From a virus, in the IMG/VR virus record IMGVR_UViG_3300041409_000335, positions 1 through 58,415 of that record: a DNA stretch of 58,415 bases; one strand, given 5' to 3'. The position numbers and the translations under genes were made by a program. The notes below the pieces were generated by a model that worked only from the letters and a program-made list of their open reading frames with translations, was not told where the DNA came from and did no database searches. Positions 1 through 58,415 of the stretch are shown here, piece by piece (within the stretch, counting starts at the first letter, position 1; each line of letters begins with the position of its first letter).

Positions 1-37
1 GGGCCAGGCGATGACGGGGGGTGAAATTAAGGTACCC
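1..37. repeat. 37-bp terminal direct repeat, left copy
   Basis: The first 37 bases are identical to the last 37 (58379-58415). An exact end-to-end overlap is what a closed circular contig gives. A short true terminal redundancy would look the same. It supports a complete genome, and the genes on either side make sense when the ends are joined. Confidence 0.95.
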
Positions 38-182
38 CTCCTCTCCATCCGAGGGACAACTGGGCACTTGTCACACCTTACGAAGCGGTCGAAAAGACTA
101 AAATCGAGCGCCATTTAAGGGGGTAGGGGGATCATCTGTATCTGTATGCGATTGTCTTACATATTGTCTTTGCATAGCGGAC
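38..182. other. noncoding left end
   Basis: There is no credible gene here. Joined to 58194-58378 it forms the longest noncoding stretch of the circle, about 400 bases. It contains further G runs near 117-131 and an AT-richer segment at 138-175 that could hold a promoter for the gene starting at 183 or 204. I saw no convincing -35/-10 pair. Confidence 0.6.
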
Positions 183-205
183 ATGTCTGGACATTATTTG
201 GACAT
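179..205 (+). promoter_or_regulatory. three helically phased GGACAT repeats
   Basis: GGACAT occurs at 179-184, 189-194 and 200-205, with start-to-start spacing of 10 and 11 bases, about one helical turn. The copies lie on one face of the DNA and cover the two possible start codons of the first gene (183 and 204). This is the geometry of a repeated protein-binding site. No partner is known. Confidence 0.4.
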
Positions 206-398
206 GACCAAACACCACGCGGAACTGAAGCGAGAAACACGTCAGAGGCTGATGAGGTATGTCGGGATGATGCAGAAGCACTGCGGGCGCGAGCCGGATC
301 GAACTCTGGCGGTTCAGGAAGGGGAGCAATTTCTGGAGTGGCTTGATGTCCAGTTCCTTGCGGAGCGACAAGGTGGAAGGAATGAGGTGAACCAATGA
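183..398 (+). CDS. small hypothetical protein (71 aa)
   Basis: I do not recognise this protein. The second half is a charged amphipathic helix region (residues 15-65) with no Cys motif or membrane segment. A start at 204, giving 64 aa and beginning MTKHHAEL, is equally possible. Neither start has a clear ribosome site, and the GGACAT repeats overlap both. The stop overlaps the next start by 4 bases (ATGA at 395-398), so the gene is translationally coupled to the winged-helix candidate downstream. Confidence 0.6.
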   Translation: MSGHYLDMTKHHAELKRETRQRLMRYVGMMQKHCGREPDRTLAVQEGEQFLEWLDVQFLAERQGGRNEVNQ

Positions 399-907
399 GT
401 GGATTTACCTTGTTGTGGTCGAAGATGCTGTATTCGAGCATCTGGGTGAAGGGTTCCAAGGAGGATCGGCTGCTTTGGGTGACGATTTTGATGATGAAGG
501 ACAAGGACGGGGTGATTCTGTCGTCGGTGCCGGGGCTGGCGCGGATGGCGGTCATCACGGAAAAGGAGTGCCAGACCAGTCTCCAGAAGTTCCTCGATCC
601 GGACCTGGACGATTCGAGCAAGGTTGAGGAGGGCAGGAAGCTGCGGGTGGTGCCTGGGGGATGGCAGGTGGTGAATCACGACCTGTATCGGTTCTCAACG
701 GAGGAGAAGCGGGAGTTCTGGAGAAAGCAGAAGGCGGAGCAGCGCGAGGCGAAGGCGGCAGTGGCCGACAAACCCAAGAAGGAGAGCAAGAAAGCACGGG
801 AAATCCGTCTGCGGGAGGACGCCAAGGCCAAGGCGTTCGAGAAGGCCGAGCAGAACGGGGATCAGGGGGAGGCGGATCGCATCGCGGCCGACGAGTCATG
901 GCGATGA
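395..907 (+). CDS. phage winged-helix replication-type protein
   Basis: The protein has 170 aa. Residues 5-95 match by eye a widespread phage protein: an N-terminal SSIWV segment, a VTILMMKDKDG-like strand/helix, SVPGLARMA as a recognition-helix-like stretch, then GGWQVVNHDLYR. Related proteins are usually found next to replication genes, and the N-terminal half looks like a winged helix. Residues 100-160 are a highly charged Lys/Arg/Glu-rich coiled tail (EKREFWRKQKAEQREAK). A role in DNA binding or replication initiation is inference. It is coupled by ATGA to the upstream gene and overlaps the next gene by 10 bases. Confidence 0.65.
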   Translation: MSGFTLLWSKMLYSSIWVKGSKEDRLLWVTILMMKDKDGVILSSVPGLARMAVITEKECQTSLQKFLDPDLDDSSKVEEGRKLRVVPGGWQVVNHDLYRFSTEEKREFWRKQKAEQREAKAAVADKPKKESKKAREIRLREDAKAKAFEKAEQNGDQGEADRIAADESWR

Positions 908-1137
908 AGGAGCAGGAGTTCAGAATCCCGCTGCTTGAGAAGGTTCCCAAGGGCTACCGCCGGAAGTTCGTGCTGGATCTGCCGGCGGGAAGGCAGGAAA
1001 TCGAGGTGCGCGGCCGGCAATGGCTGGTTTACCGGCAGAGGGGCGGGGTAGGCCGCCACAACGGCGACTCACTGGACTGGATTCAGGAATGCGTCGAGCG
1101 AATACGGGGAGAGCTGGAGGAATTGGCCCAAAAGTGA
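898..1137 (+). CDS. small hypothetical protein (79 aa)
   Basis: It starts at ATG 898, or at the second Met at 904, inside the last codons of the preceding gene. It has a mixed beta/alpha composition with RKFVLDL and EIEVRGRQWLVYRQ strands and a C-terminal helix rich in Glu. I recognise no family. It is the last gene of the small + strand cluster that runs through the contig junction. Confidence 0.6.
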   Translation: MAMKEQEFRIPLLEKVPKGYRRKFVLDLPAGRQEIEVRGRQWLVYRQRGGVGRHNGDSLDWIQECVERIRGELEELAQK

Positions 1138-1180
1138 CCGGATGTGCATTTTTGCCGCCTCATCGGAGGAGCCAAAAACC

Positions 1181-1230
1181 GACATCCTACCGTTTCACCG
1201 GAAATCGGTAAAAAGGGGACATCCTACCGT
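1181..1230. repeat. 13-bp direct repeat GACATCCTACCGT
   Basis: Exact copies lie at 1181-1193 and 1218-1230, 37 bases apart. Between them TACCG (1189-1193) faces CGGTA (1206-1210), so one copy is also half of a short inverted repeat. It could be a pair of binding sites. Confidence 0.7.
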
Positions 1231-1262
1231 ATTACGTAAATGGGTAGTTTCTGACTTCCTGC

Positions 1263-1283
1263 CTCAAACACGCGTGGTTTGAG
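1263..1283. terminator. palindromic hairpin in convergent spacer
   Basis: CTCAAAC and GTTTGAG form a perfect 7-bp stem around ACGCGTG. There is no T tract, so intrinsic termination is uncertain. The position between two convergent genes suggests transcript-end formation. Confidence 0.35.
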
Positions 1284-1379
1284 AACGCATTCGTTTCATC
1301 GCCACGCAAGGGGGGAAAAGTGATCCACCTTTTCCGCCGGCCGAGTTCGCGGAATTCCGCACGGAAAATTCGCGGAAAA

Positions 1380-1589
1380 TCACGCCCGGCGACGGGTGCC
1401 ACGGGGCGGCCGGGGAGGGGGCGCACCGATTCGGCGGTCGAATATCAAACTGGCCCGCCGCACGAGCTGGTTGTAGAGCGGAGTGGCCATCTTCTTGCCG
1501 GCGTCGGACTTCAGGAACGCCTCGATCTGCTCGGCCGAGTCCATGCAGTTGCAGTAGAGGAGCGGCGAGTGGCAGGTGTGGCAGTTCAT
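1380..1589 (-). CDS. small Cys-rich protein (69 aa)
   Basis: The N terminus carries four to five cysteines in a zinc-site pattern: CHTC at residues 3-6, then CNC at 13-15. A helix and a basic Pro/Arg-rich tail follow. The start at 1589 is set by a 4-base ATGA overlap with the upstream gene. The function is unknown; nucleic-acid or protein binding is possible. It is the last gene of the - strand cluster. Confidence 0.65.
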   Translation of the reverse strand: MNCHTCHSPLLYCNCMDSAEQIEAFLKSDAGKKMATPLYNQLVRRASLIFDRRIGAPPPRPPRGTRRRA

Positions 1590-1801
1590 CCGACCCTCCA
1601 GACAACCTGGTGATCCGGACCATCCTTGCGGCCGACGACGACCCAGCCGTGGCTGCGAGCATAGGCCCGGACGGAGTTGGCGGTGCGGTTCTGCATCCGA
1701 ACGCCCTTCTGCTTGTCCACGACCATCGCCTTGATGCCGTCGGTCAGGCGCGGGACTTTGATGCGCGGAGTGGGAGCCTTCTCTTCGATGAGTTCGATCA
1801 T
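1586..1801 (-). CDS. small hypothetical protein (71 aa)
   Basis: This is a mixed alpha/beta protein with no membrane segment or Cys motif. The C-terminal half (ANSVRAYARSHGWVVVGRK) reads like a helix followed by a strand. It begins immediately after a strong - strand terminator (1810-1862), so it and the next gene may form a separately controlled tail of the operon. Confidence 0.6.
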   Translation of the reverse strand: MIELIEEKAPTPRIKVPRLTDGIKAMVVDKQKGVRMQNRTANSVRAYARSHGWVVVGRKDGPDHQVVWRVG

Positions 1802-1809
1802 GTGGGCAT

Positions 1810-1862
1810 AAAAAAACGCCGCCCCGCCGGTAAGGTGAGCACTTTGAGTTTCCGGCGGAGCG
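1810..1862 (-). terminator. intrinsic terminator, - strand
   Basis: On the - strand an 11-bp GC stem (CGCTCCGCCGG with CCGGCGGGGCG, one G-T pair) is followed within three bases by seven T residues (the A run at 1810-1816). It lies between the stop of the membrane-protein gene (1892) and the start at 1801. It should end most transcripts of the upstream genes. Confidence 0.75.
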
Positions 1863-1891
1863 ACGATGACCCGGACATCGGGCCAAGTTGG

Positions 1892-2188
1892 TTACACGGT
1901 GGGCGGGTTGAGCGCAGCGTCGAGCCGCGCCTTCGCCGCATTGATTTCCGTCGTCCGTGCATCGATGGCCGTGATGAGCGGCACGATGTCGGAGTCAGGC
2001 GTCGAGGGGGCACCCTGGTTGCCCAGGGCCGTCACTGCCTTGTCCACGGAATCGGAGAGTCCGGTGGTGGCAGTTGTGAGGTTGTTGATCGCAGTGGTCA
2101 GTTCGGTAGTTTTCATAGCGAATAAATAAACGCCCAAAGTGACGGCAATGGCAAGGAGCGCGATGGATACGGCAATCTCGTTGATCAT
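1892..2188 (-). CDS. small single-pass membrane protein (98 aa)
   Basis: Residues 5-25 form one hydrophobic segment (AVSIALLAIAVTLGVYLFAM). A Thr/Asn/Ala-rich helical, probably coiled domain follows, with TELTTAINNLTTATTGL-type heptads. The topology (short N terminus, one membrane span, coiled ectodomain) fits a holin-like or spanin-like accessory, but no signature proves it. The start at 2188 overlaps the upstream stop by 4 bases. A strong terminator follows. Confidence 0.6.
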   Translation of the reverse strand: MINEIAVSIALLAIAVTLGVYLFAMKTTELTTAINNLTTATTGLSDSVDKAVTALGNQGAPSTPDSDIVPLITAIDARTTEINAAKARLDAALNPPTV

Positions 2189-2466
2189 GTTCTGTCCGCT
2201 CGTCGAAGGTTTGCGATGTCGTCCCCGTCCTCGTTCTCCCACTCCTCCCACTCCCCGTCCTTGAACACTTCGAGCCCGAAGACGTTCGAGTCGATGCCCT
2301 GGATGAGAAGCTGGCTTTCCGCCATTGCATCGATGAGGCGCATGGCGTGGAAGTGATCCTTCACCGGAAAGTAGTCCGGATCACGGGGCGGATTCACGAT
2401 GTTCCACACCCGCAGATCGCCGGGCTTGGCCACCATCGCAAACCGCATCTGGCTGGCGCGGCTCAT
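2185..2466 (-). CDS. hypothetical acidic-tailed protein (93 aa)
   Basis: The sequence reads as a compact alpha/beta fold with DYFPVKDHFHAMRLIDAM followed by NVFGLEVFKDGEW. Phage and host proteins with this F-x-LE-x-F-x-DGEW ending are common, but I know no function. The C terminus is acidic (EEWENEDGDD). It is ATGA-coupled on both sides. Confidence 0.6.
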   Translation of the reverse strand: MSRASQMRFAMVAKPGDLRVWNIVNPPRDPDYFPVKDHFHAMRLIDAMAESQLLIQGIDSNVFGLEVFKDGEWEEWENEDGDDIANLRRADRT

Positions 2467-3068
2467 TTCTTCTTCCTCGACCGTTTGGCCGGCGTGCGCT
2501 CGTCGTCGCTCGTCGGCCCGTTGGAAAGCTGGAGCGGCTCCTGAGCGCCGATGGTAGGCCAGAACAGTTGGCCGTAGGAATCCATGACGGCCTTGGCCTG
2601 CTCGATCTCCAGCGAGTTGCTCCCGTGCCGGCCGGCGACGAGGGCGAACCATCCGACTTCGACGTCGTGCTTTCGCATCTTCAGCTTCGGGCGCTTCAGA
2701 TCGTCGCGGATGACCTGGCCTTCCTGATCCGAGCAGACGACGAGATGGTGCATCTCATGATCGAGGAGCGCACGGCGCTGGCCTTCGGAGGCGTCCTCCC
2801 ACCAGTCGCCGTCCAACAGGATTTCGGCATCTGCGCGGCCCATCACTCGATCCTTCACGCCGAGCTTGCGGCAGACGCCCAGCGCCCGGATGCCGTGCTT
2901 GGTGATCGCGTCGCCTTTTGATTCTCCGTCCTCGCCGACTTCAGCGAACGCGAACAGGAAATCGATCCGGACCTTGGCTTCGATGAGTTCCTTGTAAGAA
3001 GGGAATTCCTTCATCAGCTCTTCGGCCATCTCCTTCACTTCAGGGGGGCATTTTTGGTATGTGGACAT
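2463..3068 (-). CDS. putative phage metallopeptidase
   Basis: The protein has 201 aa from MSTYQKC. Residues 33-42 (VRIDFLFAFA), 82-92 (EILLDGDWWED) and the zinc motif HEMHH at 104-108 (HExxH pattern) match the phage putative metallopeptidase family. In that family the two His and the Glu would bind zinc and catalyse hydrolysis. The substrate is unknown; it could be processing of a phage or host protein. No signal peptide or wall-binding domain is seen, so I do not call it an endolysin. The C terminus is Lys-rich. Confidence 0.7.
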   Translation of the reverse strand: MSTYQKCPPEVKEMAEELMKEFPSYKELIEAKVRIDFLFAFAEVGEDGESKGDAITKHGIRALGVCRKLGVKDRVMGRADAEILLDGDWWEDASEGQRRALLDHEMHHLVVCSDQEGQVIRDDLKRPKLKMRKHDVEVGWFALVAGRHGSNSLEIEQAKAVMDSYGQLFWPTIGAQEPLQLSNGPTSDDERTPAKRSRKKK

Positions 3069-3100
3069 AGGGGTGTGTTGTTGGTTGAGGTTTACGGAAA

Positions 3101-3370
3101 TCAGACCGGCGTCTCTTTCAGCGCAAAGTCGATGTGCTGGAGCCGGAGGCAAATGTCATTGGAAGCGTTGGCCAGTCCCACCGCCCGGTTGAGCATATCG
3201 ACCACGGCCGGGGTTGGCAGGGGGCGCGTCAGGGACATGGTTTCGACGAGGCGTGGAACTGCGTCCACTGCTTCGCGCAGCCGTGTTCGCCGTGCCGCCG
3301 ACGCGCCTCTGACGAGGACTTCGTTCGCGGCTTCGAGCAGTTCAATCAATCGTGGATCAGGGGTGTTCAT
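3101..3370 (-). CDS. hypothetical helical protein (89 aa)
   Basis: This is an almost entirely helical protein beginning MNTPDPRLIELL, with Arg/Ala-rich amphipathic helices and no Cys. I do not recognise it. The start codon lies 14 bases inside the upstream gene. A 32-base gap separates it from the metallopeptidase gene. Confidence 0.6.
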   Translation of the reverse strand: MNTPDPRLIELLEAANEVLVRGASAARRTRLREAVDAVPRLVETMSLTRPLPTPAVVDMLNRAVGLANASNDICLRLQHIDFALKETPV

Positions 3371-3842
3371 TTTTGAGGTTGTGACAGACGGCCGGCTCGC
3401 TCCCGGCGGCCCATCCGCGCTGCGGAGCCATGCACGTCGTCGGCGTTTGAATCGTGCGGCCGTTGTTCATGCCGAGCGGGATCTTGGGGGCGCACCAGAG
3501 AATGTAGTAGTTCGACGGATCGCAAAGGCGCGACTCCGCCGGGAACAGTTCGACCGCCTCCCACTCCTCGCCGCACAACTGGTTCTTGATCATCTGGAAG
3601 TCGCGCCAGTCGTGGCGCGGCTCGCCGTCCAAACAGCAGATGCCGAGCTGCACCCACGGGCCGCCGCCCAGCGGCCAGCCTTCGTGATGGATGCGAACGG
3701 TGATCTCGTACAGATCGTTTTCCCAGACTTGCACACCTTCCTTCCAGAGATCGGCGGGCTTGAGCACTTGGAACTTCCGGCTGGGTTTGAGGCGGGCGGA
3801 GATCCGGCGGGCGAGGGCAATAAATTCTTCGACGGTGTTCAT
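3357..3842 (-). CDS. DUF7694-like conserved phage protein
   Basis: The protein has 161 aa. The segment around residues 75-120 (DWRDFQMIKNQLCGEEWEA, then VELFPAESRLCD) matches a conserved phage domain I know as DUF7694, of unknown function. The family is recognised by W-x2-FQ-x2-KN followed by E-x-VELFPAESRL. The Pro-rich C terminus is not conserved in memory. It is ATGA-coupled to the upstream gene. Confidence 0.65.
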   Translation of the reverse strand: MNTVEEFIALARRISARLKPSRKFQVLKPADLWKEGVQVWENDLYEITVRIHHEGWPLGGGPWVQLGICCLDGEPRHDWRDFQMIKNQLCGEEWEAVELFPAESRLCDPSNYYILWCAPKIPLGMNNGRTIQTPTTCMAPQRGWAAGSEPAVCHNLKNEHP

Positions 3843-4075
3843 TTCTTTGCGCGACGTGGTTTGGCTTTGAGTTTATTGGCGATGCGGCGGGCGAGAGGGC
3901 TGACGAGATGGCTCACGTCCTCATCCTTGCGGTCGGGTGCCAGGATGCGCTTGCCCATCGGCACGCGCCAAAGCCCCTTCTCTTGGGTAATGGCTCCGTT
4001 GCTCGGCTCCGTCGCCGCCTTGGTGATCGCCTCCCGGTCGATGCCCAGATTCTTGCACAGATCCTCGTAACTCAT
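3839..4075 (-). CDS. hypothetical basic protein (78 aa)
   Basis: It starts MSYEDLCKNLGIDREAI, which could be a small helix-turn-helix-like region, and ends in a Lys/Arg-rich tail (KLKAKPRRAKK) that could bind nucleic acid. No family is recognised. The start is fixed by a 4-base overlap with the upstream stop. Confidence 0.55.
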   Translation of the reverse strand: MSYEDLCKNLGIDREAITKAATEPSNGAITQEKGLWRVPMGKRILAPDRKDEDVSHLVSPLARRIANKLKAKPRRAKK

Positions 4076-4476
4076 GGTGGTGGTTGGCCAATGTTGATCG
4101 GTTTGCAGGAATCCTGTGAAGGAAGGGCGTTGGCGTCCGCTGAGAGCTTCAACCACTCCGGGTTGAGCATCGGCTCTTCGCCGGCCAGCCACTTCTCGGC
4201 GGCCATGATGACGTCGGTGCGCTCACTGCTGGTCCAGCCGATGCACCCGATCAGCACCCGCGCCTCCGCGAGCCGCTTCCTGTAGTTGTCGAACTCGGAC
4301 AGCCACGCCATGCGAGACTCTTCCGTTTGCAGGAAAGACTTCTTGAGCTTGGCGATCTGCGCGTCCTTCTCGGCGAAGGCAGCCTGCATCTTCACCGCCA
4401 CGTCCTTCGCAATGCGCTCATCGATGGCGATGAAGAGGCAGTTCAGCGCCTTCTGCGCTTCTTCTTGGACATTCAC
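4072..4476 (-). CDS. hypothetical coiled-coil protein (134 aa)
   Basis: A long amphipathic helix spans about residues 3-75, with heptad-like A/L/K/E spacing. A globular C-terminal part with EKWLAGEEPMLNPEWLKL follows. The GTG start at 4476 overlaps the upstream stop (GTGA). The function is unknown; an oligomeric regulator or structural accessory is possible. Confidence 0.6.
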   Translation of the reverse strand: MNVQEEAQKALNCLFIAIDERIAKDVAVKMQAAFAEKDAQIAKLKKSFLQTEESRMAWLSEFDNYRKRLAEARVLIGCIGWTSSERTDVIMAAEKWLAGEEPMLNPEWLKLSADANALPSQDSCKPINIGQPPP

Positions 4477-4676
4477 AGCAGTTGCCTTTGATCGATGGTC
4501 AAGTCCACCAGCGCCGAGAAGGAAATCACCTTGGGCCTTGGCGAGTGCCAGCGGCGCACGACGATCCCCTTCTTCGTGAGGCTGAAGCTGAACGGCCTCC
4601 CCTCAACTTCCACGGTCACCTTCGAGAAATTGACGTGCGTCCGTTTGGCCTTGGTCTTCTCAACGGTGTCGCTCAC
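4473..4676 (-). CDS. small hypothetical protein (67 aa)
   Basis: This is a basic, beta-rich protein (VTVEVEGRPFSFSLTKKGIVVRRW) with alternating strands, perhaps a small barrel. The GTG start at 4676 overlaps the stop of the 56-aa Cys protein upstream. No family is recognised. Confidence 0.6.
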   Translation of the reverse strand: MSDTVEKTKAKRTHVNFSKVTVEVEGRPFSFSLTKKGIVVRRWHSPRPKVISFSALVDLTIDQRQLL

Positions 4677-4843
4677 TCGGCCTTGCTCCTTTCAGCCTCG
4701 TTGCGCTCGATCTGCTGTCGGATGCGTTCCTGGTAGTCCGGGCCGACATAGAGGTGTTCGGACTGAAGTATCTTCTCGAACCGTTCCTTGAGGTCAGGGC
4801 AAGGGCAGGCGGCAAGGTCTTGGTTGCACTTCATGCAGATCAT
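4673..4843 (-). CDS. micro zinc-binding-type protein (56 aa)
   Basis: The protein begins MICMKCNQDLAACPCPD, so C3-x2-C6 and C13-x-C15 could hold one zinc. A charged helix follows to residue 56. It fills the gap between its neighbours exactly, with ATGA (4840-4843) and GTGA (4673-4676) overlaps, which is the main evidence that it is real. Confidence 0.65.
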   Translation of the reverse strand: MICMKCNQDLAACPCPDLKERFEKILQSEHLYVGPDYQERIRQQIERNEAERSKAE

Positions 4844-5079
4844 AATTCAGTAGGGGCGGGAGGTTGAGTCGGAGGTTCAGAAAGTTTGTCGAGCGCCTTC
4901 ATCACCTGCTCGTCGTTCTCGCCGGCCAGGATGATGAGCTGCACGTTCGCCAGCGTGGGATCACCGGGCACCGGCCCGATCACCAGCGGCTTGCCGAAAG
5001 CGATCTCGCGGAGGTTCTCGACGTTGAGACCGATGAGCACGAATTCACGGCCCATGTTGTTCATGCGGCCGAAGATCAT
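4840..5079 (-). CDS. small hypothetical protein (79 aa)
   Basis: It starts MIFGRMNNMGREFVLIG. The pattern REFVLIGLNVENL, VIGPVPGDPTLANVQLIILAG is a beta/alpha repeat with a Pro-rich tail, and I know no function. Its start overlaps the upstream stop by ATGA. Confidence 0.6.
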   Translation of the reverse strand: MIFGRMNNMGREFVLIGLNVENLREIAFGKPLVIGPVPGDPTLANVQLIILAGENDEQVMKALDKLSEPPTQPPAPTEL

Positions 5080-5318
5080 TTGATCCTCCAGATCCGCACG
5101 TTCGGCCTCTCCGCCTCCGACGTGAACTCGCGGCCTTCCCATTTGGCCTGAGCCCACCAGATGAGAGTCGAGACGGAGCTGACTGAAGTCTTCAGCGCGA
5201 ACGACTCACCGACCTTCAAGTTGCCGATGGCCTCCTGCCTCTCGCTCTTGCGCAGCCGATGCTTTTTTTCCTTACGGCCTTTCGGAATGGGGTGGGTGCT
5301 TGTGATTTTGATGGTCAT
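5076..5318 (-). CDS. first gene of the left - strand cluster (80 aa)
   Basis: This is a basic protein with a Lys/Arg-rich N-terminal third (KGRKEKKHRLRKSERQEA) and a C-terminal strand-helix part (ESFALKTSVSSVSTLIWWAQAK). Some phage proteins of this shape are DNA-binding, but I cannot place it. A perfect ribosome site (AAGGAG, five bases before ATG) precedes it. That site is fused to a TTAATTAA word that is part of the 5328-5338 regulatory motif. Confidence 0.65.
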   Translation of the reverse strand: MTIKITSTHPIPKGRKEKKHRLRKSERQEAIGNLKVGESFALKTSVSSVSTLIWWAQAKWEGREFTSEAERPNVRIWRIK

Positions 5319-5327
5319 GTCTGCTCC

Positions 5328-5372
5328 TTAATTAAATAAAGTCTTGCCAACTTTCAAGTTCTTAATTAAATA
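5328..5372. promoter_or_regulatory. divergent control region with two TTAATTAAATA motifs
   Basis: TTAATTAAATA lies at 5328-5338 and 5362-5372, both pointing toward the + gene at 5400. The spacer separates the left - strand cluster from the long + strand block. The same word occurs only at two other control positions that I found. It contains the palindrome TTAATTAA and a -10-like TAAATA. Confidence 0.6.
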
Positions 5373-5399
5373 AGCTCGCATGACGAACGCCATCCGAGC

Positions 5400-5693
5400 A
5401 TGAAACCCACTCTCAAGCGAATCGGCTTCCTCGTGATCGACAAGTGCGAGGTTCACGAACAGCCGCTCGGACTGGACCTGTCGCCGGACAAGCCCATCGG
5501 GGGAATCTTGGAATGGACGGACGGCCCGCGCACAGTTTTTGAAACACGGGCGGAAGCCAAGAAGGCGATCAACCGGACGGAGCACTACCGGCTCGCGTTC
5601 AACAGCAGCCCCGGACAGCCGGAGAAGAAGTTCTGCGAAATCATTCCGCTGGCCGTCGTCACGCACACCGGGGAGAAGAAGAATGACCCGTGA
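5400..5693 (+). CDS. hypothetical protein (97 aa)
   Basis: First gene of the + strand block, 28 bases after the second TTAATTAAATA. The order of strands and helices (IGFLVIDKCEVHEQP, GILEWTDGPRTVFETRAEAKKAI) suggests a small alpha/beta fold. I do not recognise it. It overlaps the resolvase-like gene by 11 bases. Confidence 0.6.
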   Translation: MKPTLKRIGFLVIDKCEVHEQPLGLDLSPDKPIGGILEWTDGPRTVFETRAEAKKAINRTEHYRLAFNSSPGQPEKKFCEIIPLAVVTHTGEKKNDP

Positions 5694-6045
5694 AGAAATC
5701 CTCCAACGCTACCCTAGAGCCAGTGAAGCCTTCCTCCGGGCCAACGCTGATGCTCACCGTGTGGCACCCGGTCCCGTCGCTCAACGATGTCGTGACGATG
5801 AGCCTGTGGCAGAAGATGCGGGAGAAACTGCTTACAAAGGGCGCTGTCTTGTCCGCATTACGAGCTTCCGCCGCAAGCTCTGCGACGAACGAAATCTCTA
5901 TGACAAACACTTTGTTGACGCTCTCAAAGAAGCTGGCGCGTTCATTGACGACTCGCCGGCCTACGTCCAAGTCGAAGTCTCGCAAGAGCGCGTGATGTCC
6001 CCCCACGAAGAAAGAACCGTCATCCAGTTGTCGCCATGCCAGTGA
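5683..6045 (+). CDS. RusA-like Holliday junction resolvase candidate
   Basis: The protein has 120 aa, beginning MTREEILQRYPRASEAF, with a good ribosome site (GGAGAAG) in front. The C-terminal half (RCLVRITSFRRKLCDERN, then FVDALKEAGAFIDDSPAYV) follows the RusA pattern: an Asp/Asn pair (D68, N71), an Asp in the following helix (D79) and a late DD (89-90) that would bind Mg2+. RusA dimers cut four-way junctions, which fits processing of replicating phage DNA before packaging. The N-terminal 50 residues are a variable linker. The assignment is by motif only. Confidence 0.55.
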   Translation: MTREEILQRYPRASEAFLRANADAHRVAPGPVAQRCRDDEPVAEDAGETAYKGRCLVRITSFRRKLCDERNLYDKHFVDALKEAGAFIDDSPAYVQVEVSQERVMSPHEERTVIQLSPCQ

Positions 6046-6290
6046 AGAAATCCAAACCCAAGACGCCAGAGGAACTCCAGCAGTTGCTCGACCTTTTTCT
6101 TGAGCAGGAAAAAGACGATACGCAGTGCAACTGCTTTGTTTGCGGGGTGCGCAAGTCGGCTCGACTGGCTGCCATCGAATCGCTCCGCTACGCCCTGGGG
6201 ATCGAGGAAAAGTCGTTCACTGAGCTGGTTGAAGAGCTGAAGGAGTGGAGCGCCAAACGAAACAAAGACCATGCTTCCCACTCCGAATGA
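6036..6290 (+). CDS. hypothetical Cys-containing protein (84 aa)
   Basis: A basic start and an amphipathic helix are followed by CNCFVCGVRKSARL (residues 30-43), which could be part of a zinc site. An acidic helix ends the protein. Its start overlaps the resolvase-like gene, and its stop overlaps the next gene by ATGA. Confidence 0.6.
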   Translation: MPVKKSKPKTPEELQQLLDLFLEQEKDDTQCNCFVCGVRKSARLAAIESLRYALGIEEKSFTELVEELKEWSAKRNKDHASHSE

Positions 6291-6550
6291 CTCTCGCCGT
6301 CGTCCGCTGGAATCCACTGGCCCGTGGCCACTGCCCGCGCTGCGGAGCGTTCTGCAAGCCGTCGGACATCCGGCTGCTCGGCCATCCGACCGTGGCGTGC
6401 CCAAACGATTACCATGAGAAGCACATGGCCAAGGCACGGCGGCAGATTAAGCAGAAGCGTGATCCGGACATCCGGGTGTGCGGCTTCCTTTGGTTCGCCC
6501 CGTGGTCAGTGCCGGCGCTTGGACACTTGCGAAAACTCAGCAATCCATGA
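6287..6550 (+). CDS. zinc-ribbon-type small protein (87 aa)
   Basis: It starts MTLAVVRWNPLARGH, then CPRC at residues 16-19, a lone C at 22, and later Cys residues before a basic patch (KARRQIKQKR). The pattern suggests a zinc ribbon with nucleic-acid affinity. No family is recognised. Confidence 0.6.
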   Translation: MTLAVVRWNPLARGHCPRCGAFCKPSDIRLLGHPTVACPNDYHEKHMAKARRQIKQKRDPDIRVCGFLWFAPWSVPALGHLRKLSNP

Positions 6551-6563
6551 GGAATAAGAACCT

Positions 6564-7259
6564 ATGGCAAAAATGAAAAGCCTGACGGCTCACCCTCCCT
6601 ACTCGTTCCGGTTCCTACAGCCGGAAACGGGGCAGACCCAGGAATTCGTCGGCAGCTTCAACCACGTCGTCGAGCAGACCATGATGATCCGCCAGGCGAA
6701 TCCCTTCCTGGCCGAGCGTCACAGTTGGCGGACGGATCGCGCCGGAGTCGAACACGATGTCGAGCAGTACAACGTCGCCCGGATGATAGCCGGCGGCTGG
6801 ATGGACTTCATCATCGTGGACGACGGCAACCCTCCCGCGCCGCTGTATGTGATGCCTGAAAAAAAAACGGGCCTGTGGGGAAATGTTGCGGCGGGTAGTA
6901 AGCGCGTCGCGGCCGGCGTTGCCGTGTTGGTTGAATGGCTGGGGAACGGCGCGAAGCCAGTGGAGCAACCGCTGGCTGACAGCCGAGCCGCGATCTGTTC
7001 CGACTGCCCGAAGAACGACGGCGGTGACTTCACGAGCTACTTCACCAAGCCGATTGCCGATACGATTCGCACGCAGCTCGAAATTCGCGGTGACCTTCAG
7101 CTCAAGACCCCGCACGACGAGAAGCTGACGGTGTGCAGCGCATGTAGCTGCCCGCTGAAACTGAAGGTGTGGGCTCCGTTGGATCATATCCTTGCCCACA
7201 CTCCCGAAGACGTAAGAAAGAATCTGGCCCGGCAATGCTGGATTCTCAAAAACACCTGA
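6564..7259 (+). CDS. conserved phage protein with Cys clusters (231 aa)
   Basis: The N-terminal half is alpha/beta. Around residues 140-150 ICSDCPKN appears, and near 190-200 VCSACSCPLKLKVW, giving two paired CxxC sites that probably bind zinc. I recall this combination (CSDCPKN ... CSACxCPLKLKV) in many uncultured phages, always without a known role. It starts 13 bases after the preceding gene, with GAGG upstream. Confidence 0.65.
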   Translation: MAKMKSLTAHPPYSFRFLQPETGQTQEFVGSFNHVVEQTMMIRQANPFLAERHSWRTDRAGVEHDVEQYNVARMIAGGWMDFIIVDDGNPPAPLYVMPEKKTGLWGNVAAGSKRVAAGVAVLVEWLGNGAKPVEQPLADSRAAICSDCPKNDGGDFTSYFTKPIADTIRTQLEIRGDLQLKTPHDEKLTVCSACSCPLKLKVWAPLDHILAHTPEDVRKNLARQCWILKNT

Positions 7260-7262
7260 ACC

Positions 7263-7586
7263 ATGAAAATAACCACCATCACCGTCACTGCCGGCCGCAC
7301 GTTCAACCATCCGTTCGAGAGTTACTCAAACCTCCGCCCCGAAGTGACCATGACGGCCACGCTCGATGAGGGGGAGGATGCTCAGAGCGCAACCAAAGTG
7401 CTCCAGTCCCGCGCCGAGGGACTTGTCGAGGATCACAAGCAAGGACTGCTCAAGAGCATCCACGATCTTCACAGCCTCACTGAGCGCCAGGCGGAGATGC
7501 GCGGCCTTCAAAAACAGTTGGAAGCTGCACAGGTGCAGTTGACTGCCATCCGCAGCCAGTACCCGGAGCTTCAACTGGAGAACTGA
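7263..7586 (+). CDS. hypothetical protein with C-terminal coiled coil (107 aa)
   Basis: Residues 1-35 form a beta-rich head (KITTITVTAGRTFNHPFESY). Residues 45-105 are one long helix with heptads (LQKQLEAAQVQLTAIR). I recall similar heads in phage proteins of unknown function. It starts three bases after the preceding stop. Confidence 0.65.
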   Translation: MKITTITVTAGRTFNHPFESYSNLRPEVTMTATLDEGEDAQSATKVLQSRAEGLVEDHKQGLLKSIHDLHSLTERQAEMRGLQKQLEAAQVQLTAIRSQYPELQLEN

Positions 7587-7589
7587 GTC

Positions 7590-7856
7590 ATGGCCGAAAG
7601 ACAACTGTCCCAAGACGAGTGCCTCGAATATCTCAACTCGACCTATGAGTTCTCCGAGAAGCACGCGGAGGAATGGCGCAACGAAGTGGCCCGCGATCTC
7701 AACCAGCTCATGGGCCGCGCCGTGTGGTGGCTGGAGACGTGCGGCGACGAAAGCGACATCAAGTTCGGCAACGCCGTCGTTCGCACCGTGCAGCGAGTCG
7801 CCGAGTTCGAGGAGATCGAGAAAGGAGCCCGGCCATGTACCGCAATTCCAACGTAA
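7590..7856 (+). CDS. hypothetical helical protein (88 aa)
   Basis: This is an acidic, helical protein with two amphipathic helices (ECLEYLNSTYEFSEKHAEEW and the segment around residues 55-75). No family is recognised. The next gene starts 22 bases before its end. Confidence 0.6.
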   Translation: MAERQLSQDECLEYLNSTYEFSEKHAEEWRNEVARDLNQLMGRAVWWLETCGDESDIKFGNAVVRTVQRVAEFEEIEKGARPCTAIPT

Positions 7857-8128
7857 TCCCTCCGATCACGGACCCGATGGGGAAGCACTGGAATCAGCCA
7901 GACCCCTCAAAGATTCTCATCGATGACACGCACGCGGTCATGGACGAGAAGACGTTCCTCATGCTCCACGACTACAGCTACTCGAATCCGTCGGGAGTGT
8001 ACCCTGGGAAGATGTGGCGTTACGGCCGTCCAACAGTCGGCGGAGAGCGGTGGTGGTTGAAATGGTTCGGTGAGTGTGAAGACAAAACGGTGTGTACCAA
8101 CAATGCCCGTGAAATTCTGATAGCCTGA
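7835..8128 (+). CDS. hypothetical protein (97 aa)
   Basis: It starts MYRNSNVIPPITDPMGKHW behind a GGAG site. The stretch MDEKTFLMLHDYSYSNPSGV, then MWRYG and WWLKWFGECED, is reminiscent of phage proteins of unknown function. It is aromatic-rich with no membrane segment. Confidence 0.6.
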   Translation: MYRNSNVIPPITDPMGKHWNQPDPSKILIDDTHAVMDEKTFLMLHDYSYSNPSGVYPGKMWRYGRPTVGGERWWLKWFGECEDKTVCTNNAREILIA

Positions 8129-8134
8129 AAAAAT

Positions 8135-8365
8135 ATGAGTGATTCAAACCGACTCCATGTTCCCGGCCAAGCGCCGAAAGACACTGAACAGCCGCTCAAT
8201 CTTGGGATGACCCATGAAGGCGGCTGTGTGCAGATGACGTTCAACCCGCCCGTGGTCAGGATGCGGCTCCAGCCACGCGAGGCACGCACGCTCGCCATCG
8301 CGCTGCTCAGCCACGCGGACCTTGCCGAGCATCCGCCGATAATCATTCCCCCCTCCGGATCATGA
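8135..8365 (+). CDS. hypothetical protein (76 aa)
   Basis: The second half (PVVRMRLQPREARTLAIALL) is a strand plus a helix, an arrangement seen in many small phage proteins of unknown role. The stop overlaps the next start by ATGA. Confidence 0.55.
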   Translation: MSDSNRLHVPGQAPKDTEQPLNLGMTHEGGCVQMTFNPPVVRMRLQPREARTLAIALLSHADLAEHPPIIIPPSGS

Positions 8366-9159
8366 AGATTCGCAGTCAAAATCTGCGGGAGCGGAAAGGA
8401 GTGCCGTTCGGTTCGATGTTCTGGCACGGCCGGGCGTGGCTCTATGGCAACCCCAAGGAGCTGCTTCGCGTCGAGTGGCTGTTTGGAAGGAACGTGACCG
8501 ACTTCCACGCGGCCGTGACGTTTGGCTACGGCGACTCGGATGGTGGAATCCTCTTTCATCTCGGAATCCCGTGGCTGTTTGCGTTGTACCTCGTCATCCC
8601 AAATGTCTGGCGCATTCGGGAGTCAAAGACTGGCATCGCGATCCACAACACGTCGTTCTGGATCTATCCCTTCGCCGATCAGAACGAGTCACGTCACGAT
8701 CATCCGTGGTGGAAGAAGAGTTACTGCTTTGAATTCCCGTGGAGCTACAAACACCACCTGACTGAGATCCTTGAGCACAAGGCGAACCTGCCCGGACTGG
8801 CCGCAACGATCTGGAACGATAAAGAGAAGGCTTTCCTGGATAGCTACGACGCACGGAAGGCGGCCGAGAAGAGTGTGTCTGAGACGTATGACTACACCTA
8901 CACGCTCAAGAGCGGAGAAGTTCAGCATCGAAAGGCCACTGTTCACGTTGACCGGATGACGTGGCGGATGCGTGGCTGGCCGCTGCTGCCGTTCGACAAG
9001 GTTCAAACGTGCATCTGTGTTTCGTTCGACGGTGAAGTCGGAGAAGGCACCGGCTCCTACAAGGGCGGGACCATCGGCTGCGGGTGGCACATGCTGCCCA
9101 GTGAGACTCCGCTGGAAACTCTTCGCCGCATGGAGCGGGACAGGACTTTCGACCGATGA
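8362..9159 (+). CDS. conserved hypothetical phage protein (265 aa)
   Basis: This is a large soluble-looking protein rich in Trp, His and Tyr, with one hydrophobic patch near residues 68-80 (GIPWLFALYLVI). Segments such as GIAIHNTSFWIYPFADQNES and DHPWWKKSYCFEFPW recall proteins found in many uncultured phages, with no known function. It is coupled by ATGA to both neighbours. The position just before the small membrane protein and the glycosyltransferase island says nothing certain about its role. Confidence 0.6.
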   Translation: MKIRSQNLRERKGVPFGSMFWHGRAWLYGNPKELLRVEWLFGRNVTDFHAAVTFGYGDSDGGILFHLGIPWLFALYLVIPNVWRIRESKTGIAIHNTSFWIYPFADQNESRHDHPWWKKSYCFEFPWSYKHHLTEILEHKANLPGLAATIWNDKEKAFLDSYDARKAAEKSVSETYDYTYTLKSGEVQHRKATVHVDRMTWRMRGWPLLPFDKVQTCICVSFDGEVGEGTGSYKGGTIGCGWHMLPSETPLETLRRMERDRTFDR

Positions 9160-9347
9160 GCGCCTACTTCAAACGGTTCATGTTCTGGATGGTTATCGCT
9201 CTCCTGCTCTGTCTCGCCTTCTGGGGTTTTCAATACCTTGCTCCCAAGGTTGCAGCCTTCGTGGTGTCCCTCGACATTCCGAGCTTCAGCCCGTGGGTAA
9301 AGTTGATCGTCGTCATCATTGTGATTTGCGCACTCGCAGCCATCTGA
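9156..9347 (+). CDS. small two-span membrane protein (63 aa)
   Basis: Two hydrophobic segments (about residues 8-27, FMFWMVIALLLCLAFWGFQY, and 47-63) flank a short loop. This is the shape of a class II holin or a small membrane anchor. There is no endolysin next to it, so a lysis role is only possible. The next gene encodes a sugar-transferase-like protein, so a membrane anchor for that pathway is an alternative. Confidence 0.55.
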   Translation: MSAYFKRFMFWMVIALLLCLAFWGFQYLAPKVAAFVVSLDIPSFSPWVKLIVVIIVICALAAI

Positions 9348-9351
9348 ACCC

Positions 9352-10770
9352 ATGATCGTAGTCATCCCATTCTGTGCGGCCGACGCCGATCAGGCCAAGG
9401 CGCTCATTGATTTCATCCACCAGCTCGGCGGGTGCCAGGAGTACGACGCTTTGCTCGTCGCTGATGCCGACGTGGACTGGGGCAAGTGCTTGGAGACGCT
9501 CGACGCAGCCAACAGGGCATTCAAAGGAGCCAGTTTCCTTTGCACGGAGAAGCCCGTCGTCGGCTGGCCGGCCGGTGCCAACGCGCTGTGGCTGCTTGCG
9601 GCGAAGCATTGCAAGGAAGCCGGCCGTGACTGGCTGTGGCTGGAGCCTGACGCCATCCCGCTCAAGCGCGGCTGGCTGATCGCCATCGACAAGATGCGCA
9701 AGGGCAGCCGTTACTTCGGACACACCTACCCCTTTCCCCAAAAAGGGACGTTCCTGATGTCAGGCGTCGCGGTTTACCCGGCCGACGCCATCGACTTTCT
9801 TGGCCCGCTCGTTGAGGCGAGCATGGAGACGGCGTTCGACGTGGCCATCGCGGATCGCGTGATGCCGCACGCCACGCACACGGCGCTCATCCATCATTTC
9901 TACGGCGAGAAGGATCTGGCCCCGACGTTCGTGGAGACGCGGCAGACCGAAAGCCCACGCAACGCGTTCACCGTCGATCAGCTCCCCGTGGAAGCCGTCG
10001 TCTTCCATCGCAACAAGGACGGCACACTGCTGGAGATTCTCAGGAAGCGCCTGAACCTCGCCATCGCCGACACTTTCGTCGTCGTGCTCCCCTTCTGCAT
10101 GATGGACGTGCTTCAGCTCATCAAAAACCTGAAGTGGATGAAGACCTTGGGGCAGGCCAAGACGCACGACTGCCTGCTGTCCTTCGACGCCAGCACCAAC
10201 GGCCAGGTTGTGAGGGAGGCGCTGCATCTGGCCGAGCATGTGTTCTGTGGCGTGATGAGCACGTCGTATCGGGTGCCCACTGGAACGTCCTTCCCGCAGA
10301 CCGCCGCGTGGCAGCACGCCGCGATTGTGATGCACAAGGCCGGCCGCCCGTGGCTGTGGCTGGAAGCTGATGCGATCCCTCTTCGCCAGAACTGGCTCGA
10401 AGTGCTCCAGAACGTCTATGACAACTGCCGGATGCCTTTCGCCGGCCCGATGGTCAAGGGCGCGTCCCACATGAACGGCACGCCGGCCATTTACCCCGCG
10501 AACACTCCGCTGCTCCTTCCCCGGACCATGAGCCACACCCGCAACGCGTGGGACGTGGAGTGCCAGGACGAGATCGCCGGCAAGGTGCGCGACATTGGTC
10601 ACATCGCCGTGGCGCGATGGGGCATCAAGGACGGGATGCTCAACGAACTCGAAGGCGAAGCGCCCTCTTTCCCCCCAGGCAGCAATCATCTCCTCAACCA
10701 AATCCCGAAAACCGCCGTGGTGTTTCACCGCGACAAGAACGGCTCACTCATCGACCGACTGACTCCATGA
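9352..10770 (+). CDS. tandem-duplicated glycosyltransferase-like protein (472 aa)
   Basis: The protein is two copies of one GT-A-like unit. Copy 1 is about residues 1-230 and copy 2 about 241-472. Each starts with a hydrophobic strand (VVIPFC at 3-8; VVVLPFC at 243-249). Each has the nearly identical core WLWLEPDAIPL (94-104) or WLWLEADAIPL (334-344), where the Asp could bind the metal of a nucleotide sugar. Each ends in AVVFHRNKDGTLLE (215-228) or AVVFHRDKNGSLID (455-468). The duplication is direct from the sequence; the enzymatic role is inference. It opens the glycosyltransferase island. Confidence 0.65.
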   Translation: MIVVIPFCAADADQAKALIDFIHQLGGCQEYDALLVADADVDWGKCLETLDAANRAFKGASFLCTEKPVVGWPAGANALWLLAAKHCKEAGRDWLWLEPDAIPLKRGWLIAIDKMRKGSRYFGHTYPFPQKGTFLMSGVAVYPADAIDFLGPLVEASMETAFDVAIADRVMPHATHTALIHHFYGEKDLAPTFVETRQTESPRNAFTVDQLPVEAVVFHRNKDGTLLEILRKRLNLAIADTFVVVLPFCMMDVLQLIKNLKWMKTLGQAKTHDCLLSFDASTNGQVVREALHLAEHVFCGVMSTSYRVPTGTSFPQTAAWQHAAIVMHKAGRPWLWLEADAIPLRQNWLEVLQNVYDNCRMPFAGPMVKGASHMNGTPAIYPANTPLLLPRTMSHTRNAWDVECQDEIAGKVRDIGHIAVARWGIKDGMLNELEGEAPSFPPGSNHLLNQIPKTAVVFHRDKNGSLIDRLTP

Positions 10771-11558
10771 CAACCGACATCCTCATCGTCTCTTGTGCCA
10801 AACACTTCGACTGGCTCCGCTACTCGCTCATATCGTGCAAACGCTTCGCCACCGGCTTCCGTCAGGTGAAGGTTTTGATCCCTTCGGAGGATCTCCCCGC
10901 GCTGTCGCCGATCCTTTCGGAGATTTCAACCATCGCCGGCATCGACGTCCGGGTTCAGGTGTATGACGACTGGCCGGGGAAGGGCTTCCTCCGTCACGAA
11001 CACGTCATCATGTGCTCGGATCAGTTCACGGACGCGGACTTCGTGTGCCACATCGATAGCGACTGCCTGTTCACTGAGCCGGTGACACCGGAGGATTACT
11101 TCGTGGACGGCAAGCCGATCCTCGTCCACGCGTCCTTTCACTGGCTGGTGAACTTCCAGCAGGCGAACCTTGGAATGTGGCAGGTGGCAGTCGAGAAGGC
11201 CGTCGGCTGGCAACCCAGCGAGGAGACGATGCGCCGGCACCCGGCCGTTCATCCCCGGAAGACGTACCAGAAGGCGCGGGAGTGCATCGAGGCGCACACG
11301 CGCATGAGCTGCGGGGATTTCATCAAGTCGTGCGAGAATTCATTCCCGCAGACCTTCGCCGAGTTCCCCACCTTGGGAGCCGTCGCGTGGAAGTTCTTCC
11401 AAGGCGACTACCACTGGCTCGATCAGGAAAAAGGCCAGTGGCCGCACGGGAAGATTGCCCAGTTCTGGAGCCACGCGTCTCCGAACGATCCGCAGAAACC
11501 TGTTGTCAACGACAAGCCATTTGAATGCACCCCGAAATCACTGCTCGCAAGCCTATGA
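10767..11558 (+). CDS. glycosyltransferase-like protein, DUF6492-type
   Basis: The protein has 263 aa. It has a Rossmann-like start (TDILIVSCAKHFDWLRYSL), then the DxD-type motif HIDSDCLF with D97 and D99, as in GT-A glycosyltransferases that hold a nucleotide sugar through a metal ion. The beginning resembles the DUF6492 glycosyltransferase family. The later part has conserved-looking HASFHW and SCGDFIKSCENSFP. Donor and acceptor are unknown. It is coupled by ATGA to the duplicated protein upstream, so the two are co-translated. Confidence 0.65.
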   Translation: MTTDILIVSCAKHFDWLRYSLISCKRFATGFRQVKVLIPSEDLPALSPILSEISTIAGIDVRVQVYDDWPGKGFLRHEHVIMCSDQFTDADFVCHIDSDCLFTEPVTPEDYFVDGKPILVHASFHWLVNFQQANLGMWQVAVEKAVGWQPSEETMRRHPAVHPRKTYQKARECIEAHTRMSCGDFIKSCENSFPQTFAEFPTLGAVAWKFFQGDYHWLDQEKGQWPHGKIAQFWSHASPNDPQKPVVNDKPFECTPKSLLASL

Positions 11559-11917
11559 AGTTTCGCAAGCTGCCCGTGGTCATCGATGCGACGCGCTGGT
11601 TCAAGAACGGCGATCACCCGATGGACTACGCCAAAGACGAACAAGGGCTCGTAGGCGGAGAAGTTGTCACCTTCACTGGTGCCCATCGCAAACAGCAGGA
11701 CTGGGAGGGAGATGTCGTTCGCTACTACCGAGACCCGACGGTCAACGGCCGCTCCTGCTGCGCTCACTGCGGTCTGACCTTCGACAGTCACGGCTGGATC
11801 GACACGCTCGAAGGCGGGCACATCGTTTGCCCCGGCGACTGGATCATCACCGGAGTCAAAGGGGAAAATTATCCGTGCAAACCGGACATCTTCGACAAAA
11901 CCTACGAACTCGTATGA
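11555..11917 (+). CDS. conserved phage protein of the KPVVIEA/GVKGEYYPCKP type (120 aa)
   Basis: It starts MKFRKLPVVIDATRWF and ends GDWIITGVKGENYPCKPDIF. This start-and-end pair marks a very widespread phage protein of unknown function. The middle has a CAHC zinc-like pair (about residues 68-71) within a loop. Being wedged between sugar- and methyl-transferase genes does not itself suggest a role. The start at 11555 is chosen for the ATGA overlap. Confidence 0.75.
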   Translation: MKFRKLPVVIDATRWFKNGDHPMDYAKDEQGLVGGEVVTFTGAHRKQQDWEGDVVRYYRDPTVNGRSCCAHCGLTFDSHGWIDTLEGGHIVCPGDWIITGVKGENYPCKPDIFDKTYELV

Positions 11918-12570
11918 CTCCACACGAACTGCTGATCGACAAACTTCACCGAGGCATCAATCCCTACACCGGCTTCCCGGCCGCAGAGTGGGGCGGTGTC
12001 TGGTACAACGACGCTGGCGCTCAGCGTGAAATCTTTACCAAGTGCATCGGCCGGCAGAACCCTTCCCTCATCGTCGAGGTGGGGAGCTTCTGCGGTGAGT
12101 CGGCGATTCACATGGCGAAGCTCATCAAGGCACAGCAGCGCCAGTGCGCGATCCTCTGCGTCGATACGTGGTCCTTTGGCTACGATCACTTCCTTGGAGC
12201 GCGGGACAAGATCCGCCCGCACTTCGGCCGGCCCGATCTCTACTATCGCTTCATGGCGAACGTCATCGCCAACGGTTGCCAGGACGTGATCGTCCCCTTC
12301 GCCATCGACAGCATTAACGGAGCGCGGGTGATCAAGTGGCTCGGCCTGGTGCCCGGCCTGATCTACGTCGATGCCTCGCACGAACAGGGAGACGTGTTCC
12401 GTGATTACGAAGCCTACTGGGGACTGCTGAACAGCGGCGGCGGAATGCTGGTGGATGACCTGACGAACTGGTTCCCCGGCGTGCTGGCCGACTGGCATAA
12501 GTTCATCGGCACGTACGCCATCGAACCCGTGCTGGTCGAAGGTGAAAAAGCACTCGCGATCAAGCCATGA
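11914..12570 (+). CDS. class I SAM-dependent methyltransferase (MT24-like)
   Basis: The protein has 218 aa. SAM motif I is LIVEVGSFCGESAIHMA (from residue 52), with the Gly-rich loop at 56-61. LCVDTWSFG (81-89) ends strand 2, and LIYVDASHEQGDVFRDYEAY and GGGMLVDD follow the Methyltransf_24 order. Such enzymes often methylate sugars or O-antigen in bacterial glycan clusters, which fits the neighbours. The acceptor is unknown. It is ATGA-coupled at both ends. Confidence 0.75.
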   Translation: MTPHELLIDKLHRGINPYTGFPAAEWGGVWYNDAGAQREIFTKCIGRQNPSLIVEVGSFCGESAIHMAKLIKAQQRQCAILCVDTWSFGYDHFLGARDKIRPHFGRPDLYYRFMANVIANGCQDVIVPFAIDSINGARVIKWLGLVPGLIYVDASHEQGDVFRDYEAYWGLLNSGGGMLVDDLTNWFPGVLADWHKFIGTYAIEPVLVEGEKALAIKP

Positions 12571-12818
12571 CCAAAACCTTTTGCGACAGGTGCGGGACTT
12601 TTGCAGCCACTCCATACCGTGACGTGTCGATGCCGCTTTCAACCGGGAAGAAATTCCAGTTGCGGGCGATCTTTGAACTCGTCACTGAACCGTCGGCGTG
12701 CGGTTCGCTAGGGCTGTCGTCCTCGACAACCACGGCCGCCGACATCTGTCCGAAGTGCCAGGTTCTCTTGCTGGATGCGATGAAGACCAACATCGAAGCC
12801 CCGCCAGTTAAGCCATGA
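12567..12818 (+). CDS. zinc-ribbon small protein (83 aa)
   Basis: It begins MTKTFCDRCGTF (C6-x2-C9) and closes with ICPKCQ near residues 60-65. The two CxxC knuckles are separated by about 50 residues, with beta strands between. It is a typical treble-clef or ribbon zinc protein of unknown role. It is coupled by ATGA on both sides. Confidence 0.65.
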   Translation: MTKTFCDRCGTFAATPYRDVSMPLSTGKKFQLRAIFELVTEPSACGSLGLSSSTTTAADICPKCQVLLLDAMKTNIEAPPVKP

Positions 12819-13027
12819 GGAAGACGGACAGGGTTTACGGCGCGGTTGCCAAGGCAATCCGTGAAGTGGCTGCCACTGGGAAGCCGTTCACCTTCCAAGA
12901 CATTGAAGGCGGAGACAGACATCGCCGTCTGCTCCGCCTCTTGGCGAAAAGTGGAGAGTTGCGCCGAGTGCGCGAGGGAAAGCCCGGCCGACCGGGGAAG
13001 GAAATCACGATCTATCAGAAAGCATGA
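12815..13027 (+). CDS. small winged-helix-like protein (70 aa)
   Basis: Residues 5-40 form helices (VYGAVAKAIREVAATG, then FTFQDIE), followed by RLLRLLAKSGELRRVREGK, a helix running into a beta-hairpin wing. The shape and basic charge fit a small DNA-binding winged helix, possibly a regulator of the island. This is fold inference only. Confidence 0.5.
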   Translation: MRKTDRVYGAVAKAIREVAATGKPFTFQDIEGGDRHRRLLRLLAKSGELRRVREGKPGRPGKEITIYQKA

Positions 13028-13209
13028 AGACTCCCAAAGTCATCCGCTGGTTGCTCGCCACGTTCCGGCTCAATTTAAGATTCGTGTGCGAAGAGTCTGC
13101 ATCCAAAGGACTGATCGATTTCCATGATTACACGGATGACGAGAGTGGAGAGCCTTGGCACATGTACGCCATGAAGTGCAAACGCTGCGGTAAGAAATTC
13201 ATTATATGA
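13024..13209 (+). CDS. small protein with C-terminal CxxC (61 aa)
   Basis: The N terminus is basic, a single Cys (FVCEE) lies near residue 26, and the end is MKCKRCGKKFII with a CxxC knuckle. It probably binds zinc. I do not recognise it. It is coupled by ATGA to a tiny membrane protein downstream. Confidence 0.6.
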   Translation: MKTPKVIRWLLATFRLNLRFVCEESASKGLIDFHDYTDDESGEPWHMYAMKCKRCGKKFII

Positions 13210-13349
13210 ACTCACTCCTCGCCGCTTACGTCGGAACGCCCCAGCAACGGGAAGCAATCGCTGAGTTTCTGTTCTCTCGATCCGGTCTGATCTTCATGAT
13301 CGTTGTTATTATCGTCGTCGCCTGCACTTTACCAAAACCCAAGAAATGA
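13206..13349 (+). CDS. micro membrane protein (47 aa)
   Basis: It begins MNSLLAAYVGTPQQREAIA and has one membrane segment (residues 25-41, LIFMIVVIIVVACTLP) with a basic tail (KPKK). The gene is bounded by 4-base ATGA overlaps at 13206-13209 and 13346-13349, which supports it despite its size. A membrane anchor or a lysis accessory is possible. Confidence 0.6.
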   Translation: MNSLLAAYVGTPQQREAIAEFLFSRSGLIFMIVVIIVVACTLPKPKK

Positions 13350-13957
13350 AACTGCCCACCTACCTCGAAAACGCGGTGCAAGCCATCTTCGCCGAGTCGA
13401 ACCTGATCAACATCCAACAGCACGAATGGGAGATGCGGACGTTCCTCGCCCTGGCGCTGTCCGAGCTGAAGCCGGATCGCACCGTTGAGCTGGGGACGTT
13501 CCGTGGCTTCGCTGGAGCCCTGCTGAGCCAGGTGACCGGCAACATAACGATCTCTGTGGACATCGAGGACCACGGCACCATCGGTTCAAAGCCTTACGGC
13601 CATGAACTGAACCTGCTGATCGCTGATGCCGCGATTGAGCCCACCGTGAAGCAGGTGATGGAGTCCCTTGGCGGCCCCATCGACATGCTGTTCATCGACG
13701 ACGGCCACTACTACGAGACCATCGTGAAGGAGATGGAGTTGTGGCGTCCGCACGTCCGCCCCGGCGGCTGGATCGTGTTCCACGACATCAATCCTCTGGC
13801 CAACATCGGACCTCATGGGGTACAGCCGGAGTCGATGCAGACCACGCGCTACTGGAATGAACTCGAAGGCGACAAGTTCGAGATCGTCGCGACACAGGAG
13901 CACGCTGCGTTCAAGGGGACGCTGCCGCATGGTGGGCTTGGCATCTTGAGAGTGTGA
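13346..13957 (+). CDS. class I SAM-dependent methyltransferase (MT24-like), second copy
   Basis: The protein has 203 aa. Motif I is VELGTFRGFAGALL (from residue 47), ISVDIEDHG (69-77) follows strand 2, FIDDGHYYE lies at 116-124 and GGWIVFHDI at 140-148. This is the Methyltransf_24 arrangement, as in cephalosporin-hydroxylase/sugar O-methyltransferase-like proteins. It is only distantly similar to the methyltransferase at 11914, so it is a separate acquisition or an old duplication. A sugar substrate is suggested by context only. Confidence 0.75.
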   Translation: MKLPTYLENAVQAIFAESNLINIQQHEWEMRTFLALALSELKPDRTVELGTFRGFAGALLSQVTGNITISVDIEDHGTIGSKPYGHELNLLIADAAIEPTVKQVMESLGGPIDMLFIDDGHYYETIVKEMELWRPHVRPGGWIVFHDINPLANIGPHGVQPESMQTTRYWNELEGDKFEIVATQEHAAFKGTLPHGGLGILRV

Positions 13958-14148
13958 AATGGCTGCGCAGATTCCTCCGTCAGCTCTTCTGCTGCCACGA
14001 CTGGCAGACGGTGGGGGATGCGCGTTACATAGTTCTGCGCGGCGACGGCAGCCGACAAGGAACTGTCCTTCTCCGACTGTTCAAATGCCGCCGCTGTGAG
14101 TTAGAGAAAGTGCAACCATCAGACCGGATTCATTATGATCGAGACTGA
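13954..14148 (+). CDS. small Cys-containing protein (64 aa)
   Basis: A GTG start overlaps the upstream stop (GTGA). The sequence carries CCHDW at residues 13-17 and CRRC at about 45-48, so a single zinc site is likely. A basic N terminus is followed by beta strands. Related small phage proteins with LFKCRRC ends exist, but their role is unknown. It overlaps the radical SAM gene by 14 bases. Confidence 0.6.
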   Translation: MKWLRRFLRQLFCCHDWQTVGDARYIVLRGDGSRQGTVLLRLFKCRRCELEKVQPSDRIHYDRD

Positions 14149-14905
14149 CTTTGGCTGTGAGATTAACGCGGTTCGCCACTGCACGAACGCCTGCGTCGTG
14201 TGCAACCACGCCAGCACCTTCCACACGGAGAAGTATTTCATGTCGCCCGAAGTGCTGAAGCGAGACCTCGACGTGATGAAGAATCACCTGCGCACCAAGC
14301 TGCTCTTCGTGCAGGGCGGGGAGCCGCTCCTTCACCCGAAGGTGGTTGAGCTGATGAGCCTCTGCTACGACAGCGGCATCGCGAAGCAGTGCGGCGTGCT
14401 GACGAACGGGAAGCTGCTGCCCCGGATGAACGACGACTTTTGGGAGATGCTCGCCACGCGCAAGATGGAGCTGCGGATGTCGTGCTACCCGGACCTGGAC
14501 CCGTCCATCGTTCCCTTCGCGTTGGACAAGGGGCAGCAGTTCGGGTTCTTCGTTCGCCCGCAGCCGATCAGCTCATTCAAGCCGCTGTTCCTGAAGAACG
14601 ACGGGCACACCTACCACGGCTGCCCGTGGAACAGGTGCCTGACGATCCACGAGGGCTGGTTCTACATGTGCCCGTTGACCGCGTTCTTCCCGAAGCAGTT
14701 CATGGGACTGCCGGAGCACATTGACGGCATCGCCATCGAAGGGATGACCGACAACCGGCTGAGCGAGGCGCTCGCCAAGCAAGAGCCGTTTGAGACGTGC
14801 AAGATTTGCGCTGGAGCGAAGGGAGCCGACATCCCGTGGCACCAGAACAAGACCAAGGCCGAGTGGCTCACCGAAGCCGGCATGACCCCCGAACTGATCG
14901 CGTGA
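14135..14905 (+). CDS. radical SAM protein with C-terminal Cys cluster
   Basis: The protein has 256 aa. CTNACVVC at residues 16-23 is the CxxxCxxC motif that binds the 4Fe-4S cluster used to split S-adenosylmethionine. GGEP at 61-64 binds the SAM amino group. Further Cys at 163, 168, 179, 222 and 225 resemble a shortened SPASM-type domain, which carries extra clusters in peptide- and sugar-modifying enzymes. The substrate is unknown. Position among glycosyl- and methyl-transferases suggests sugar or small-molecule modification. Radical SAM genes of this kind are unusual in phages. Confidence 0.85.
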   Translation: MIETDFGCEINAVRHCTNACVVCNHASTFHTEKYFMSPEVLKRDLDVMKNHLRTKLLFVQGGEPLLHPKVVELMSLCYDSGIAKQCGVLTNGKLLPRMNDDFWEMLATRKMELRMSCYPDLDPSIVPFALDKGQQFGFFVRPQPISSFKPLFLKNDGHTYHGCPWNRCLTIHEGWFYMCPLTAFFPKQFMGLPEHIDGIAIEGMTDNRLSEALAKQEPFETCKICAGAKGADIPWHQNKTKAEWLTEAGMTPELIA

Positions 14906-15042
14906 AGGAAAACACGAGATGTTGCTGGGGGCGGTGTAAGCAAAACGCCACTCAAGTTCATCACGCTCTTGGGGAGCTGTGTAGCAAGCATTTCAAATGG
15001 GTGATCCGGCAGTGCCCGGACACCAAGCCTAAATCGAAATGA
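14902..15042 (+). CDS. micro zinc-type protein (46 aa)
   Basis: Starting at GTG 14902, the product has CCWGRC (residues 7-12), then His, Cys and His residues around 20-30 and a last Cys near 38. This is dense enough for one zinc site. It is bounded by GTGA and ATGA overlaps. A partner of the radical SAM protein is possible but unproven. Confidence 0.55.
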   Translation: MKENTRCCWGRCKQNATQVHHALGELCSKHFKWVIRQCPDTKPKSK

Positions 15043-15314
15043 GCAATCCAGTCGAACGGGTGAACAAATATCAGTGCTGTGAGGTGGAGTTTGGGCACGA
15101 GAAGTTCATGGAGCACTTGGAGACTGTTCATCGGTTTGTGAAAGGGACGAAGTGCCGCAAGGGGCTCATCATGGCGCTGGACGGTTCCGACTTCTACTCG
15201 AACACCTACCTGTGGACGATTCCGTGCCCGGCCGGAGACATCACCGCGAAACAGTTCAGCTCCGGGCCTCGTGACAAGACCGACTATCTGGCGATGATGA
15301 CGAAGGACGAATGA
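15039..15314 (+). CDS. hypothetical protein (91 aa)
   Basis: It begins MSNPVERVNKYQCCEVEFGH; HEKFMEHLETVH looks like half of a C2H2-type site with the preceding CC pair. It is otherwise alpha/beta. No family is recognised. It is coupled to the GT2 gene by ATGA. Confidence 0.55.
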   Translation: MSNPVERVNKYQCCEVEFGHEKFMEHLETVHRFVKGTKCRKGLIMALDGSDFYSNTYLWTIPCPAGDITAKQFSSGPRDKTDYLAMMTKDE

Positions 15315-16048
15315 AAGAACTCTCGATCTGGCTGTTTTGCATTTGTAGGGATGAAGCGAGGCTGATGCCTTACCTGCTGCGTCACTACGCGCCCTTTGTG
15401 ACGAAGTTTGTCTTCTTCGATGGAGGCTCGACGGACGGCACCCGTGAGATCATCCGCTCGTGCCACACTGCCGAGCTTCGTGACTGGCCGGGCTCTGCGG
15501 GGATCGTCGATGACGAGTTCCGTGAGTTCGCAAACGAGGCTTGGAAAGAGGCGCGGGGAAAAGCGGACTGGGTGATCTGGATCGACGCCGACGAGTTCCT
15601 GTACCACCCGGACATCAAGGGAGTGCTGAGACGGTATCTGCAAGAGGATGTGGAGTGCCCTCAGATCAAGGGGTACACGATGGTGTCTCAGCAGTTCCCC
15701 ACCACGCCCGGCCAGATTTACGACGAAGTGAAGACAGGCTTCGTCGATGGCATCTGGGGCAAGCCCGCAATCTTCAGGAAGCACATGCAGTGGACTGTCG
15801 GCCGGCATGGTGTGGATTACTCCGGGTTCAACCCGAAGAGCAGTGCGGAAGTAGAGATCAAGCTGCTGCATTACCGGGCGCTCGGAGTGGAGTACCTGCG
15901 CTGGCGTCACAACCGCAACTGGGCACGCGTGCCTGAGCGATGCCGCCAACAGAATCTTGGGACTAACACGGCACCGGATGCCACCGGCCATCACACCATC
16001 GGCTGGTTTGAAGAGATGATCGCCAGACCTTGGCCCGAAGTAATCTGA
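15311..16048 (+). CDS. family 2-type glycosyltransferase (copy A)
   Basis: The protein has 245 aa. LFCICRDEARLMPYLLRHY starts the GT-A fold, DGGSTDGT at 37-44 binds the nucleotide, and WVIWIDADEFLYHP at 87-100 contains the DxD motif (D92, D94). This is the Glyco_tranf_2_4 pattern. There are no membrane segments, so it is probably cytosolic. It is paralogous to 17088-17834. Acceptor unknown. Confidence 0.85.
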   Translation: MKELSIWLFCICRDEARLMPYLLRHYAPFVTKFVFFDGGSTDGTREIIRSCHTAELRDWPGSAGIVDDEFREFANEAWKEARGKADWVIWIDADEFLYHPDIKGVLRRYLQEDVECPQIKGYTMVSQQFPTTPGQIYDEVKTGFVDGIWGKPAIFRKHMQWTVGRHGVDYSGFNPKSSAEVEIKLLHYRALGVEYLRWRHNRNWARVPERCRQQNLGTNTAPDATGHHTIGWFEEMIARPWPEVI

Positions 16049-16051
16049 ATT

Positions 16052-16411
16052 ATGTGTTGCTGCACTTACCTCCACGACCATCAGAAGATTCAACAGCCGC
16101 TCCAGAACAAGCACGTCACTGAATGGCTTGGACGCGTCATCACCATCACGGGCCAGCAATGGCTGGTGAAGGAGCATGTGGCAAGTCACTGGATGATGCG
16201 CCGGTTCTGGTTCAAAAAGGAAGTGACCTACCACTACGAATTGCTCGTGCCAACCATCCCGCCCGAGTATCAGCAGATCAACTTCTACCGGGACTGCTAC
16301 AACTGGAGCATCAATTTCTGCGTCCCGGCCGAGCTGATCGTGGCCTATCTGATCGGCATCTGTGCCGGTCACGAGAAGCGAGACCGTGAAGTCATCGCCG
16401 CACTTGTATGA
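16052..16411 (+). CDS. hypothetical protein (119 aa)
   Basis: The N terminus is CCC-containing (MCCCTYLHDHQK), followed by an aromatic-rich alpha/beta body (RRFWFKKEVTYHYELLV) and one weakly hydrophobic helix near residues 95-107. I do not recognise it. It starts three bases after the upstream stop and overlaps the next gene by ATGA. Confidence 0.6.
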   Translation: MCCCTYLHDHQKIQQPLQNKHVTEWLGRVITITGQQWLVKEHVASHWMMRRFWFKKEVTYHYELLVPTIPPEYQQINFYRDCYNWSINFCVPAELIVAYLIGICAGHEKRDREVIAALV

Positions 16412-17091
16412 AACCTGTTCTCGTAAGCACCTGGGGACCGACATCGAAGAAGCATCTCGGCGCGTTCCTTATCACCGCGAAGCTGCATGGCTTGGAGCCG
16501 CAGAACTTCGATCCTACTGACTGGGAGGGCGCGGACTGGACGACGATCCCTTGGTATAAGAAGAGCGAGGGACAGGCGCGGTTTGTCCGTGAGCACGCCA
16601 ATGAGTTCACTCACTTCCTTTTCACCGACAGCTACGACATCGTGTTCGCGGCCGGATGGGATGAGATACTCAGAAAGTATCAGGCGTTCAACTCACCCAT
16701 CGTGTGCGCGGCCGAGTGCTACCCGTGGCCCAAGACTGAGCAGGCTGCGCTCTACCCGGAGTCGATTCATCGCTGCAAGTATCTGAACGCGGGAGGATGG
16801 ATCGGTGAGACCAAGGCGGCGCTGGCGATGCTGGAGGACGTGGCAGCCACGGCTGCGAAACGTGAGCAGTGCGATCAGGGCATCCTCGTTGACCTGTTCC
16901 TGTCGAAGAGGCATCCCATCGAGCTGGATCGAAAGTGCGAAATATTCTACTGCCTGAACCTGGGCTCGGATCAGAACCTCGACCTGCGCGGCCCGCGTGC
17001 GAAGGCCATCGATACCAGTGAATACCCGATCATCTTCCACGGAAACGGAGCGTCGCCGATGGAGCGGGTGATCCACCACATCTCGCCATGA
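16408..17091 (+). CDS. PLOD/GT25-like glycosyltransferase
   Basis: The protein has 227 aa. FLFTDSYDIVF (70-80) with its D-x-x-D core, CAAECYPWP (100-108), YLNAGGWIG (125-133), CDQGILVDLF (155-164) and FHGNG (210-214) follow the order of the procollagen-lysine glycosyltransferase (PLOD) GT domain. That domain occurs in giant viruses and some bacteria and transfers glucose or galactose. The Asp pair would hold Mn2+ and a UDP-sugar. It lies between two GT2-type genes and is ATGA-coupled. Confidence 0.8.
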   Translation: MKPVLVSTWGPTSKKHLGAFLITAKLHGLEPQNFDPTDWEGADWTTIPWYKKSEGQARFVREHANEFTHFLFTDSYDIVFAAGWDEILRKYQAFNSPIVCAAECYPWPKTEQAALYPESIHRCKYLNAGGWIGETKAALAMLEDVAATAAKREQCDQGILVDLFLSKRHPIELDRKCEIFYCLNLGSDQNLDLRGPRAKAIDTSEYPIIFHGNGASPMERVIHHISP

Positions 17092-17834
17092 AAATCATCG
17101 TCTTCGTCCTGACTCACAACTGCGCTGACGTCCTTCCCTTCTTCCTCCGCCACTACGAGACTTTCGCCACTGAGATCAGCGCGTGGGATGACGGCTCGGA
17201 CGACGGCACGCTCAAGCTGCTGAAGGCGCATCCGAAAGTCGTGCTGCGAGAGTGGCCGTACGCCTCCGGCATCGATGAGGATCTCTTCCTCACTCACTGG
17301 CAGGAGTGGTACCCGAAGGCCCGTGGCGGGTTCGACTGGGTGATGATCCCGGACAGCGACGAGTTCATTTACTCGCCGGACATGCGTGGTGTGCTGAGCC
17401 TGGCGAAGTCGGTAGGGATTCAGGTGATCAAGCCCAACGGCTTCAACCTGGTGGGAGACCGCTTCCCAGTGGATGACGGCCGGAGCCAGATTTACGAACT
17501 CAACCCGATGGGGGTTCACGCGCCGGTTTACTCGAAGCCGGTGATCTTCCAGCCTGAGATCCGGATCAACTGGATTCGCGGGAAGCATGACTTGGAGCAC
17601 TGCAACCCTGTCGTCGGCCGTGAGACGGGAATGAAGCTGCTGCACGCTCGCTACTTTGGCGCGGACTACACGCGGGCCAAGAACGCGAAGAACTACGGCC
17701 GCTGCGGATTGCTCAGCGGCGACAAGGGCGCGGCGTGGTCCTGCTCGCCCGGGTACGATGGCGTCGAGAAAGAGCACTCCCCAATGTGGGCGGAGGAAGC
17801 GAAGAAGAAGGCGATCAATGTTTTGACCTTATGA
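17088..17834 (+). CDS. family 2-type glycosyltransferase (copy B)
   Basis: The protein has 248 aa. VFVLTHNCADVLPFFLRHY opens the fold, DDGSDDGT is at 34-41 and VMIPDSDEFIYSP at 85-97 contains the DxD motif. The order of motifs and overall length match copy A (15311-16048), so the pair are paralogs with different acceptor halves. It is probably cytosolic and co-translated with the PLOD-like gene. Confidence 0.85.
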   Translation: MKIIVFVLTHNCADVLPFFLRHYETFATEISAWDDGSDDGTLKLLKAHPKVVLREWPYASGIDEDLFLTHWQEWYPKARGGFDWVMIPDSDEFIYSPDMRGVLSLAKSVGIQVIKPNGFNLVGDRFPVDDGRSQIYELNPMGVHAPVYSKPVIFQPEIRINWIRGKHDLEHCNPVVGRETGMKLLHARYFGADYTRAKNAKNYGRCGLLSGDKGAAWSCSPGYDGVEKEHSPMWAEEAKKKAINVLTL

Positions 17835-18055
17835 GCCAGCTCTATACCTGTAGGAAGTGCGGCAAGACCCCGGAGACCACTCCATTATTTGACGTGGCGT
17901 GGTACCACGTTGCCTACGGAGGGCTGGAGCATCACTACTGCTCTCGCGTGTGCCTCGTTGAGTTCATCGCACCGGAGCTGAAGCAGGTGGCCGTGATCAA
18001 ACAGTGGGTGCCCACGCCGGAGGAAGAGAAACGGATGTCGGAGGACGCGACGTGA
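17831..18055 (+). CDS. small double-CxxC protein (74 aa)
   Basis: It starts MSQLYTCRKCGKTPE (C7-x2-C10) and has YCSRVC near residue 40, so it likely forms one zinc knuckle pair. An acidic/basic helix ends it. Unknown role. Overlaps: ATGA before, GTGA after. Confidence 0.6.
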   Translation: MSQLYTCRKCGKTPETTPLFDVAWYHVAYGGLEHHYCSRVCLVEFIAPELKQVAVIKQWVPTPEEEKRMSEDAT

Positions 18056-18243
18056 GCAAGAAGGCGGAGTCGTTGCCGATGATCCGGAAGTCTGACAACT
18101 GGTGGCGCTGCGCAGTGTGCCACGGCACTGGCGTCCATCAGTTCCAAAGTCCGAAGTTCAACGCTCCGTGTTCGCACTGCAACGGCGAGGGCTACAAGCT
18201 CCCGGTCCCGTATCAGTCCACTTCGACTTACCACATGAAATGA
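18052..18243 (+). CDS. DnaJ-type zinc-finger mini-protein (63 aa)
   Basis: A GTG start is followed by CAVCHGTG and CSHCNGEG, two copies of the CxxCxGxG motif that binds zinc in DnaJ's central domain, about 20 residues apart. There is no J domain. Phages often carry such isolated zinc fingers; their function is unknown. Confidence 0.7.
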   Translation: MSKKAESLPMIRKSDNWWRCAVCHGTGVHQFQSPKFNAPCSHCNGEGYKLPVPYQSTSTYHMK

Positions 18244-18908
18244 CTTCGTTCCGACCCAAGCCCGGCAAGCTGTGCGCAGTCTCCTCCTTCCGGCCGCTGG
18301 ACGAGTGCCCGGAGGTTGCCAAGAACCAGCTCCGCGCCAAGAAGTCGTGGGATGCAGTGTTCGACGACATCTTTCTCTTGGGCGACTTCGACGAGCGCCT
18401 CGCCACGCCATCCACTCACTTCATCAAGGCCGAACAGTTCCCTCATATCTCGCTGATGATCTGGATCGCCTCGAAGCAGCTCTCGCCGACGTGCATCCTC
18501 AACGCCGACATCGTGGTTGCCCCGAACCTGAAGGAGCTGCTCGATCAGGGATGGCAGAAGCAGGCGATGGCCATGACGAGCAAACGGCTGGAGTTCGATC
18601 CCGCGACGGAGGACTACTTCAAGGCACGAGTGGTTGACCTGGGAGCGGACTTCTTCTGCGCGACGCAGGACGTTTGGAAGCGGGCTTACGTCGAGGTGCC
18701 ACAGCAGTTTCGTATCGGTCATAACCGATGGGACAACTGGATGCTCAATTTCCTTTGGTTCATCTGCCGGCGTCGTTTCATCGACATCTCGACGCTCGGC
18801 CCCATCTTCCATCCGAAGCATGGAAGCCGCTTCCAGCCTCACTCAATCGACGACTCAGACGTGAATTTCTACTCCCAGATCGGCTTTCCTCCTCCGTTGA
18901 CCTCGTGA
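18240..18908 (+). CDS. glycosyltransferase-like protein, last gene of the island
   Basis: The protein has 222 aa. It has a GT-A-like layout: a strand and loop (LCAVSSFRPL), helix, then CILNADIVVAPNL (residues 85-97) with a single Asp in the place where DxD proteins carry two. LGADFFCATQDVWKR and HNRWDNWMLNFLW follow. The missing second Asp makes activity less certain. It is the last gene before the portal and is ATGA-coupled upstream. Confidence 0.55.
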   Translation: MTSFRPKPGKLCAVSSFRPLDECPEVAKNQLRAKKSWDAVFDDIFLLGDFDERLATPSTHFIKAEQFPHISLMIWIASKQLSPTCILNADIVVAPNLKELLDQGWQKQAMAMTSKRLEFDPATEDYFKARVVDLGADFFCATQDVWKRAYVEVPQQFRIGHNRWDNWMLNFLWFICRRRFIDISTLGPIFHPKHGSRFQPHSIDDSDVNFYSQIGFPPPLTS

Positions 18909-18935
18909 CGGGGCAGGAATAACGTCCGAATCGGA

Positions 18936-21275
18936 ATGAATTTTTCGACTCCCGACGCCATTGAGAGCATCTGCCAGCAACTCCGCCTTGCTGACTATCC
19001 CCGATCTCTGAACCGTGCGCGGATCGATTCACTGTTCAACGGCTCCCCGCCATACAGTGCTCAGGAGGAGACGGAGAACAACATTGCGATCAACGTGAAC
19101 TCGCTGGAGGGCACGAAGCTCGCCCATGAGGCACGCTCCCAGTTCGCAAACGCCTTCCAGAAGCCCGGCGCTTTCTTCACCGCCCGGACTGACATGGGAC
19201 CGCTTCACAAACGGCAGCAGTACGGGACCGTCGTCAGCAACCAGGTGAACAAGATCATGAAGAAGTCGCCGCAGTACTTCGAGACGCTGCGCTCGAAGTT
19301 CGCGATGCTCTGCCTTCATGGCATCGGCCCGTCATCGTGGCCATCGACCCAGAACTGGTGTCCTGACTCGGTGGGGATCGAGGACGTGATGATCCCGTCG
19401 AACACCCTGCTCACGATGAAGAACCTCCCGTTCTTCGCCATCTTCCGCAGCTATACGGCATACGAGCTTCGCCGGCTGACGAGCGGCCCCAAGGTTGATC
19501 CCGCGTGGAAGATGCCGGTGGTGAACAAGATGATTAAATGGTGTGACACCAACACCGCGCAGCTCTCCGGGACGCAGTGGCCCCAGGTGTGGGCACCGGA
19601 GAAGATGGAGTCACGGATGAAGGACGACAGCGGGCTCTACGCGTCGGACGCCGTGCCCACCATCGATGCGTGGGACTTCTACTGGTGGAACGACGACAAG
19701 AAGGTGAGCGGATGGAACCGCCGGATCGTGCTCGATGCGTTCGGACAGCCTGGCATCGGAGGCGTCCTGCCCAACAGGAAGGAGGGCCATGACACCGGCT
19801 TCCTCTACGATCCCGGCACGCGCAAGTACGGCTCGAAGATGTCGGAGATCATCAATTTCCAGTTCGCGGATCTGTCGGCCGTCGCGCCCTTCCGCTACCA
19901 CTCCGTCCGTTCGCTCGGCTTCCTGCTCTACGCGGTGTGCCATCTCCAGAACCGTCTTCGCTGCAAGTTCAACGAGGCAGTGTTTGAAGGGCTGATGATG
20001 TACATGCGCGTGAAGTCGATGGACGACGCGGAGCGTGCGCTGAAGATCAACCTCATCAGCCGTGGCATCATTGACGAGACGGTGCAGTTTCTCCCGCAGG
20101 CCGAACGGTGGCAGGTGAACGCGCAGCTCGCTGAGCTTGGGCTGAACCAGAACCAGCAGATCGTCAATCAGAACTCCTCTTCCTATGTTCAAAGCCAAGG
20201 CAAGACGAACCCCGACGTCGAGAAGACTGCTTTCCAAGTACGAACCGAGCTTAACGCGACAACCGCGCTCATCTCGTCGTCACTCCTTCAGGCGTACCAG
20301 TACCAGCACTTTGAGTACGAGGAGATTTTCCGCCGGTTCATGGTCAAGAACTCCCGCGACGTGGATGTTCGCACGTTTCGTCTCAACTGTCTGAAGGCCG
20401 GCGTGCCGGAGAAGCTGATGGTTGCCGAGGCGTGGGAGCTGGAGCCGGAGCGCGTCATGGGCAGCGGCAACAAGACGCTCGAAATGGCCATCGCCCAGCA
20501 ACTCATGGAATGGCGTCCGCTCTACGATCCGGACAGCCAGCGCGAGATCCTCCGCATCAGCACCCTTTCCGCGACGGACGATCCGGGGCTCACGAAGCTC
20601 CTCGTGCCGGAACAGGCGGACAAGCTCACCAGCTCGAAGCAAAAGGCGATGGTGTCGATGGGAACGCTCATGCTCGGACTGCCGGTGAAGTTCGGTGTGA
20701 CGGACAACCGCGTCGAGGTGACCGAAGTTTTGCTGGCCGAGATGGCCATCATTGTCGGCCGCATCCAGAAGACGACGGGAGTGGCCACGCCGGAACAGTT
20801 GGTCGGACTCCAGACCGTCGGCCAGACCATCGACGAGCAGATTCAAGTCATCAGCCAGGACAAGGAACAGTCCGAGCGCGTGCGCAAGTATGCCGACGCC
20901 CTTGGCAAGCTGATGAACATGGTGAAGGCGTTCGCGCAGCGGTTGCAGCAGCAGATGAAGGCGGCACAGGCCAATGGCGGCGGTGAGCAGGTTGACCCGA
21001 AGCAGAAGGCCCAGGCTGAAGCGACGGTCATACAGGCCAAGGTGAAGGCCGAGAGCAGCAGCACGGCGCACGCTCAGAAGACTGCCCAGCGTCAGGTGTC
21101 ATGGGAGGCTGAAGAGAAGCGCAAACAGGAACAGCACGAGCAGGAGATGGCTGCGGAAGCGCAGCGCACTCACGCCGAGATTCAGGGCCAGGACATCAAG
21201 ACCGCTGCGGAGATCCGCCGCGAACGCGCCAAGGCCAAGGCTGAACCGAAGAAGAAACCCGCATCTGAAAAATGA
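18936..21275 (+). CDS. portal protein
   Basis: The protein has 779 aa. The portal is the dodecameric ring at one vertex through which DNA enters and leaves. The body (residues 30-560) has an N-terminal wing-like region and a segment near 425-460 (KTAFQVRTELNATTALISSS, then YEEIFRRFM) that recurs in portals of podovirus-like phages. Residues 650-779 are a Gln/Ala/Lys-rich helical tail (the barrel-like C terminus). Position directly before scaffold and capsid genes is the classical order. No terminase stands next to it; that gene is on the other strand at 28924-30699. Confidence 0.75.
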   Translation: MNFSTPDAIESICQQLRLADYPRSLNRARIDSLFNGSPPYSAQEETENNIAINVNSLEGTKLAHEARSQFANAFQKPGAFFTARTDMGPLHKRQQYGTVVSNQVNKIMKKSPQYFETLRSKFAMLCLHGIGPSSWPSTQNWCPDSVGIEDVMIPSNTLLTMKNLPFFAIFRSYTAYELRRLTSGPKVDPAWKMPVVNKMIKWCDTNTAQLSGTQWPQVWAPEKMESRMKDDSGLYASDAVPTIDAWDFYWWNDDKKVSGWNRRIVLDAFGQPGIGGVLPNRKEGHDTGFLYDPGTRKYGSKMSEIINFQFADLSAVAPFRYHSVRSLGFLLYAVCHLQNRLRCKFNEAVFEGLMMYMRVKSMDDAERALKINLISRGIIDETVQFLPQAERWQVNAQLAELGLNQNQQIVNQNSSSYVQSQGKTNPDVEKTAFQVRTELNATTALISSSLLQAYQYQHFEYEEIFRRFMVKNSRDVDVRTFRLNCLKAGVPEKLMVAEAWELEPERVMGSGNKTLEMAIAQQLMEWRPLYDPDSQREILRISTLSATDDPGLTKLLVPEQADKLTSSKQKAMVSMGTLMLGLPVKFGVTDNRVEVTEVLLAEMAIIVGRIQKTTGVATPEQLVGLQTVGQTIDEQIQVISQDKEQSERVRKYADALGKLMNMVKAFAQRLQQQMKAAQANGGGEQVDPKQKAQAEATVIQAKVKAESSSTAHAQKTAQRQVSWEAEEKRKQEQHEQEMAAEAQRTHAEIQGQDIKTAAEIRRERAKAKAEPKKKPASEK

Positions 21276-21550
21276 ACCTCACTCCGAAGCTCCACTATCA
21301 GGCGAACAAACCTTTCGCCAATGCCCATCGTGATCTCGTCGTCTCGACACAATTTCGGGAGGCACTTCACGCCGCGCTCATCAATCATGTTCTTTCTCTG
21401 CCTACCACCAACGAGCCCGCCGCCGCCGCCGCCTGCTATCACCAGATCGTCGGCGCGAGAGATTTCATCACTCAGCTCCTCAATGTTGCTGAGCAACCAA
21501 AAACACCACCAACAACTCCACCCGCAAACTTGGATCACAAGATCCGATAA
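21272..21550 (+). CDS. hypothetical protein (92 aa)
   Basis: The N-terminal two thirds are helical (FREALHAALINHVLSL, then AAAAACYHQIVGARDFITQLLNV) with a Pro/Thr-rich tail. Small helical proteins of this kind between portal and scaffold genes are common in uncultured phages and have no assigned role. It is ATGA-coupled to the portal gene. Confidence 0.6.
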   Translation: MNLTPKLHYQANKPFANAHRDLVVSTQFREALHAALINHVLSLPTTNEPAAAAACYHQIVGARDFITQLLNVAEQPKTPPTTPPANLDHKIR

Positions 21551-21556
21551 ACCATC

Positions 21557-22939
21557 ATGCCCGCCCCCGCACCCGCCCCCGTCGCTCCCGCACCAGCGGC
21601 AGCCCCTTCACCCAACGCCACCCCAGCCGCACGCGCCTCTGCCCCCGCAGCGCCGGCTCCGGCCAAACCCGCTGCACCAGCGAAATCCGCACCGGCCAAA
21701 CCGGCAGCGGCGGCAAAGCCGGCAGCGCCAGCGAAGCCCGCGCCGACGCCGGCCAAGATCACGAACCCCTTCGATCAGGCGAACGCCGACATGGCGAGGT
21801 TCGCCGATCCGGAAACCGATGAGCCCACGGCACCGGGCGCACCCAAGCCGGCACCCAAGCCCGCGAAGCCGGCCGTGGCAGAAGATCCGGAAGCTCAACT
21901 GGAGGACAAGACCGGCGAAGAAGGCGATGAGGTAAAACCTGGCGACGAGGGGAAGCCCGCAGCCGGGGACGAAGGAAAGCCGCCGGCCGACGGGAAGCCC
22001 GGCAAGACGTCGCCGTGGAAACTCGTCGAGAGCTACAAGCAGCACAACGCACGGTTGCAGCAGGAGCTTGCCGACATTCGTCTCGCGCAGAAGCCCGGTG
22101 AGCTGCCCAAGGAGCACCAGGAACGGTTCGCCAGCATCGAAGCCCGGAACAAAGAGCTGGAGGACGAGATCCGCCACGTCAATTTCTCCAAGTCGAAGGA
22201 GTTCGCGGAGAAGTTTCAGCAGCCCTACGAAGAGGCGTGGCTGAACGCCATCTCGGACTTGAAGGAGCTGACGATCACCAACGACGACGGAAGCTCCCGC
22301 GTCGCCAATGCGCAGGACTTGATCGCGCTGTCGAACATGCCGCTCGGCCAAGCCCGCGCCACGGCGAAGCAATGGTTCGGAGATTCAGCCGACGACGTGA
22401 TGGCTCATCGCCGCACGATCCGTGATCTGTCGGACAAGCAGAACAAGGCGCTCGAAGAGTCGAAGAAGGGAGGCGGTGAGCGCGAGCAGCAGCGCACTGC
22501 CGAGATGCAGGCGAAGCAGAAGGCCCGCTCTGAGGAGACGGCGAAGGTGTGGACTGCCGTGAACAAGGAGGCTCAGGATAAGTACGAATACCTCCGGCCG
22601 GTCGAGGGCGAGACGGAGCGCAATGAGAAGCTGGAGAAGGCCACTGCGTTCATCGACGACACGCTCAAGAAGAACTTGAACCAAGCCAAGACCGTCGAGG
22701 AGCGCGACGCGATCATCAAGGCTCACGCCGCGATGAGGAACCGCGCCATCGGCTTCAGTGTCCTGAAGCATGAGAACAAGTCGCTCAAGGCCAAGGTTGC
22801 CGAGCTGGAGACGGCCATCGCCGCGTTCCAAGACAGCGAGCCGGGAGACGGACAGCGACGGCCGAGCGACGGCGGAGCGCCTGCCGGTGGTGACGAAATG
22901 GCGAACTCTTTGCAGCGGATGACCAACTACGTGACGTGA
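21557..22939 (+). CDS. scaffold-like coiled-coil protein
   Basis: The protein has 460 aa. Residues 1-150 are Pro/Ala/Lys- and then Asp/Glu-rich and disordered. Residues 155-430 are long charged helices with coiled-coil character, ending in LKHENKSLKAKVAELETAIA. A disordered N terminus and helical C terminus, placed immediately upstream of the capsid gene, are the features of phage scaffolding proteins, which guide prohead assembly and then leave. The assignment rests on composition and position, not on a conserved motif. Confidence 0.6.
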   Translation: MPAPAPAPVAPAPAAAPSPNATPAARASAPAAPAPAKPAAPAKSAPAKPAAAAKPAAPAKPAPTPAKITNPFDQANADMARFADPETDEPTAPGAPKPAPKPAKPAVAEDPEAQLEDKTGEEGDEVKPGDEGKPAAGDEGKPPADGKPGKTSPWKLVESYKQHNARLQQELADIRLAQKPGELPKEHQERFASIEARNKELEDEIRHVNFSKSKEFAEKFQQPYEEAWLNAISDLKELTITNDDGSSRVANAQDLIALSNMPLGQARATAKQWFGDSADDVMAHRRTIRDLSDKQNKALEESKKGGGEREQQRTAEMQAKQKARSEETAKVWTAVNKEAQDKYEYLRPVEGETERNEKLEKATAFIDDTLKKNLNQAKTVEERDAIIKAHAAMRNRAIGFSVLKHENKSLKAKVAELETAIAAFQDSEPGDGQRRPSDGGAPAGGDEMANSLQRMTNYVT

Positions 22940-23127
22940 AATCGGGTGTCCGCTGGGGAACGGCCACGCCTCCCATCAAATCAGAGCTTATCCCACTGCG
23001 CTCCGCGAAGGCAGTGGGAAAGCTCGTAGGGCTCTCCTCCGCTGGCGTGGTTGCCATCGAAAATAGCGCACTGCGCAAGATCACCGAACGGATGCTCCGC
23101 GAGTGGAATCCCGCAACTTCTCGTTGA
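22936..23127 (+). CDS. sigma-region-4-like mini HTH protein (63 aa)
   Basis: A GTG start overlaps the scaffold stop (GTGA). LRSAKAVGKLVGLSSAGV, then VAIENSALRKI (about residues 21-50), reads like region 4 of sigma factors: a helix, a turn at LGLS, and a recognition helix followed by IE-x2-ALRKI. It could bind a promoter or anti-sigma target and regulate the capsid gene that follows. An isolated HTH mini-gene here is unusual. Confidence 0.55.
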   Translation: MKSGVRWGTATPPIKSELIPLRSAKAVGKLVGLSSAGVVAIENSALRKITERMLREWNPATSR

Positions 23128-23355
23128 CCGATTCTTTTTTCAGGAGTAAACCCCCCACCAGTCAGGTTCACCTGACTTCGCCTCGCTGAAGGTTTTCAGC
23201 AGCGGCCAGTCGCCCGCTTCAACAACCGGCCCGGCTTGCCAAGTGTGGCAGGAAGACAAGATCGCCGGCTTCTAAAAACACCCCCAGTCGAAGTGTGCTT
23301 GCAGCATGTCGCTGCGCTCATCGTTCGCTGGTAACCCAATGTTTTTGAGAAGCCT
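23128..23355 (+). promoter_or_regulatory. structured leader of the capsid gene
   Basis: No gene fits in these 228 bases. Four hairpins follow each other: 23160-23177 (7 bp, loop TTCA), 23185-23200 (6 bp, loop GGTT), 23237-23250 (5 bp, loop AGTG) and 23301-23315 (5 bp, loop ATGTC). They end about 40 bases before the capsid start codon. RNA processing or translational control is likely. I see no good -35/-10 pair. Confidence 0.5.
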
Positions 23356-24708
23356 ATGGCCACGATTAGTTGCACAAAGTTTGCGCAGTATCTCGTCGAT
23401 CAGCAGCCTGTTTACGACAAGCTCATCCTCTCGGACATCCGCCCCACCGACTCCTGGGTTCTCAACGTCGCCACCGGCACGTTTGACGCCTTCTCTGGAG
23501 TCGAGCACACGCTGGATCGTTTCCGTCACGTCTTCCCCAACACGACCAAGGTTTGGAATCGCACGACCTACGCGAACTGCGTCGGCACTCCTTGCGACAA
23601 GACCGAACACTGCATCGGCTGGGGTGCGACGCGCATCACCTACTACCTGGAAGAGCAGAGCTGGCAGACGCCGCTCCTGTGCTTCGATCAGGAGATGCAC
23701 GTTGTTAAGGCTCAGGAGCACTTCAAGCAGATCATCTCGGACATTCTTCGGCCGGCCACGACCGATATTATGTCCAACTTCCTCCGCAAGCGGGCTCTCC
23801 AGTTCGCGGACAAGAAGTTCATCGCGAACCGCTCGATGACCGAGTTCACGTACACTTGGACGACTGTGGGCGACGAGGAAATCTTCTTCGACACGTCGGC
23901 GAATCCGGCGTCCGTGTTCAAGCTCGTCCCGCAGATGTTGCAGAGCCGGTTCGAGCCGCTCATGCGCCGTGGTTACGGTGGCAAGAACCCGTTCAAGGAA
24001 ACGGCTCCGTTCATTGAGCTGGTGACTGACATCTCGACGGCGTGGGAGCTGGACAAGCTCGGCGGCGCAACCGGCGTCGGCGGCACTCCTTCGGTGAGCG
24101 GCAACTGGCGCTTTACCCAGTGGGACTCGGCGAACGCCTACTGGCGCTACGGGTTCAGCGGTCAGATCGGCAACTTCATGGTTCGCACTGACCCGATGAA
24201 CCTCCGTTTCAACTTCGTGCGCGATCTTGGCGCGGGAGCCGGTGCGAATCGCTACCGCTACCAGATCGTTTTGCCCTACAAGAACGAAGTGACCTCTGGC
24301 GCGGGCGGCGCTCCTGGACTCGGCTCTGTTGAGAATCCTGACTTCGACCGGGCTCAGTTCCGGATCACGTTCATCTGGCACAAGAAGGGAATGGAAGCCC
24401 TCGTCATGGATGCACAGCCGGTGAACCCTGAGATGCCCTTCAGCTCGCGCAACTTCGGCGGCAAGTGGCAATTCGTGATGGACAACTTGGGCGCGGGTGA
24501 GAATGGCTGCGTCGTCGAGAACAAGCGCCGCAACAAGGGCCAGTTCATCGCCGACTTCAAGCTGGCCATCCGCCCGCTGTACACGGAGTTCATCAATGCG
24601 TTCTTCCACCGTGGCGAGCCCTTCTGCGTGCCGGAAGTGAGCAACTGCAACACTGATCCGGGCTACCCGACTCAGAGCTACGGTTCGTGCAACGCACTGT
24701 GCCCGTAA
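23356..24708 (+). CDS. major capsid protein (putative)
   Basis: The protein has 450 aa, a size typical of HK97-fold capsid proteins. It begins MATISCTKFAQYLVDQQ and has a central helix region (KQIISDILRPATTDIMSNFL), an RFADKKFIANRS-like stretch, and a beta-rich second half ending in Cys-containing turns. It follows the scaffold gene and a structured leader, and is the last gene before a strong terminator, so it can be transcribed at high level. Naming is by position, size and composition. Confidence 0.65.
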   Translation: MATISCTKFAQYLVDQQPVYDKLILSDIRPTDSWVLNVATGTFDAFSGVEHTLDRFRHVFPNTTKVWNRTTYANCVGTPCDKTEHCIGWGATRITYYLEEQSWQTPLLCFDQEMHVVKAQEHFKQIISDILRPATTDIMSNFLRKRALQFADKKFIANRSMTEFTYTWTTVGDEEIFFDTSANPASVFKLVPQMLQSRFEPLMRRGYGGKNPFKETAPFIELVTDISTAWELDKLGGATGVGGTPSVSGNWRFTQWDSANAYWRYGFSGQIGNFMVRTDPMNLRFNFVRDLGAGAGANRYRYQIVLPYKNEVTSGAGGAPGLGSVENPDFDRAQFRITFIWHKKGMEALVMDAQPVNPEMPFSSRNFGGKWQFVMDNLGAGENGCVVENKRRNKGQFIADFKLAIRPLYTEFINAFFHRGEPFCVPEVSNCNTDPGYPTQSYGSCNALCP

Positions 24709-24734
24709 ACGATCTTGGTTGACGGCGTTGGTGG

Positions 24735-24769
24735 GGGCTTGCCTGCTGCGGGGTAGGCAAGCCCTTTTT
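24735..24769 (+). terminator. intrinsic terminator after the capsid gene
   Basis: GGGCTTGCCT (24735-24744) pairs perfectly with AGGCAAGCCC (24755-24764) around a 10-base loop, and TTTTT follows at 24765-24769. It ends the head transcript 27 bases after the capsid stop. Confidence 0.9.
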
Positions 24770-24783
24770 ACTGAAAGGCACTT

Positions 24784-25113
24784 ATGGCTGATGACATGTA
24801 CGATGACGATGCAGCTCCTCCGACTTCCGAGGACGCCTCCATCGCAAACGAATCCAACGACACCCCCGACAACAACAAGAGCGACGCCACGGAAGACCAA
24901 CTTGCCCTTGTGCCGATGTCCTTCTTCAAGGACAACCCCAAGCCCGGCAGCCGTGAGATGGTTGAAGTTGTCGAGGTTTACGAGGGAGAGGTGTCAGTGA
25001 AATGCGTTTACGGTGACAAGGACGACGAGGAGAAGGACGAGAAGGATGAAACCCCGGCCGCTGAAGACGACGAATCCTCGCCAGCGGAAGCTGCTGATGC
25101 GGCCTACGAATAA
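24784..25113 (+). CDS. acidic small protein (109 aa)
   Basis: Asp/Glu-rich at both ends (ADDMYDDDAAPP; EEKDEKDETPAAEDDE), with a small strand-rich core (REMVEVVEVYEGEVSVKCVY). It has a good ribosome site (AAAGG, six bases before ATG), right after the terminator. Acidic head or tail accessories are common next to capsid genes. Function unknown. Confidence 0.65.
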   Translation: MADDMYDDDAAPPTSEDASIANESNDTPDNNKSDATEDQLALVPMSFFKDNPKPGSREMVEVVEVYEGEVSVKCVYGDKDDEEKDEKDETPAAEDDESSPAEAADAAYE

Positions 25114-25314
25114 ATGGCCTGTGATCCCAACGATCTGCTTTATGACGCCCGCCTGTTCTCCTCTCTGACTGAGGAGCAGCGGGCGGTCATCATTCTCTGG
25201 CTCTGGTGCCAGATTGCAGCGGGGAGCACACCGCCAGTGACGGGGAACTTCCGGATCACTGAGGAAGGTGACTTCCGGATCACGGAGACGGGCGACTCGC
25301 GAATCGTGGAATAG
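25114..25314 (+). CDS. single CD-module protein (66 aa)
   Basis: Residues 3-37 (CDPNDLLYDARLF, then IILWLWCQI) are the shortest copy of the repeated module also found at 26304 (two copies) and 26553 (one copy). The tail has a threefold repeat FRITEEGD/FRITETGD/SRIVE. It starts directly after the upstream stop. A structural role at the tail is inferred from the neighbours. Confidence 0.6.
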   Translation: MACDPNDLLYDARLFSSLTEEQRAVIILWLWCQIAAGSTPPVTGNFRITEEGDFRITETGDSRIVE

Positions 25315-25316
25315 CT

Positions 25317-26300
25317 ATGGCGAACAAGAAAATATCCGACCTGCCTCTCGCCCCATTGCTGATCGACACCGACATGTACGAGCACGCCACGGCCTTGGGC
25401 GTATCTGAGCGTGTCACCCAGTTGCAGTTTAAGAACGCCATCGTCCCGCCGGAGATCAGCCTGTATGACGGCTTCGCCCTCGACTTCCTGGAAAGCTCCC
25501 CGCTGGGAGCCGCCGCTGCCCTGAGCGGAGGCGTTGGCTGGGGAGCGGCCGGCGTGGTAACCGGGGGCACCATTGTTTCACGCACGACGCACGGCGGAGC
25601 TGCGCAGAACCGTTTGTCGCTCACCGGCCCCGGCGAGTTCGGCCGAAAGATGCCGTGGGCTGGGAAGTGGAATGCGCTCCGGCTCGGCCTCCTCATCCGG
25701 ATCAATGGACTGGCGACGTTCGACAGCCAGTTTTCTCTCGGCGTTTGCAGCGGCACGACGCTCATGTTCGGCGCGGGCACGGCGAACTGCCTCAACTCGG
25801 TGAGCGTTTGCCAGTTCGACACGGGGGCGAGCGATGACTTCACCTTCTCGACCGGGACGCAGAACACCATCTTCGTCTCATCGAGCTACGAGGGAGTGAG
25901 GCGCACGGGCGGATCTGACACCGGCATCGGCGGCAGCTTCACGACGGCGAAGATGACGGCCCCGGCCAACGAGCCGAGCCTGGCCTGCTTCATGGTGGAC
26001 ATCACGCGGCCGGTCTTCGCGGGAGGCTCCTCCGTCCAATACGCTTACAACGTCTTCGCGCCAAACACCGCCGGCAATACCGAGTGGTCTGTGACTCGAA
26101 ACCTGTTTCAGCAGATGATGCTGGCCCCCTCCGGCACGATTTCCTCCGACTTCACGACGCTCTTGATTGCGGCCGGTGCGTCCAACTTCAGCGGCACGAC
26201 TTCTGAGACTCCCGGCGTGTTCGACACGATGAACTTCTGGTGGCAGAACGCAGCGAACCCGATTGAAATTGCGGCCTACGGTGTTCGGAAATATCAATAG
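25317..26300 (+). CDS. virion structural/tail-appendage protein (327 aa)
   Basis: It begins MANKKISDLPLAPLLIDTD, a KISDLP-type beginning often seen on phage tail-appendage and decoration proteins. A Gly/Ser/Thr-rich beta-sandwich body without catalytic motifs follows. Residues 60-110 and 190-240 alternate short strands and GG turns. A host-binding or decoration role is inferred from composition and place between the CD-module genes. Confidence 0.55.
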   Translation: MANKKISDLPLAPLLIDTDMYEHATALGVSERVTQLQFKNAIVPPEISLYDGFALDFLESSPLGAAAALSGGVGWGAAGVVTGGTIVSRTTHGGAAQNRLSLTGPGEFGRKMPWAGKWNALRLGLLIRINGLATFDSQFSLGVCSGTTLMFGAGTANCLNSVSVCQFDTGASDDFTFSTGTQNTIFVSSSYEGVRRTGGSDTGIGGSFTTAKMTAPANEPSLACFMVDITRPVFAGGSSVQYAYNVFAPNTAGNTEWSVTRNLFQQMMLAPSGTISSDFTTLLIAAGASNFSGTTSETPGVFDTMNFWWQNAANPIEIAAYGVRKYQ

Positions 26301-26303
26301 CCT

Positions 26304-26540
26304 ATGGCCTGCGACCCGAACACCCTTCTCGAACAGGCGAAGTGCTTCCAATGCGTCATGGTGGGAGACCTCTTTCCGTCCGTCGAAATCGTGCTGCTGT
26401 GCGCGTTGAGAGACGGGACGCCGCTGCCCTGTGATCCCCAGACTCTTGTAGCTCAGGCGAGCTGCATCCGCGCCTGCATTCCTCCCGGCATGATGTCGGC
26501 CGTGAAGCTGTCGCTCCTTTGCCAGATCGCAAACCTTTAA
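26304..26540 (+). CDS. double CD-module protein (78 aa)
   Basis: The protein is two copies of one about 36-residue unit: residues 3-38 (CDPNTLLEQAKCFQC ... VLLCAL) and 43-78 (CDPQTLVAQASCIRAC, then GMMSAVKLSLLCQI). Each has Cys at its first position, in the middle and near the end. The tight tandem supports a small disulfide- or metal-stabilised fold. Role unknown. Confidence 0.65.
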   Translation: MACDPNTLLEQAKCFQCVMVGDLFPSVEIVLLCALRDGTPLPCDPQTLVAQASCIRACIPPGMMSAVKLSLLCQIANL

Positions 26541-26552
26541 TCCCGTGCCCCT

Positions 26553-27389
26553 ATGTCATGTGATGTGAATCAACTGTTGGACGATGCCAAGTGCATCCAG
26601 ACCTGCATACCGGCGGGCATGATGGGCGCGGTGTCACTGGCGGCGCTGTGCAATATCAGCGGGGGCGGTGGAAGCATGTTGGTGTCTGGAGCCGTGGCGA
26701 ACAATGCGCCGGAGACGCAGAACCCCATTCCTGTCGCCGGCCTGGCCGTCACGGCCGCGACTTACAACCCCGGCTATACGGCCGGAGATCGTGCGTCGAT
26801 TGCCATCGATGCTGCCGGCGGCGGAATCCTGGTGAACCAGCGAGCCCTCGCCCTGGCCACTGACTTTGCGAGCGTGGGAGGCGACATCGCCAACGACGCC
26901 GTTGACTCTGGCAGTCCGGTGAAGATTGGCGGCCGTGCTCAAAACGATCTGGCCCAGGCAGTAGTCTCCAACGGGGACCGTGTGGACGCCTGTTTCGACA
27001 CGACCGGCCGGCAGTGGGTGAAGATCGGTGGCAAAGACCCGGTGAACCTGCTGAACAGCTCGGCCCGCACGACGACTCAGACCTCTGCGGCTCAGACCTT
27101 CCTTCATGCCCGTGGCGTAACTCTCTGGCTGAACATCACCGCTTACACCGCTGGCGGCCTGACGGTGAGCGTGCAATGCCAGGACGTGAACACCGGCAAC
27201 TACGCGACGCTCGCCACCTTCACCAAGGCCCAGGCAACGGGCATCTTCATGTACCAGATTTACCCCGGCATCGCGACGGTTGCAGGCACCTTCGCCAACG
27301 CGCTCATCTCCCGCGTGTTTCGCGTCGTGGTGACCGTCGATGACGCCACCAGCATCACCTACTCTGTCGGCATGGAAGTCGAACCGTAA
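26553..27389 (+). CDS. CD-module structural protein (278 aa)
   Basis: Residues 3-38 are a third-type CD module (CDVNQLLDDAKCIQTC, then GMMGAVSLAALC). The rest is a long beta-rich body with Ala/Thr/Gly-rich strands. The C-terminal segment HARGVTLWLNITAYTAGG, then FRVVVTVDDATSITYSV, is shared with many phage capsid or tail decoration proteins. So the module is an N-terminal adaptor joined to a decoration domain. It overlaps the SGNH gene by one base. Confidence 0.6.
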   Translation: MSCDVNQLLDDAKCIQTCIPAGMMGAVSLAALCNISGGGGSMLVSGAVANNAPETQNPIPVAGLAVTAATYNPGYTAGDRASIAIDAAGGGILVNQRALALATDFASVGGDIANDAVDSGSPVKIGGRAQNDLAQAVVSNGDRVDACFDTTGRQWVKIGGKDPVNLLNSSARTTTQTSAAQTFLHARGVTLWLNITAYTAGGLTVSVQCQDVNTGNYATLATFTKAQATGIFMYQIYPGIATVAGTFANALISRVFRVVVTVDDATSITYSVGMEVEP

Positions 27390-28006
27390 TGCCATTCCCG
27401 TCTCCAGTTGTTTTCCCAAGCCCAGTCACGTTCAAGAGCCCGGTCAGTTTCCTGACGAACGTGTTCCTCTTCGATGGCGACTCCCTTTCCCGTGGAGTCG
27501 GTGCAACGGACCCGACGGCCAGCAACCTGCACACTCTGATGAGCGCGGAGCCCCGGTTCGCGGGGAAGGCGAAGTTCTTCAGCGTCGCAGTCGGCGGCCG
27601 TTCCGTCGCGCAGATGGTGACCGACTACCCGGCGACGAAGCCCTACCGCACCGGGCCAGGGCATTCCTACCTCTTCATCTGGGGCGGGCAGGCGGGCTTC
27701 AGCGCCACGACCATCACCGAGCTTCAGACCTATTGGGCGCTGGCGCGGGCCGACGGCTACAAGGTGGTTGCGAACACGATCACCCCGAACGCGACGGACG
27801 ACGTGCCGACGAAGGCGCTGCGGGACGCGACGAACGTCACCATCCGCGCATCCTCCTCGCAGTGGGACTATCTCATCGACAACGCCGTGCTCTTGCCAGA
27901 CCCGTTCAATGCGTTGTATTTCTCCGACGCGGTTCACCTGACCACGCTCGGCTATCAGACCGTGGCCAACTCGATCAACAGTCTCCTTTCGCTGCCCGTG
28001 CTCTGA
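27389..28006 (+). CDS. SGNH/GDSL hydrolase
   Basis: The protein has 205 aa. Block I is FDGDSLS (28-34, Ser32 nucleophile). Block II is VGGRSV (68-73). GGQAG (99-103) occupies the place of the GxND block. DAVH (180-183) gives the Asp/His of the triad, followed by LTTLGY. SGNH enzymes remove acetyl or other ester groups from polysaccharides. Position among tail genes suggests deacetylation of a capsule or surface glycan during adsorption. The first 20 residues hold a PSPV/KSPV repeat (FPSPVVFPSPVTFKSPVSF) that could serve as a docking arm. No signal peptide. Confidence 0.8.
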   Translation: MPFPSPVVFPSPVTFKSPVSFLTNVFLFDGDSLSRGVGATDPTASNLHTLMSAEPRFAGKAKFFSVAVGGRSVAQMVTDYPATKPYRTGPGHSYLFIWGGQAGFSATTITELQTYWALARADGYKVVANTITPNATDDVPTKALRDATNVTIRASSSQWDYLIDNAVLLPDPFNALYFSDAVHLTTLGYQTVANSINSLLSLPVL

Positions 28007-28503
28007 TGAAAACGTACAAGCCCCTCGCCTTGATCGCCGTCGCGATCCTCCTGATCGCCGTGAAGCTGATCGCCGTCGTGCCTCCCTTCTCGTCCGTCAC
28101 GCTGGCCTGGGACCGCGCACCGAGCCACGGCACGAACACCAGTGTCATCCTTCGCTGGGGACCGACACCGGGCTCGACCAACTTCTTTTTCAATGCGGGG
28201 ACCAACACGACGGCGACGATCACGAACATGACGGCCGGGTATCTCTACTGGACAGCAGTGGCGAGAACGTCCGACGGTTTGGAGAGCGATCCGAGCAACA
28301 TGGTGGTGTCCACGAACTATCCGGGCGCACCGTTGCAGTTGAAGATCACGACGAACACGAGCACGAGCATCAAGCTGGAAGGGACATCCGACGGCCACAC
28401 ATGGAATACGCTGGCGATTATCACGAACGACCCGGTTTTGCTGTCCATGCGCCGGAACATGATGTTCCGCGCCTCAACCAACCAGCCACCACTGCCCAGA
28501 TGA
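28006..28503 (+). CDS. fibronectin type III-like protein with N-terminal membrane anchor
   Basis: The protein has 165 aa. Residues 6-25 (PLALIAVAILLIAVKLIAVV) are a signal peptide or membrane anchor. The rest reads as FnIII-type beta sandwich: SSVTLAWDRAPSHGT, NTTATITNMTAGYLYWTAVA (the typical L-x3-T-x-Y turn region) and RTSDGLESDPSNMV. Thr/Asn-rich surfaces suggest a secreted or exposed adhesin. Stop and start overlap by one base (TGATG) with the SGNH gene. Confidence 0.65.
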   Translation: MKTYKPLALIAVAILLIAVKLIAVVPPFSSVTLAWDRAPSHGTNTSVILRWGPTPGSTNFFFNAGTNTTATITNMTAGYLYWTAVARTSDGLESDPSNMVVSTNYPGAPLQLKITTNTSTSIKLEGTSDGHTWNTLAIITNDPVLLSMRRNMMFRASTNQPPLPR

Positions 28504-28640
28504 TCGCGTGGCTCAAGGCGCGGGCGAAGGTGCCGGCGAACATTGAGGCAGACAAGGAAGTGGATCGGCTTACGGTAGTTGCTATCAGAAAGTACCTTAG
28601 GGAATCACAGAAGGGTGATGGGGTAGGTGGGGACACATGA
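28500..28640 (+). CDS. micro protein (46 aa)
   Basis: It starts at 28500 (MIAWLKARAKVPANIEA) with an ATGA overlap, and is helical and basic/acidic throughout. It ends in a Gly/Asp-rich tail. I do not recognise it. Confidence 0.5.
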   Translation: MIAWLKARAKVPANIEADKEVDRLTVVAIRKYLRESQKGDGVGGDT

Positions 28641-28927
28641 ATGAATCCGAACTGGAATCTATTGCTGGCCGTTTGCAGGACAGAATTCTCACATCTGTTC
28701 AGACGGCCGAACGCCTAAGAGCCGTGGAAGTTCAAACTCAACGCATCGCTTCAGACCTCGAATCCGAGAAGGCAACGCGTGCGAGGGTGAATGAGAAGAT
28801 GGAGCAACGGCTGGAGAAGCTCGGCGCGGGCATTGAGGCGTTGAACAAGTCGAACTGGACTGCTGCGGGAGCGGTGGGAGCCGCCTTTGTCCTCTGGGAC
28901 GTGGCGAAGCACTTCATCAAGTTCTAA
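28637..28927 (+). CDS. coiled-coil membrane protein (96 aa)
   Basis: Residues 1-70 are a charged coiled coil (GRLQDRILTSVQTAERLRAV ... NEKMEQRLEKLGA). Residues 75-92 (WTAAGAVGAAFVLWDVAKHF) are one membrane span. This is the build of hemolysin XhlA-type phage proteins and of some lysis accessories. It ends 4 bases inside the terminase gene on the other strand. Confidence 0.6.
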   Translation: MNESELESIAGRLQDRILTSVQTAERLRAVEVQTQRIASDLESEKATRARVNEKMEQRLEKLGAGIEALNKSNWTAAGAVGAAFVLWDVAKHFIKF

Positions 28928-30699
28928 TACGTCAGCCGGTGATTCGTCTCCAGCCGGTTCATCCTGTCGCGATACCGCTGCTTCCATCCGTCGTCGATCT
29001 TCAGCGCCGCGTTGTTCACGATCATCGTGATGACAAACCCCAGCCGCCGCGCCATCTCGACCCCGGTCACAAGCCCGTCGAACAAGTCAGGTGAACGGCC
29101 GGTCTTGATCTTCATCTTGTCCTTGGGCTCAACCTCGATCTTGTTGCCGGCGACGATGCCCCATTCGCGCATACATCCCTCCGCCAGCAGTTCCTCAGTC
29201 ATCCCCCTGAACTGCCGGCTCTGAATCGTCAGGGCCACGGAGTACCACAGCTCGCTCACAAACTTCGAGTAATACTCCCGGCACGTCATTTTTGTGGACG
29301 TGGGAATCCAGGTGACCTGGCGCTCGGTGGGCTTTCCGCCGAACTCAATGGGGACAACATGTGGGCTCCAGATCCGGGCGAAGGCACCCATCAGGGTACC
29401 GCGGCCGGTGGAGTCGAAACCGAAATGACCGGGAGGAATGCCGGATGCCTCGCACTGAGCTTTCACGAAGTTGGCGATCTGATCCTCCGGCAGTTCGTTC
29501 ACGTTCACGCTCACCGGCACGAGCATCGTCTTGGTGACCTCAAGGATCTGCCGGCCGGTGGGATCGATGCCGAACTCCAGCTCACCGTAAGTGCAGCGGT
29601 CCCCGCCGACTGAACCATAGGCCGCATCGAGGAAGGCGATCTTGGTGCGCGTATCGTTGAGCCAGATGGCCGGCTCCATCGCCCCGAACTTGAGACACAT
29701 CTGGCGAGTGATGACCCGGCGAAGACCCTGGCCGCGTGGCATCCGGCCCTCGTTCATCATGGTGAACTGAAGGGAGTCTTTGCCGTAGAACGCGATGTCA
29801 GCATCGATGGACTTCTGATCGATGAGCGGGATGCCGAGCTTGCCGTCGAGGTTTGGTGAGTCGCTGCCCACCAGTTGAACGCAGACGCCTTGATCGAAGC
29901 GCGTCGCCCATATCTTCGCCTTGGGCTCCTGATCGATGCCGCCGTCCCATCCGCCCAGGTGTGCGGCCGGCTCGCAGATCGCACCGAGCGCGTCGGTGGT
30001 GTCCTTGGGGTTGCCCATCGCCACGCACTTGAAGTCCGGGTTCTTGTTCAAGTTGGAGATGGCATCGACGAAGACGCGGTTCATCAGATGACACTCGTCA
30101 GCCACCAGGCGGAGCCTCTTGTTCTTGATGCCGGCGAAGGAGCCAAGGCCGACATAGGAGCCGCCCTTCTTACAAGGCACGCCGCAGATGCCGTTACGAA
30201 AGTCACGGCCGTCGGCGTCGGCGAAGCGGCTGTCCGTGATGATCCGCTGGCGTGACTCAACGAGGTTGCCGGGGATCAGGCTTGGATATTTGTCCTTCGC
30301 CATCCGATGGTACTTCTTGATTTCACCCCAGACGCGCATCTCCAGCATTTCGCGCTCAGTGGATGAAACGAGGACCGTGGTGCAGTCACTCCAAGGGTAG
30401 TAATCGGCGAGGACGTTGATCGCAGCCGAGTGAGTCTTGCCGCTCGAAGCCGGCCCCATCTCACCGATGATCCGGTTGTTCAGGTAGGCTTCCAGCTCCA
30501 TCTCGTTCCATCGATGCCAGACGTGATCAGGCCACAGCAGGCTAATGAGCGCCTTGAAGTGGAACATGAGCCCGTTGCCGTAGCCTTGGAAAGTTCCTCC
30601 CTGTCGAATCATCTGCATCTCGATGGCTGCATCGAGCATGAGGGGCTCCCATTTCAGGCCGTACTTGTTTTGCTTTTGCGGAGTAGCGGGGCGTGCCAT
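28924..30699 (-). CDS. terL: terminase large subunit
   Basis: The protein has 591 aa. It is the packaging motor: an ATPase that pumps DNA into the prohead and a nuclease that cuts it. Walker A is GPASSGKT (82-89), Walker B RLRLVADE (195-202) with the catalytic Glu at 202, and motif III CVAMGNP (225-231). The RNase H-like nuclease has D358 (FLDAAYG), D429 (FDSTGRG) and the late SPDLFDG (536-542). Start ATG 30699. It is the only - strand gene inside the + strand structural block and its end overlaps the coiled-coil gene by 4 bases. No small terminase subunit was recognised beside it. Confidence 0.92.
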   Translation of the reverse strand: MARPATPQKQNKYGLKWEPLMLDAAIEMQMIRQGGTFQGYGNGLMFHFKALISLLWPDHVWHRWNEMELEAYLNNRIIGEMGPASSGKTHSAAINVLADYYPWSDCTTVLVSSTEREMLEMRVWGEIKKYHRMAKDKYPSLIPGNLVESRQRIITDSRFADADGRDFRNGICGVPCKKGGSYVGLGSFAGIKNKRLRLVADECHLMNRVFVDAISNLNKNPDFKCVAMGNPKDTTDALGAICEPAAHLGGWDGGIDQEPKAKIWATRFDQGVCVQLVGSDSPNLDGKLGIPLIDQKSIDADIAFYGKDSLQFTMMNEGRMPRGQGLRRVITRQMCLKFGAMEPAIWLNDTRTKIAFLDAAYGSVGGDRCTYGELEFGIDPTGRQILEVTKTMLVPVSVNVNELPEDQIANFVKAQCEASGIPPGHFGFDSTGRGTLMGAFARIWSPHVVPIEFGGKPTERQVTWIPTSTKMTCREYYSKFVSELWYSVALTIQSRQFRGMTEELLAEGCMREWGIVAGNKIEVEPKDKMKIKTGRSPDLFDGLVTGVEMARRLGFVITMIVNNAALKIDDGWKQRYRDRMNRLETNHRLTY

Positions 30700-30744
30700 T
30701 GGTGAAATTGACTTTGTTACTCTGCACGCGCAGCGTCCAGCGTA
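30700..30744. promoter_or_regulatory. divergent start region, terminase / tail protein
   Basis: Only 45 bases separate the starts of two divergent genes. They must hold both ribosome sites and any promoters. TTGACT at 30708-30713 is a possible -35 for the + strand. I see no matching -10. Confidence 0.35.
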
Positions 30745-32850
30745 ATGGCTTCTCCTGCTACTGGCACACGGATGACAGACGGGCAAATCTCCTTCGAGGG
30801 AGGGATTGATAGCGGCCGGGTGCCGACGATGAACTCGCCGGGGTTCTCTACCGGCCTGAAACCGAATCAGCTCGCATGGCTGACAAACGGGACGGTGCGC
30901 GGCGGAGGCGTGAACCAGCGCACGGGATGGAAGCCACGGCTGCGGAGCTACAACTGGCCGGGCATCTTCCAGGCCGCCTACCTGTATGAGCCTCCCTTCG
31001 CCGATCCCTACCTCATCATCATGATCGGAGGACGGATCTACCAGGTGCGCGTGGACACCGATTACTCAGTCAGGGATCTGTCGGCCGCGTTCCCCGGAAT
31101 GACGATGCCGCCGGATGAACCCATTGGTTACATGGTTCAAGGGGAGCAGTTCCTTGTCATCCAGTCCGGTGACCTTGTGACGCTGCCGCTGTTCTGGGAT
31201 GGCACGACTCTTCGACGCAGCCTTGGCTTCCTTGGAATTGGAGCCGGCCCGATCACTCTCGCGGACACCTACCAGATCGGGATTCAGAACGGGGACGACA
31301 CTCGCGTCGGAACAGTCATCCCGGCCGGGAGCCTCTTCAGCAACGACGCCGGAAACTTCACGCTCCGGCTTCCCTTCACCATCCCGGCCATCGGTGCAAC
31401 GGCCGTTGCCGATATTGTCGAACCCTATCCGGGCACTCCGCCCGTCACGGTGAAGGTGTTTGTTCCCGGCCCTACTCAATTACTGCCGCTCATCGGCTCG
31501 CACACGTACACTTGGACGATCACGTCGAAGGCGACGGTTCAAGGTCCAACTACGGGCATGGCCTCCGAGCTGCCGGCGGCCGGGCCGATGGACTACTACA
31601 TGGGGCGGCTCTGGTATGCGTTCGGCCGGGAGTATTGCGCGGGGGACATCGTGGGCAGCCAGGCGTCGGGAACCTTCGCGTATCAGTATAAAGACTCGAT
31701 CCTCAAGACGACTGAGAACCCAGTGTCACTGGCCGGCGACGCGTTCATCGTGCCCACCAGCGCCGGCAACATCCGGGCGCTGAAGCACTCGGCGAACCTC
31801 AACTCGGCGCTCGGAGAAGGGGAGCTGTATGTCTTCACGCGCAAGAGCATTTACGCCACGACCGTCCCCGCACGCCGCGCCGAATGGTCAACGCTCAAGG
31901 AGCCGTTGCAGCGCGTGGCACAGATCGACTTCGGCTCCGTCGGTGATCGCTGCGTCATTCCGGTGAACGGCGATCTGTTCTATCAGGCGATGGACGGAAT
32001 TCGTTCGCTGTCCATCGCGGTGCGCAACTTCGGGCAGTGGGGAAACATCCCGATCAGCAATCCTGAATCGCGGGTGCTCCGCTTCAACGACCGCTCGCTG
32101 ATGCGCTTTGCCAGCGGGATGAACTTCGACAACCGGCTTTGGCAGACCGTCGTTCCCTTCCAGACTCCCAAGGGTGTCGCGCATCAGGGGATCATCCCGC
32201 TCGACTTCGACATCATTGGCACGATGGGGGACCGGATGCCCCCGGCGTGGGAAGGAATGTACGAGGGGCTGTATCACATGCAGTTGCTCGAAGGAGATTT
32301 CGGCGGGCTCCCCCGCGCCTTCGACATCGCCGTCAGCCAGGTGACCGGGAACATCGACATCTGGGAGATGACCACCCAAGACCGTTGGGACAGCCAGGTG
32401 GACAACGACGGTGATCGGGTGAGCTGGTACCTTGAGACGCCGGCCTACACCTGGGGCGATCCCTTCATGTTCAAGAAGCTCGATGGGCTGGAGCTTTGGT
32501 TCGACAAGATGCTCGGCACGGTGGACTTCATGGTCGAATACCGGCCGGACTCCTCGCCGTGCTGGATCACCTGGCACGCGTGGAAGACGTGCGTGGCGAA
32601 GGACTGCCGTGAAGACCCGGAGGCGGTGACCTGTCCGACCTACCCGGTGCAGCCTTACTGCGAAGGGTTCAAGGCAACCGTCTCGTTGCCGACGCCTCCG
32701 AGCCAGTGCGAGCCGAACAACGCACGGCCATCGACTGAGGGGTACCAGTTTCAGATTCGTCTCACGATCAAAGGCTGGTGCCGTGTGCGTGGCATCCGCG
32801 TGTATGCACTGCCCAAGGCCAAGGCTCCTTACCAGAACATCGTATGCTGA
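30745..32850 (+). CDS. large tail protein, nozzle/beta-propeller-like candidate (701 aa)
   Basis: It begins with a short disordered stretch, then SFEGGIDSGRVPTMNSPG and NGTVRGGGVNQRTGW (about residues 15-60). In short-tailed phages such a GG-x-N/G-x-R-x-G motif opens the nozzle or DNA-stabilising protein (T7 gp12- or P22 gp10-like) that closes the tail under the portal. The rest is beta-rich without membrane segments. The C-terminal 90 residues are Cys-rich (CWITWHAWKTCVAKDC). Assignment by pattern and place only. Confidence 0.5.
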   Translation: MASPATGTRMTDGQISFEGGIDSGRVPTMNSPGFSTGLKPNQLAWLTNGTVRGGGVNQRTGWKPRLRSYNWPGIFQAAYLYEPPFADPYLIIMIGGRIYQVRVDTDYSVRDLSAAFPGMTMPPDEPIGYMVQGEQFLVIQSGDLVTLPLFWDGTTLRRSLGFLGIGAGPITLADTYQIGIQNGDDTRVGTVIPAGSLFSNDAGNFTLRLPFTIPAIGATAVADIVEPYPGTPPVTVKVFVPGPTQLLPLIGSHTYTWTITSKATVQGPTTGMASELPAAGPMDYYMGRLWYAFGREYCAGDIVGSQASGTFAYQYKDSILKTTENPVSLAGDAFIVPTSAGNIRALKHSANLNSALGEGELYVFTRKSIYATTVPARRAEWSTLKEPLQRVAQIDFGSVGDRCVIPVNGDLFYQAMDGIRSLSIAVRNFGQWGNIPISNPESRVLRFNDRSLMRFASGMNFDNRLWQTVVPFQTPKGVAHQGIIPLDFDIIGTMGDRMPPAWEGMYEGLYHMQLLEGDFGGLPRAFDIAVSQVTGNIDIWEMTTQDRWDSQVDNDGDRVSWYLETPAYTWGDPFMFKKLDGLELWFDKMLGTVDFMVEYRPDSSPCWITWHAWKTCVAKDCREDPEAVTCPTYPVQPYCEGFKATVSLPTPPSQCEPNNARPSTEGYQFQIRLTIKGWCRVRGIRVYALPKAKAPYQNIVC

Positions 32851-33818
32851 TCTCGTGCAATCTCGCGTTGAAGAGCTGCCTGCCGTGTAACGACGATCCC
32901 GTCGCGAACATCTCGGCGGAGGCACCGGACGTGAACGTCTTCATTGGCTTCCGTGACTTCCGGTGGAACCCGCCGCTGGGGGTGACCTACTTCCAACTGG
33001 GGTGCAAAGCGCTCTGCTTCTCCGACGTGTCGCAGGAGGAGGCGGACCTGTGCGCGTTGCAGAACGCTCAGGACTGCACATGGAAGGGCGGAGCTGATCC
33101 CGTCGTGCCGGCGGTACCTCCCGGCCCGGACAGCGGGGGCAAGGGCGGCGGCCCCGGCCTTCCTCCGGCACTGCCGCGAACCCCCATCAAGAGGTATCGC
33201 AACACGGTCCAGACGTGCGAGGCGTTCTGCCCGGATGGATCTCCCTACGTCGAGACCGTTGCGGCCGGGACGGTGAGTGCGCTCAGCCAGGCGCTCGCCA
33301 ACGCGCAGGCGAAGAGTTTGGCGTGCAGGCTGGCCGAGCGAAATCTGTTCTGCATCACGGGCGACAACCCGCCGGCCGCGTGCGTAGGCTCGACCTACTT
33401 CTTCATCCTGAGTGCGTCCAGCGGCGAGGAGCTGATGTGGTCCGTGGAAGGGGACTTCCCGCCCGGACTGGTGTTCGATGCGTTCGACGCGACCATCACC
33501 GGGACGCCGATCACTCCCGGCTCCTACACGTTCATCGTGCAGGTGACCGACAACCTTGGCCGGCAGCAGACCAAGATCCTCACGATCTGCATCATGGAGA
33601 TCGTCACGGACGCGACGCTGCCTCCGGGCTCGCTCGGACTGGTTTACGCCGTGCCGCTGGTTCAGCAGCCGGCGACGGTGGCGTCCGAAGTCTGGGAGCT
33701 GGTGAGTGGGAGCTTACCTCCGGGGATTCTCCTCTCGTCCAACGGCTCTCTCACCGGCATTCCCACCGCTGCCGGCTCGTATGAGTTCACCGTTCGCGTC
33801 ACTGCCGACTGCCAATGA
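32844..33818 (+). CDS. tail protein with two He_PIG Ig-like domains (324 aa)
   Basis: Residues 1-80 are Cys-rich (CNLALKSCLPC, CKALC). Residues 87-115 are a Gly/Pro linker. Residues 120-180 form an Ala-rich helical part with CRLAERNLFC. Then come two putative Ig (He_PIG) domains: about 198-237 (PPGLVFDAFDATITGTP, then YTFIVQVTD) and 285-322 (LPPGILLSSNGSLTGIP, then YEFTVRVTA). Such domains bind carbohydrate or pack in adhesins. The second domain stops just before its last strand, which appears at the start of the next gene. Confidence 0.7.
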   Translation: MLISCNLALKSCLPCNDDPVANISAEAPDVNVFIGFRDFRWNPPLGVTYFQLGCKALCFSDVSQEEADLCALQNAQDCTWKGGADPVVPAVPPGPDSGGKGGGPGLPPALPRTPIKRYRNTVQTCEAFCPDGSPYVETVAAGTVSALSQALANAQAKSLACRLAERNLFCITGDNPPAACVGSTYFFILSASSGEELMWSVEGDFPPGLVFDAFDATITGTPITPGSYTFIVQVTDNLGRQQTKILTICIMEIVTDATLPPGSLGLVYAVPLVQQPATVASEVWELVSGSLPPGILLSSNGSLTGIPTAAGSYEFTVRVTADCQ

Positions 33819-34309
33819 GCGCCGTATCGTGCATCAAGACCTTCACACTGGAAGTGATCGACAGCGTGTGCGGCCTTTGGGCCATCGCCTGGGACGCTCC
33901 CGTGCTGACTCCGAGCGTGCCGGCCGGAACACTGTCCGCCGATCAGACCGCCTGCCATATCCTCACGTCCGCATCAGTGCCGGGGAACTGCACCTTCGGG
34001 AGCCAGATTCAAGGACATGGCAGCTTCTTCTACACGGGCGATCTCGTGAGCTGTCATCTGCATGTCGATACGGTTGTCGTCGGCACGCCGTCGTTCACCA
34101 TCTTCACGCTCCAGGTGAAGGTGGACTCAGTGCTGGTGCTCGACGTGTTCATCAATAGCGGCGGCGGCGGGGTGTTTGACTACGACTGGGATCTTCCCTT
34201 GAGCGTGGGAGCCCTCATCGAAGTCGATTACGTGTGTGCGCTCTTTGAGAACGATGCCGGCCCCGGCTGCTCTCAGACCTTCGATGTAACATTCTCGGTG
34301 AACCCATGA
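33815..34309 (+). CDS. Ig-like tail protein, paralog A (164 aa)
   Basis: It begins MSAVSCIKTFTLEV, the usual final strand of a He_PIG-type domain. A beta-sandwich follows (WAIAWDAPVLTP, GTLSADQTACHIL, SFFYTGDLVSCHLHVDTV). It is similar throughout to the next gene. Probably a virion surface domain. Start and stop overlap both neighbours by ATGA. Confidence 0.6.
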   Translation: MSAVSCIKTFTLEVIDSVCGLWAIAWDAPVLTPSVPAGTLSADQTACHILTSASVPGNCTFGSQIQGHGSFFYTGDLVSCHLHVDTVVVGTPSFTIFTLQVKVDSVLVLDVFINSGGGGVFDYDWDLPLSVGALIEVDYVCALFENDAGPGCSQTFDVTFSVNP

Positions 34310-34836
34310 ACGTCAGTTGCACAAAGACCTTCACGCTCGAAGTCGCCACAAGCTGCGTCGATTGGAGCACCATCGTTTGGGACGTCGCGGAGATTGTCAT
34401 CCTTCAGCCCGGAGGGGCGGGCACCATCTCGGCCTCCGGTGACACGGTTCACTTCAGGATGACGACGGCGGACCCGGTGATTCAGGACAACGCACGGGCC
34501 GATTTGCACGGGACGGTCAACTACACTGGCGACGGCTGCACCTTCAAATTCCGGATCAACGTGGTGGAGTTTGACCCAAGGGCGGTGTTCTACATCACCA
34601 TCTCTCAGGATGGCGTTCCCATTTATTCTGTTGGAAGCTCCACCACGAACAGCCTCCCGGCCGGCATCGTCGTCGGCATGAATGAATTCGATGTCGTGAT
34701 TGCTGCCGCCGTCGGATCGGTGATTGAAATTCGAGGGAGCCGTTTCCCCGTGGTGGGAAACTTTCTCTCGTTCGTCGTGGGCGACGGGGCCCCGACCAGT
34801 GCGATTGAGATCATCTTCACGTTCGCGAACTCGTAA
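34306..34836 (+). CDS. Ig-like tail protein, paralog B (176 aa)
   Basis: It begins MNVSCTKTFTLEVATS, then W-x-TIVWDVAEIVIL, GTISASGDTVHF and VNYTGDGCTFKFRINVV, aligning with paralog A strand by strand. It seems to be a recent local duplication that has diverged. A beta-sandwich surface protein is likely. Confidence 0.6.
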   Translation: MNVSCTKTFTLEVATSCVDWSTIVWDVAEIVILQPGGAGTISASGDTVHFRMTTADPVIQDNARADLHGTVNYTGDGCTFKFRINVVEFDPRAVFYITISQDGVPIYSVGSSTTNSLPAGIVVGMNEFDVVIAAAVGSVIEIRGSRFPVVGNFLSFVVGDGAPTSAIEIIFTFANS

Positions 34837-34851
34837 AACGAAAGGCCACTT

Positions 34852-35886
34852 GTGCAACTCTTGAGACTCAAAGATGTCCGGCAGTCCCGCATTCCTGAAG
34901 CGATTGGCTGCTGCGCGTCCGACGCCGGGAAGCTCATCGAGATCGTCAACGAGGCTCAGGAGCGCCTTGTCTTTGCCGGCGGTGAGACTGGCTGGTGGGG
35001 TTCGTGGCAGAAGATGGTGTTCACCGTCGCCGGCCTGACGGACCCCTACATCACCGCGCCCCGGAACATCGCCCGGCTGATCAACATGGACGTGTGCCGG
35101 CATCCGGTGCGAATCCAGAATGAGTTTTACGAGTTCTTGGAGGCGGGCAAGGGCTTGCAGCCGGGGTGCGTGTGCCAAGACCTTGAGACGTACGATCGCG
35201 GACTGTTCCCCACCTTCTCGGATCTGGTGCCCGGCAACAAACGGCTGCGCTTCTACATCTCGGACGCGGCCGACATCGGACGCCGTGCGCTCGTGCAGGG
35301 CACCGACGGAAACGGCACGAAGATTTACAGCTTGGACGGAGTGGATCAGGTGAGCGGGATCTACGTCAGCTTCAACCAGCCGTTCGTGGAAACCCCCTTC
35401 GACATCAATACCCTCACGGGCTTGCAGAAGGACTACACCGTCGGACAGGTGCGCGTCTTTGAAGTGGACACGGTGACCGGCGTGTCGCGGCTCATCCTCA
35501 CGATGGAGCCGGGCGAGGAGGTTGCCGGGTACCGGCGCTACTTCCTCAACGGCCTTCCCCGGAACTGCTGCGGTTCGACGGACCCGGCCGCCGTGACGAC
35601 GCAGGTGACCGTGCTGGCCAAGCTCGCGCTGATGCCCGTGATCGTCGATCCGGACTACCTCGTGATCCAGAATCTCACGGCGCTGAAGGAGGAATGCCAG
35701 GCCGTCCGCTTCGGAGAGATGGACGATTCGGGTTCTGCTGGGCAGGCTGCGCTTCACCATCGCAATGCGATCAGGCTCCTGAACGGCGAGCTGATTCACC
35801 ATTTGGGGAAGGACCGGCCGGCGGTGAACTTCGCTCCTTTCGGAACGGCAAAACTCTCTTACCAGGCCATCGGCCGATTAACGTAG
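34852..35886 (+). CDS. virion adaptor/tail-connector candidate (344 aa)
   Basis: GTG start with AAAGG seven bases before it. Residues 1-75 (LLRLKDVRQSRIPEAIGC, then LIEIVNEAQERLVFAGGE) are helical, and YITAPRNIARLINMDVC and NEFYEFLEAG follow. I recall this set in uncultured phages, next to tail nozzle and ejection proteins, in the position of the T7 gp11 adaptor that joins portal to tail. No motif proves it. Confidence 0.5.
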   Translation: MQLLRLKDVRQSRIPEAIGCCASDAGKLIEIVNEAQERLVFAGGETGWWGSWQKMVFTVAGLTDPYITAPRNIARLINMDVCRHPVRIQNEFYEFLEAGKGLQPGCVCQDLETYDRGLFPTFSDLVPGNKRLRFYISDAADIGRRALVQGTDGNGTKIYSLDGVDQVSGIYVSFNQPFVETPFDINTLTGLQKDYTVGQVRVFEVDTVTGVSRLILTMEPGEEVAGYRRYFLNGLPRNCCGSTDPAAVTTQVTVLAKLALMPVIVDPDYLVIQNLTALKEECQAVRFGEMDDSGSAGQAALHHRNAIRLLNGELIHHLGKDRPAVNFAPFGTAKLSYQAIGRLT

Positions 35887-35893
35887 GATATTT

Positions 35894-36934
35894 ATGGTAA
35901 CGAACATCATTCGGGGCGGGGGCGGCGCGGGCGGATTATCGGGCGCAACGCCACGCGACTACAACTCGGCAAGCGGTGGTGTGCCTGGGGTGACTTCCCC
36001 CATCGATACCATCACCGGCAACTTGGGCGGCATCGGCAGCATCATCAATTCGATCACCGGACAGCAGTCTGGTGCGCTGCGCGATCAATACCCGGACGAG
36101 TATTTCTCCACGCTCGGCACGCTGCTCGGCAACACGGGCCGCCGCGCCAAGGGCGACATCTCCGATCTGCTCCCTGAGCTTCAGCAGAACTCTGCCGAGG
36201 ACGCAGTGGCCGGCGGAGTGAGCGGCAGCGGCGCGGAGAACTCGAAGCTGCTGCGCGATCTCGGACTGACTCGCTACGGCGTCGAGAACCAGGCGCTCAA
36301 GGATCTCGGCACCATCCAGTCTGAAATCCCGCTGGTGCATCCGTTCGATCCCACCGGGATCATCAATGGCCAGTTGCAGGCTCAGGAACGCGCCGACTTG
36401 TATGCCGCCGCGCCGTCTCCTGAAGCAGCCTATCGCCGTGCGATGGCAGCGGCCGGCGGAGGCGGGGGCGGTCGAGGCACTCCCGGCCTGACATACAATC
36501 CTGGCGGCGGTGGCGGGAAGCCGGTGGGCACCGTGGACGCGGCGCTGCAAGGCTGGGCGAACCAGGCTCCTCAACGTGGCACGGCCTACAATCCCGGCGG
36601 CAGCTCCCAGTCGTTTGCGCCTTGGGGAACATTCCCGAACGCAGCCAGCTCCGGGGGAGGCGGGTATGGCGAGCAGGACAACTTCGACCCGAACTGGGAC
36701 ACAAACCCCGTCGGAGGTGACTTCGGTGGCAGCCAGAACTACGGAGGTGGCGAAGGGTACGATTATTGGAACTCGCCGCAGAACCAGCAGAACCGCGAGA
36801 ACTACTCCGACCTCGACCCGTGGCTGGCGTCCGTGCTCGACGTCGGCGGCGGCGTGGACATGACTGGCGGCGGCGGTTACTACGGAGGCGGTGAAGACCT
36901 GGGCATGAGTGACTACTACGACGACGAATATTAA
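35894..36934 (+). CDS. Gly-rich internal virion protein candidate (346 aa)
   Basis: Very rich in Gly, Asn, Gln and Tyr. Residues 1-70 and 190-346 are low-complexity (GGGGGGRGTPGLTYNPGGGG, YGGGEDLG), with a helical middle (DISDLLPELQQNSAEDAV, ERADLYAAAPSPEAAYRR). Disordered Gly-rich proteins before the large ejection protein are common in short-tailed phages. It has a ribosome site (AGGA) before ATG. Role inferred from place. Confidence 0.5.
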   Translation: MVTNIIRGGGGAGGLSGATPRDYNSASGGVPGVTSPIDTITGNLGGIGSIINSITGQQSGALRDQYPDEYFSTLGTLLGNTGRRAKGDISDLLPELQQNSAEDAVAGGVSGSGAENSKLLRDLGLTRYGVENQALKDLGTIQSEIPLVHPFDPTGIINGQLQAQERADLYAAAPSPEAAYRRAMAAAGGGGGGRGTPGLTYNPGGGGGKPVGTVDAALQGWANQAPQRGTAYNPGGSSQSFAPWGTFPNAASSGGGGYGEQDNFDPNWDTNPVGGDFGGSQNYGGGEGYDYWNSPQNQQNRENYSDLDPWLASVLDVGGGVDMTGGGGYYGGGEDLGMSDYYDDEY

Positions 36935-36945
36935 GAAGGAACTTT

Positions 36946-37959
36946 ATGGCTGTGACACTTCCCTCGTGGCTTCAAATAGACCCGATTGAGCCCGCCCGGA
37001 TCAAGATCCAGGCGAACGCCCAGCGCAACCAGGCGGCGGCGAGTGAGCGTCAAGCTCAGGCTCAGGCTCAGGAACTCCAGTTTCGCCGTGAGCAGGCTCA
37101 GGTGCAGCAGGCTCAGGAAGCCGGCCGGGAGGCTGCGCAGGAGCGTGCGGCCGTCCGCCGGGATCAGGTGCTCAAGCAGACCAATGACCGAGAGCTGGCG
37201 TCGGCGGCAGAGCAGTTGCAGCTCAAGCGGGAGGTGCAGGCCGAGAAGTCTCAGCAGTTCGAGCAGACGCTTCGCATGAAGCAGCAGCAGGCCGAGCAGA
37301 CCGCCAAGAACGCGGCTTCGCAGATGCAGGGTATGCAGGCCGTGCAGAAGGGACTGAAGGAAGGGCAGCCGCTCCAGAAGCTCATCGCCGAGAATGCGCC
37401 GCTTCTGTTTTCCGGCCGGGCAGACCGTGGCGTGGCAGCATTGCAGCGGGGAGCGCCGACAGGAGTGACTGCCCCCGTCACAGCCCGGAAGCTGATGGAC
37501 GAAGGGGGGAATGATACGGGACAGATGTACGTTCCTGGAGCACATGGAGGCGTTCACTTTCTGCCATCTGGCCAACTGGACGCCAAGGGCAGGATGCAGG
37601 CAGACAAGGCGCGGCTTGGATCGATCATGAGTTCGCTGGCCTACGGCAGTCCGACTGAAGACGAGCGGAAGCAGCTCATCTCAGACCGGAAAGAGATTGA
37701 GACCCGGCTGAAGAACTACGCAAACCCTGAAAAGCCAGGTGCGTCAGCGCCCGCTCCTGGAGCCGTGCCGCAGACCGCACTGCCGGTCACCGGTACTTCT
37801 GATGTCGTCCGGGTGAAATCACCTGATGGAAAGTCCGGGGCAATTCCGCGTTCACAGTTGGCGGCAGCCTTGAAAAATGGATATACCGAACTCACTGCCG
37901 CGCCGGACGCTTCGGACGAAGACATGGCTCCCGCGCCAGAGGACGATGGGGAAGAGTAA
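36946..37959 (+). CDS. Gln-rich coiled-coil internal virion protein candidate (337 aa)
   Basis: Residues 20-135 form one long Gln/Ala/Glu/Arg-rich coiled coil (QAQAQELQFRREQAQVQQAQ). Residues 140-230 are a small globular region (PLLFSGRADRGVAALQRG). The C terminus is Pro/Ala/Glu-rich and acidic. It is preceded by AAGGA, five bases before ATG. The stop is followed at once by the start of the giant gene, suggesting that the two products act together, like ejection proteins of T7-type phages. Confidence 0.55.
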   Translation: MAVTLPSWLQIDPIEPARIKIQANAQRNQAAASERQAQAQAQELQFRREQAQVQQAQEAGREAAQERAAVRRDQVLKQTNDRELASAAEQLQLKREVQAEKSQQFEQTLRMKQQQAEQTAKNAASQMQGMQAVQKGLKEGQPLQKLIAENAPLLFSGRADRGVAALQRGAPTGVTAPVTARKLMDEGGNDTGQMYVPGAHGGVHFLPSGQLDAKGRMQADKARLGSIMSSLAYGSPTEDERKQLISDRKEIETRLKNYANPEKPGASAPAPGAVPQTALPVTGTSDVVRVKSPDGKSGAIPRSQLAAALKNGYTELTAAPDASDEDMAPAPEDDGEE

Positions 37960-40900
37960 ATGGCATCGATTGATTTCATCGCCGACGAAGAGGAAGCGCC
38001 GAAGTCCGAGATCGACTTCATCCCCGATCCGGCTCCGGCGTTCGCCCCTGCTCCTGCCCCCATCATCCCGCCCGATGAGCGCCTGATCGCGCAGAGCGAG
38101 AAGAAGGCGGACCTCTTCGCGCAGCAGCAGGAAGCGCGGCGCACGGGAGAGTATTGGGAGGGTGTCACCGACCGCATCGACAAGCTCACCGGCCGGATTG
38201 TTGAACCGCTCACCCGTCCTTTGTCTGGAGCCTTGGGCCGCGCCTCCGACGCCGTGGTCAACCTGGCTACCGGCCGCCCGCAGAACACCCCGGAGAATCC
38301 CGGCCTGACTGAGCAGGCGCTTCAGCGTTCGCTCGTGAATCTGCCCAAGGCCGGCGAGGCGGAGACGCCGCTGGGCAAGGTTGCAGCGGGCACTTACAAC
38401 GCGGCGGCGGACCTCATCAATGGACTGACCAGCCCGGACGCGATCTCGCTCCTGCCCGCTGGCGCGAACAAGGCCGTACTCACCGCCTGGATCTCGCAGA
38501 TGGCCGGGCAGACGCCGGCACGGGTGATGAAGGCGACGGCGTTGTTCAAAGAAGGCAAAACCCAGGAGGCAGCGCAGGAGATCGCCGCTGGCGTTGCCGA
38601 GCTGGGGATGGCCGAACTTGGCCGCCGGCATATGGTGCGCGATCCGCTCCGGCCGACGATGGCCGATGCGATGGATGAGAGGGTTGATCCCCGCGCCGCT
38701 CAGGAAGCCGCGCTCGAAGCCACGAACCCGCGCAACGCTCAGCGCGTCGTGCTGCCTGAAACTCTGCGGGAGCTGAACCGGGAGCCCGCCGCGCCCGCCG
38801 TAGAGCCCTTGGCCGCGAAGGTCGAGGAGCCCGTCGTTGAAGCGCCCGCGCCCACCGCAGAAGCGAAGCCGGCGGAAGCTGCCCCGGCCGAGGCAGCCGC
38901 TACGCTGCCCGAAAAAATGCAGGGCAAGCCCGTGGCGGAGATTGCCGCGAACTTCGATGAGCTGGCTCCTGAGAAGCTGGCCGAATATCAAGGGCCATAC
39001 GGAGGCGGACCCACCGGCCTCATGCACACCCTTGGCTCGATGGCCAAGACGGCCGAGGACGTCGCCGCGTTGAAAGATATGGGACTGCGGGCCAAGGCGG
39101 AAGTTGCCCGGCTCAAGGAGGAGATGAACGGCATCCCCGACGAAGATGCGAAGATGGCAAAGCTGATGGAGGCGGCGGCCGTCGCCGGCAAACAGCCGTG
39201 GGAAGCCTACGAGTTCGCCACGGGCATGACCATCGATGGCAAGCCCAAGTGGGAAGGGATGGAGAAGGTTTTTAAGCGCAAGGGCATGGACTACAAACCG
39301 ACCGTGCCGTCGGAAGAGTATTTGAAGGCCAAGGCTGAAGCACCGGCCAAGCCTGAAGTTGTCCGGCTGGCCACGGCCAAGGTCAACAATCCCTTTGGAG
39401 ATCCATCTGGAACGACCTACCGGGCGACGCCGGAGGACTGGGCGAAGTGGCAGGACAACACGGCCAAGGTCGATAAGGCCATCGCTGAAGGCGCGGACTT
39501 CGACAGCCCGGAACTGATGGAGGTTCGCAAGCAGACTGAGGTTCTGAAGAACAAGTATGGCGGCATTGCTCCTGAACCCCCGGCTTCGTCGCCGGCTGTC
39601 AAGCCTGTAGAGGTACCCTCAGCGCGTACAAGCATAGGGTACCAAGAGCCGCGAGGTATCGCAGCCGCCGTCCGAGAACGGGGAAAACTTTCGGGCGGTG
39701 GAGAGGCTGGAGCCATCTCGCTGGCTCCGCTCCAGCCCATCGCCACGCACGTCGTTGACTTCATCAAGGGAGCGCCGAACGCGATGAAGGTTGTGGGCGC
39801 ACAGCTCGCAGGAAAGTCCGCGCCGAAGACGAGCACTGCCAGCGTCGAGTCTGGCAACGCACTTGTGCGCTATGCCTCATCGAAGATCGCCGCTCCGCTC
39901 GTCGCCGAGAGCATGGCCACGGATGTCTTGGGCGATCATTACCGGGATCTGAACTTCGGCCAGCGGCTTGGCGCGGTGCTCGTCGAGGATCGCCTTCGCG
40001 GGATCAAGGACGCATTCGTCAAGGCCGGGGACGCCAAGGCCGCACGCAAGGTGAACAGTCTGATCGGCAAGCAGGATTCGCCGTTCCAAACGGAAGCCGA
40101 GTTCAAGGCTGCCCTGGCCGATCCGGAAATCCGGGCCGCCATCGACCGGCACAAGGCGACGGTTCAAAAAGTCGCCGAGGAAGCCCATGAAGAAGCCGGG
40201 GGCACCTTGTCCGGGCCAGGACTGAACACGGGTGCCTTCGTGAACCTGAAGGCGATCTTTGATGGTGGCGAAGAGGCGCTCCTGAACGGGGGAGGACGTG
40301 GCAACCTGATGAACCCGCTCCGCCGTCCGTCCCGCTTCTCGAAGCTGGCCGCCGGCACGGCTGAGAAGTACGAGACGGACTACCGGACGATCTCGCAGCG
40401 GATGATCGAGGGCAACTTTCAAGAATCCACCAAGCGCCAGATGTACGACCAACTGGTGAGAGATGGACTTGCGGAGATGAAAAACCCCGGTGAAGAGGCT
40501 CCTGAAATCGGAGGCAAGCCGGCGGTGAAGTTCGTCATCGAGCGCAAGGGCGTCCCGGCCGGTGAAAACAAGGCCCGAACCTACGTGAAAAATCTTTGGG
40601 TGCGTGCGGACCTGGCGGGAGAGGTTCGCCAGGCGCTCGACGTGGACGGCCCGATTCAGCGAACCGCGATTGTGAACGCGGCCACGTTCCTCAACCGAAT
40701 CCAGCTTGCAGGGCCGACGGACGCCGTGTGGCACACCGCCAACATGCTCGGCTCCATCGCGGGATCGCAGGGCGGAAAAAGCGTGCTGGTGGACATGGCC
40801 CGAAAACTGCCCGGAGTGAATCTCCCTGATGCAATCGGCCGCGTCGTCGCCAGCTCGATCAAAGTCTTGGCGAAAACACCGGACATCCAGCGTCAGATTG

Positions 40901-42258
40901 CTGAGCTGGCCGACATTGGAGCGATGCGGGCCAAGGGCGTGTCGAAGGAAGGTGGCCGGCTCTCGCAGATTGCCAACGCGAATCACAACCTGATCGCGCT
41001 GGTGGACAAGGCCGGCCGTCTCGTGCGGGATGACATGTACAAGAATCTCGTGAACCGTGGACTGGTTCGAGACACCCCGGCCGCCCGGCGCGAATGGGTA
41101 AACCAGATGGGCCAGTACAATCCCCGGCTCATGGGCCAGTTTCAGCGGTTCTTCAAAGACGCGGGCTTCTCGCCGTTCGTGGTCGCTGGCCGTAATTTCA
41201 ACCGGATGGCCATGCGCCGGATTTCAATGGACCCAGGGGTGAAGGCAGTCAGTCCCACGGCCGCTGCTGAGATGCGGGCCATCGAAGCCTTTGGAACCAT
41301 CGCCACGCTGTTCGCCGTTCCTGCCCTTGCGAACTATCTGATCACCGGAAGTCCGGGGGGCCGCCCGGGTACCAAGATGGGGCAGATCGACACGGGCAAG
41401 GACGATCAGGGAAAACACGTCGTCATCGATCCGGCGCAATGGACTGGGCATCGGCGCGGGCTGCGCATCTCCGGCATTCAGGCTGTCCTGGAAGGAGCCA
41501 AGCGCGGAGAAACGCGGGGAAAAATCACGCAGAACGTGATCGGTGACATCATGGGCGGGGTGATCCATCCGTGGGCAGGGCCGGCCGTAAACGCTGCATC
41601 GGTGGGCTACACCGGACATTCACCGACTGGCTACAAGGAGTCGGAAGATCCGAACGACTACGGGAAGAACATCATGGCGGCGCTGAAGCAGTTGAACCCC
41701 GTGGCCGAGGCGGTCTTCAAAGGATCGAAGGAAGGCGCTGGTGCGTTCAAAGAAACGGCGATGTCGCTGGCCGGAGCAGTCGGGGTAAAGGAAGCGCAGC
41801 CGTTCACGTCGAAACAGAGGGTTCGCACGCTGTATCGGAAGTGGGCAGAGAACAATCCAGACCCGAAACTGAAAGCGGAGTACGAGCGCAACAGCCAGCT
41901 CGTTGTTCCAGTGAGCGCCTACCAGCCGCTCGATGAAGCCATCTTCAAGGGAGATGAGGCAAAGGCGGTCAAAGCCATTCAGGATTTGATTGCCACCGGC
42001 AAGAACCCGAAGCAGATCGTGGATCGCATGAAGCCTTTCGCCGGGGAAGGAACCAGCATTCGCGAACGCGCTCTCTTCAAGGGGGACACGGCAGCCTTCC
42101 GCAACAGCCTCACTGAAGAGCAGAAGGGGGAATACAAGAAGGCGCTCGATGAGCGGAAGGCGGCCTATCAGTCCTTCCTAAAGGCGTGGCGCAACCGGGG
42201 CAGTGCGGCTCCGGCCACGTCGCCGAAGATCGACTTCACCCCGGACGAAGGGCAGTAG
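37960..42258 (+). CDS. giant internal virion/ejection-type protein (1432 aa)
   Basis: It is the longest protein of the genome and the last of the late block. Residues 1-30 hold IDFIADE (4-10) and IDFIPDP (18-24); the last nine residues read IDFTPDEGQ. Residues 30-160 and 260-420 are low-complexity Ala/Pro/Glu segments. From about residue 600 on the chain is helical and basic. A late region (PALANYLITGSPGGRPG; GRRGLRISG-like HRRGLRISG; VIHPWAGPAVNAASVG) resembles the large polyvalent proteins (LPD-type) carried in phage virions. I see no lysozyme or polymerase signature. Role inferred: protein ejected with the DNA. Confidence 0.6.
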   Translation: MASIDFIADEEEAPKSEIDFIPDPAPAFAPAPAPIIPPDERLIAQSEKKADLFAQQQEARRTGEYWEGVTDRIDKLTGRIVEPLTRPLSGALGRASDAVVNLATGRPQNTPENPGLTEQALQRSLVNLPKAGEAETPLGKVAAGTYNAAADLINGLTSPDAISLLPAGANKAVLTAWISQMAGQTPARVMKATALFKEGKTQEAAQEIAAGVAELGMAELGRRHMVRDPLRPTMADAMDERVDPRAAQEAALEATNPRNAQRVVLPETLRELNREPAAPAVEPLAAKVEEPVVEAPAPTAEAKPAEAAPAEAAATLPEKMQGKPVAEIAANFDELAPEKLAEYQGPYGGGPTGLMHTLGSMAKTAEDVAALKDMGLRAKAEVARLKEEMNGIPDEDAKMAKLMEAAAVAGKQPWEAYEFATGMTIDGKPKWEGMEKVFKRKGMDYKPTVPSEEYLKAKAEAPAKPEVVRLATAKVNNPFGDPSGTTYRATPEDWAKWQDNTAKVDKAIAEGADFDSPELMEVRKQTEVLKNKYGGIAPEPPASSPAVKPVEVPSARTSIGYQEPRGIAAAVRERGKLSGGGEAGAISLAPLQPIATHVVDFIKGAPNAMKVVGAQLAGKSAPKTSTASVESGNALVRYASSKIAAPLVAESMATDVLGDHYRDLNFGQRLGAVLVEDRLRGIKDAFVKAGDAKAARKVNSLIGKQDSPFQTEAEFKAALADPEIRAAIDRHKATVQKVAEEAHEEAGGTLSGPGLNTGAFVNLKAIFDGGEEALLNGGGRGNLMNPLRRPSRFSKLAAGTAEKYETDYRTISQRMIEGNFQESTKRQMYDQLVRDGLAEMKNPGEEAPEIGGKPAVKFVIERKGVPAGENKARTYVKNLWVRADLAGEVRQALDVDGPIQRTAIVNAATFLNRIQLAGPTDAVWHTANMLGSIAGSQGGKSVLVDMARKLPGVNLPDAIGRVVASSIKVLAKTPDIQRQIAELADIGAMRAKGVSKEGGRLSQIANANHNLIALVDKAGRLVRDDMYKNLVNRGLVRDTPAARREWVNQMGQYNPRLMGQFQRFFKDAGFSPFVVAGRNFNRMAMRRISMDPGVKAVSPTAAAEMRAIEAFGTIATLFAVPALANYLITGSPGGRPGTKMGQIDTGKDDQGKHVVIDPAQWTGHRRGLRISGIQAVLEGAKRGETRGKITQNVIGDIMGGVIHPWAGPAVNAASVGYTGHSPTGYKESEDPNDYGKNIMAALKQLNPVAEAVFKGSKEGAGAFKETAMSLAGAVGVKEAQPFTSKQRVRTLYRKWAENNPDPKLKAEYERNSQLVVPVSAYQPLDEAIFKGDEAKAVKAIQDLIATGKNPKQIVDRMKPFAGEGTSIRERALFKGDTAAFRNSLTEEQKGEYKKALDERKAAYQSFLKAWRNRGSAAPATSPKIDFTPDEGQ

Positions 42259-43264
42259 GGTATTCTCGGACGCGGAGATCCTCCTGCCACTCGGCCATGT
42301 CGCCGCCCTTGCTGTCCTTGAGCTTCAGCCCGAACTCTTGGCCTTTGAACTTCACGACGACATCCCCCGACAACCACTGACCAAACACGGGCTTCGCACC
42401 GAGCTGCTTCACGAACACGGGCACGCCGGCCGCCCAGCACTGCTTCACGATGCTCCTGATCCATTCCACGTTGCAGGGCCGCGCCTTGTGCCCGCTTTCG
42501 CCGCCGACGATTACCCAGTGGATGTCTTCGAGCGAAGCCCGGCCCAGCCGATGAACCGCATCCGCTCGCTTGCTCACGTCTGAGAATTCCAGCGGGCCAA
42601 GGAGCGGCTCCGCACTGATGAACCTTGTGCGTGCGGGGATTCTAACGAGCTGCTCCATGCGCTCATTGACTCGCGGCTGATCTTCCATCGATGCGCCGAC
42701 GGCGACGTTCTGCGGCGGCCGGCCCTTCAGCCAGTCATCGATCCAATAGAAGACCTTCTCGTCGATGCTGAGCGCCCCGGTTGCAGCTTGGTAGGCGCAC
42801 ACGTTGAGGAGCTGCTTATACCAGTTCTCCGCCCGCTTCGTCAGCAGGAGCCAGTCGATGCTCGGTGTGTCGTGGATGAGCTTGAGGAAGTCGGCGAGCA
42901 CGGCGACGGGTTCGAGCTTCTGGCCGCTCAAGTCGATGATCCCGCCGGGCATGGTGTCGAGCCAGTCGATCATCGATGGGAACCAGCGGCCTCTAGTACC
43001 GCGGGCAGCGTGCATCTTGTTGATCCGGATCGCGTCCACCCAGAAGCCCTTCGATCGTACCCGCGTGGCGCTGTTGCCCCAGACCGGCCGCGTTTCCCAG
43101 TCCGTGAAGCCGGCGTTCTTGTAGGCGCGGCGGAAGAGATTCTCCAGCCGTGACTCCGCCAGCTCCCACGCGTAGCAGTTCACGCATCCGGGGGACACGG
43201 GATGGCAGCCGAAGAAAGGGCCGCCAGTATGATTTGCCCACTCAATTTTTGTTGTGTCGCTCAT
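42236..43264 (-). CDS. DUF5131 (phage Gp37/Gp68) family protein
   Basis: The protein has 342 aa. KIEWANHTGGPFFGCHPVSP with C20, C27 and C30 (C-x6-C-x2-C) and VGGESGHKARPCNVEWIRSI are family signatures. The family is thought to be radical SAM-like, binding an iron-sulfur cluster by the three Cys; its reaction is unknown. Related proteins are often coupled to three-Cys-motif partners. Last gene of the right - strand operon; its 3' end overlaps the giant virion gene by 23 bases on the opposite strand, and its start lies 23 bases inside the ASCH-like gene. Confidence 0.85.
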   Translation of the reverse strand: MSDTTKIEWANHTGGPFFGCHPVSPGCVNCYAWELAESRLENLFRRAYKNAGFTDWETRPVWGNSATRVRSKGFWVDAIRINKMHAARGTRGRWFPSMIDWLDTMPGGIIDLSGQKLEPVAVLADFLKLIHDTPSIDWLLLTKRAENWYKQLLNVCAYQAATGALSIDEKVFYWIDDWLKGRPPQNVAVGASMEDQPRVNERMEQLVRIPARTRFISAEPLLGPLEFSDVSKRADAVHRLGRASLEDIHWVIVGGESGHKARPCNVEWIRSIVKQCWAAGVPVFVKQLGAKPVFGQWLSGDVVVKFKGQEFGLKLKDSKGGDMAEWQEDLRVREYPTALRPG

Positions 43265-43901
43265 AGTGTTTCTTGAATTCGATTGCCCACACGTAGTCGT
43301 TGCGGTCCCAGGAGCCGACGCCGTTGATCGACTCCCACAGCTTGCGGAATGACTCCCTGTAGTTGATCGGGCCGGGCTTGCCCGTGGCCCAAGGAGCCGG
43401 ATAAAAGCCAATGTGTCCGGTAGGCTCAGGCGCTCCCTCCGCGACGGCCCCAGATTCGCCGATGTCGTTGAGCCGCTCCGCCCGAACTTTGACGATCTCG
43501 AGTACGACGCGGGATGCCAGACGCGGCATGAAGAGCGACGGCCGTTTGTGCCAGCCGGTCTTGCCCCTCATCGGTGTCGGCGCGGGCGATTTGAACTGCA
43601 CGCCGAGATCGTGGAGCAGCGGGACGAACTTCCACTTCTGCCGGCCTTTGGCAGTGACTCCGTTGTGCCGCCACTGCCCATACCTCCAGTGAGTCTCCTT
43701 CACCCACAGCAGATCGCCGGGTTGCCCGAACGGATTGTCGAGTTCAGGGAGCCATCCGTTCACCGTGAGAAGCTGGCCGTTCGCACTGGGGACGATGCCA
43801 TACGGCTCCCTGATTTCGCGCCGTGTCTGCGTCTTCGGCATCAGCTCGCGCAGGATGGCCTCGACCATCTCGCTCTTGAAAAGGATCGGCCGCTCTTTCA
43901 T
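43242..43901 (-). CDS. ASCH-like phage protein (219 aa)
   Basis: The N-terminal MKERPILFKSEMVEAILREL, then KTQTRREI, and later GQPGDLLWVKETHWRYG are typical of phage proteins with an ASCH-like fold (often annotated morphogenetic). ASCH domains are beta barrels that bind RNA or modified bases. The C-terminal SWDRNDYVWAIEFK matches the usual end. It overlaps and is co-translated with the DUF5131 gene, a pair also seen in other phages. Confidence 0.75.
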   Translation of the reverse strand: MKERPILFKSEMVEAILRELMPKTQTRREIREPYGIVPSANGQLLTVNGWLPELDNPFGQPGDLLWVKETHWRYGQWRHNGVTAKGRQKWKFVPLLHDLGVQFKSPAPTPMRGKTGWHKRPSLFMPRLASRVVLEIVKVRAERLNDIGESGAVAEGAPEPTGHIGFYPAPWATGKPGPINYRESFRKLWESINGVGSWDRNDYVWAIEFKKHYERHNKN

Positions 43902-44068
43902 TCGCTGATGGCCTCCGCCACGTCGCCGGCATCGCAGTCACTCTTGATCTTCCGCTCGACGCACCGCTGCGCAGTTACCTCGAGTACGAATTCCGTGCTC
44001 TTGTCTTCGTAGTCGTTGTCGGTCTCGTTGAAGACTTCCCTGATTTTACGGAGCATCGTGGCGTTCAC
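43898..44068 (-). CDS. micro protein (56 aa)
   Basis: A GTG start (VNATMLRKIREVFNETD) overlaps the upstream stop, and its stop overlaps the ASCH-like start (ATGA, 43898-43901). Helical, acidic; two Cys at about 33 and 41. No family. The exact fit between overlaps is the evidence that it is real. Confidence 0.6.
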   Translation of the reverse strand: MNATMLRKIREVFNETDNDYEDKSTEFVLEVTAQRCVERKIKSDCDAGDVAEAISE

Positions 44069-44256
44069 AGTTTGATGGGTTTGATGGTTTTCAAGGCTCG
44101 GAAGTAATTGATGGCGGCCGACAGATCGGGCTCTGCGATGTCATTCACCCCGATGCAGTTGTCGGAGATGAGATAGGCATCTTTGAGCAGCAGCATCGCT
44201 TCAGTCTCAGTCAGGTTGAGGCGTCGGATCTCCCGCAGAAGAAGGTGATGGTTCAT
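44065..44256 (-). CDS. small hypothetical protein (63 aa)
   Basis: All-helical (MNHHLLLREIRRLNLTETEA, then LLLKDAYLISD). It could be a small regulator or a cofactor for the primase-helicase whose stop it overlaps by ATGA. No motif supports either. Confidence 0.6.
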   Translation of the reverse strand: MNHHLLLREIRRLNLTETEAMLLLKDAYLISDNCIGVNDIAEPDLSAAINYFRALKTIKPIKL

Positions 44257-45923
44257 TCGTCGGACGGTCTTTCGGTCTTCTCGGTGATGAGCATCCGGCC
44301 GCCGTCCCAGTTGCAGCGGAGCGTTTGCCCGGAGTAGCCACGGGTGTTTTTGTTCACGCGAAGGATCAGCGTGTTGTCCACGTCGTCAGGATCGCGCCAC
44401 GCGCCAATGTGGAGCGCCGCCGAGTTCTCGATCTGGCCGCTGTCCTTGCCGTCGCTCAGTCCGACGGCCGTCGAGGAGCGTGAATCCTTCCGCTGAACCT
44501 GGCTGGCGATGGCGAGCACCGTGCCCGTGTTCTTGGCCATGCTCTTGAGATCGGACATGACCGCCGTGATCTGCTCATACCTTCCCTTGCCGAGCCCTTG
44601 GACGAGCTGCACGTAATCGATGAGGACGAGCACGGGCTTCACTCCCATCTTCAGCTCTGCCCGGCCGACGATTGTCTCGATGCCCTTGGCCGTCAGACCG
44701 GAGGAAGGACACACGTAAATGTTGTTGAGCCAGCCCGATTCGCGCCAGTCCGGCCGGTTGCCGCTGCGGTAGGCGTCCTCAACTTCGTTCTGATTCAGGC
44801 CCATCGTGCCGGCGATGAACCGCTCGAACGTGATCGAGTCGGCCAGCTCCATCTCGAAGAGCAGCACGGGCAGCGGAGCCGCACGCCAGGCCATGTTTTG
44901 AAGGAGCGCCGTCTTGCCGGCTCCCGTCGCCGCGACAAACGTAATGATGTCTCCGGGCATCGATGGACGGATGCGATGTCCGAAAGAGGGCAGCCAAGAT
45001 TTGAACGAGTAGCAGCCTTCCTCGTTGCGCGTCAGCAGCGACTCGTACCGCTGCTCCAGCTCCACCATCGAAAGGATCGGCACCGTCGCGCCATCGACCA
45101 TCACGGCAGCCTTCGCGAACAGCTCGTCGAACGCCTGCTTCTTGCTCTCGTTGTTCCCGTACATGGCGAGGTATTCGCCGATGTCCTTGTGAGGCGGAGG
45201 AACGACGACGTGACGCAGCGACGCGCATTTGCCGTCGAGCGCCTCGATCACCATCGCGACGTGTTTCCGTCCCGGCTCATCGTTGTCGCCACACACCACG
45301 ACAGCCCGGCCCTTGAGCGATTCGCTGTAGCCAGTCATCCACTTGCCCGCGCCTCCGACGTTCGTGGTAGCGATCCAGCCGATCTTCATCAGCAGCTCCG
45401 CGTCCTTCTCGCCTTCGCAGAGCACGACGGGTTTCTCGCCGGCCGCCAGGATGTCGGGGAGGTTGTAGAGCACGCGCTGCACTCCCTCCATTCCCCAGAC
45501 CCATTCAGTCCCGCTCCACTTCTGCTGCTTGAACGTCTTCGGTTCGTAGCGCAGCACTTGAAACACCTTCTCCCCGGTCGCGGACAGATAGACATAGGTC
45601 GCGATCACCTTCCCGGCCGGCTTGCCGGTGTCATGGGAACGCGGGCCGGTGCGTGAGAGTTGATCGGACAGCTCCTTCAGCACTTCCTCGACGGCCTTGC
45701 CCTCATGCTTCGCGATGAAATCGATCACCGACCCACCTGTTGCGCATCCGAAACAGTAGAAGACGTTTTTAGCGACGTTGACCGAAAAACTTGGTGTCTT
45801 TTCGGAATGAAATGGGCAAAGGGCCGTCCTCGTATTGCCAGTGCCGATCAGCTTTACCCCAGCCTTCTCCAACTGTTGAGGAAGTGGGAATGAATCCAGT
45901 ATTTCCTGTCTAGTTACTTGCAC
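44253..45923 (-). CDS. primase-helicase (DnaG/DnaB fusion, T7 gp4-type)
   Basis: The protein has 556 aa. CHC2-type zinc finger CPFH (36-39) and CFGC (57-60) read the template. The Toprim part has EGEKD (170-174) and GDND (212-215) for primer synthesis. The RecA-like hexameric helicase has Walker A ATGAGKT (332-338) and Walker B LIDYVQL (434-440). GTG 45923 was chosen because a strong AAGGAGG lies four bases before it; it overlaps the EndoVII gene upstream by 10 bases. It unwinds DNA and primes lagging-strand synthesis. It is the only recognisable replisome enzyme of the genome. Confidence 0.93.
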   Translation of the reverse strand: MQVTRQEILDSFPLPQQLEKAGVKLIGTGNTRTALCPFHSEKTPSFSVNVAKNVFYCFGCATGGSVIDFIAKHEGKAVEEVLKELSDQLSRTGPRSHDTGKPAGKVIATYVYLSATGEKVFQVLRYEPKTFKQQKWSGTEWVWGMEGVQRVLYNLPDILAAGEKPVVLCEGEKDAELLMKIGWIATTNVGGAGKWMTGYSESLKGRAVVVCGDNDEPGRKHVAMVIEALDGKCASLRHVVVPPPHKDIGEYLAMYGNNESKKQAFDELFAKAAVMVDGATVPILSMVELEQRYESLLTRNEEGCYSFKSWLPSFGHRIRPSMPGDIITFVAATGAGKTALLQNMAWRAAPLPVLLFEMELADSITFERFIAGTMGLNQNEVEDAYRSGNRPDWRESGWLNNIYVCPSSGLTAKGIETIVGRAELKMGVKPVLVLIDYVQLVQGLGKGRYEQITAVMSDLKSMAKNTGTVLAIASQVQRKDSRSSTAVGLSDGKDSGQIENSAALHIGAWRDPDDVDNTLILRVNKNTRGYSGQTLRCNWDGGRMLITEKTERPSDE

Positions 45924-46411
45924 CCTACCTCCTTGTGTTTTTTGAGATACGCAATCGCTGCCTGCAACTTCACTGGATTGTGAGTGAAGGAGCCAAGGCC
46001 AGTGTTGCACGCGCTGCAAAGCAGTTCGCGAACACGGCCAGTTTCCCTATCGTGATCCACTGCAAGTCTCCAAGGAGCTGCATGATCTTGTGAGCCTCCG
46101 CAGATTGCGCACACACCATCCTGCTCCGTGAGCATCTGATCGTAATCGTCGAGCGTGATGCCGTACTTCTGTTTGAGCTTCGTCTTTCTAAATCTCAGCT
46201 TCCATCCTTCCGGATCAGCGTCGCGGCGTCGGCGATAATTGTCCTTCACCCGCTCAGCGTTGTTCTTCCGCCAACGGGCCATCGTCGCATTACGCTTCTT
46301 CTTCACTTCTGGCGGAGCCATGTAGCGACGGTTGTAGGCTTTGATCCTCTCTGGGTTCGCCTTCCTCCATCTCGTTATGGCTGCGATTTTAGCGGCGGAT
46401 GTCTTAGGCAT
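45914..46411 (-). CDS. EndoVII-type HNH endonuclease (copy 1)
   Basis: The protein has 165 aa. The N-terminal 75 residues are basic helices (ITRWRKANPERIKAYNRRY) that bind DNA. The C-terminal domain has CAIC (101-104), VDHD (118-121) and CSACN (132-136): four zinc Cys around the His-Asp catalytic pair of recombination endonuclease VII-like enzymes. In phages these are homing nucleases or junction resolvases. Placed immediately before the primase-helicase gene, it could be a homing insertion. It has near-relatives at 55958 and a truncated one at 47681. Confidence 0.85.
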   Translation of the reverse strand: MPKTSAAKIAAITRWRKANPERIKAYNRRYMAPPEVKKKRNATMARWRKNNAERVKDNYRRRRDADPEGWKLRFRKTKLKQKYGITLDDYDQMLTEQDGVCAICGGSQDHAAPWRLAVDHDRETGRVRELLCSACNTGLGSFTHNPVKLQAAIAYLKKHKEVGCK

Positions 46412-46431
46412 GGATGGTCAGTAAATTGGTT

Positions 46432-46694
46432 TCACGCGGCGGGCTCCATTGTTGGATTGATGAGCCGAATCATAGTACGTTGCCCATCTGCTTCAACCGA
46501 CGTTCCGGTTGCCGCGTGAAAATTAGATGCCGCCCTGCTCCTGACGCCAGGAACGGGGCGAAGGCGGATGAAGAACGCCTTCTTTTCAGAAACAGGGACG
46601 GCAAAAGTATGCACTGCTCCAGCCGCGCCAAGGAGGTACGGCAGGGGATGCCGGTTGAAGAAACGGGCCGGACGCAGTGCAAAAATGATTTCAT
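46432..46694 (-). pseudogene. small protein gene with apparent -1 frameshift
   Basis: The start (MKSF, ATG 46694) has a strong AAGGAG five bases before it and overlaps the upstream stop by ATGA. In that frame the product after residue 5 is low quality and ends at 46470. One frame back, from a T5 run at codons 4-5, the sequence continues as FALRPARFFNRHPLPYLLG and reads sensibly to 46432 (about 87 aa). A -1 shift or one missing T at the homopolymer would join them. It may be a base-calling error, a real mutation or programmed frameshifting. Confidence 0.5.
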
Positions 46695-46984
46695 TGATAC
46701 TCCTTCTCCCAGTTGCCGGGCTCACCTTCGCGGCTGCTTCGCCACATGGTTTCAGCCCAGGCCGTGGAGCCATCGGGAATGGGAGCGCCGCACGAGTCAC
46801 ACATGATGCTCGGCAGGCTTTCGACGTTGGTGACTTTGCCATCGATGAGCGTCGTCACGTCATGCACGGCCGGCTTCTTCACCGTGATCTGAACACGTCG
46901 GCGCTTGAACCCCATCGACACGTCCTCCGCGTGCATCGGCCGGAGATGCTGGCCGCACTTCTCGCAGTTGATTCGTCGAGTCAT
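46691..46984 (-). CDS. zinc-ribbon protein (97 aa)
   Basis: CEKC (residues 7-10) near the start and CDSC (62-65) later, separated by beta strands (RRRVQITVKKPAVHDV), are a classic two-knuckle zinc ribbon. The end is acidic/Trp-containing. Function unknown; ATGA-coupled on both sides. Confidence 0.65.
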   Translation of the reverse strand: MTRRINCEKCGQHLRPMHAEDVSMGFKRRRVQITVKKPAVHDVTTLIDGKVTNVESLPSIMCDSCGAPIPDGSTAWAETMWRSSREGEPGNWEKEYQ

Positions 46985-47337
46985 TTGGCTGCGCGGAGGG
47001 TTGCGAGCTGTTCCTGGAGCGCCTTGATCTCGCCTTCGATGCGTTCGACTTCCTTGCGCTGATGCTCCTCACGTTCACGGATGATCCGCTCGCTCTTGTG
47101 ATGCTCGGTCTCGCTCGGAATGGCCGTGAAGCGCCGGTCACCTGTTCCTGACGGCTGCACCGTCATGTGATCGAACCCCATCCGCTGTCCGAGTTCAGCC
47201 CACGCGTCGTTTGCCCGCTCCTGCTGGCTCCGTCCCGGCCCGTGCTGGAGCATGATCATCGGGACGGGTTTGCAGGCTTCGAGGATTCGTTCGAGATCCT
47301 CTTCGGTCATTTCGTAGTTGGTGCGCGGGTAGTTCAT
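46981..47337 (-). CDS. conserved phage protein with C-terminal coiled coil (118 aa)
   Basis: LQHGPGRSQQERANDAWAEL, then GFDHMTVQPSGTGDRRFTAI is a combination I recall in many phages next to recombination genes. Residues 75-115 are a charged coiled coil. Function unknown; it probably assists the exonuclease/annealing genes further upstream. Confidence 0.65.
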   Translation of the reverse strand: MNYPRTNYEMTEEDLERILEACKPVPMIMLQHGPGRSQQERANDAWAELGQRMGFDHMTVQPSGTGDRRFTAIPSETEHHKSERIIREREEHQRKEVERIEGEIKALQEQLATLRAAK

Positions 47338-47684
47338 TTCGGACCTTTCTTCAGATGCTTCTTGGCAGCCTCTTTCACCTTGCGGAGAAACTCATGCTCA
47401 TCCGGCTGCGTTGGATGATCACGACAGACCGGCGTGCCGGCCTTGAGGTACTGGCGGGAGAGCTTCACTTCAAACATGCACTTGTCCAAGTTGGCCGCCT
47501 TGAACCGCACGACGCACGTCCAGTGAGTCTTCGACTGCTTCCCACAGAGCCCACACGGCACGCTGCTCTGGTAGCGGACGAAGCGAAGGCAGGCCGTCGT
47601 GAGTTCGCTGAAGCCCTTGTTTTTCCGCGCCTCGAAGTACTGGCGCGGGACACCGCTGTCGTTTTCTCGAATGGCTTTTCTCAT
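47334..47684 (-). CDS. Cys-containing conserved protein (116 aa)
   Basis: It starts at MRKAIRENDSGVPRQYF, chosen because ATG 47684 overlaps the upstream stop (ATGA). CGLC (44-47) and a later CRDH suggest a zinc site. Arg/Lys-rich helices at the end. A longer upstream start (47792) would overlap the truncated nuclease gene by 112 bases and is less likely. Confidence 0.6.
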   Translation of the reverse strand: MRKAIRENDSGVPRQYFEARKNKGFSELTTACLRFVRYQSSVPCGLCGKQSKTHWTCVVRFKAANLDKCMFEVKLSRQYLKAGTPVCRDHPTQPDEHEFLRKVKEAAKKHLKKGPK

Positions 47685-47914
47685 CGGTTGCGGAGTCGCC
47701 AGTTCAGTTGGCATATTTTGTTTCGTTGCGGATGGCGCTGCCGCCATTTCTGGCGGTGTAGCCTCTTCCGTGGTTTGTGGCTCTTGCTCCACGCGGCAAT
47801 CCTCCGCTTCGTAGCTGGCTTAGCATTGTGACGTTTGGAGTAGAGCTTAACCTTTTCAGGGTGCGCCTTTCTCCACTTCACGATGTAAGCCAGCTTGCGA
47901 GCGGTAGTCTTCAA
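47681..47914 (-). CDS. truncated EndoVII-like protein (N-terminal part only, 77 aa)
   Basis: From a TTG start overlapping the exonuclease stop (TTGA 47911-47914), the 77 residues (KTTARKLAYIVKWRKAHPEK) align with the basic N-terminal helices of the EndoVII protein at 45914 (KTSAAKIAAITRWRKANPER). The catalytic zinc domain is missing; the chain ends at an ATGA overlap with the next gene. It is either a decayed homing nuclease or a free DNA-binding module. Confidence 0.55.
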   Translation of the reverse strand: MKTTARKLAYIVKWRKAHPEKVKLYSKRHNAKPATKRRIAAWSKSHKPRKRLHRQKWRQRHPQRNKICQLNWRLRNR

Positions 47915-48672
47915 ACCGGGAAATAGTCTGTGTCTTCCTTCCAGTACTTCAGCAGGCCGAGAAAGAGATCGTGATAATACTCCGGGGGCTTGGGCCATTC
48001 GTAGCAACCGAGGACCGCCGGCCCTTTGCTGCTCAGTGCGATGCTGATGAGCACTTCCGGCATCGGCTGGATCGCGCCGGCATAAGCGCCGAGCTGCACA
48101 CTCCAGTTTGAGTAGTAGGTGAACTTGCCCTTCTTCTTCGTCACGTCCTGAGTCTTCACGTCCATGCACGCAATGCGGCCGTCGATGAGCTGAGCAACGT
48201 GATCGACGCGTCCAGCGTAGCCTTGGCCGATCACCGACTTCTCAACCATCAGGGAGCGCACGACGTTCTTCTGGTACCAGCCGACGTAGGCGTGGAACTG
48301 CGGGAGCATCGGATCGCCGGGGTGAACCAAGGTTGAAGCCTCCACCGCCAGCTTCTCCGGGGGCACCTTCGTTGCCCGCTCATGGAAGCTCTGGCAAAGG
48401 GAGTGGAAGTCACCGCCGAGATCGCGGGCCGCCTGGCCGTGCTCGTCGGCGTACTTGCAGCAGCGGTCAAAGTAATCGTCGTCGCTCTCGTTTGGCAGCC
48501 GCGTGGTTGTCGCCGTGGACTCGAACATCTGCTTTCGGAAGTAGTACTTGAGCGCCGGGCTTCCGAGCACGTTCAAGACAGTCGTGGGCGATGGCAGTGC
48601 ATTGACCTTCCTCGCGTCTCTGAGATTTCCGTCGATCAACTCACCCGTGTTTTTATCGTAAAAATGACTCAT
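47911..48672 (-). CDS. PD-(D/E)XK exonuclease
   Basis: The protein has 253 aa. The core GRVDHV (154-159, Asp157) and MDVKT (170-174, D171-x-K173) is the PD-(D/E)XK metal site; the helix SVQLGAYAG (Q193, Y197) is the QxxxY motif of the RecB/Cas4/lambda-exonuclease group. It would resect double-strand ends to give single strands for the annealing protein encoded at 49083-50666. The two are separated by an HNH gene. ATGA overlap with that HNH gene sets the start. Confidence 0.85.
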   Translation of the reverse strand: MSHFYDKNTGELIDGNLRDARKVNALPSPTTVLNVLGSPALKYYFRKQMFESTATTTRLPNESDDDYFDRCCKYADEHGQAARDLGGDFHSLCQSFHERATKVPPEKLAVEASTLVHPGDPMLPQFHAYVGWYQKNVVRSLMVEKSVIGQGYAGRVDHVAQLIDGRIACMDVKTQDVTKKKGKFTYYSNWSVQLGAYAGAIQPMPEVLISIALSSKGPAVLGCYEWPKPPEYYHDLFLGLLKYWKEDTDYFPV

Positions 48673-49079
48673 ACTGTTTTCTTCTTCTGTTGTTGGTGAT
48701 GCCTCCTGCAAAGCCATCTGACATTGAGTGGCTTTGAGTAGTTATCGTGGTGTGCTTCTGTCCGTACATTGCCGCAAACCTCACAAGGCTTGCTGATTAG
48801 TTCTCCTCTGCGTCTGGCATTTCGACACAGTTGCCGTGCCCGCATCCTCTTCGGCCAGCGAGCCAATTTCGTTTCGTGATACCGTCTCTGCTTTGTTGGG
48901 TTTCGTTTCGCATAGTCAGCGCGGTACTGCATGAAGTGTGTCTTCCGTTTCAGGAAGTTGACGGTTCGTTCCTTCTTGGAGCATTCACAGCATTCACTTC
49001 GCAGCAGTCTGGTACCCGAACGCTTGTAGAAATTCTTAAGCGTCTTCTCCTCGCCGCATTTTCTGCACTTCTTGAACAT
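48669..49079 (-). CDS. HNH-type zinc endonuclease (homing candidate)
   Basis: The protein has 136 aa. N-terminal CRKC (5-8) and CECS (31-34) form a treble-clef zinc finger; basic helices follow; the end has CEVC (99-102), EAHHDNYS (108-115) and WLCRRHH (122-128), an HNH-like beta-beta-alpha metal site. Such genes move into phage operons as homing nucleases. Here it splits the annealing-protein gene from its exonuclease. It starts three bases after the upstream stop. Confidence 0.75.
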   Translation of the reverse strand: MFKKCRKCGEEKTLKNFYKRSGTRLLRSECCECSKKERTVNFLKRKTHFMQYRADYAKRNPTKQRRYHETKLARWPKRMRARQLCRNARRRGELISKPCEVCGNVRTEAHHDNYSKPLNVRWLCRRHHQQQKKKTV

Positions 49080-49082
49080 AGG

Positions 49083-50666
49083 TCAGAATGGAACGTCGTC
49101 GTTGTCTGGCCCCTTGGGATCTATCGCCTCACGCTCCGTTGTCGTTTTCTCCGCGTCCATGTGCTTCCGGGCTTCCTCGCAGGCTGCCGCGAACTTCACC
49201 GACTCTGCCGACGGCGGCCGGCCCTGATACGGCTCGGCCGTGAAGTTCTTCACGACGCCAAACCAGTATTTGTTGTCGAGGCGGGCAAGCTGTCCGAGCG
49301 TCTTCCCCTTGTAGGTTTTCTTGGCCGCGTCCTTGGGAGCGAACGGGAGCTTGGCGAACATCCATTCATGCTCCTCGTAGTCTTCCTTGTTGGGATCGGC
49401 TTCCTGCCATTGCGTGCCGCACGACTTGCACCAGACGACGCCGATGAGATCCTCATGCTTCGTGATCGCCGTCGAGTTGCAGGCAGGGCAGCCGACAGCC
49501 TTGGGTGTAGGCGCGGGCTTGGCCGGCGGAGTGGCCGGGGGCAGAGGCATGGCCACAAACCCGCGCTGAACCTCCTCCATGAATTCCGGGGGGCAGTTCG
49601 ACGCCATCGCATAGACCGCGCCTCGATGCTTCTCGGCCAGCGACTTCACGCTCTCCTTGAAATTTGCACGGTCGAATCCCTCGAACATCTTCGCCGGCTG
49701 AGCATCGGCCAGGCTCTCGTTCGGGAGAATCCAGGCGGCATCCGTGCCGTACTTCCACCAGGCCCATTCATCGTCGGGAGTGATGAGCGTGAGGAGCCGC
49801 GCCTTGCAAGCTGCAAGGAACGATGCCCATTCCTCCTCACTCGTGACTTTGGCAGGAGTCGCAGGAGCCTTGGCTGCCGTAGCGGCTTGGGGGGCAGGAG
49901 CCGGTTTCGCAGCTTGCGCCGGTCTCTGAGGGGTAGGCGCGGCCGGTCGCTCTGCGGGGCGTTTAGGAGGGTGATCGTCAGCCGGCGGCCCGTCGTCGTC
50001 GCCAATGTCTTGAGTCAGGAAGTCGGAAGAGGCTGTAGCCGTGATGGTAGCGTCCACGAATGCCCGCTTTTTGGCCATCTTGAGCACCGTGTTGTAGTAA
50101 TCGGCCGGGCTGTCGTGCTCAACCTTCTCGACGGACTGGCTTTCGATCACCTTCGCCCCATCCTCCCACTTCGCGCCGCATCCGCCCTTCTTGGCGAAGC
50201 AGAGCCATCCGCCGCCGTATTCGGCCTTGCCCTTGATGATCGTCTCCTTGCCGCATTCCGGGCACTTCCGCGCCCCTCCCTTCCAACGGTATTTGCCCTC
50301 AAGGGTTGTGCAGCAGCCGACGCCTTGGCCGACAAAGTTGCCGGACTGGATGGACTTGAGCGTGCAAATTACCCGGTACTCCTTGTGCCCCCGCTCATGG
50401 TTCGTCTCCTGAATGTGATACTCAGGGGCCAGCCGGAACGTCATGGTGAGCTTTTGGGCTCCGGGCTGGAGCAGCGTCTTGCGGTCACCGCAGCCGGGCA
50501 CGGTGCCGTAATGCACGCCTTCCTGCATCACCTTGGCCATCACGTCTTGGATGAGCCGGACTTGCTGGAGGATGTCGGCAACGGCCATCGCGTTGTCCTG
50601 AGGACGCGTGACGGCCGTTTGCTGGTGTTGTGGCACAATGGCCATGTCGGTAGGTTGATCGCTCAT
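49083..50666 (-). CDS. single-strand annealing-type recombination protein
   Basis: The protein has 527 aa. Residues 30-200 (VMAKVMQEGVHYGTVPGCG, then LLQPGAQKL) belong to a family I recall beside exonucleases in many phages, with Rad52-like annealing as the best guess. A Cys4 knuckle (KCPECGKE ... LCFAKKGGC) is inserted. A Pro/Ala linker is followed by a helical domain, a second Cys4 ribbon (CPACN ... WCKSC) and a YKGKTLGQLARLDNKYW module. The last residues, NDDVPF, mimic the acidic tip of bacterial SSB that recruits host repair proteins. With the exonuclease downstream it makes a two-part recombination system. Confidence 0.6.
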   Translation of the reverse strand: MSDQPTDMAIVPQHQQTAVTRPQDNAMAVADILQQVRLIQDVMAKVMQEGVHYGTVPGCGDRKTLLQPGAQKLTMTFRLAPEYHIQETNHERGHKEYRVICTLKSIQSGNFVGQGVGCCTTLEGKYRWKGGARKCPECGKETIIKGKAEYGGGWLCFAKKGGCGAKWEDGAKVIESQSVEKVEHDSPADYYNTVLKMAKKRAFVDATITATASSDFLTQDIGDDDGPPADDHPPKRPAERPAAPTPQRPAQAAKPAPAPQAATAAKAPATPAKVTSEEEWASFLAACKARLLTLITPDDEWAWWKYGTDAAWILPNESLADAQPAKMFEGFDRANFKESVKSLAEKHRGAVYAMASNCPPEFMEEVQRGFVAMPLPPATPPAKPAPTPKAVGCPACNSTAITKHEDLIGVVWCKSCGTQWQEADPNKEDYEEHEWMFAKLPFAPKDAAKKTYKGKTLGQLARLDNKYWFGVVKNFTAEPYQGRPPSAESVKFAAACEEARKHMDAEKTTTEREAIDPKGPDNDDVPF

Positions 50667-50669
50667 AAG

Positions 50670-51392
50670 TCAGTTGAATCCGTTAATGAATTTCCGCATC
50701 GCCTCCCTGTCGTGAGCTTCCCGCTGATCGGCCATCATCAGCGACATTCCGAGCTGGATCGCAATGTGGCCTTCCGTCTCCGGGTGTTTGCCCAAGTCGC
50801 TGCCCATCGAGGCGAAGGCATTCCTGCACGCATCGCGCACGTCTCCGCGCCGGTTGAGTTCCTCCAAGGCGCGTTTCTTACACCATTCCAAATGCTGAGC
50901 CCGCGTCTCGACCTTCGTCACGGTCACCGATCCATCCGGCGTCGCCACCGGCCCGCCCGGCCCGTCGCCCGTTATCACCTCGAAAATCTTTGCGCCAACT
51001 TCCATCGCCCGCGCCACGGCCGCGTTGCTCTTCTTGTCCTCCATGTCCTTCAGCAGCTTCGCCCAGCGTTCAGCCGGCGGAGTGGTGTTGGTCTTGTCCG
51101 CCAGCTCCTTCACCAGTTCAACGGCCTCTTTCGGCGTCTCGAATGTCAGCGTCGCATAGGTGGAGTCGAACTCGTCATCGTTGTCCTCCAAGAATTGCGG
51201 GTGCTTCGAGAAATCGGGCATGTAGCTCTCGCGGTTACCGCCGCCGTTGCGGGTGTAAATGTAGATCCGCGTCCCGTCATCCGACGGGTAGCAGTCGCGG
51301 AAGCGCCCGCAGTCTTCCGTCTTCAGATCGAGCAGAGTTAGGAAGATGGCCGCGTTCGGGGTGCGGCCAAAAAGCATGTTGTAGAGGCTCAT
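50670..51392 (-). CDS. conserved phage protein (MSLYNMLFG type, 240 aa)
   Basis: It begins MSLYNMLFGRTPNAAIFL, then GRFRDCYPSDDGTRIYIYTR and NGGGNRESY. I recall this start in many phages, always of unknown function. Later segments are helical, with a GDGPGGPVATPDG loop. It is ATGA-coupled to the 134-aa gene and lies three bases before the annealing-protein gene. Confidence 0.7.
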   Translation of the reverse strand: MSLYNMLFGRTPNAAIFLTLLDLKTEDCGRFRDCYPSDDGTRIYIYTRNGGGNRESYMPDFSKHPQFLEDNDDEFDSTYATLTFETPKEAVELVKELADKTNTTPPAERWAKLLKDMEDKKSNAAVARAMEVGAKIFEVITGDGPGGPVATPDGSVTVTKVETRAQHLEWCKKRALEELNRRGDVRDACRNAFASMGSDLGKHPETEGHIAIQLGMSLMMADQREAHDREAMRKFINGFN

Positions 51393-51793
51393 GGTTTTTT
51401 GGGGTTGAGGATTACGAAGTAAGGCATGGAGCCGGGGAACGCTCGCCACATGGAGCGCGGCATCACCCACCTTCCCAGGCCCAGGCCCATAGCCATCACA
51501 AAGAGCTGCTCAATGTGGACGTGCTCGCCCCATTGATCCCCGCGCTGCGTGACGCACGCCTGAAGGAAGCTCCATCCTCCGCCCTTGGCCTCTTGGAATT
51601 CTTCGGGCAGCTCGTTGAGCAGCTCTGTGACTTCGGCCCGATGGCTCTCAAGACGGACGGGGTGAAGCCCGTACCTGTTGACCACTCCTTCGACGAGCAC
51701 CATGCCAGCGGGCGGGCCGCCAGCCGTCTCCTCTTCGGTGAAAAGGCAGTCCAGGAAGATCGCATTCACCGCATCGGCAGTCAGTGTGCTCAT
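51389..51793 (-). CDS. hypothetical protein (134 aa)
   Basis: From MSTLTADAVNAIFLDCLF, acidic N-terminal half with ELPEEFQEA, then GGGWSFLQACVTQRGDQWGE, an aromatic/Gly region shared with other phage proteins of unknown role. Start by ATGA overlap. Confidence 0.6.
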   Translation of the reverse strand: MSTLTADAVNAIFLDCLFTEEETAGGPPAGMVLVEGVVNRYGLHPVRLESHRAEVTELLNELPEEFQEAKGGGWSFLQACVTQRGDQWGEHVHIEQLFVMAMGLGLGRWVMPRSMWRAFPGSMPYFVILNPKKP

Positions 51794-52146
51794 GTGAGTC
51801 GCTCGCTGATCTTTGGTTGCTCCGTCTCTCCAAGGATGAATTCGACATCGATCACCGCTCCGCTTTCGAGCGCGTCGAAATTCTCCATCAGGTGAAGATG
51901 CGCGACGTGAAAGGTGCGCGGGTTCACTCCCCAGGAAAACGCATCGTAAGTCGCGTTGCGATCCACGCCGGAACATTCCATCCGGCAGAGCACGATGCAG
52001 GGATCATCGAACCCGAAACCGGCGCGGCGCAAAAGGAATGCCTCTGCGACGGGCTGATCCGGCGTGTGCGCAGATGGCACCATCTTGATCGCAATGACGG
52101 GAATGAACGTCCCGCGATCCCTCAGCTCGAAAGCCTTAGTGATCAT
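51790..52146 (-). CDS. hypothetical conserved protein (118 aa)
   Basis: It starts MITKAFELRDRGTFIPVIAI, followed by AFLLRRAGFG and CIVLCRMECSG, and a HVAHLHLMENFDAL segment. I recall this pattern in uncultured phages only. An alpha/beta fold is likely. Coupled by ATGA on both sides. Confidence 0.6.
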   Translation of the reverse strand: MITKAFELRDRGTFIPVIAIKMVPSAHTPDQPVAEAFLLRRAGFGFDDPCIVLCRMECSGVDRNATYDAFSWGVNPRTFHVAHLHLMENFDALESGAVIDVEFILGETEQPKISERLT

Positions 52147-52334
52147 TTGGAGATCTCCTCCGGGCGATGTTCGCGCCAGTCAACGTCGCCATCCCAGTCG
52201 AAGGCGATGAAATCGGCGACATCGATGCGGCGCACGGTGATCGTCCCGCAGTTTGCGCCATGTTGATCGAAGAGGGTGAACCCGCAGTGCTGCGGGTTGC
52301 AGTAGGTACAGCGCAGGGTGAATTTCTTTCTCAT
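52143..52334 (-). CDS. small Cys protein (63 aa)
   Basis: MRKKFTLRCTYCNPQHCGF (C9-x2-C12, C17) with a later Cys can bind zinc; the tail is acidic/Trp-containing (FDWDGDVDWREH). Unknown role. Start set by ATGA. Confidence 0.6.
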   Translation of the reverse strand: MRKKFTLRCTYCNPQHCGFTLFDQHGANCGTITVRRIDVADFIAFDWDGDVDWREHRPEEISK

Positions 52335-52561
52335 GCTTTTGGTCTTTCGGGCTTGGGCTTTCTTTCGGTGTTCCACGGCGGGCCGCTGAAATGATGCTGC
52401 TGAAATGCGACGAGCAAAGCGGCTCCTCCTTTGAGCTTCGCTGCTTCAGTGACGAGCCGGGCCGACTCTGCCGCGCCTCGTTTCCAGACGGATTTATCGT
52501 CGCTCATCTGGTGAAACCAGTCGTGTCGATCAAGCTGATCGTACAGCTCGACGAGAGTCAT
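52331..52561 (-). CDS. small helical protein (76 aa)
   Basis: MTLVELYDQLDRHDWFHQM suggests a HxxW-type helical hairpin; the C terminus is Lys/Pro-rich and basic. No family recognised. ATGA overlap with both neighbours. Confidence 0.55.
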   Translation of the reverse strand: MTLVELYDQLDRHDWFHQMSDDKSVWKRGAAESARLVTEAAKLKGGAALLVAFQQHHFSGPPWNTERKPKPERPKA

Positions 52562-52839
52562 GGCGTCTCCTTGTCGATCATCTCCCGCAGAAGCCTGCCC
52601 GCTTCACTGCGCTCTGCGTCCAATGCTTCGAGACGGGCCAAGGCAGCGCGACAGGTGGCGATCAGATCGTCGTGCGTGTTCCAGCAGTGAGCGAGGCGTC
52701 GCGCATTGGCTTCGCGCTGTTCAGCAGGAGCCTCATACCCGCCATCGTCTTCAATCGTCGCGATGCAAAACTTGTCGTCGGAAGTAACCAGGCTGCTGCC
52801 GGACACAACGAGCATCCCCGCAGTGTGCGCCGCGCTCAT
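52558..52839 (-). CDS. hypothetical protein (93 aa)
   Basis: It begins MSAAHTAGMLVVSGSSLV, a beta-rich start followed by REANARRLAHCWNTHDDLIA and a charged coiled end. The pair ANARR/C-W-N-x-H-D-D-L is common in phage and plasmid proteins of unknown function. Start by ATGA at 52839. Confidence 0.6.
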   Translation of the reverse strand: MSAAHTAGMLVVSGSSLVTSDDKFCIATIEDDGGYEAPAEQREANARRLAHCWNTHDDLIATCRAALARLEALDAERSEAGRLLREMIDKETP

Positions 52840-53201
52840 GATCCGCAGATGGTGCAAATGGTTGAGCCTTCAACGTAGGAATGCTGGCAGGGCTCCCCGG
52901 CTGAAGATGAGAGAGGGATTTCGGGGAGGTTCTTCACTTCGGCCAGCGAGGCTAGAATGTTTTCCTCGATCTCCTTGGATGCCCTGGCCGCGAACTTCGT
53001 GAGCACGGGGCCAATGTAGTTCAGAAGTTGGGCGGAGATGTCGGGGTGAAGAACCATCTTCAAATCGCTTTTGTTGCGATCCTCGTAGGCGATGGTTGCG
53101 ACGTACTGCCCGGCGTTGTCGGAGTACGATGGCTGAAGTTCAATGGACAGGAGGCGGAGTTTCATGGGGTGCGGGGGGGTTGTTGGTTGAATGATCGTCA
53201 T
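52836..53201 (-). CDS. hypothetical protein after the structured RNA (121 aa)
   Basis: First gene after the folded RNA (53221-53301), starting 12 bases after its U tract. Beta-rich start (MKLRLLSIELQPSYSDNAGQ; also a possible start at 53165), then a helix and a terminal CTICGS. A zinc pair with CQHS near the end is possible. It may be controlled by the RNA in front of it. Function unknown. Confidence 0.6.
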   Translation of the reverse strand: MTIIQPTTPPHPMKLRLLSIELQPSYSDNAGQYVATIAYEDRNKSDLKMVLHPDISAQLLNYIGPVLTKFAARASKEIEENILASLAEVKNLPEIPLSSSAGEPCQHSYVEGSTICTICGS

Positions 53202-53208
53202 GGTCTTT

Positions 53209-53305
53209 TTCTAAAAAGCGGTGCGGTTGTTTAGAGGCAAAGACACGCGGGACGAACCGCTGAATAAACCTTTGGGGCGTTGCCGCTTCCCACAACCGCA
53301 CTGCG
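53209..53305 (-). ncRNA. structured RNA / leader element with terminator-like end
   Basis: On the - strand GUGCGGUUGU (53301-53292) pairs perfectly with ACAACCGCAC (53230-53221). Inside, GGG-AA-GCG-GCAA-CGC-CCC makes a stem with a GNRA tetraloop, and AAAG/CUUU plus GCGG/CCGC make a second arm. The 3' side continues CGC-UUUUU (53213-53217), so the closing stem also looks like an intrinsic terminator. The gene at 53201 begins 12 bases later. The fold fits a small RNA or a riboswitch-like attenuator. Confidence 0.65.
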
Positions 53306-53310
53306 AAAGC

Positions 53311-53339
53311 ACTGTATTTAATTAAGAACCGTTTTGCAA
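53311..53339 (-). promoter_or_regulatory. promoter of the structured RNA, with TTAATTAAATA motif
   Basis: TTGCAA (53334-53339) and TACAGT (53311-53316) are separated by exactly 17 bases on the - strand. The predicted start, about 7 bases after TACAGT, is near 53304, at the foot of the RNA's closing stem. The spacer/-10 contains TTAATTAAATA (53315-53325). The 15-mer TTAATTAAATACAGT is identical to the one at 57811-57825. Confidence 0.65.
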
Positions 53340-53528
53340 GGAGAGAATAATTTTTTTCTCCGGCTCAACGAGCGTGTTCAGGATTTTCCGGGCCAGTTCG
53401 GGATCGCGTTTGATCCGCCCTTCAAGCTCCCAGCAACGATCACAACGCTTCGTACCTGTCATCGTCGTGGACTTGCCGCACACCCCGCAGGGCACCGTCG
53501 GTTTTTTGCAGTTGGTTTTCATTTTCAT
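53322..53528 (-). CDS. zinc-finger-type small protein (68 aa)
   Basis: Starting at MKMKTNCKKPTVP, it has CGVC (14-17) and CDRC (29-32), a clear zinc ribbon, followed by a helix (RIKRDPELARKILNTLV). Ribosome site GGTGG ahead of ATG 53528. Its stop lies inside the TTAATTAAATA motif. Confidence 0.7.
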   Translation of the reverse strand: MKMKTNCKKPTVPCGVCGKSTTMTGTKRCDRCWELEGRIKRDPELARKILNTLVEPEKKIILSLQNGS

Positions 53529-53650
53529 AGTGAATTCCACCGGATGGCGTTACCGACCGCCGACAGCCTGTGATCCGGGCGGCCGGATACCTCCATTGTC
53601 CGCGCAGCAGGCTTGAACCCGTGACGTGAAGGAGTGCTTTTGCAATTCAT
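53525..53650 (-). CDS. micro protein (41 aa)
   Basis: ATG 53650, behind GAGG, begins a 41-residue basic product (MNCKSTPSRHGFKPAARTME). Its stop overlaps the next start by ATGA (53525-53528). The coupling is the only evidence; function unknown. Confidence 0.5.
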   Translation of the reverse strand: MNCKSTPSRHGFKPAARTMEVSGRPDHRLSAVGNAIRWNSL

Positions 53651-53679
53651 GGCTGCCTCGTTTTCTCCGGTGGAAAAGT

Positions 53680-55479
53680 TCATCTGGTAATCACGCAGAT
53701 CGCCGTGTTGACCATCGTCCCGGATTCTTTGAAGGCTCCGGGCTCAAGCTCGATCCACTCGTCGCAGATCGGCTGAAGCTCTTCCTGCTGCCGTGGTCCG
53801 TTCGCGCAGATGGCGACGAGACGGCCGCCAGGCTTCAGCATCGTCAGCGCGTGCCGAATGTGGGCGATGTCCGCGCCGCGCTCAAACGGAGGATTCATCA
53901 CGATGCGATCCACGGGCCAGTTGCCACGGCTGAACGTGAGGAAGTCCGCACAATGGATCGGAGTGATCGGGAACTCACCTTTCAAACGCTTCACCAGCTC
54001 GGCGTTGATCTCCACGGCCACGGGCAGGCCGTCGCCTTGTTTGCAGATCGCAGTCAGAATGTTCCCCGTGCCCGCGCTCGGCTCGAGTACAACCATTTTC
54101 GGCCTGATGTCAGCCAGGGCAACGAGGCGCTCAGCCAGGGCCGGGGGAGTGGGAAACAACTGGTGAGAGACGACGACTTGCACGCCAGCCTTGAGCGTGG
54201 CCCGCATCGCGTCGATAGCTTCGCCCGTCTCTTCGGCTGCCGCGTCCTTCACCGGCTCGGCCTTGGGCTTGGGTGGCGTGGCGTCCGCCAGTTCAAAGGC
54301 GCGGGCAGTCTCGGCACGAACGCGCCCTTGCAGCCGGGCAATATCCACGTCGGCCTTGCTCATTATTCCGGCCAGCTTGTCGAACGGGATTATCCGGGTG
54401 AAGTCACGCGTGGGCGATCCGTCCGCGTTTGTGTTTCCCCAGTTGTCCAGGAGCGTCACTGAAACCTTGTTCACCTTCTGGATCTTGCTCCATCCCCGGT
54501 TTACCAAGCATCGGCACGCACCGCCCACTTCAGGGCCGATCTTGTCCGCCACTGTACCACCATCGGCCGCGAGCATGGCTCTTTCGTACGCCAGGCGGTG
54601 ATCGTAGTGCGACACCCAGCGGGCATGACGTGCGTTCGCTGCGGTGTAAACCTTCTCGGCCTTCAGCCGGCATTCCTCGACAGTCATCGATGGGCAGTCG
54701 CGGTACCTTTCGCCGTCTGGCTTGAGCACATCCCACGCGGACCAAAACTGGTTCAATGTGGGATGACGGCAGACGCCAGGATTGCCAGGGCGCGTCAGGT
54801 TGCCCAGGGCGCTGCAAACCTCCACCCTGTTCTCCTCGCTGATGACGAGGGGGCGAGTCTCGCCCGTCGTCCTGCTCTTCAGCTTCAGTTCGCCGCGCCA
54901 GAAGCGCAGCGCATATTCGCCGTCGTCAATGCACTTCACCCGCTTGCGCTTGTCCGCCTCAATGCCCTTGATCCGCCGGGCGCGAACGTCCGGCCGCTCC
55001 TTGTAGCTCGCGGCACGCACGGCACCGGCCGCCCGGCTCTTCCAGTATTCGGACTGCTCCCACATTTTCACCGTGCGTCTCATCCCGTTTTCGATCCGCT
55101 CGGCGTCCTTCCGGGCGTGCTTCTCGCTGTGATGTCCGACAAGGATCGGCTGTCCGAAAGGAATGTGACTGGCGATGGCGTCCACGCTCTTGCGTGCCCG
55201 CTCCGCGTCCTCCCGTCGGTTGTCGCTGTACTCGTCGAACCGCTCGGCGCGTTGCTCGGCGCGTTCGGCAAGCGTGGTGTCCTCGTCGCCCACTTCGCCG
55301 CATAGCTCAAGAAGCAGATCCTCCCGCTCCGGCGTCCACATGGGCGCAACGAAAAGCTCCTGCTTCGGTGCCCATTTGAACCCGTGGGCTTTTACCTTGG
55401 CGTATGTTTCCGGATCGAGCCGCTCGGTTGAGTAGAGGCGCAGCTTGTTGTCGTCTGGTGAATAAGTCGCTGTCGTCAT
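53680..55479 (-). CDS. DUF3560 - N6-adenine methyltransferase fusion (599 aa)
   Basis: Residues 1-190 match the DUF3560 region of mobile-element proteins (GFKWAPKQELFVAPMWTPER, charged coiled stretch, then FGQPILVGHHSEKHARKDAE). Residues 444-599 are a class I methyltransferase: EPSAGTGN (466-473) binds SAM and NPPF (529-532) is the catalytic motif of adenine-N6 or similar amino-methyltransferases. It probably methylates phage or host DNA, protecting it from restriction. Start ATG 55479 overlaps the upstream stop by ATGA. Confidence 0.85.
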   Translation of the reverse strand: MTTATYSPDDNKLRLYSTERLDPETYAKVKAHGFKWAPKQELFVAPMWTPEREDLLLELCGEVGDEDTTLAERAEQRAERFDEYSDNRREDAERARKSVDAIASHIPFGQPILVGHHSEKHARKDAERIENGMRRTVKMWEQSEYWKSRAAGAVRAASYKERPDVRARRIKGIEADKRKRVKCIDDGEYALRFWRGELKLKSRTTGETRPLVISEENRVEVCSALGNLTRPGNPGVCRHPTLNQFWSAWDVLKPDGERYRDCPSMTVEECRLKAEKVYTAANARHARWVSHYDHRLAYERAMLAADGGTVADKIGPEVGGACRCLVNRGWSKIQKVNKVSVTLLDNWGNTNADGSPTRDFTRIIPFDKLAGIMSKADVDIARLQGRVRAETARAFELADATPPKPKAEPVKDAAAEETGEAIDAMRATLKAGVQVVVSHQLFPTPPALAERLVALADIRPKMVVLEPSAGTGNILTAICKQGDGLPVAVEINAELVKRLKGEFPITPIHCADFLTFSRGNWPVDRIVMNPPFERGADIAHIRHALTMLKPGGRLVAICANGPRQQEELQPICDEWIELEPGAFKESGTMVNTAICVITR

Positions 55480-55961
55480 GGTGTCGTTTTTTCTAGGGAT
55501 GGGGCGTGGACTTTGAAGGAACGCGCAGCCAGGGGGACGCCTGGTACCCGGACTGACGTTTGCAGCTTCTCAAGCCGCGTCTGAAATTCAGTAAGTGCGA
55601 AAACGGTGTTTCGGATCACGTAGGTTGAGCCGTTCGCCGCAATGGTCACCTTGGGCTTTTCCGCGTCCGGCTCAACCGGCGCGTTGCCCAGCGCATCGGC
55701 AACGAGGTTGAGCAGCTCCCGCTTTACCGCCAGCGCGTGATCGACTGCTGGCGCGGGCTTGGGCGCTCTCACCTTGGGCACCTTGGGCGCTGCGGGCTTG
55801 CGTGGTGTCTTCGGCTTCGCCGGCCGTGGCGTTGCCCTTTCCGGCATCGCGACTAGCACAACCGCAGCCGGCGAAGTGTGACGGCTTTTGTCCGCCAGCG
55901 TTTCGGGCTTCAGCAGATCCCATTTCACAAGGAGCGCGTGAAGCCAGGAGATGGTTTTCAT
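55476..55961 (-). CDS. basic Pro/Lys/Ala-rich protein (161 aa)
   Basis: Start at MKTISWLHALLVKW (ATG 55961, overlapping the EndoVII stop). Residues 35-75 are a histone-H1-like Pro/Ala/Lys tract (KPKTPRKPAAPKVPK). The C-terminal part is alpha/beta. It may bind DNA or RNA non-specifically. ATGA-coupled to the methyltransferase. Confidence 0.55.
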   Translation of the reverse strand: MKTISWLHALLVKWDLLKPETLADKSRHTSPAAVVLVAMPERATPRPAKPKTPRKPAAPKVPKVRAPKPAPAVDHALAVKRELLNLVADALGNAPVEPDAEKPKVTIAANGSTYVIRNTVFALTEFQTRLEKLQTSVRVPGVPLAARSFKVHAPSLEKTTP

Positions 55962-56398
55962 CGAATGCCCTCCCATGAGTCGGCGAGGTACATCAGGGCC
56001 ATGCGAAGCAGGGAGGCGCTGTCTTTGAAAATCCCAAGCCCCCGGTTGCAGTCATGGCAGAGCAGGCCGCGTACGCGCTTTGTCTTGTGATCGTGGTCAA
56101 TGTGCAATCGCCGTCCATCAGGTGAAGGACGCTCACAGATGGCGCAACGCCCGCGTTGCAGCTCAAGAAATGCGTCGTATTGCTCCGGCGTGATCCCGTA
56201 AACGCGCTTCAGTTTGGCCCGCCATGCCACCTTGGCCGTTTCAACAGGATGGGCGCGGCGATGCACCTTGCGGGCTTCATGCTGGCAGGCTTTGCACTTC
56301 GGACGCCGTGCGCCGGGCCGGTACTCGTGCCGCCTCTTTGCCGTGTAGAGGTAAAACGCGGACAGCGGCTTGACCTTTTTGCAAGTGAGGCAACGCAT
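55958..56398 (-). CDS. EndoVII-type HNH endonuclease (copy 2)
   Basis: The protein has 146 aa. An N-terminal zinc finger CLTC (3-6)/CKAC (35-38) is followed by YGITPEQYDAFLELQ (67-81) and the EndoVII core CAIC (85-88), DHDH (101-104), CHDCN (114-118). Same family as the protein at 45914 but with an added zinc finger. In phages it either resolves branched DNA before packaging or acts as a homing nuclease. Confidence 0.87.
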   Translation of the reverse strand: MRCLTCKKVKPLSAFYLYTAKRRHEYRPGARRPKCKACQHEARKVHRRAHPVETAKVAWRAKLKRVYGITPEQYDAFLELQRGRCAICERPSPDGRRLHIDHDHKTKRVRGLLCHDCNRGLGIFKDSASLLRMALMYLADSWEGIR

Positions 56399-56401
56399 AG
56401 G

Positions 56402-56692
56402 TCAACAGCCGCAACAGGGATAATCAATGCAGCCGCAACGCGTCACAGTCTCGCCCGATGAAAAGCGCGTGACGCTGAGCCCGCGCCTTGCAGCTCTGCG
56501 GTCATTGGCCAGCGTGCCGGGCTCAAAGCCTGCCCGCTCGTCCTCCCCTTCCTCGCCTTCGTCCTCGTCGCCTCTGTCCGGCGCTTCGCAACTGAAGTGA
56601 GCAGCCTTGCCCCGGCCGAAGAACTTGATCGTTTGCCCGGCCTTGATCCGCTCCGCGCAGTTAATGCACGGCCCGGCGAACTTGGAGATCAT
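56402..56692 (-). CDS. zinc-finger protein (96 aa)
   Basis: CINCAERIKAGQTIKFFGRG, then AHFSC (C9-x2-C12 ... H-x2-C), is a treble-clef-like site seen in several phage proteins. The middle is acidic (DRGDEDEGEEGEDE) and the C terminus is Cys-rich (CGCIDYPCCGC). Start at MISKFAGP. It lies three bases before the EndoVII gene. Confidence 0.65.
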   Translation of the reverse strand: MISKFAGPCINCAERIKAGQTIKFFGRGKAAHFSCEAPDRGDEDEGEEGEDERAGFEPGTLANDRRAARRGLSVTRFSSGETVTRCGCIDYPCCGC

Positions 56693-56697
56693 GACTT

Positions 56698-57183
56698 TCA
56701 AAGCGCCCCTCCCTTCAGCTTGGCCAAGCCTTCGCCCGCCGTGCGTCGAATCCATTCCGGCGACTCCGCCGCGTTGCTCTCAATGCGTTCCAAGGCCCGG
56801 CGCATCTCTTGGGCCGCGCAAATCAGCGCCGCGTTGCGCAAGCACTCTTCCCGGCGCTCATACAGGCCAAGCACTGCCGCAACCGGCTTCACGCCCCTTA
56901 CCTCGATCATCAGCATTCCGGCGCAACTGATGGCCGTCCACTCTTCCAGCGGTTCGACGGGAGTTTCGGACGGTTCGGACGGTGCAAGGGTGAGTCGATC
57001 CCAAGACTTGCGCTCAAGGTAGGCCGTGAGCGGTTCGCCGTATTGTCCGGCCCGCCGATACTCGACGTGCGCGACGCCATTGGCTACGGCGACAATGCGC
57101 CCGTGATACTGCTTCCCGTCAAAGCCAGCGAACATGATCCGCGCCTGCCGGTGGCAGCAGTTGGAAAGCTCCTTGGCGTTCAT
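56698..57183 (-). CDS. hypothetical protein (161 aa)
   Basis: The N terminus (RIMFAGFDGKQYHGRIVAVA, then HVEYRRAGQYGEPL) could be a small beta barrel. The C-terminal half is helical (EECLRNAALICAAQEMRRAL). No family known. ATGA overlap with the upstream gene. Confidence 0.6.
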   Translation of the reverse strand: MNAKELSNCCHRQARIMFAGFDGKQYHGRIVAVANGVAHVEYRRAGQYGEPLTAYLERKSWDRLTLAPSEPSETPVEPLEEWTAISCAGMLMIEVRGVKPVAAVLGLYERREECLRNAALICAAQEMRRALERIESNAAESPEWIRRTAGEGLAKLKGGAL

Positions 57184-57443
57184 CGCGCCCCCTTCTCGGC
57201 TTCAGCCAGTGCTGCCCGCGCAATCTCGCGCCAGTTCGACGGATCTTGCAGCACGGCACAACGCAGCGCCGACAACAGCTTGGGCGACGCATTGGCCAGC
57301 TTCACCGCTTCCAGATGCTCACCCCCGAACCCCCGGCCATCAGCAACCGCATCCAAGCCGTCGGCGATGATCTCCACAACCGTCGGCGCTCCCTTCGTCT
57401 TGATCGCCGCCTGAACAGCCATTGACCGCTTCGCCGCACTCAT
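57180..57443 (-). CDS. small helical protein (87 aa)
   Basis: MSAAKRSMAVQAAIKTKG, then helices (VKLANASPKLLSALRCAVL). Looks like a small all-alpha accessory protein. No family recognised. ATGA-coupled on both sides. Confidence 0.55.
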   Translation of the reverse strand: MSAAKRSMAVQAAIKTKGAPTVVEIIADGLDAVADGRGFGGEHLEAVKLANASPKLLSALRCAVLQDPSNWREIARAALAEAEKGAR

Positions 57444-57553
57444 CGCGCACCCCCTTTGCACCCACCCGAAATCCAGATCACCGCCAGCACGGCCAGCAGC
57501 CAGCACCACGGCAGCACCATCGGCCACAAGCTCAGCTTGTCCTTGCGCTTCAC
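57440..57553 (-). CDS. micro membrane protein (37 aa)
   Basis: A GTG start gives VKRKDKLSLWPMVLPWCW and a single hydrophobic helix (residues 9-28), then a short basic end. Overlaps: GTGA with the upstream gene, ATGA with the next. Positive-inside topology fits a one-span membrane peptide. Confidence 0.6.
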   Translation of the reverse strand: MKRKDKLSLWPMVLPWCWLLAVLAVIWISGGCKGGAR

Positions 57554-57702
57554 TTGGCACCCCCGATCACCGTCCTGCTTCCCGCATCCATCACAATCAC
57601 CGCCATGCAGCCCACGGTCACCGCCAGCAGCACGCTTCCCACCACCATCGGCCAGCAGGCCAGCAGCGGCCCTACAACAGCCCAGAACAGCAAATCCTTC
57701 AT
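57550..57702 (-). CDS. micro membrane protein (50 aa)
   Basis: ATG 57702, with GGGGAGG eight bases upstream, gives MKDLLFWAVVGPLLACWPMV and a second hydrophobic stretch (residues 21-38, VGSVLLAVTVGCMAVIVM). A two-span hairpin, holin-like in shape. With the next one-span gene it forms a pair at the head of the right - strand operon. Confidence 0.6.
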   Translation of the reverse strand: MKDLLFWAVVGPLLACWPMVVGSVLLAVTVGCMAVIVMDAGSRTVIGGAK

Positions 57703-57746
57703 GGTGCATTCCTCCCCTTCATTCCGCACATTATATTGTTCGTCAT
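57699..57746 (-). CDS. 15-residue leader peptide (upstream ORF)
   Basis: AGGA (eight bases before ATG 57746) precedes MTNNIMCGMKGRNAP, whose stop overlaps the first membrane-protein start by ATGA (57699-57702). It could couple or attenuate translation of the operon, or be chance. Confidence 0.4.
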   Translation of the reverse strand: MTNNIMCGMKGRNAP

Positions 57747-57810
57747 AAGTCTTTTCCTAAAGCGTTGACATTGGCCTAATTACCGCAATCAACTGCCCAC
57801 ACTCTACACC

Positions 57811-57843
57811 TTAATTAAATACAGTCAAGCCGTTAATTAAATA
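57811..57843 (+). promoter_or_regulatory. paired TTAATTAAATA motifs before 57885
   Basis: TTAATTAAATA lies at 57811-57821 and 57833-57843, 22 bases apart (two helical turns), pointing to the + gene at 57885. The first continues ACAGT, matching the promoter at 53311. This is the divergent spacer of the right - strand operon and the + cluster. A separate TTGACA occurs at 57765-57770. Confidence 0.6.
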
Positions 57844-57884
57844 CGCACTAGCCCAAATGCCCTGCTTTCCGCTACGTTCCCACC

Positions 57885-58193
57885 ATGCGAAAGCTATCCT
57901 CCGACGATGCAAAGGCCATGTCTGCCCTCAGAACCTCTCACGGCCCTCGCAATCCCCGCAAATTGATCATTGGTATCCAACGGCTTCTGTTGAAAGACAT
58001 CGAAAATGTTAAAACAATTGCTGCCGACCGTGCTAGATGCGCAATCGCCTATGACAAGCTAGAAGACCGCTTGCGAGTCTTGAACAACAAGCCGCTGCCA
58101 ACGAAGGGCACTGAGCCCAAGAGACGCAGCAAGGGGCCAGCGCCTCTCCCACTGCCTGAAGCGCCTTCCCTTCAATCAATCGCTGAAGCGTAG
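57885..58193 (+). CDS. hypothetical basic protein (102 aa)
   Basis: Helical N-terminal two thirds (NPRKLIIGIQRLLLKDIENV, then RARCAIAYDKLEDRL) and a Lys/Pro-rich tail. First gene of the + cluster that continues over the contig ends. No recognisable ribosome site. A DNA-binding early protein is possible. Confidence 0.6.
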   Translation: MRKLSSDDAKAMSALRTSHGPRNPRKLIIGIQRLLLKDIENVKTIAADRARCAIAYDKLEDRLRVLNNKPLPTKGTEPKRRSKGPAPLPLPEAPSLQSIAEA

Positions 58194-58378
58194 CTTGAAA
58201 TCCCCTCCGACGAATGGAGCGAAGCGACTCCTGTCCGAGCAGAGCGAGCGTGAACCGTCCGATCACCAGGTCGCTTCGCTCCGGTCGCCGGACAAGACCT
58301 TTGACCTACGGTTTGAAGGAAGAGGAGGTAAGGAATCTCTTTGAGCCCGGAAGGGTAGGGGCGGGGTGGGTAGGGGAG
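58194..58378. other. noncoding right end
   Basis: Continuous with 38-182 in the circle, about 400 noncoding bases in total (with the 37-base overlap counted once). It holds the long inverted repeat at 58216-58282, a GGTC/GACC hairpin just after it and the G tract at 58353-58381. Likely origin, packaging or transcript-end region. Confidence 0.6.
58216..58282. repeat. 13-bp inverted repeat with 41-base loop
   Basis: GGAGCGAAGCGAC (58216-58228) and GTCGCTTCGCTCC (58270-58282) are perfect reverse complements. GGTC/GACC follows at 58283-58300, then TTTG. It may act as a terminator for the 57885 gene or form a larger cruciform. Confidence 0.7.
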
Positions 58379-58381
58379 GGG
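58353..58381 (+). other. G-quadruplex-like tract
   Basis: Six runs of three or four G (58353, 58358, 58363, 58368, 58373, 58378) are separated by loops of one or two bases (TA, C, T, TA, A). This is a very strong quadruplex pattern, at the junction of the contig ends. Confidence 0.7.
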
Positions 58382-58415
58382 CCAGGCGATGACGGGGGGT
58401 GAAATTAAGGTACCC
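58379..58415. repeat. 37-bp terminal direct repeat, right copy
   Basis: Identical to bases 1-37. It extends the G tract into the left end, so joining the copies gives a single uninterrupted sequence without breaking any gene. Confidence 0.95.

Follow-up and report, generated by a model that had tools for sequence, protein, structure and literature searches.

A structured RNA of ∼85 nt, which folds into a three-way junction and begins at the first transcribed bases of its own predicted promoter, lies on the - strand in front of a long early operon of an uncultured phage and is retained in three related phages between genes that have been exchanged. The sequence that we examined, referred to in what follows as the window, is a virus record of 58.4 kb. 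From the comparisons described below the RNA is a real element without an earlier catalogue entry, and we think it rather probable that it is a cis-acting structured 5' leader, transcribed from its own phage promoter, whose loops serve for recognition by a protein or RNA polymerase and whose action extends over the whole operon. The fold, the strand that serves as RNA, the conservation of the promoter and the position as a leader are supported by comparison of the four phages, and from these we infer action in cis, action on the complete operon and the kind of binding partner.

Promoter and RNA occupy a 120-nt gap on the - strand between a zinc-ribbon-like gene (53322-53540) and the gene for a 121-aa protein, and no tRNA was found. 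Behind the RNA are ∼10 kb of co-directional early genes, including those for recombination and replication (Table 1), and a search for terminator-like sites on the - strand from 43 to 58 kb found none. Elsewhere in the window the gene at 8362-9159 (+) matches the Pfam family Acb3, a CBASS inhibitor, with E 8e-34 and is probably an anti-defence gene, and the product of 53680-55479 (-), which has relatives in 14 viral contigs, joins DUF3560 to a methyltransferase-like domain. Five large proteins of the late region (18936-42258, +; 450-1432 aa) are without a PHROGs match, and four of them, also run against Pfam, gave no match there; this is consistent with an unsampled phage lineage.

Table 1. 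Positions of the features discussed, in window coordinates unless another contig is named, and records of the homologous contigs.
Feature	Position	Strand	Remark
-35 hexamer TTGCAA	53334..53339	-	identical in all four phages
-10 hexamer TACAGT, 17-nt spacing	53311..53316	-	all four phages have TACA
Motif TTAATTAAATA, overlapping spacer and -10	53315..53325	-	five exact copies in the window
Three-way junction	53221..53301	-	fold z about -3 and P1 covariation
Closing helix P1, perfect 10 bp	53301-53292/53230-53221	-	five pairs with double compensatory changes
Arm P2, GGG-AA-GCG-GCAA-CGC-CCC	53274..53291	-	GCAA tetraloop invariant
Arm P3/P4	53235..53271	-	weak P3, internal loop with conserved UCUU, then P4
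P3, AGGU/GCCU	53271-53268/53238-53235	-	one pair with double changes; weak
P4, GCGG-UUCGUC-CCGC	53260-53247	-	hexaloop invariant; 3 of 4 pairs with double changes
A-rich start-proximal motif UUUUUAGAAAAAGACC	53202..53217	-	TAGAAAAA at 53213-53206; no conserved terminator
First gene after the leader	52836..53201	-	121 aa; no known family, no Pfam family
Rest of co-directional operon	43242..52857	-	76-aa gene, 527-aa protein, exonuclease, primase/helicase
PD-(D/E)XK exonuclease	47911-48717	-	operon member
Primase/DnaB-type helicase	44253-46019	-	operon member
Leftward-promoter leader, hairpin region	57800-57746; L132 3311-3385; L138 7232-7305; L164 5495-5570	- (window)
Homologous contig L138 (= L020 = L163)			IMG/VR 3300036869_000039
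Homologous contig L132 (= L165)			IMG/VR 3300045284_000200
Homologous contig L164 (= L216)			IMG/VR 3300005546_000006

The RNA spans about 53302-53220 on the - strand. A first-pass annotation of this DNA had described a perfect stem of 10 bp enclosing a GNRA-capped arm (GCG-GCAA-CGC within GGG/CCC), and both are present, with RNAfold returning the same junction for the window copy at -38.3 kcal/mol (z = -3.2, none of 200 shuffled sequences being equally stable). The second arm had been drawn as AAAG/CUUU followed by GCGG/CCGC; the latter helix, P4, has strong comparative support, whereas the former is better replaced by AGGU/GCCU, albeit a weaker helix. Searches of Rfam 15 with the window copy and its three relatives gave no family that reaches its gathering threshold, the best match below threshold (E 1.5) being to the opposite strand, so that the earlier impression of an RNA without a matching family holds.

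Three further contigs with the RNA, all from uncultured phages, were found through neighboring proteins and DNA patterns, giving a comparison sample of n=4 sequences, two of them close, each from IMG/VR or from a virus record of that kind. A covariance model run over the whole records places one copy of the RNA in each of the four genomes; in more distant phages that have only the methyltransferase in common the model finds no copy, nor does the R3 covariance model in 25 further records, which have in common with the four either the 527-aa protein alone or no more than a weak primase match. An exact 26-nt search of viral contigs gave no match and no relatives were obtained with the first downstream protein as query, while the methyltransferase or the primase-helicase as query led to distant relatives only. 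Looser DNA-pattern scans of viral contigs gave at least one new copy among the matches listed and otherwise refound the others, and the same kind of scan of genome contigs gave no copy among the matches listed; further copies of the RNA may exist.

The most direct evidence for the fold comes from the pattern of substitutions. A model built from three copies, with L164 left out, recovers the L164 copy with E 1.8e-9 and aligns it through structure, and it is this alignment that was used, P4 of L164 having been misaligned by MAFFT. Over the 96 cells given by 24 pairs in four copies 96.9% hold standard pairs (100% in P4), as compared with just 38-52% for control structures slid along the alignment, and double compensatory changes occur at 10 of the 24 pairs (P1, five; P4, three; P2 and P3, one each), figures that should not be over-read with an alignment fitted to the structure and only four sequences. 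The covariation score was not reached by any of 500 shuffles, RNAalifold on the same alignment predicts the same junction with 11 compensated pairs, and each copy folded alone gives the same P1-closed junction, with z values of -3.0, -2.6, -5.3 and -3.3. Compensatory changes are thus found across the homologues, as the first-pass annotation had proposed looking for, and they argue that the RNA fold is under selection. Seven cells hold G-U and two hold A-C, an excess that points to the - strand as the RNA. Between the window and L164 identity is 50% at paired positions (24/48) and 68% at unpaired ones (25/37), as would be expected if the loops are recognized, and the GCAA and UUCGUC loops are unchanged in all four phages.

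The promoter had been read as TTGCAA-17-TACAGT on the - strand with a start near 53304, and both hexamers are found at this spacing. Taken alone the sequence matches the consensus at 8 of 12 positions and falls under the scan threshold; what makes the call credible is conservation across phages, the four having TTGCAA-17-TACAnn in common, and not the consensus score by itself. In each phage P1 begins within ∼3 nt of the +1 position predicted from the -10 hexamer (∼53304 in the window). The motif TTAATTAAATA has five exact copies in the window versus 0.02 expected, distributed over three promoter-type gaps (5328/5362 on the + strand, 53315 on the - strand and 57811/57833 on the + strand), often paired and flanking a TTGC/TTGA -35 element. 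Further sites lie at 3365, 7199 and 7220 of L138 and at 3280 and 3300 of L132; at both corresponding sites of L164, for which the motif is listed at 5470, it is replaced by TTAATAAAATA. The same change at separate L164 sites suggests a single trans-acting regulator. We regard TTAATTAAATA as the probable binding site of a phage regulator, and its sites as a candidate phage regulon of one putative DNA-binding protein.

The conserved block, ∼137 nt in length, comprises the promoter, the RNA and an A-rich stretch before the start codon, and similarity ends sharply where the flanking genes are unrelated (window 53342-53206 compared with L132 5360-5490). The same island emerges from L138 9340-9485 and L132 5351-5496, which are 93% identical, with the promoter at one limit, AGAAAAA at the other and unrelated genes outside. 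Upstream, the zinc-ribbon gene is found in the window and in L138, and unrelated genes take its place in L132 and L164; downstream, the first gene belongs to the 121-aa family in the window and L132 and to an unrelated 154-aa type in L138 and L164. The operon core, consisting of the 76-aa gene, the 527-aa protein and the PD-(D/E)XK exonuclease, is common to all four phages. Since the genes on either side have been swapped between phages, the RNA element behaves as a portable cassette. A separate block of 41 nt that contains CCACCTAACCCACCATAGAAAAAGACACATGAAAACGAC is identical in L132 (4509-4549) and L164 (6285-6325), phages that are otherwise diverged, and spans the start codon of different genes, as another exchanged start-region cassette would.

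The 3' end of the RNA is a part of the first-pass annotation that comparison does not support. The terminator-like CGC-UUUUU that it had noted after P1 is confined to the window, the homologues having CCUUUAG or ACUUUAG, and the U tract belongs to a motif, TAGRAAAA(G/C)GAC, that precedes early-gene starts in all four phages. In each of them TAGRAAAA or TAGAGAAA, mostly with (G/C)GAC after it, is located 3-11 nt before the ATG of several early genes, and in the window AGAAA occurs in 12 of 82 start regions versus ∼1.3 expected from controls. All four copies of the RNA directly precede a start codon and its TAGAAAAA motif, the start region is mostly unpaired in three of the four predicted folds, and the sequence architecture in all four phages fits a transcript that would continue into the downstream start codon. 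Because the U tract is not conserved and forms part of the start motif, the RNA is most likely a 5' leader beginning at +1 rather than a terminated small RNA, and the best reading of the tail is a translation-start region. The motif is also found at genes without the RNA, for example at 55495 and 57759 (-), and this counts against the leader reading. TAGRAAAA(G/C)GAC itself (window 53213, 55495 and 57759 on the - strand; L165, L138 and L216) may be a non-Shine-Dalgarno start motif or be bound by a translational regulator. A hairpin is also present in the leader of the leftward promoter (Table 1), with a loop, AAUAAC, common to L132 and L138, followed by the TAGRAAAA/TAGAGAAA motif.

The first-pass annotation had offered a small regulatory RNA or an attenuator or riboswitch for the operon, and of these suggestions a cis element for the operon is the better-supported half. 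A trans-acting phage small RNA, ended after P1 by termination or processing and either pairing through UUCGUC or binding a host protein, we consider unlikely. It would account well for a conserved promoter of its own, for a compact and stable fold from +1 that could be cut out to act in trans, for the higher conservation of unpaired than of paired bases between the two most distant copies, for independence of both neighboring genes and, in the window, for P1 followed by UUUUU; yet the three relatives are without a conserved terminator and in all four phages the block runs on into the start-proximal motif. Several starts had suggested pairing of the UUCGUC loop with GACGAA at start codons, an idea that was abandoned as the hexaloop complements GACGA/ACGAA are found at 13% of start regions and at 13% in controls. 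As the lead interpretation a terminator or small RNA is rejected on the 3' ends of the relatives together with the start motif.

An attenuator or intrinsic terminator in which P1 would be the terminator stem, and which would act on transcripts arriving from near 57.8 kb, where the upstream promoter lies, is improbable. The window does have a GC-rich stem of 10 bp followed by CGC-UUUUU, but the relatives have UUU only, the stem encloses ∼60 nt, the U tract is that of the start motif, no alternative antiterminator fold was seen and no alternative terminator hairpin is conserved. Slightly harder still to sustain is a riboswitch that senses a ligand, or a translational operator recognized by the first downstream gene's product, to which the adjoining start codon and the conserved unpaired bases might seem to point: the same RNA stands before first genes of two unrelated families, no association with metabolite genes is consistent, three of four folds leave the start region mostly unpaired and Rfam holds no match, so that nothing speaks for the riboswitch that had been proposed. 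Although some hairpins are expected in any GC-rich sequence, a chance hairpin of a GC-rich phage, without function, is scarcely credible given ten compensated pairs in four phages and a whole cassette conserved between unrelated genes, and no tool result here favors it.

We favor the operon-wide leader because the first gene varies while the operon core does not, and a leader at +1 with invariant loops and a mostly unpaired start region fits such a role in cis. Transcription would start no more than ∼3 nt from where P1 begins, and the new 5' end would at once be locked into the three-way junction, with P2 capped by GCAA and P3/P4 by UUCGUC, after which the A-rich, mostly unpaired start region and the first gene of the long early operon would follow. 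The invariant loops are probably bound by a protein or by RNA polymerase, such that the leader would act on the operon as a whole, either by modifying the elongating polymerase, as does the put RNA of HK022, or by shielding the transcript at its 5' end. With an architecture unlike that of put and no terminators visible in the operon, a role in shielding the 5' end or in binding a phage protein is about as likely as a put-like effect. The more specific proposal of a new class of promoter-proximal RNA that makes RNA polymerase processive, put-like in function, unrelated in its three-way-junction fold and carried as a portable cassette in an uncultured phage lineage, is accordingly tentative and, in our estimate, rather unlikely.

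By analogy of position, the closest parallel is putL of HK022, which lies directly downstream of PL, has its first pair at A3 and acts over at least 10 kb (Nat Commun 2022, PMC9378689). The put RNAs, found at both early promoters, consist of two adjacent stem-loops and a triplex, no helix enclosing them, and provide protein-free antitermination through the zinc-binding domain of the RNA polymerase beta' subunit. Like putL, the RNA described here is a promoter-proximal phage RNA of ∼70-85 nt from the first transcript bases, before a long early operon; unlike put, it has a 10-bp helix enclosing two arms in all four copies, is present once per genome rather than at both early promoters, and has no visible terminators downstream. 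In 5' leaders of the ompA type a 5'-terminal stem stabilizes the mRNA. The present RNA resembles this arrangement in opening with a helix at its very 5' end and in having an unpaired region for ribosome binding after it, but the invariant loops and the three-way junction exceed what simple 5'-end protection needs. Ribosomal-protein leader RNAs, which are cis-regulatory leaders in Rfam, likewise place a junction RNA directly upstream of an operon start codon; here there is no Rfam match and, with the first gene swapped, no autoregulating product is apparent.

What emerges is a compact family of RNAs that covariation supports and Rfam 15 does not contain, in a phage lineage with almost no annotated structural genes, and a precisely defined cassette of operator/promoter, RNA from +1 and start motif. 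If RNA polymerase is indeed what the leader acts on, the RNA would be a second and structurally unrelated solution to the task of the put RNA; should it prove to be a 5' shield or an operator instead, it would still offer a defined point of access to the control of early genes in uncultured phages.
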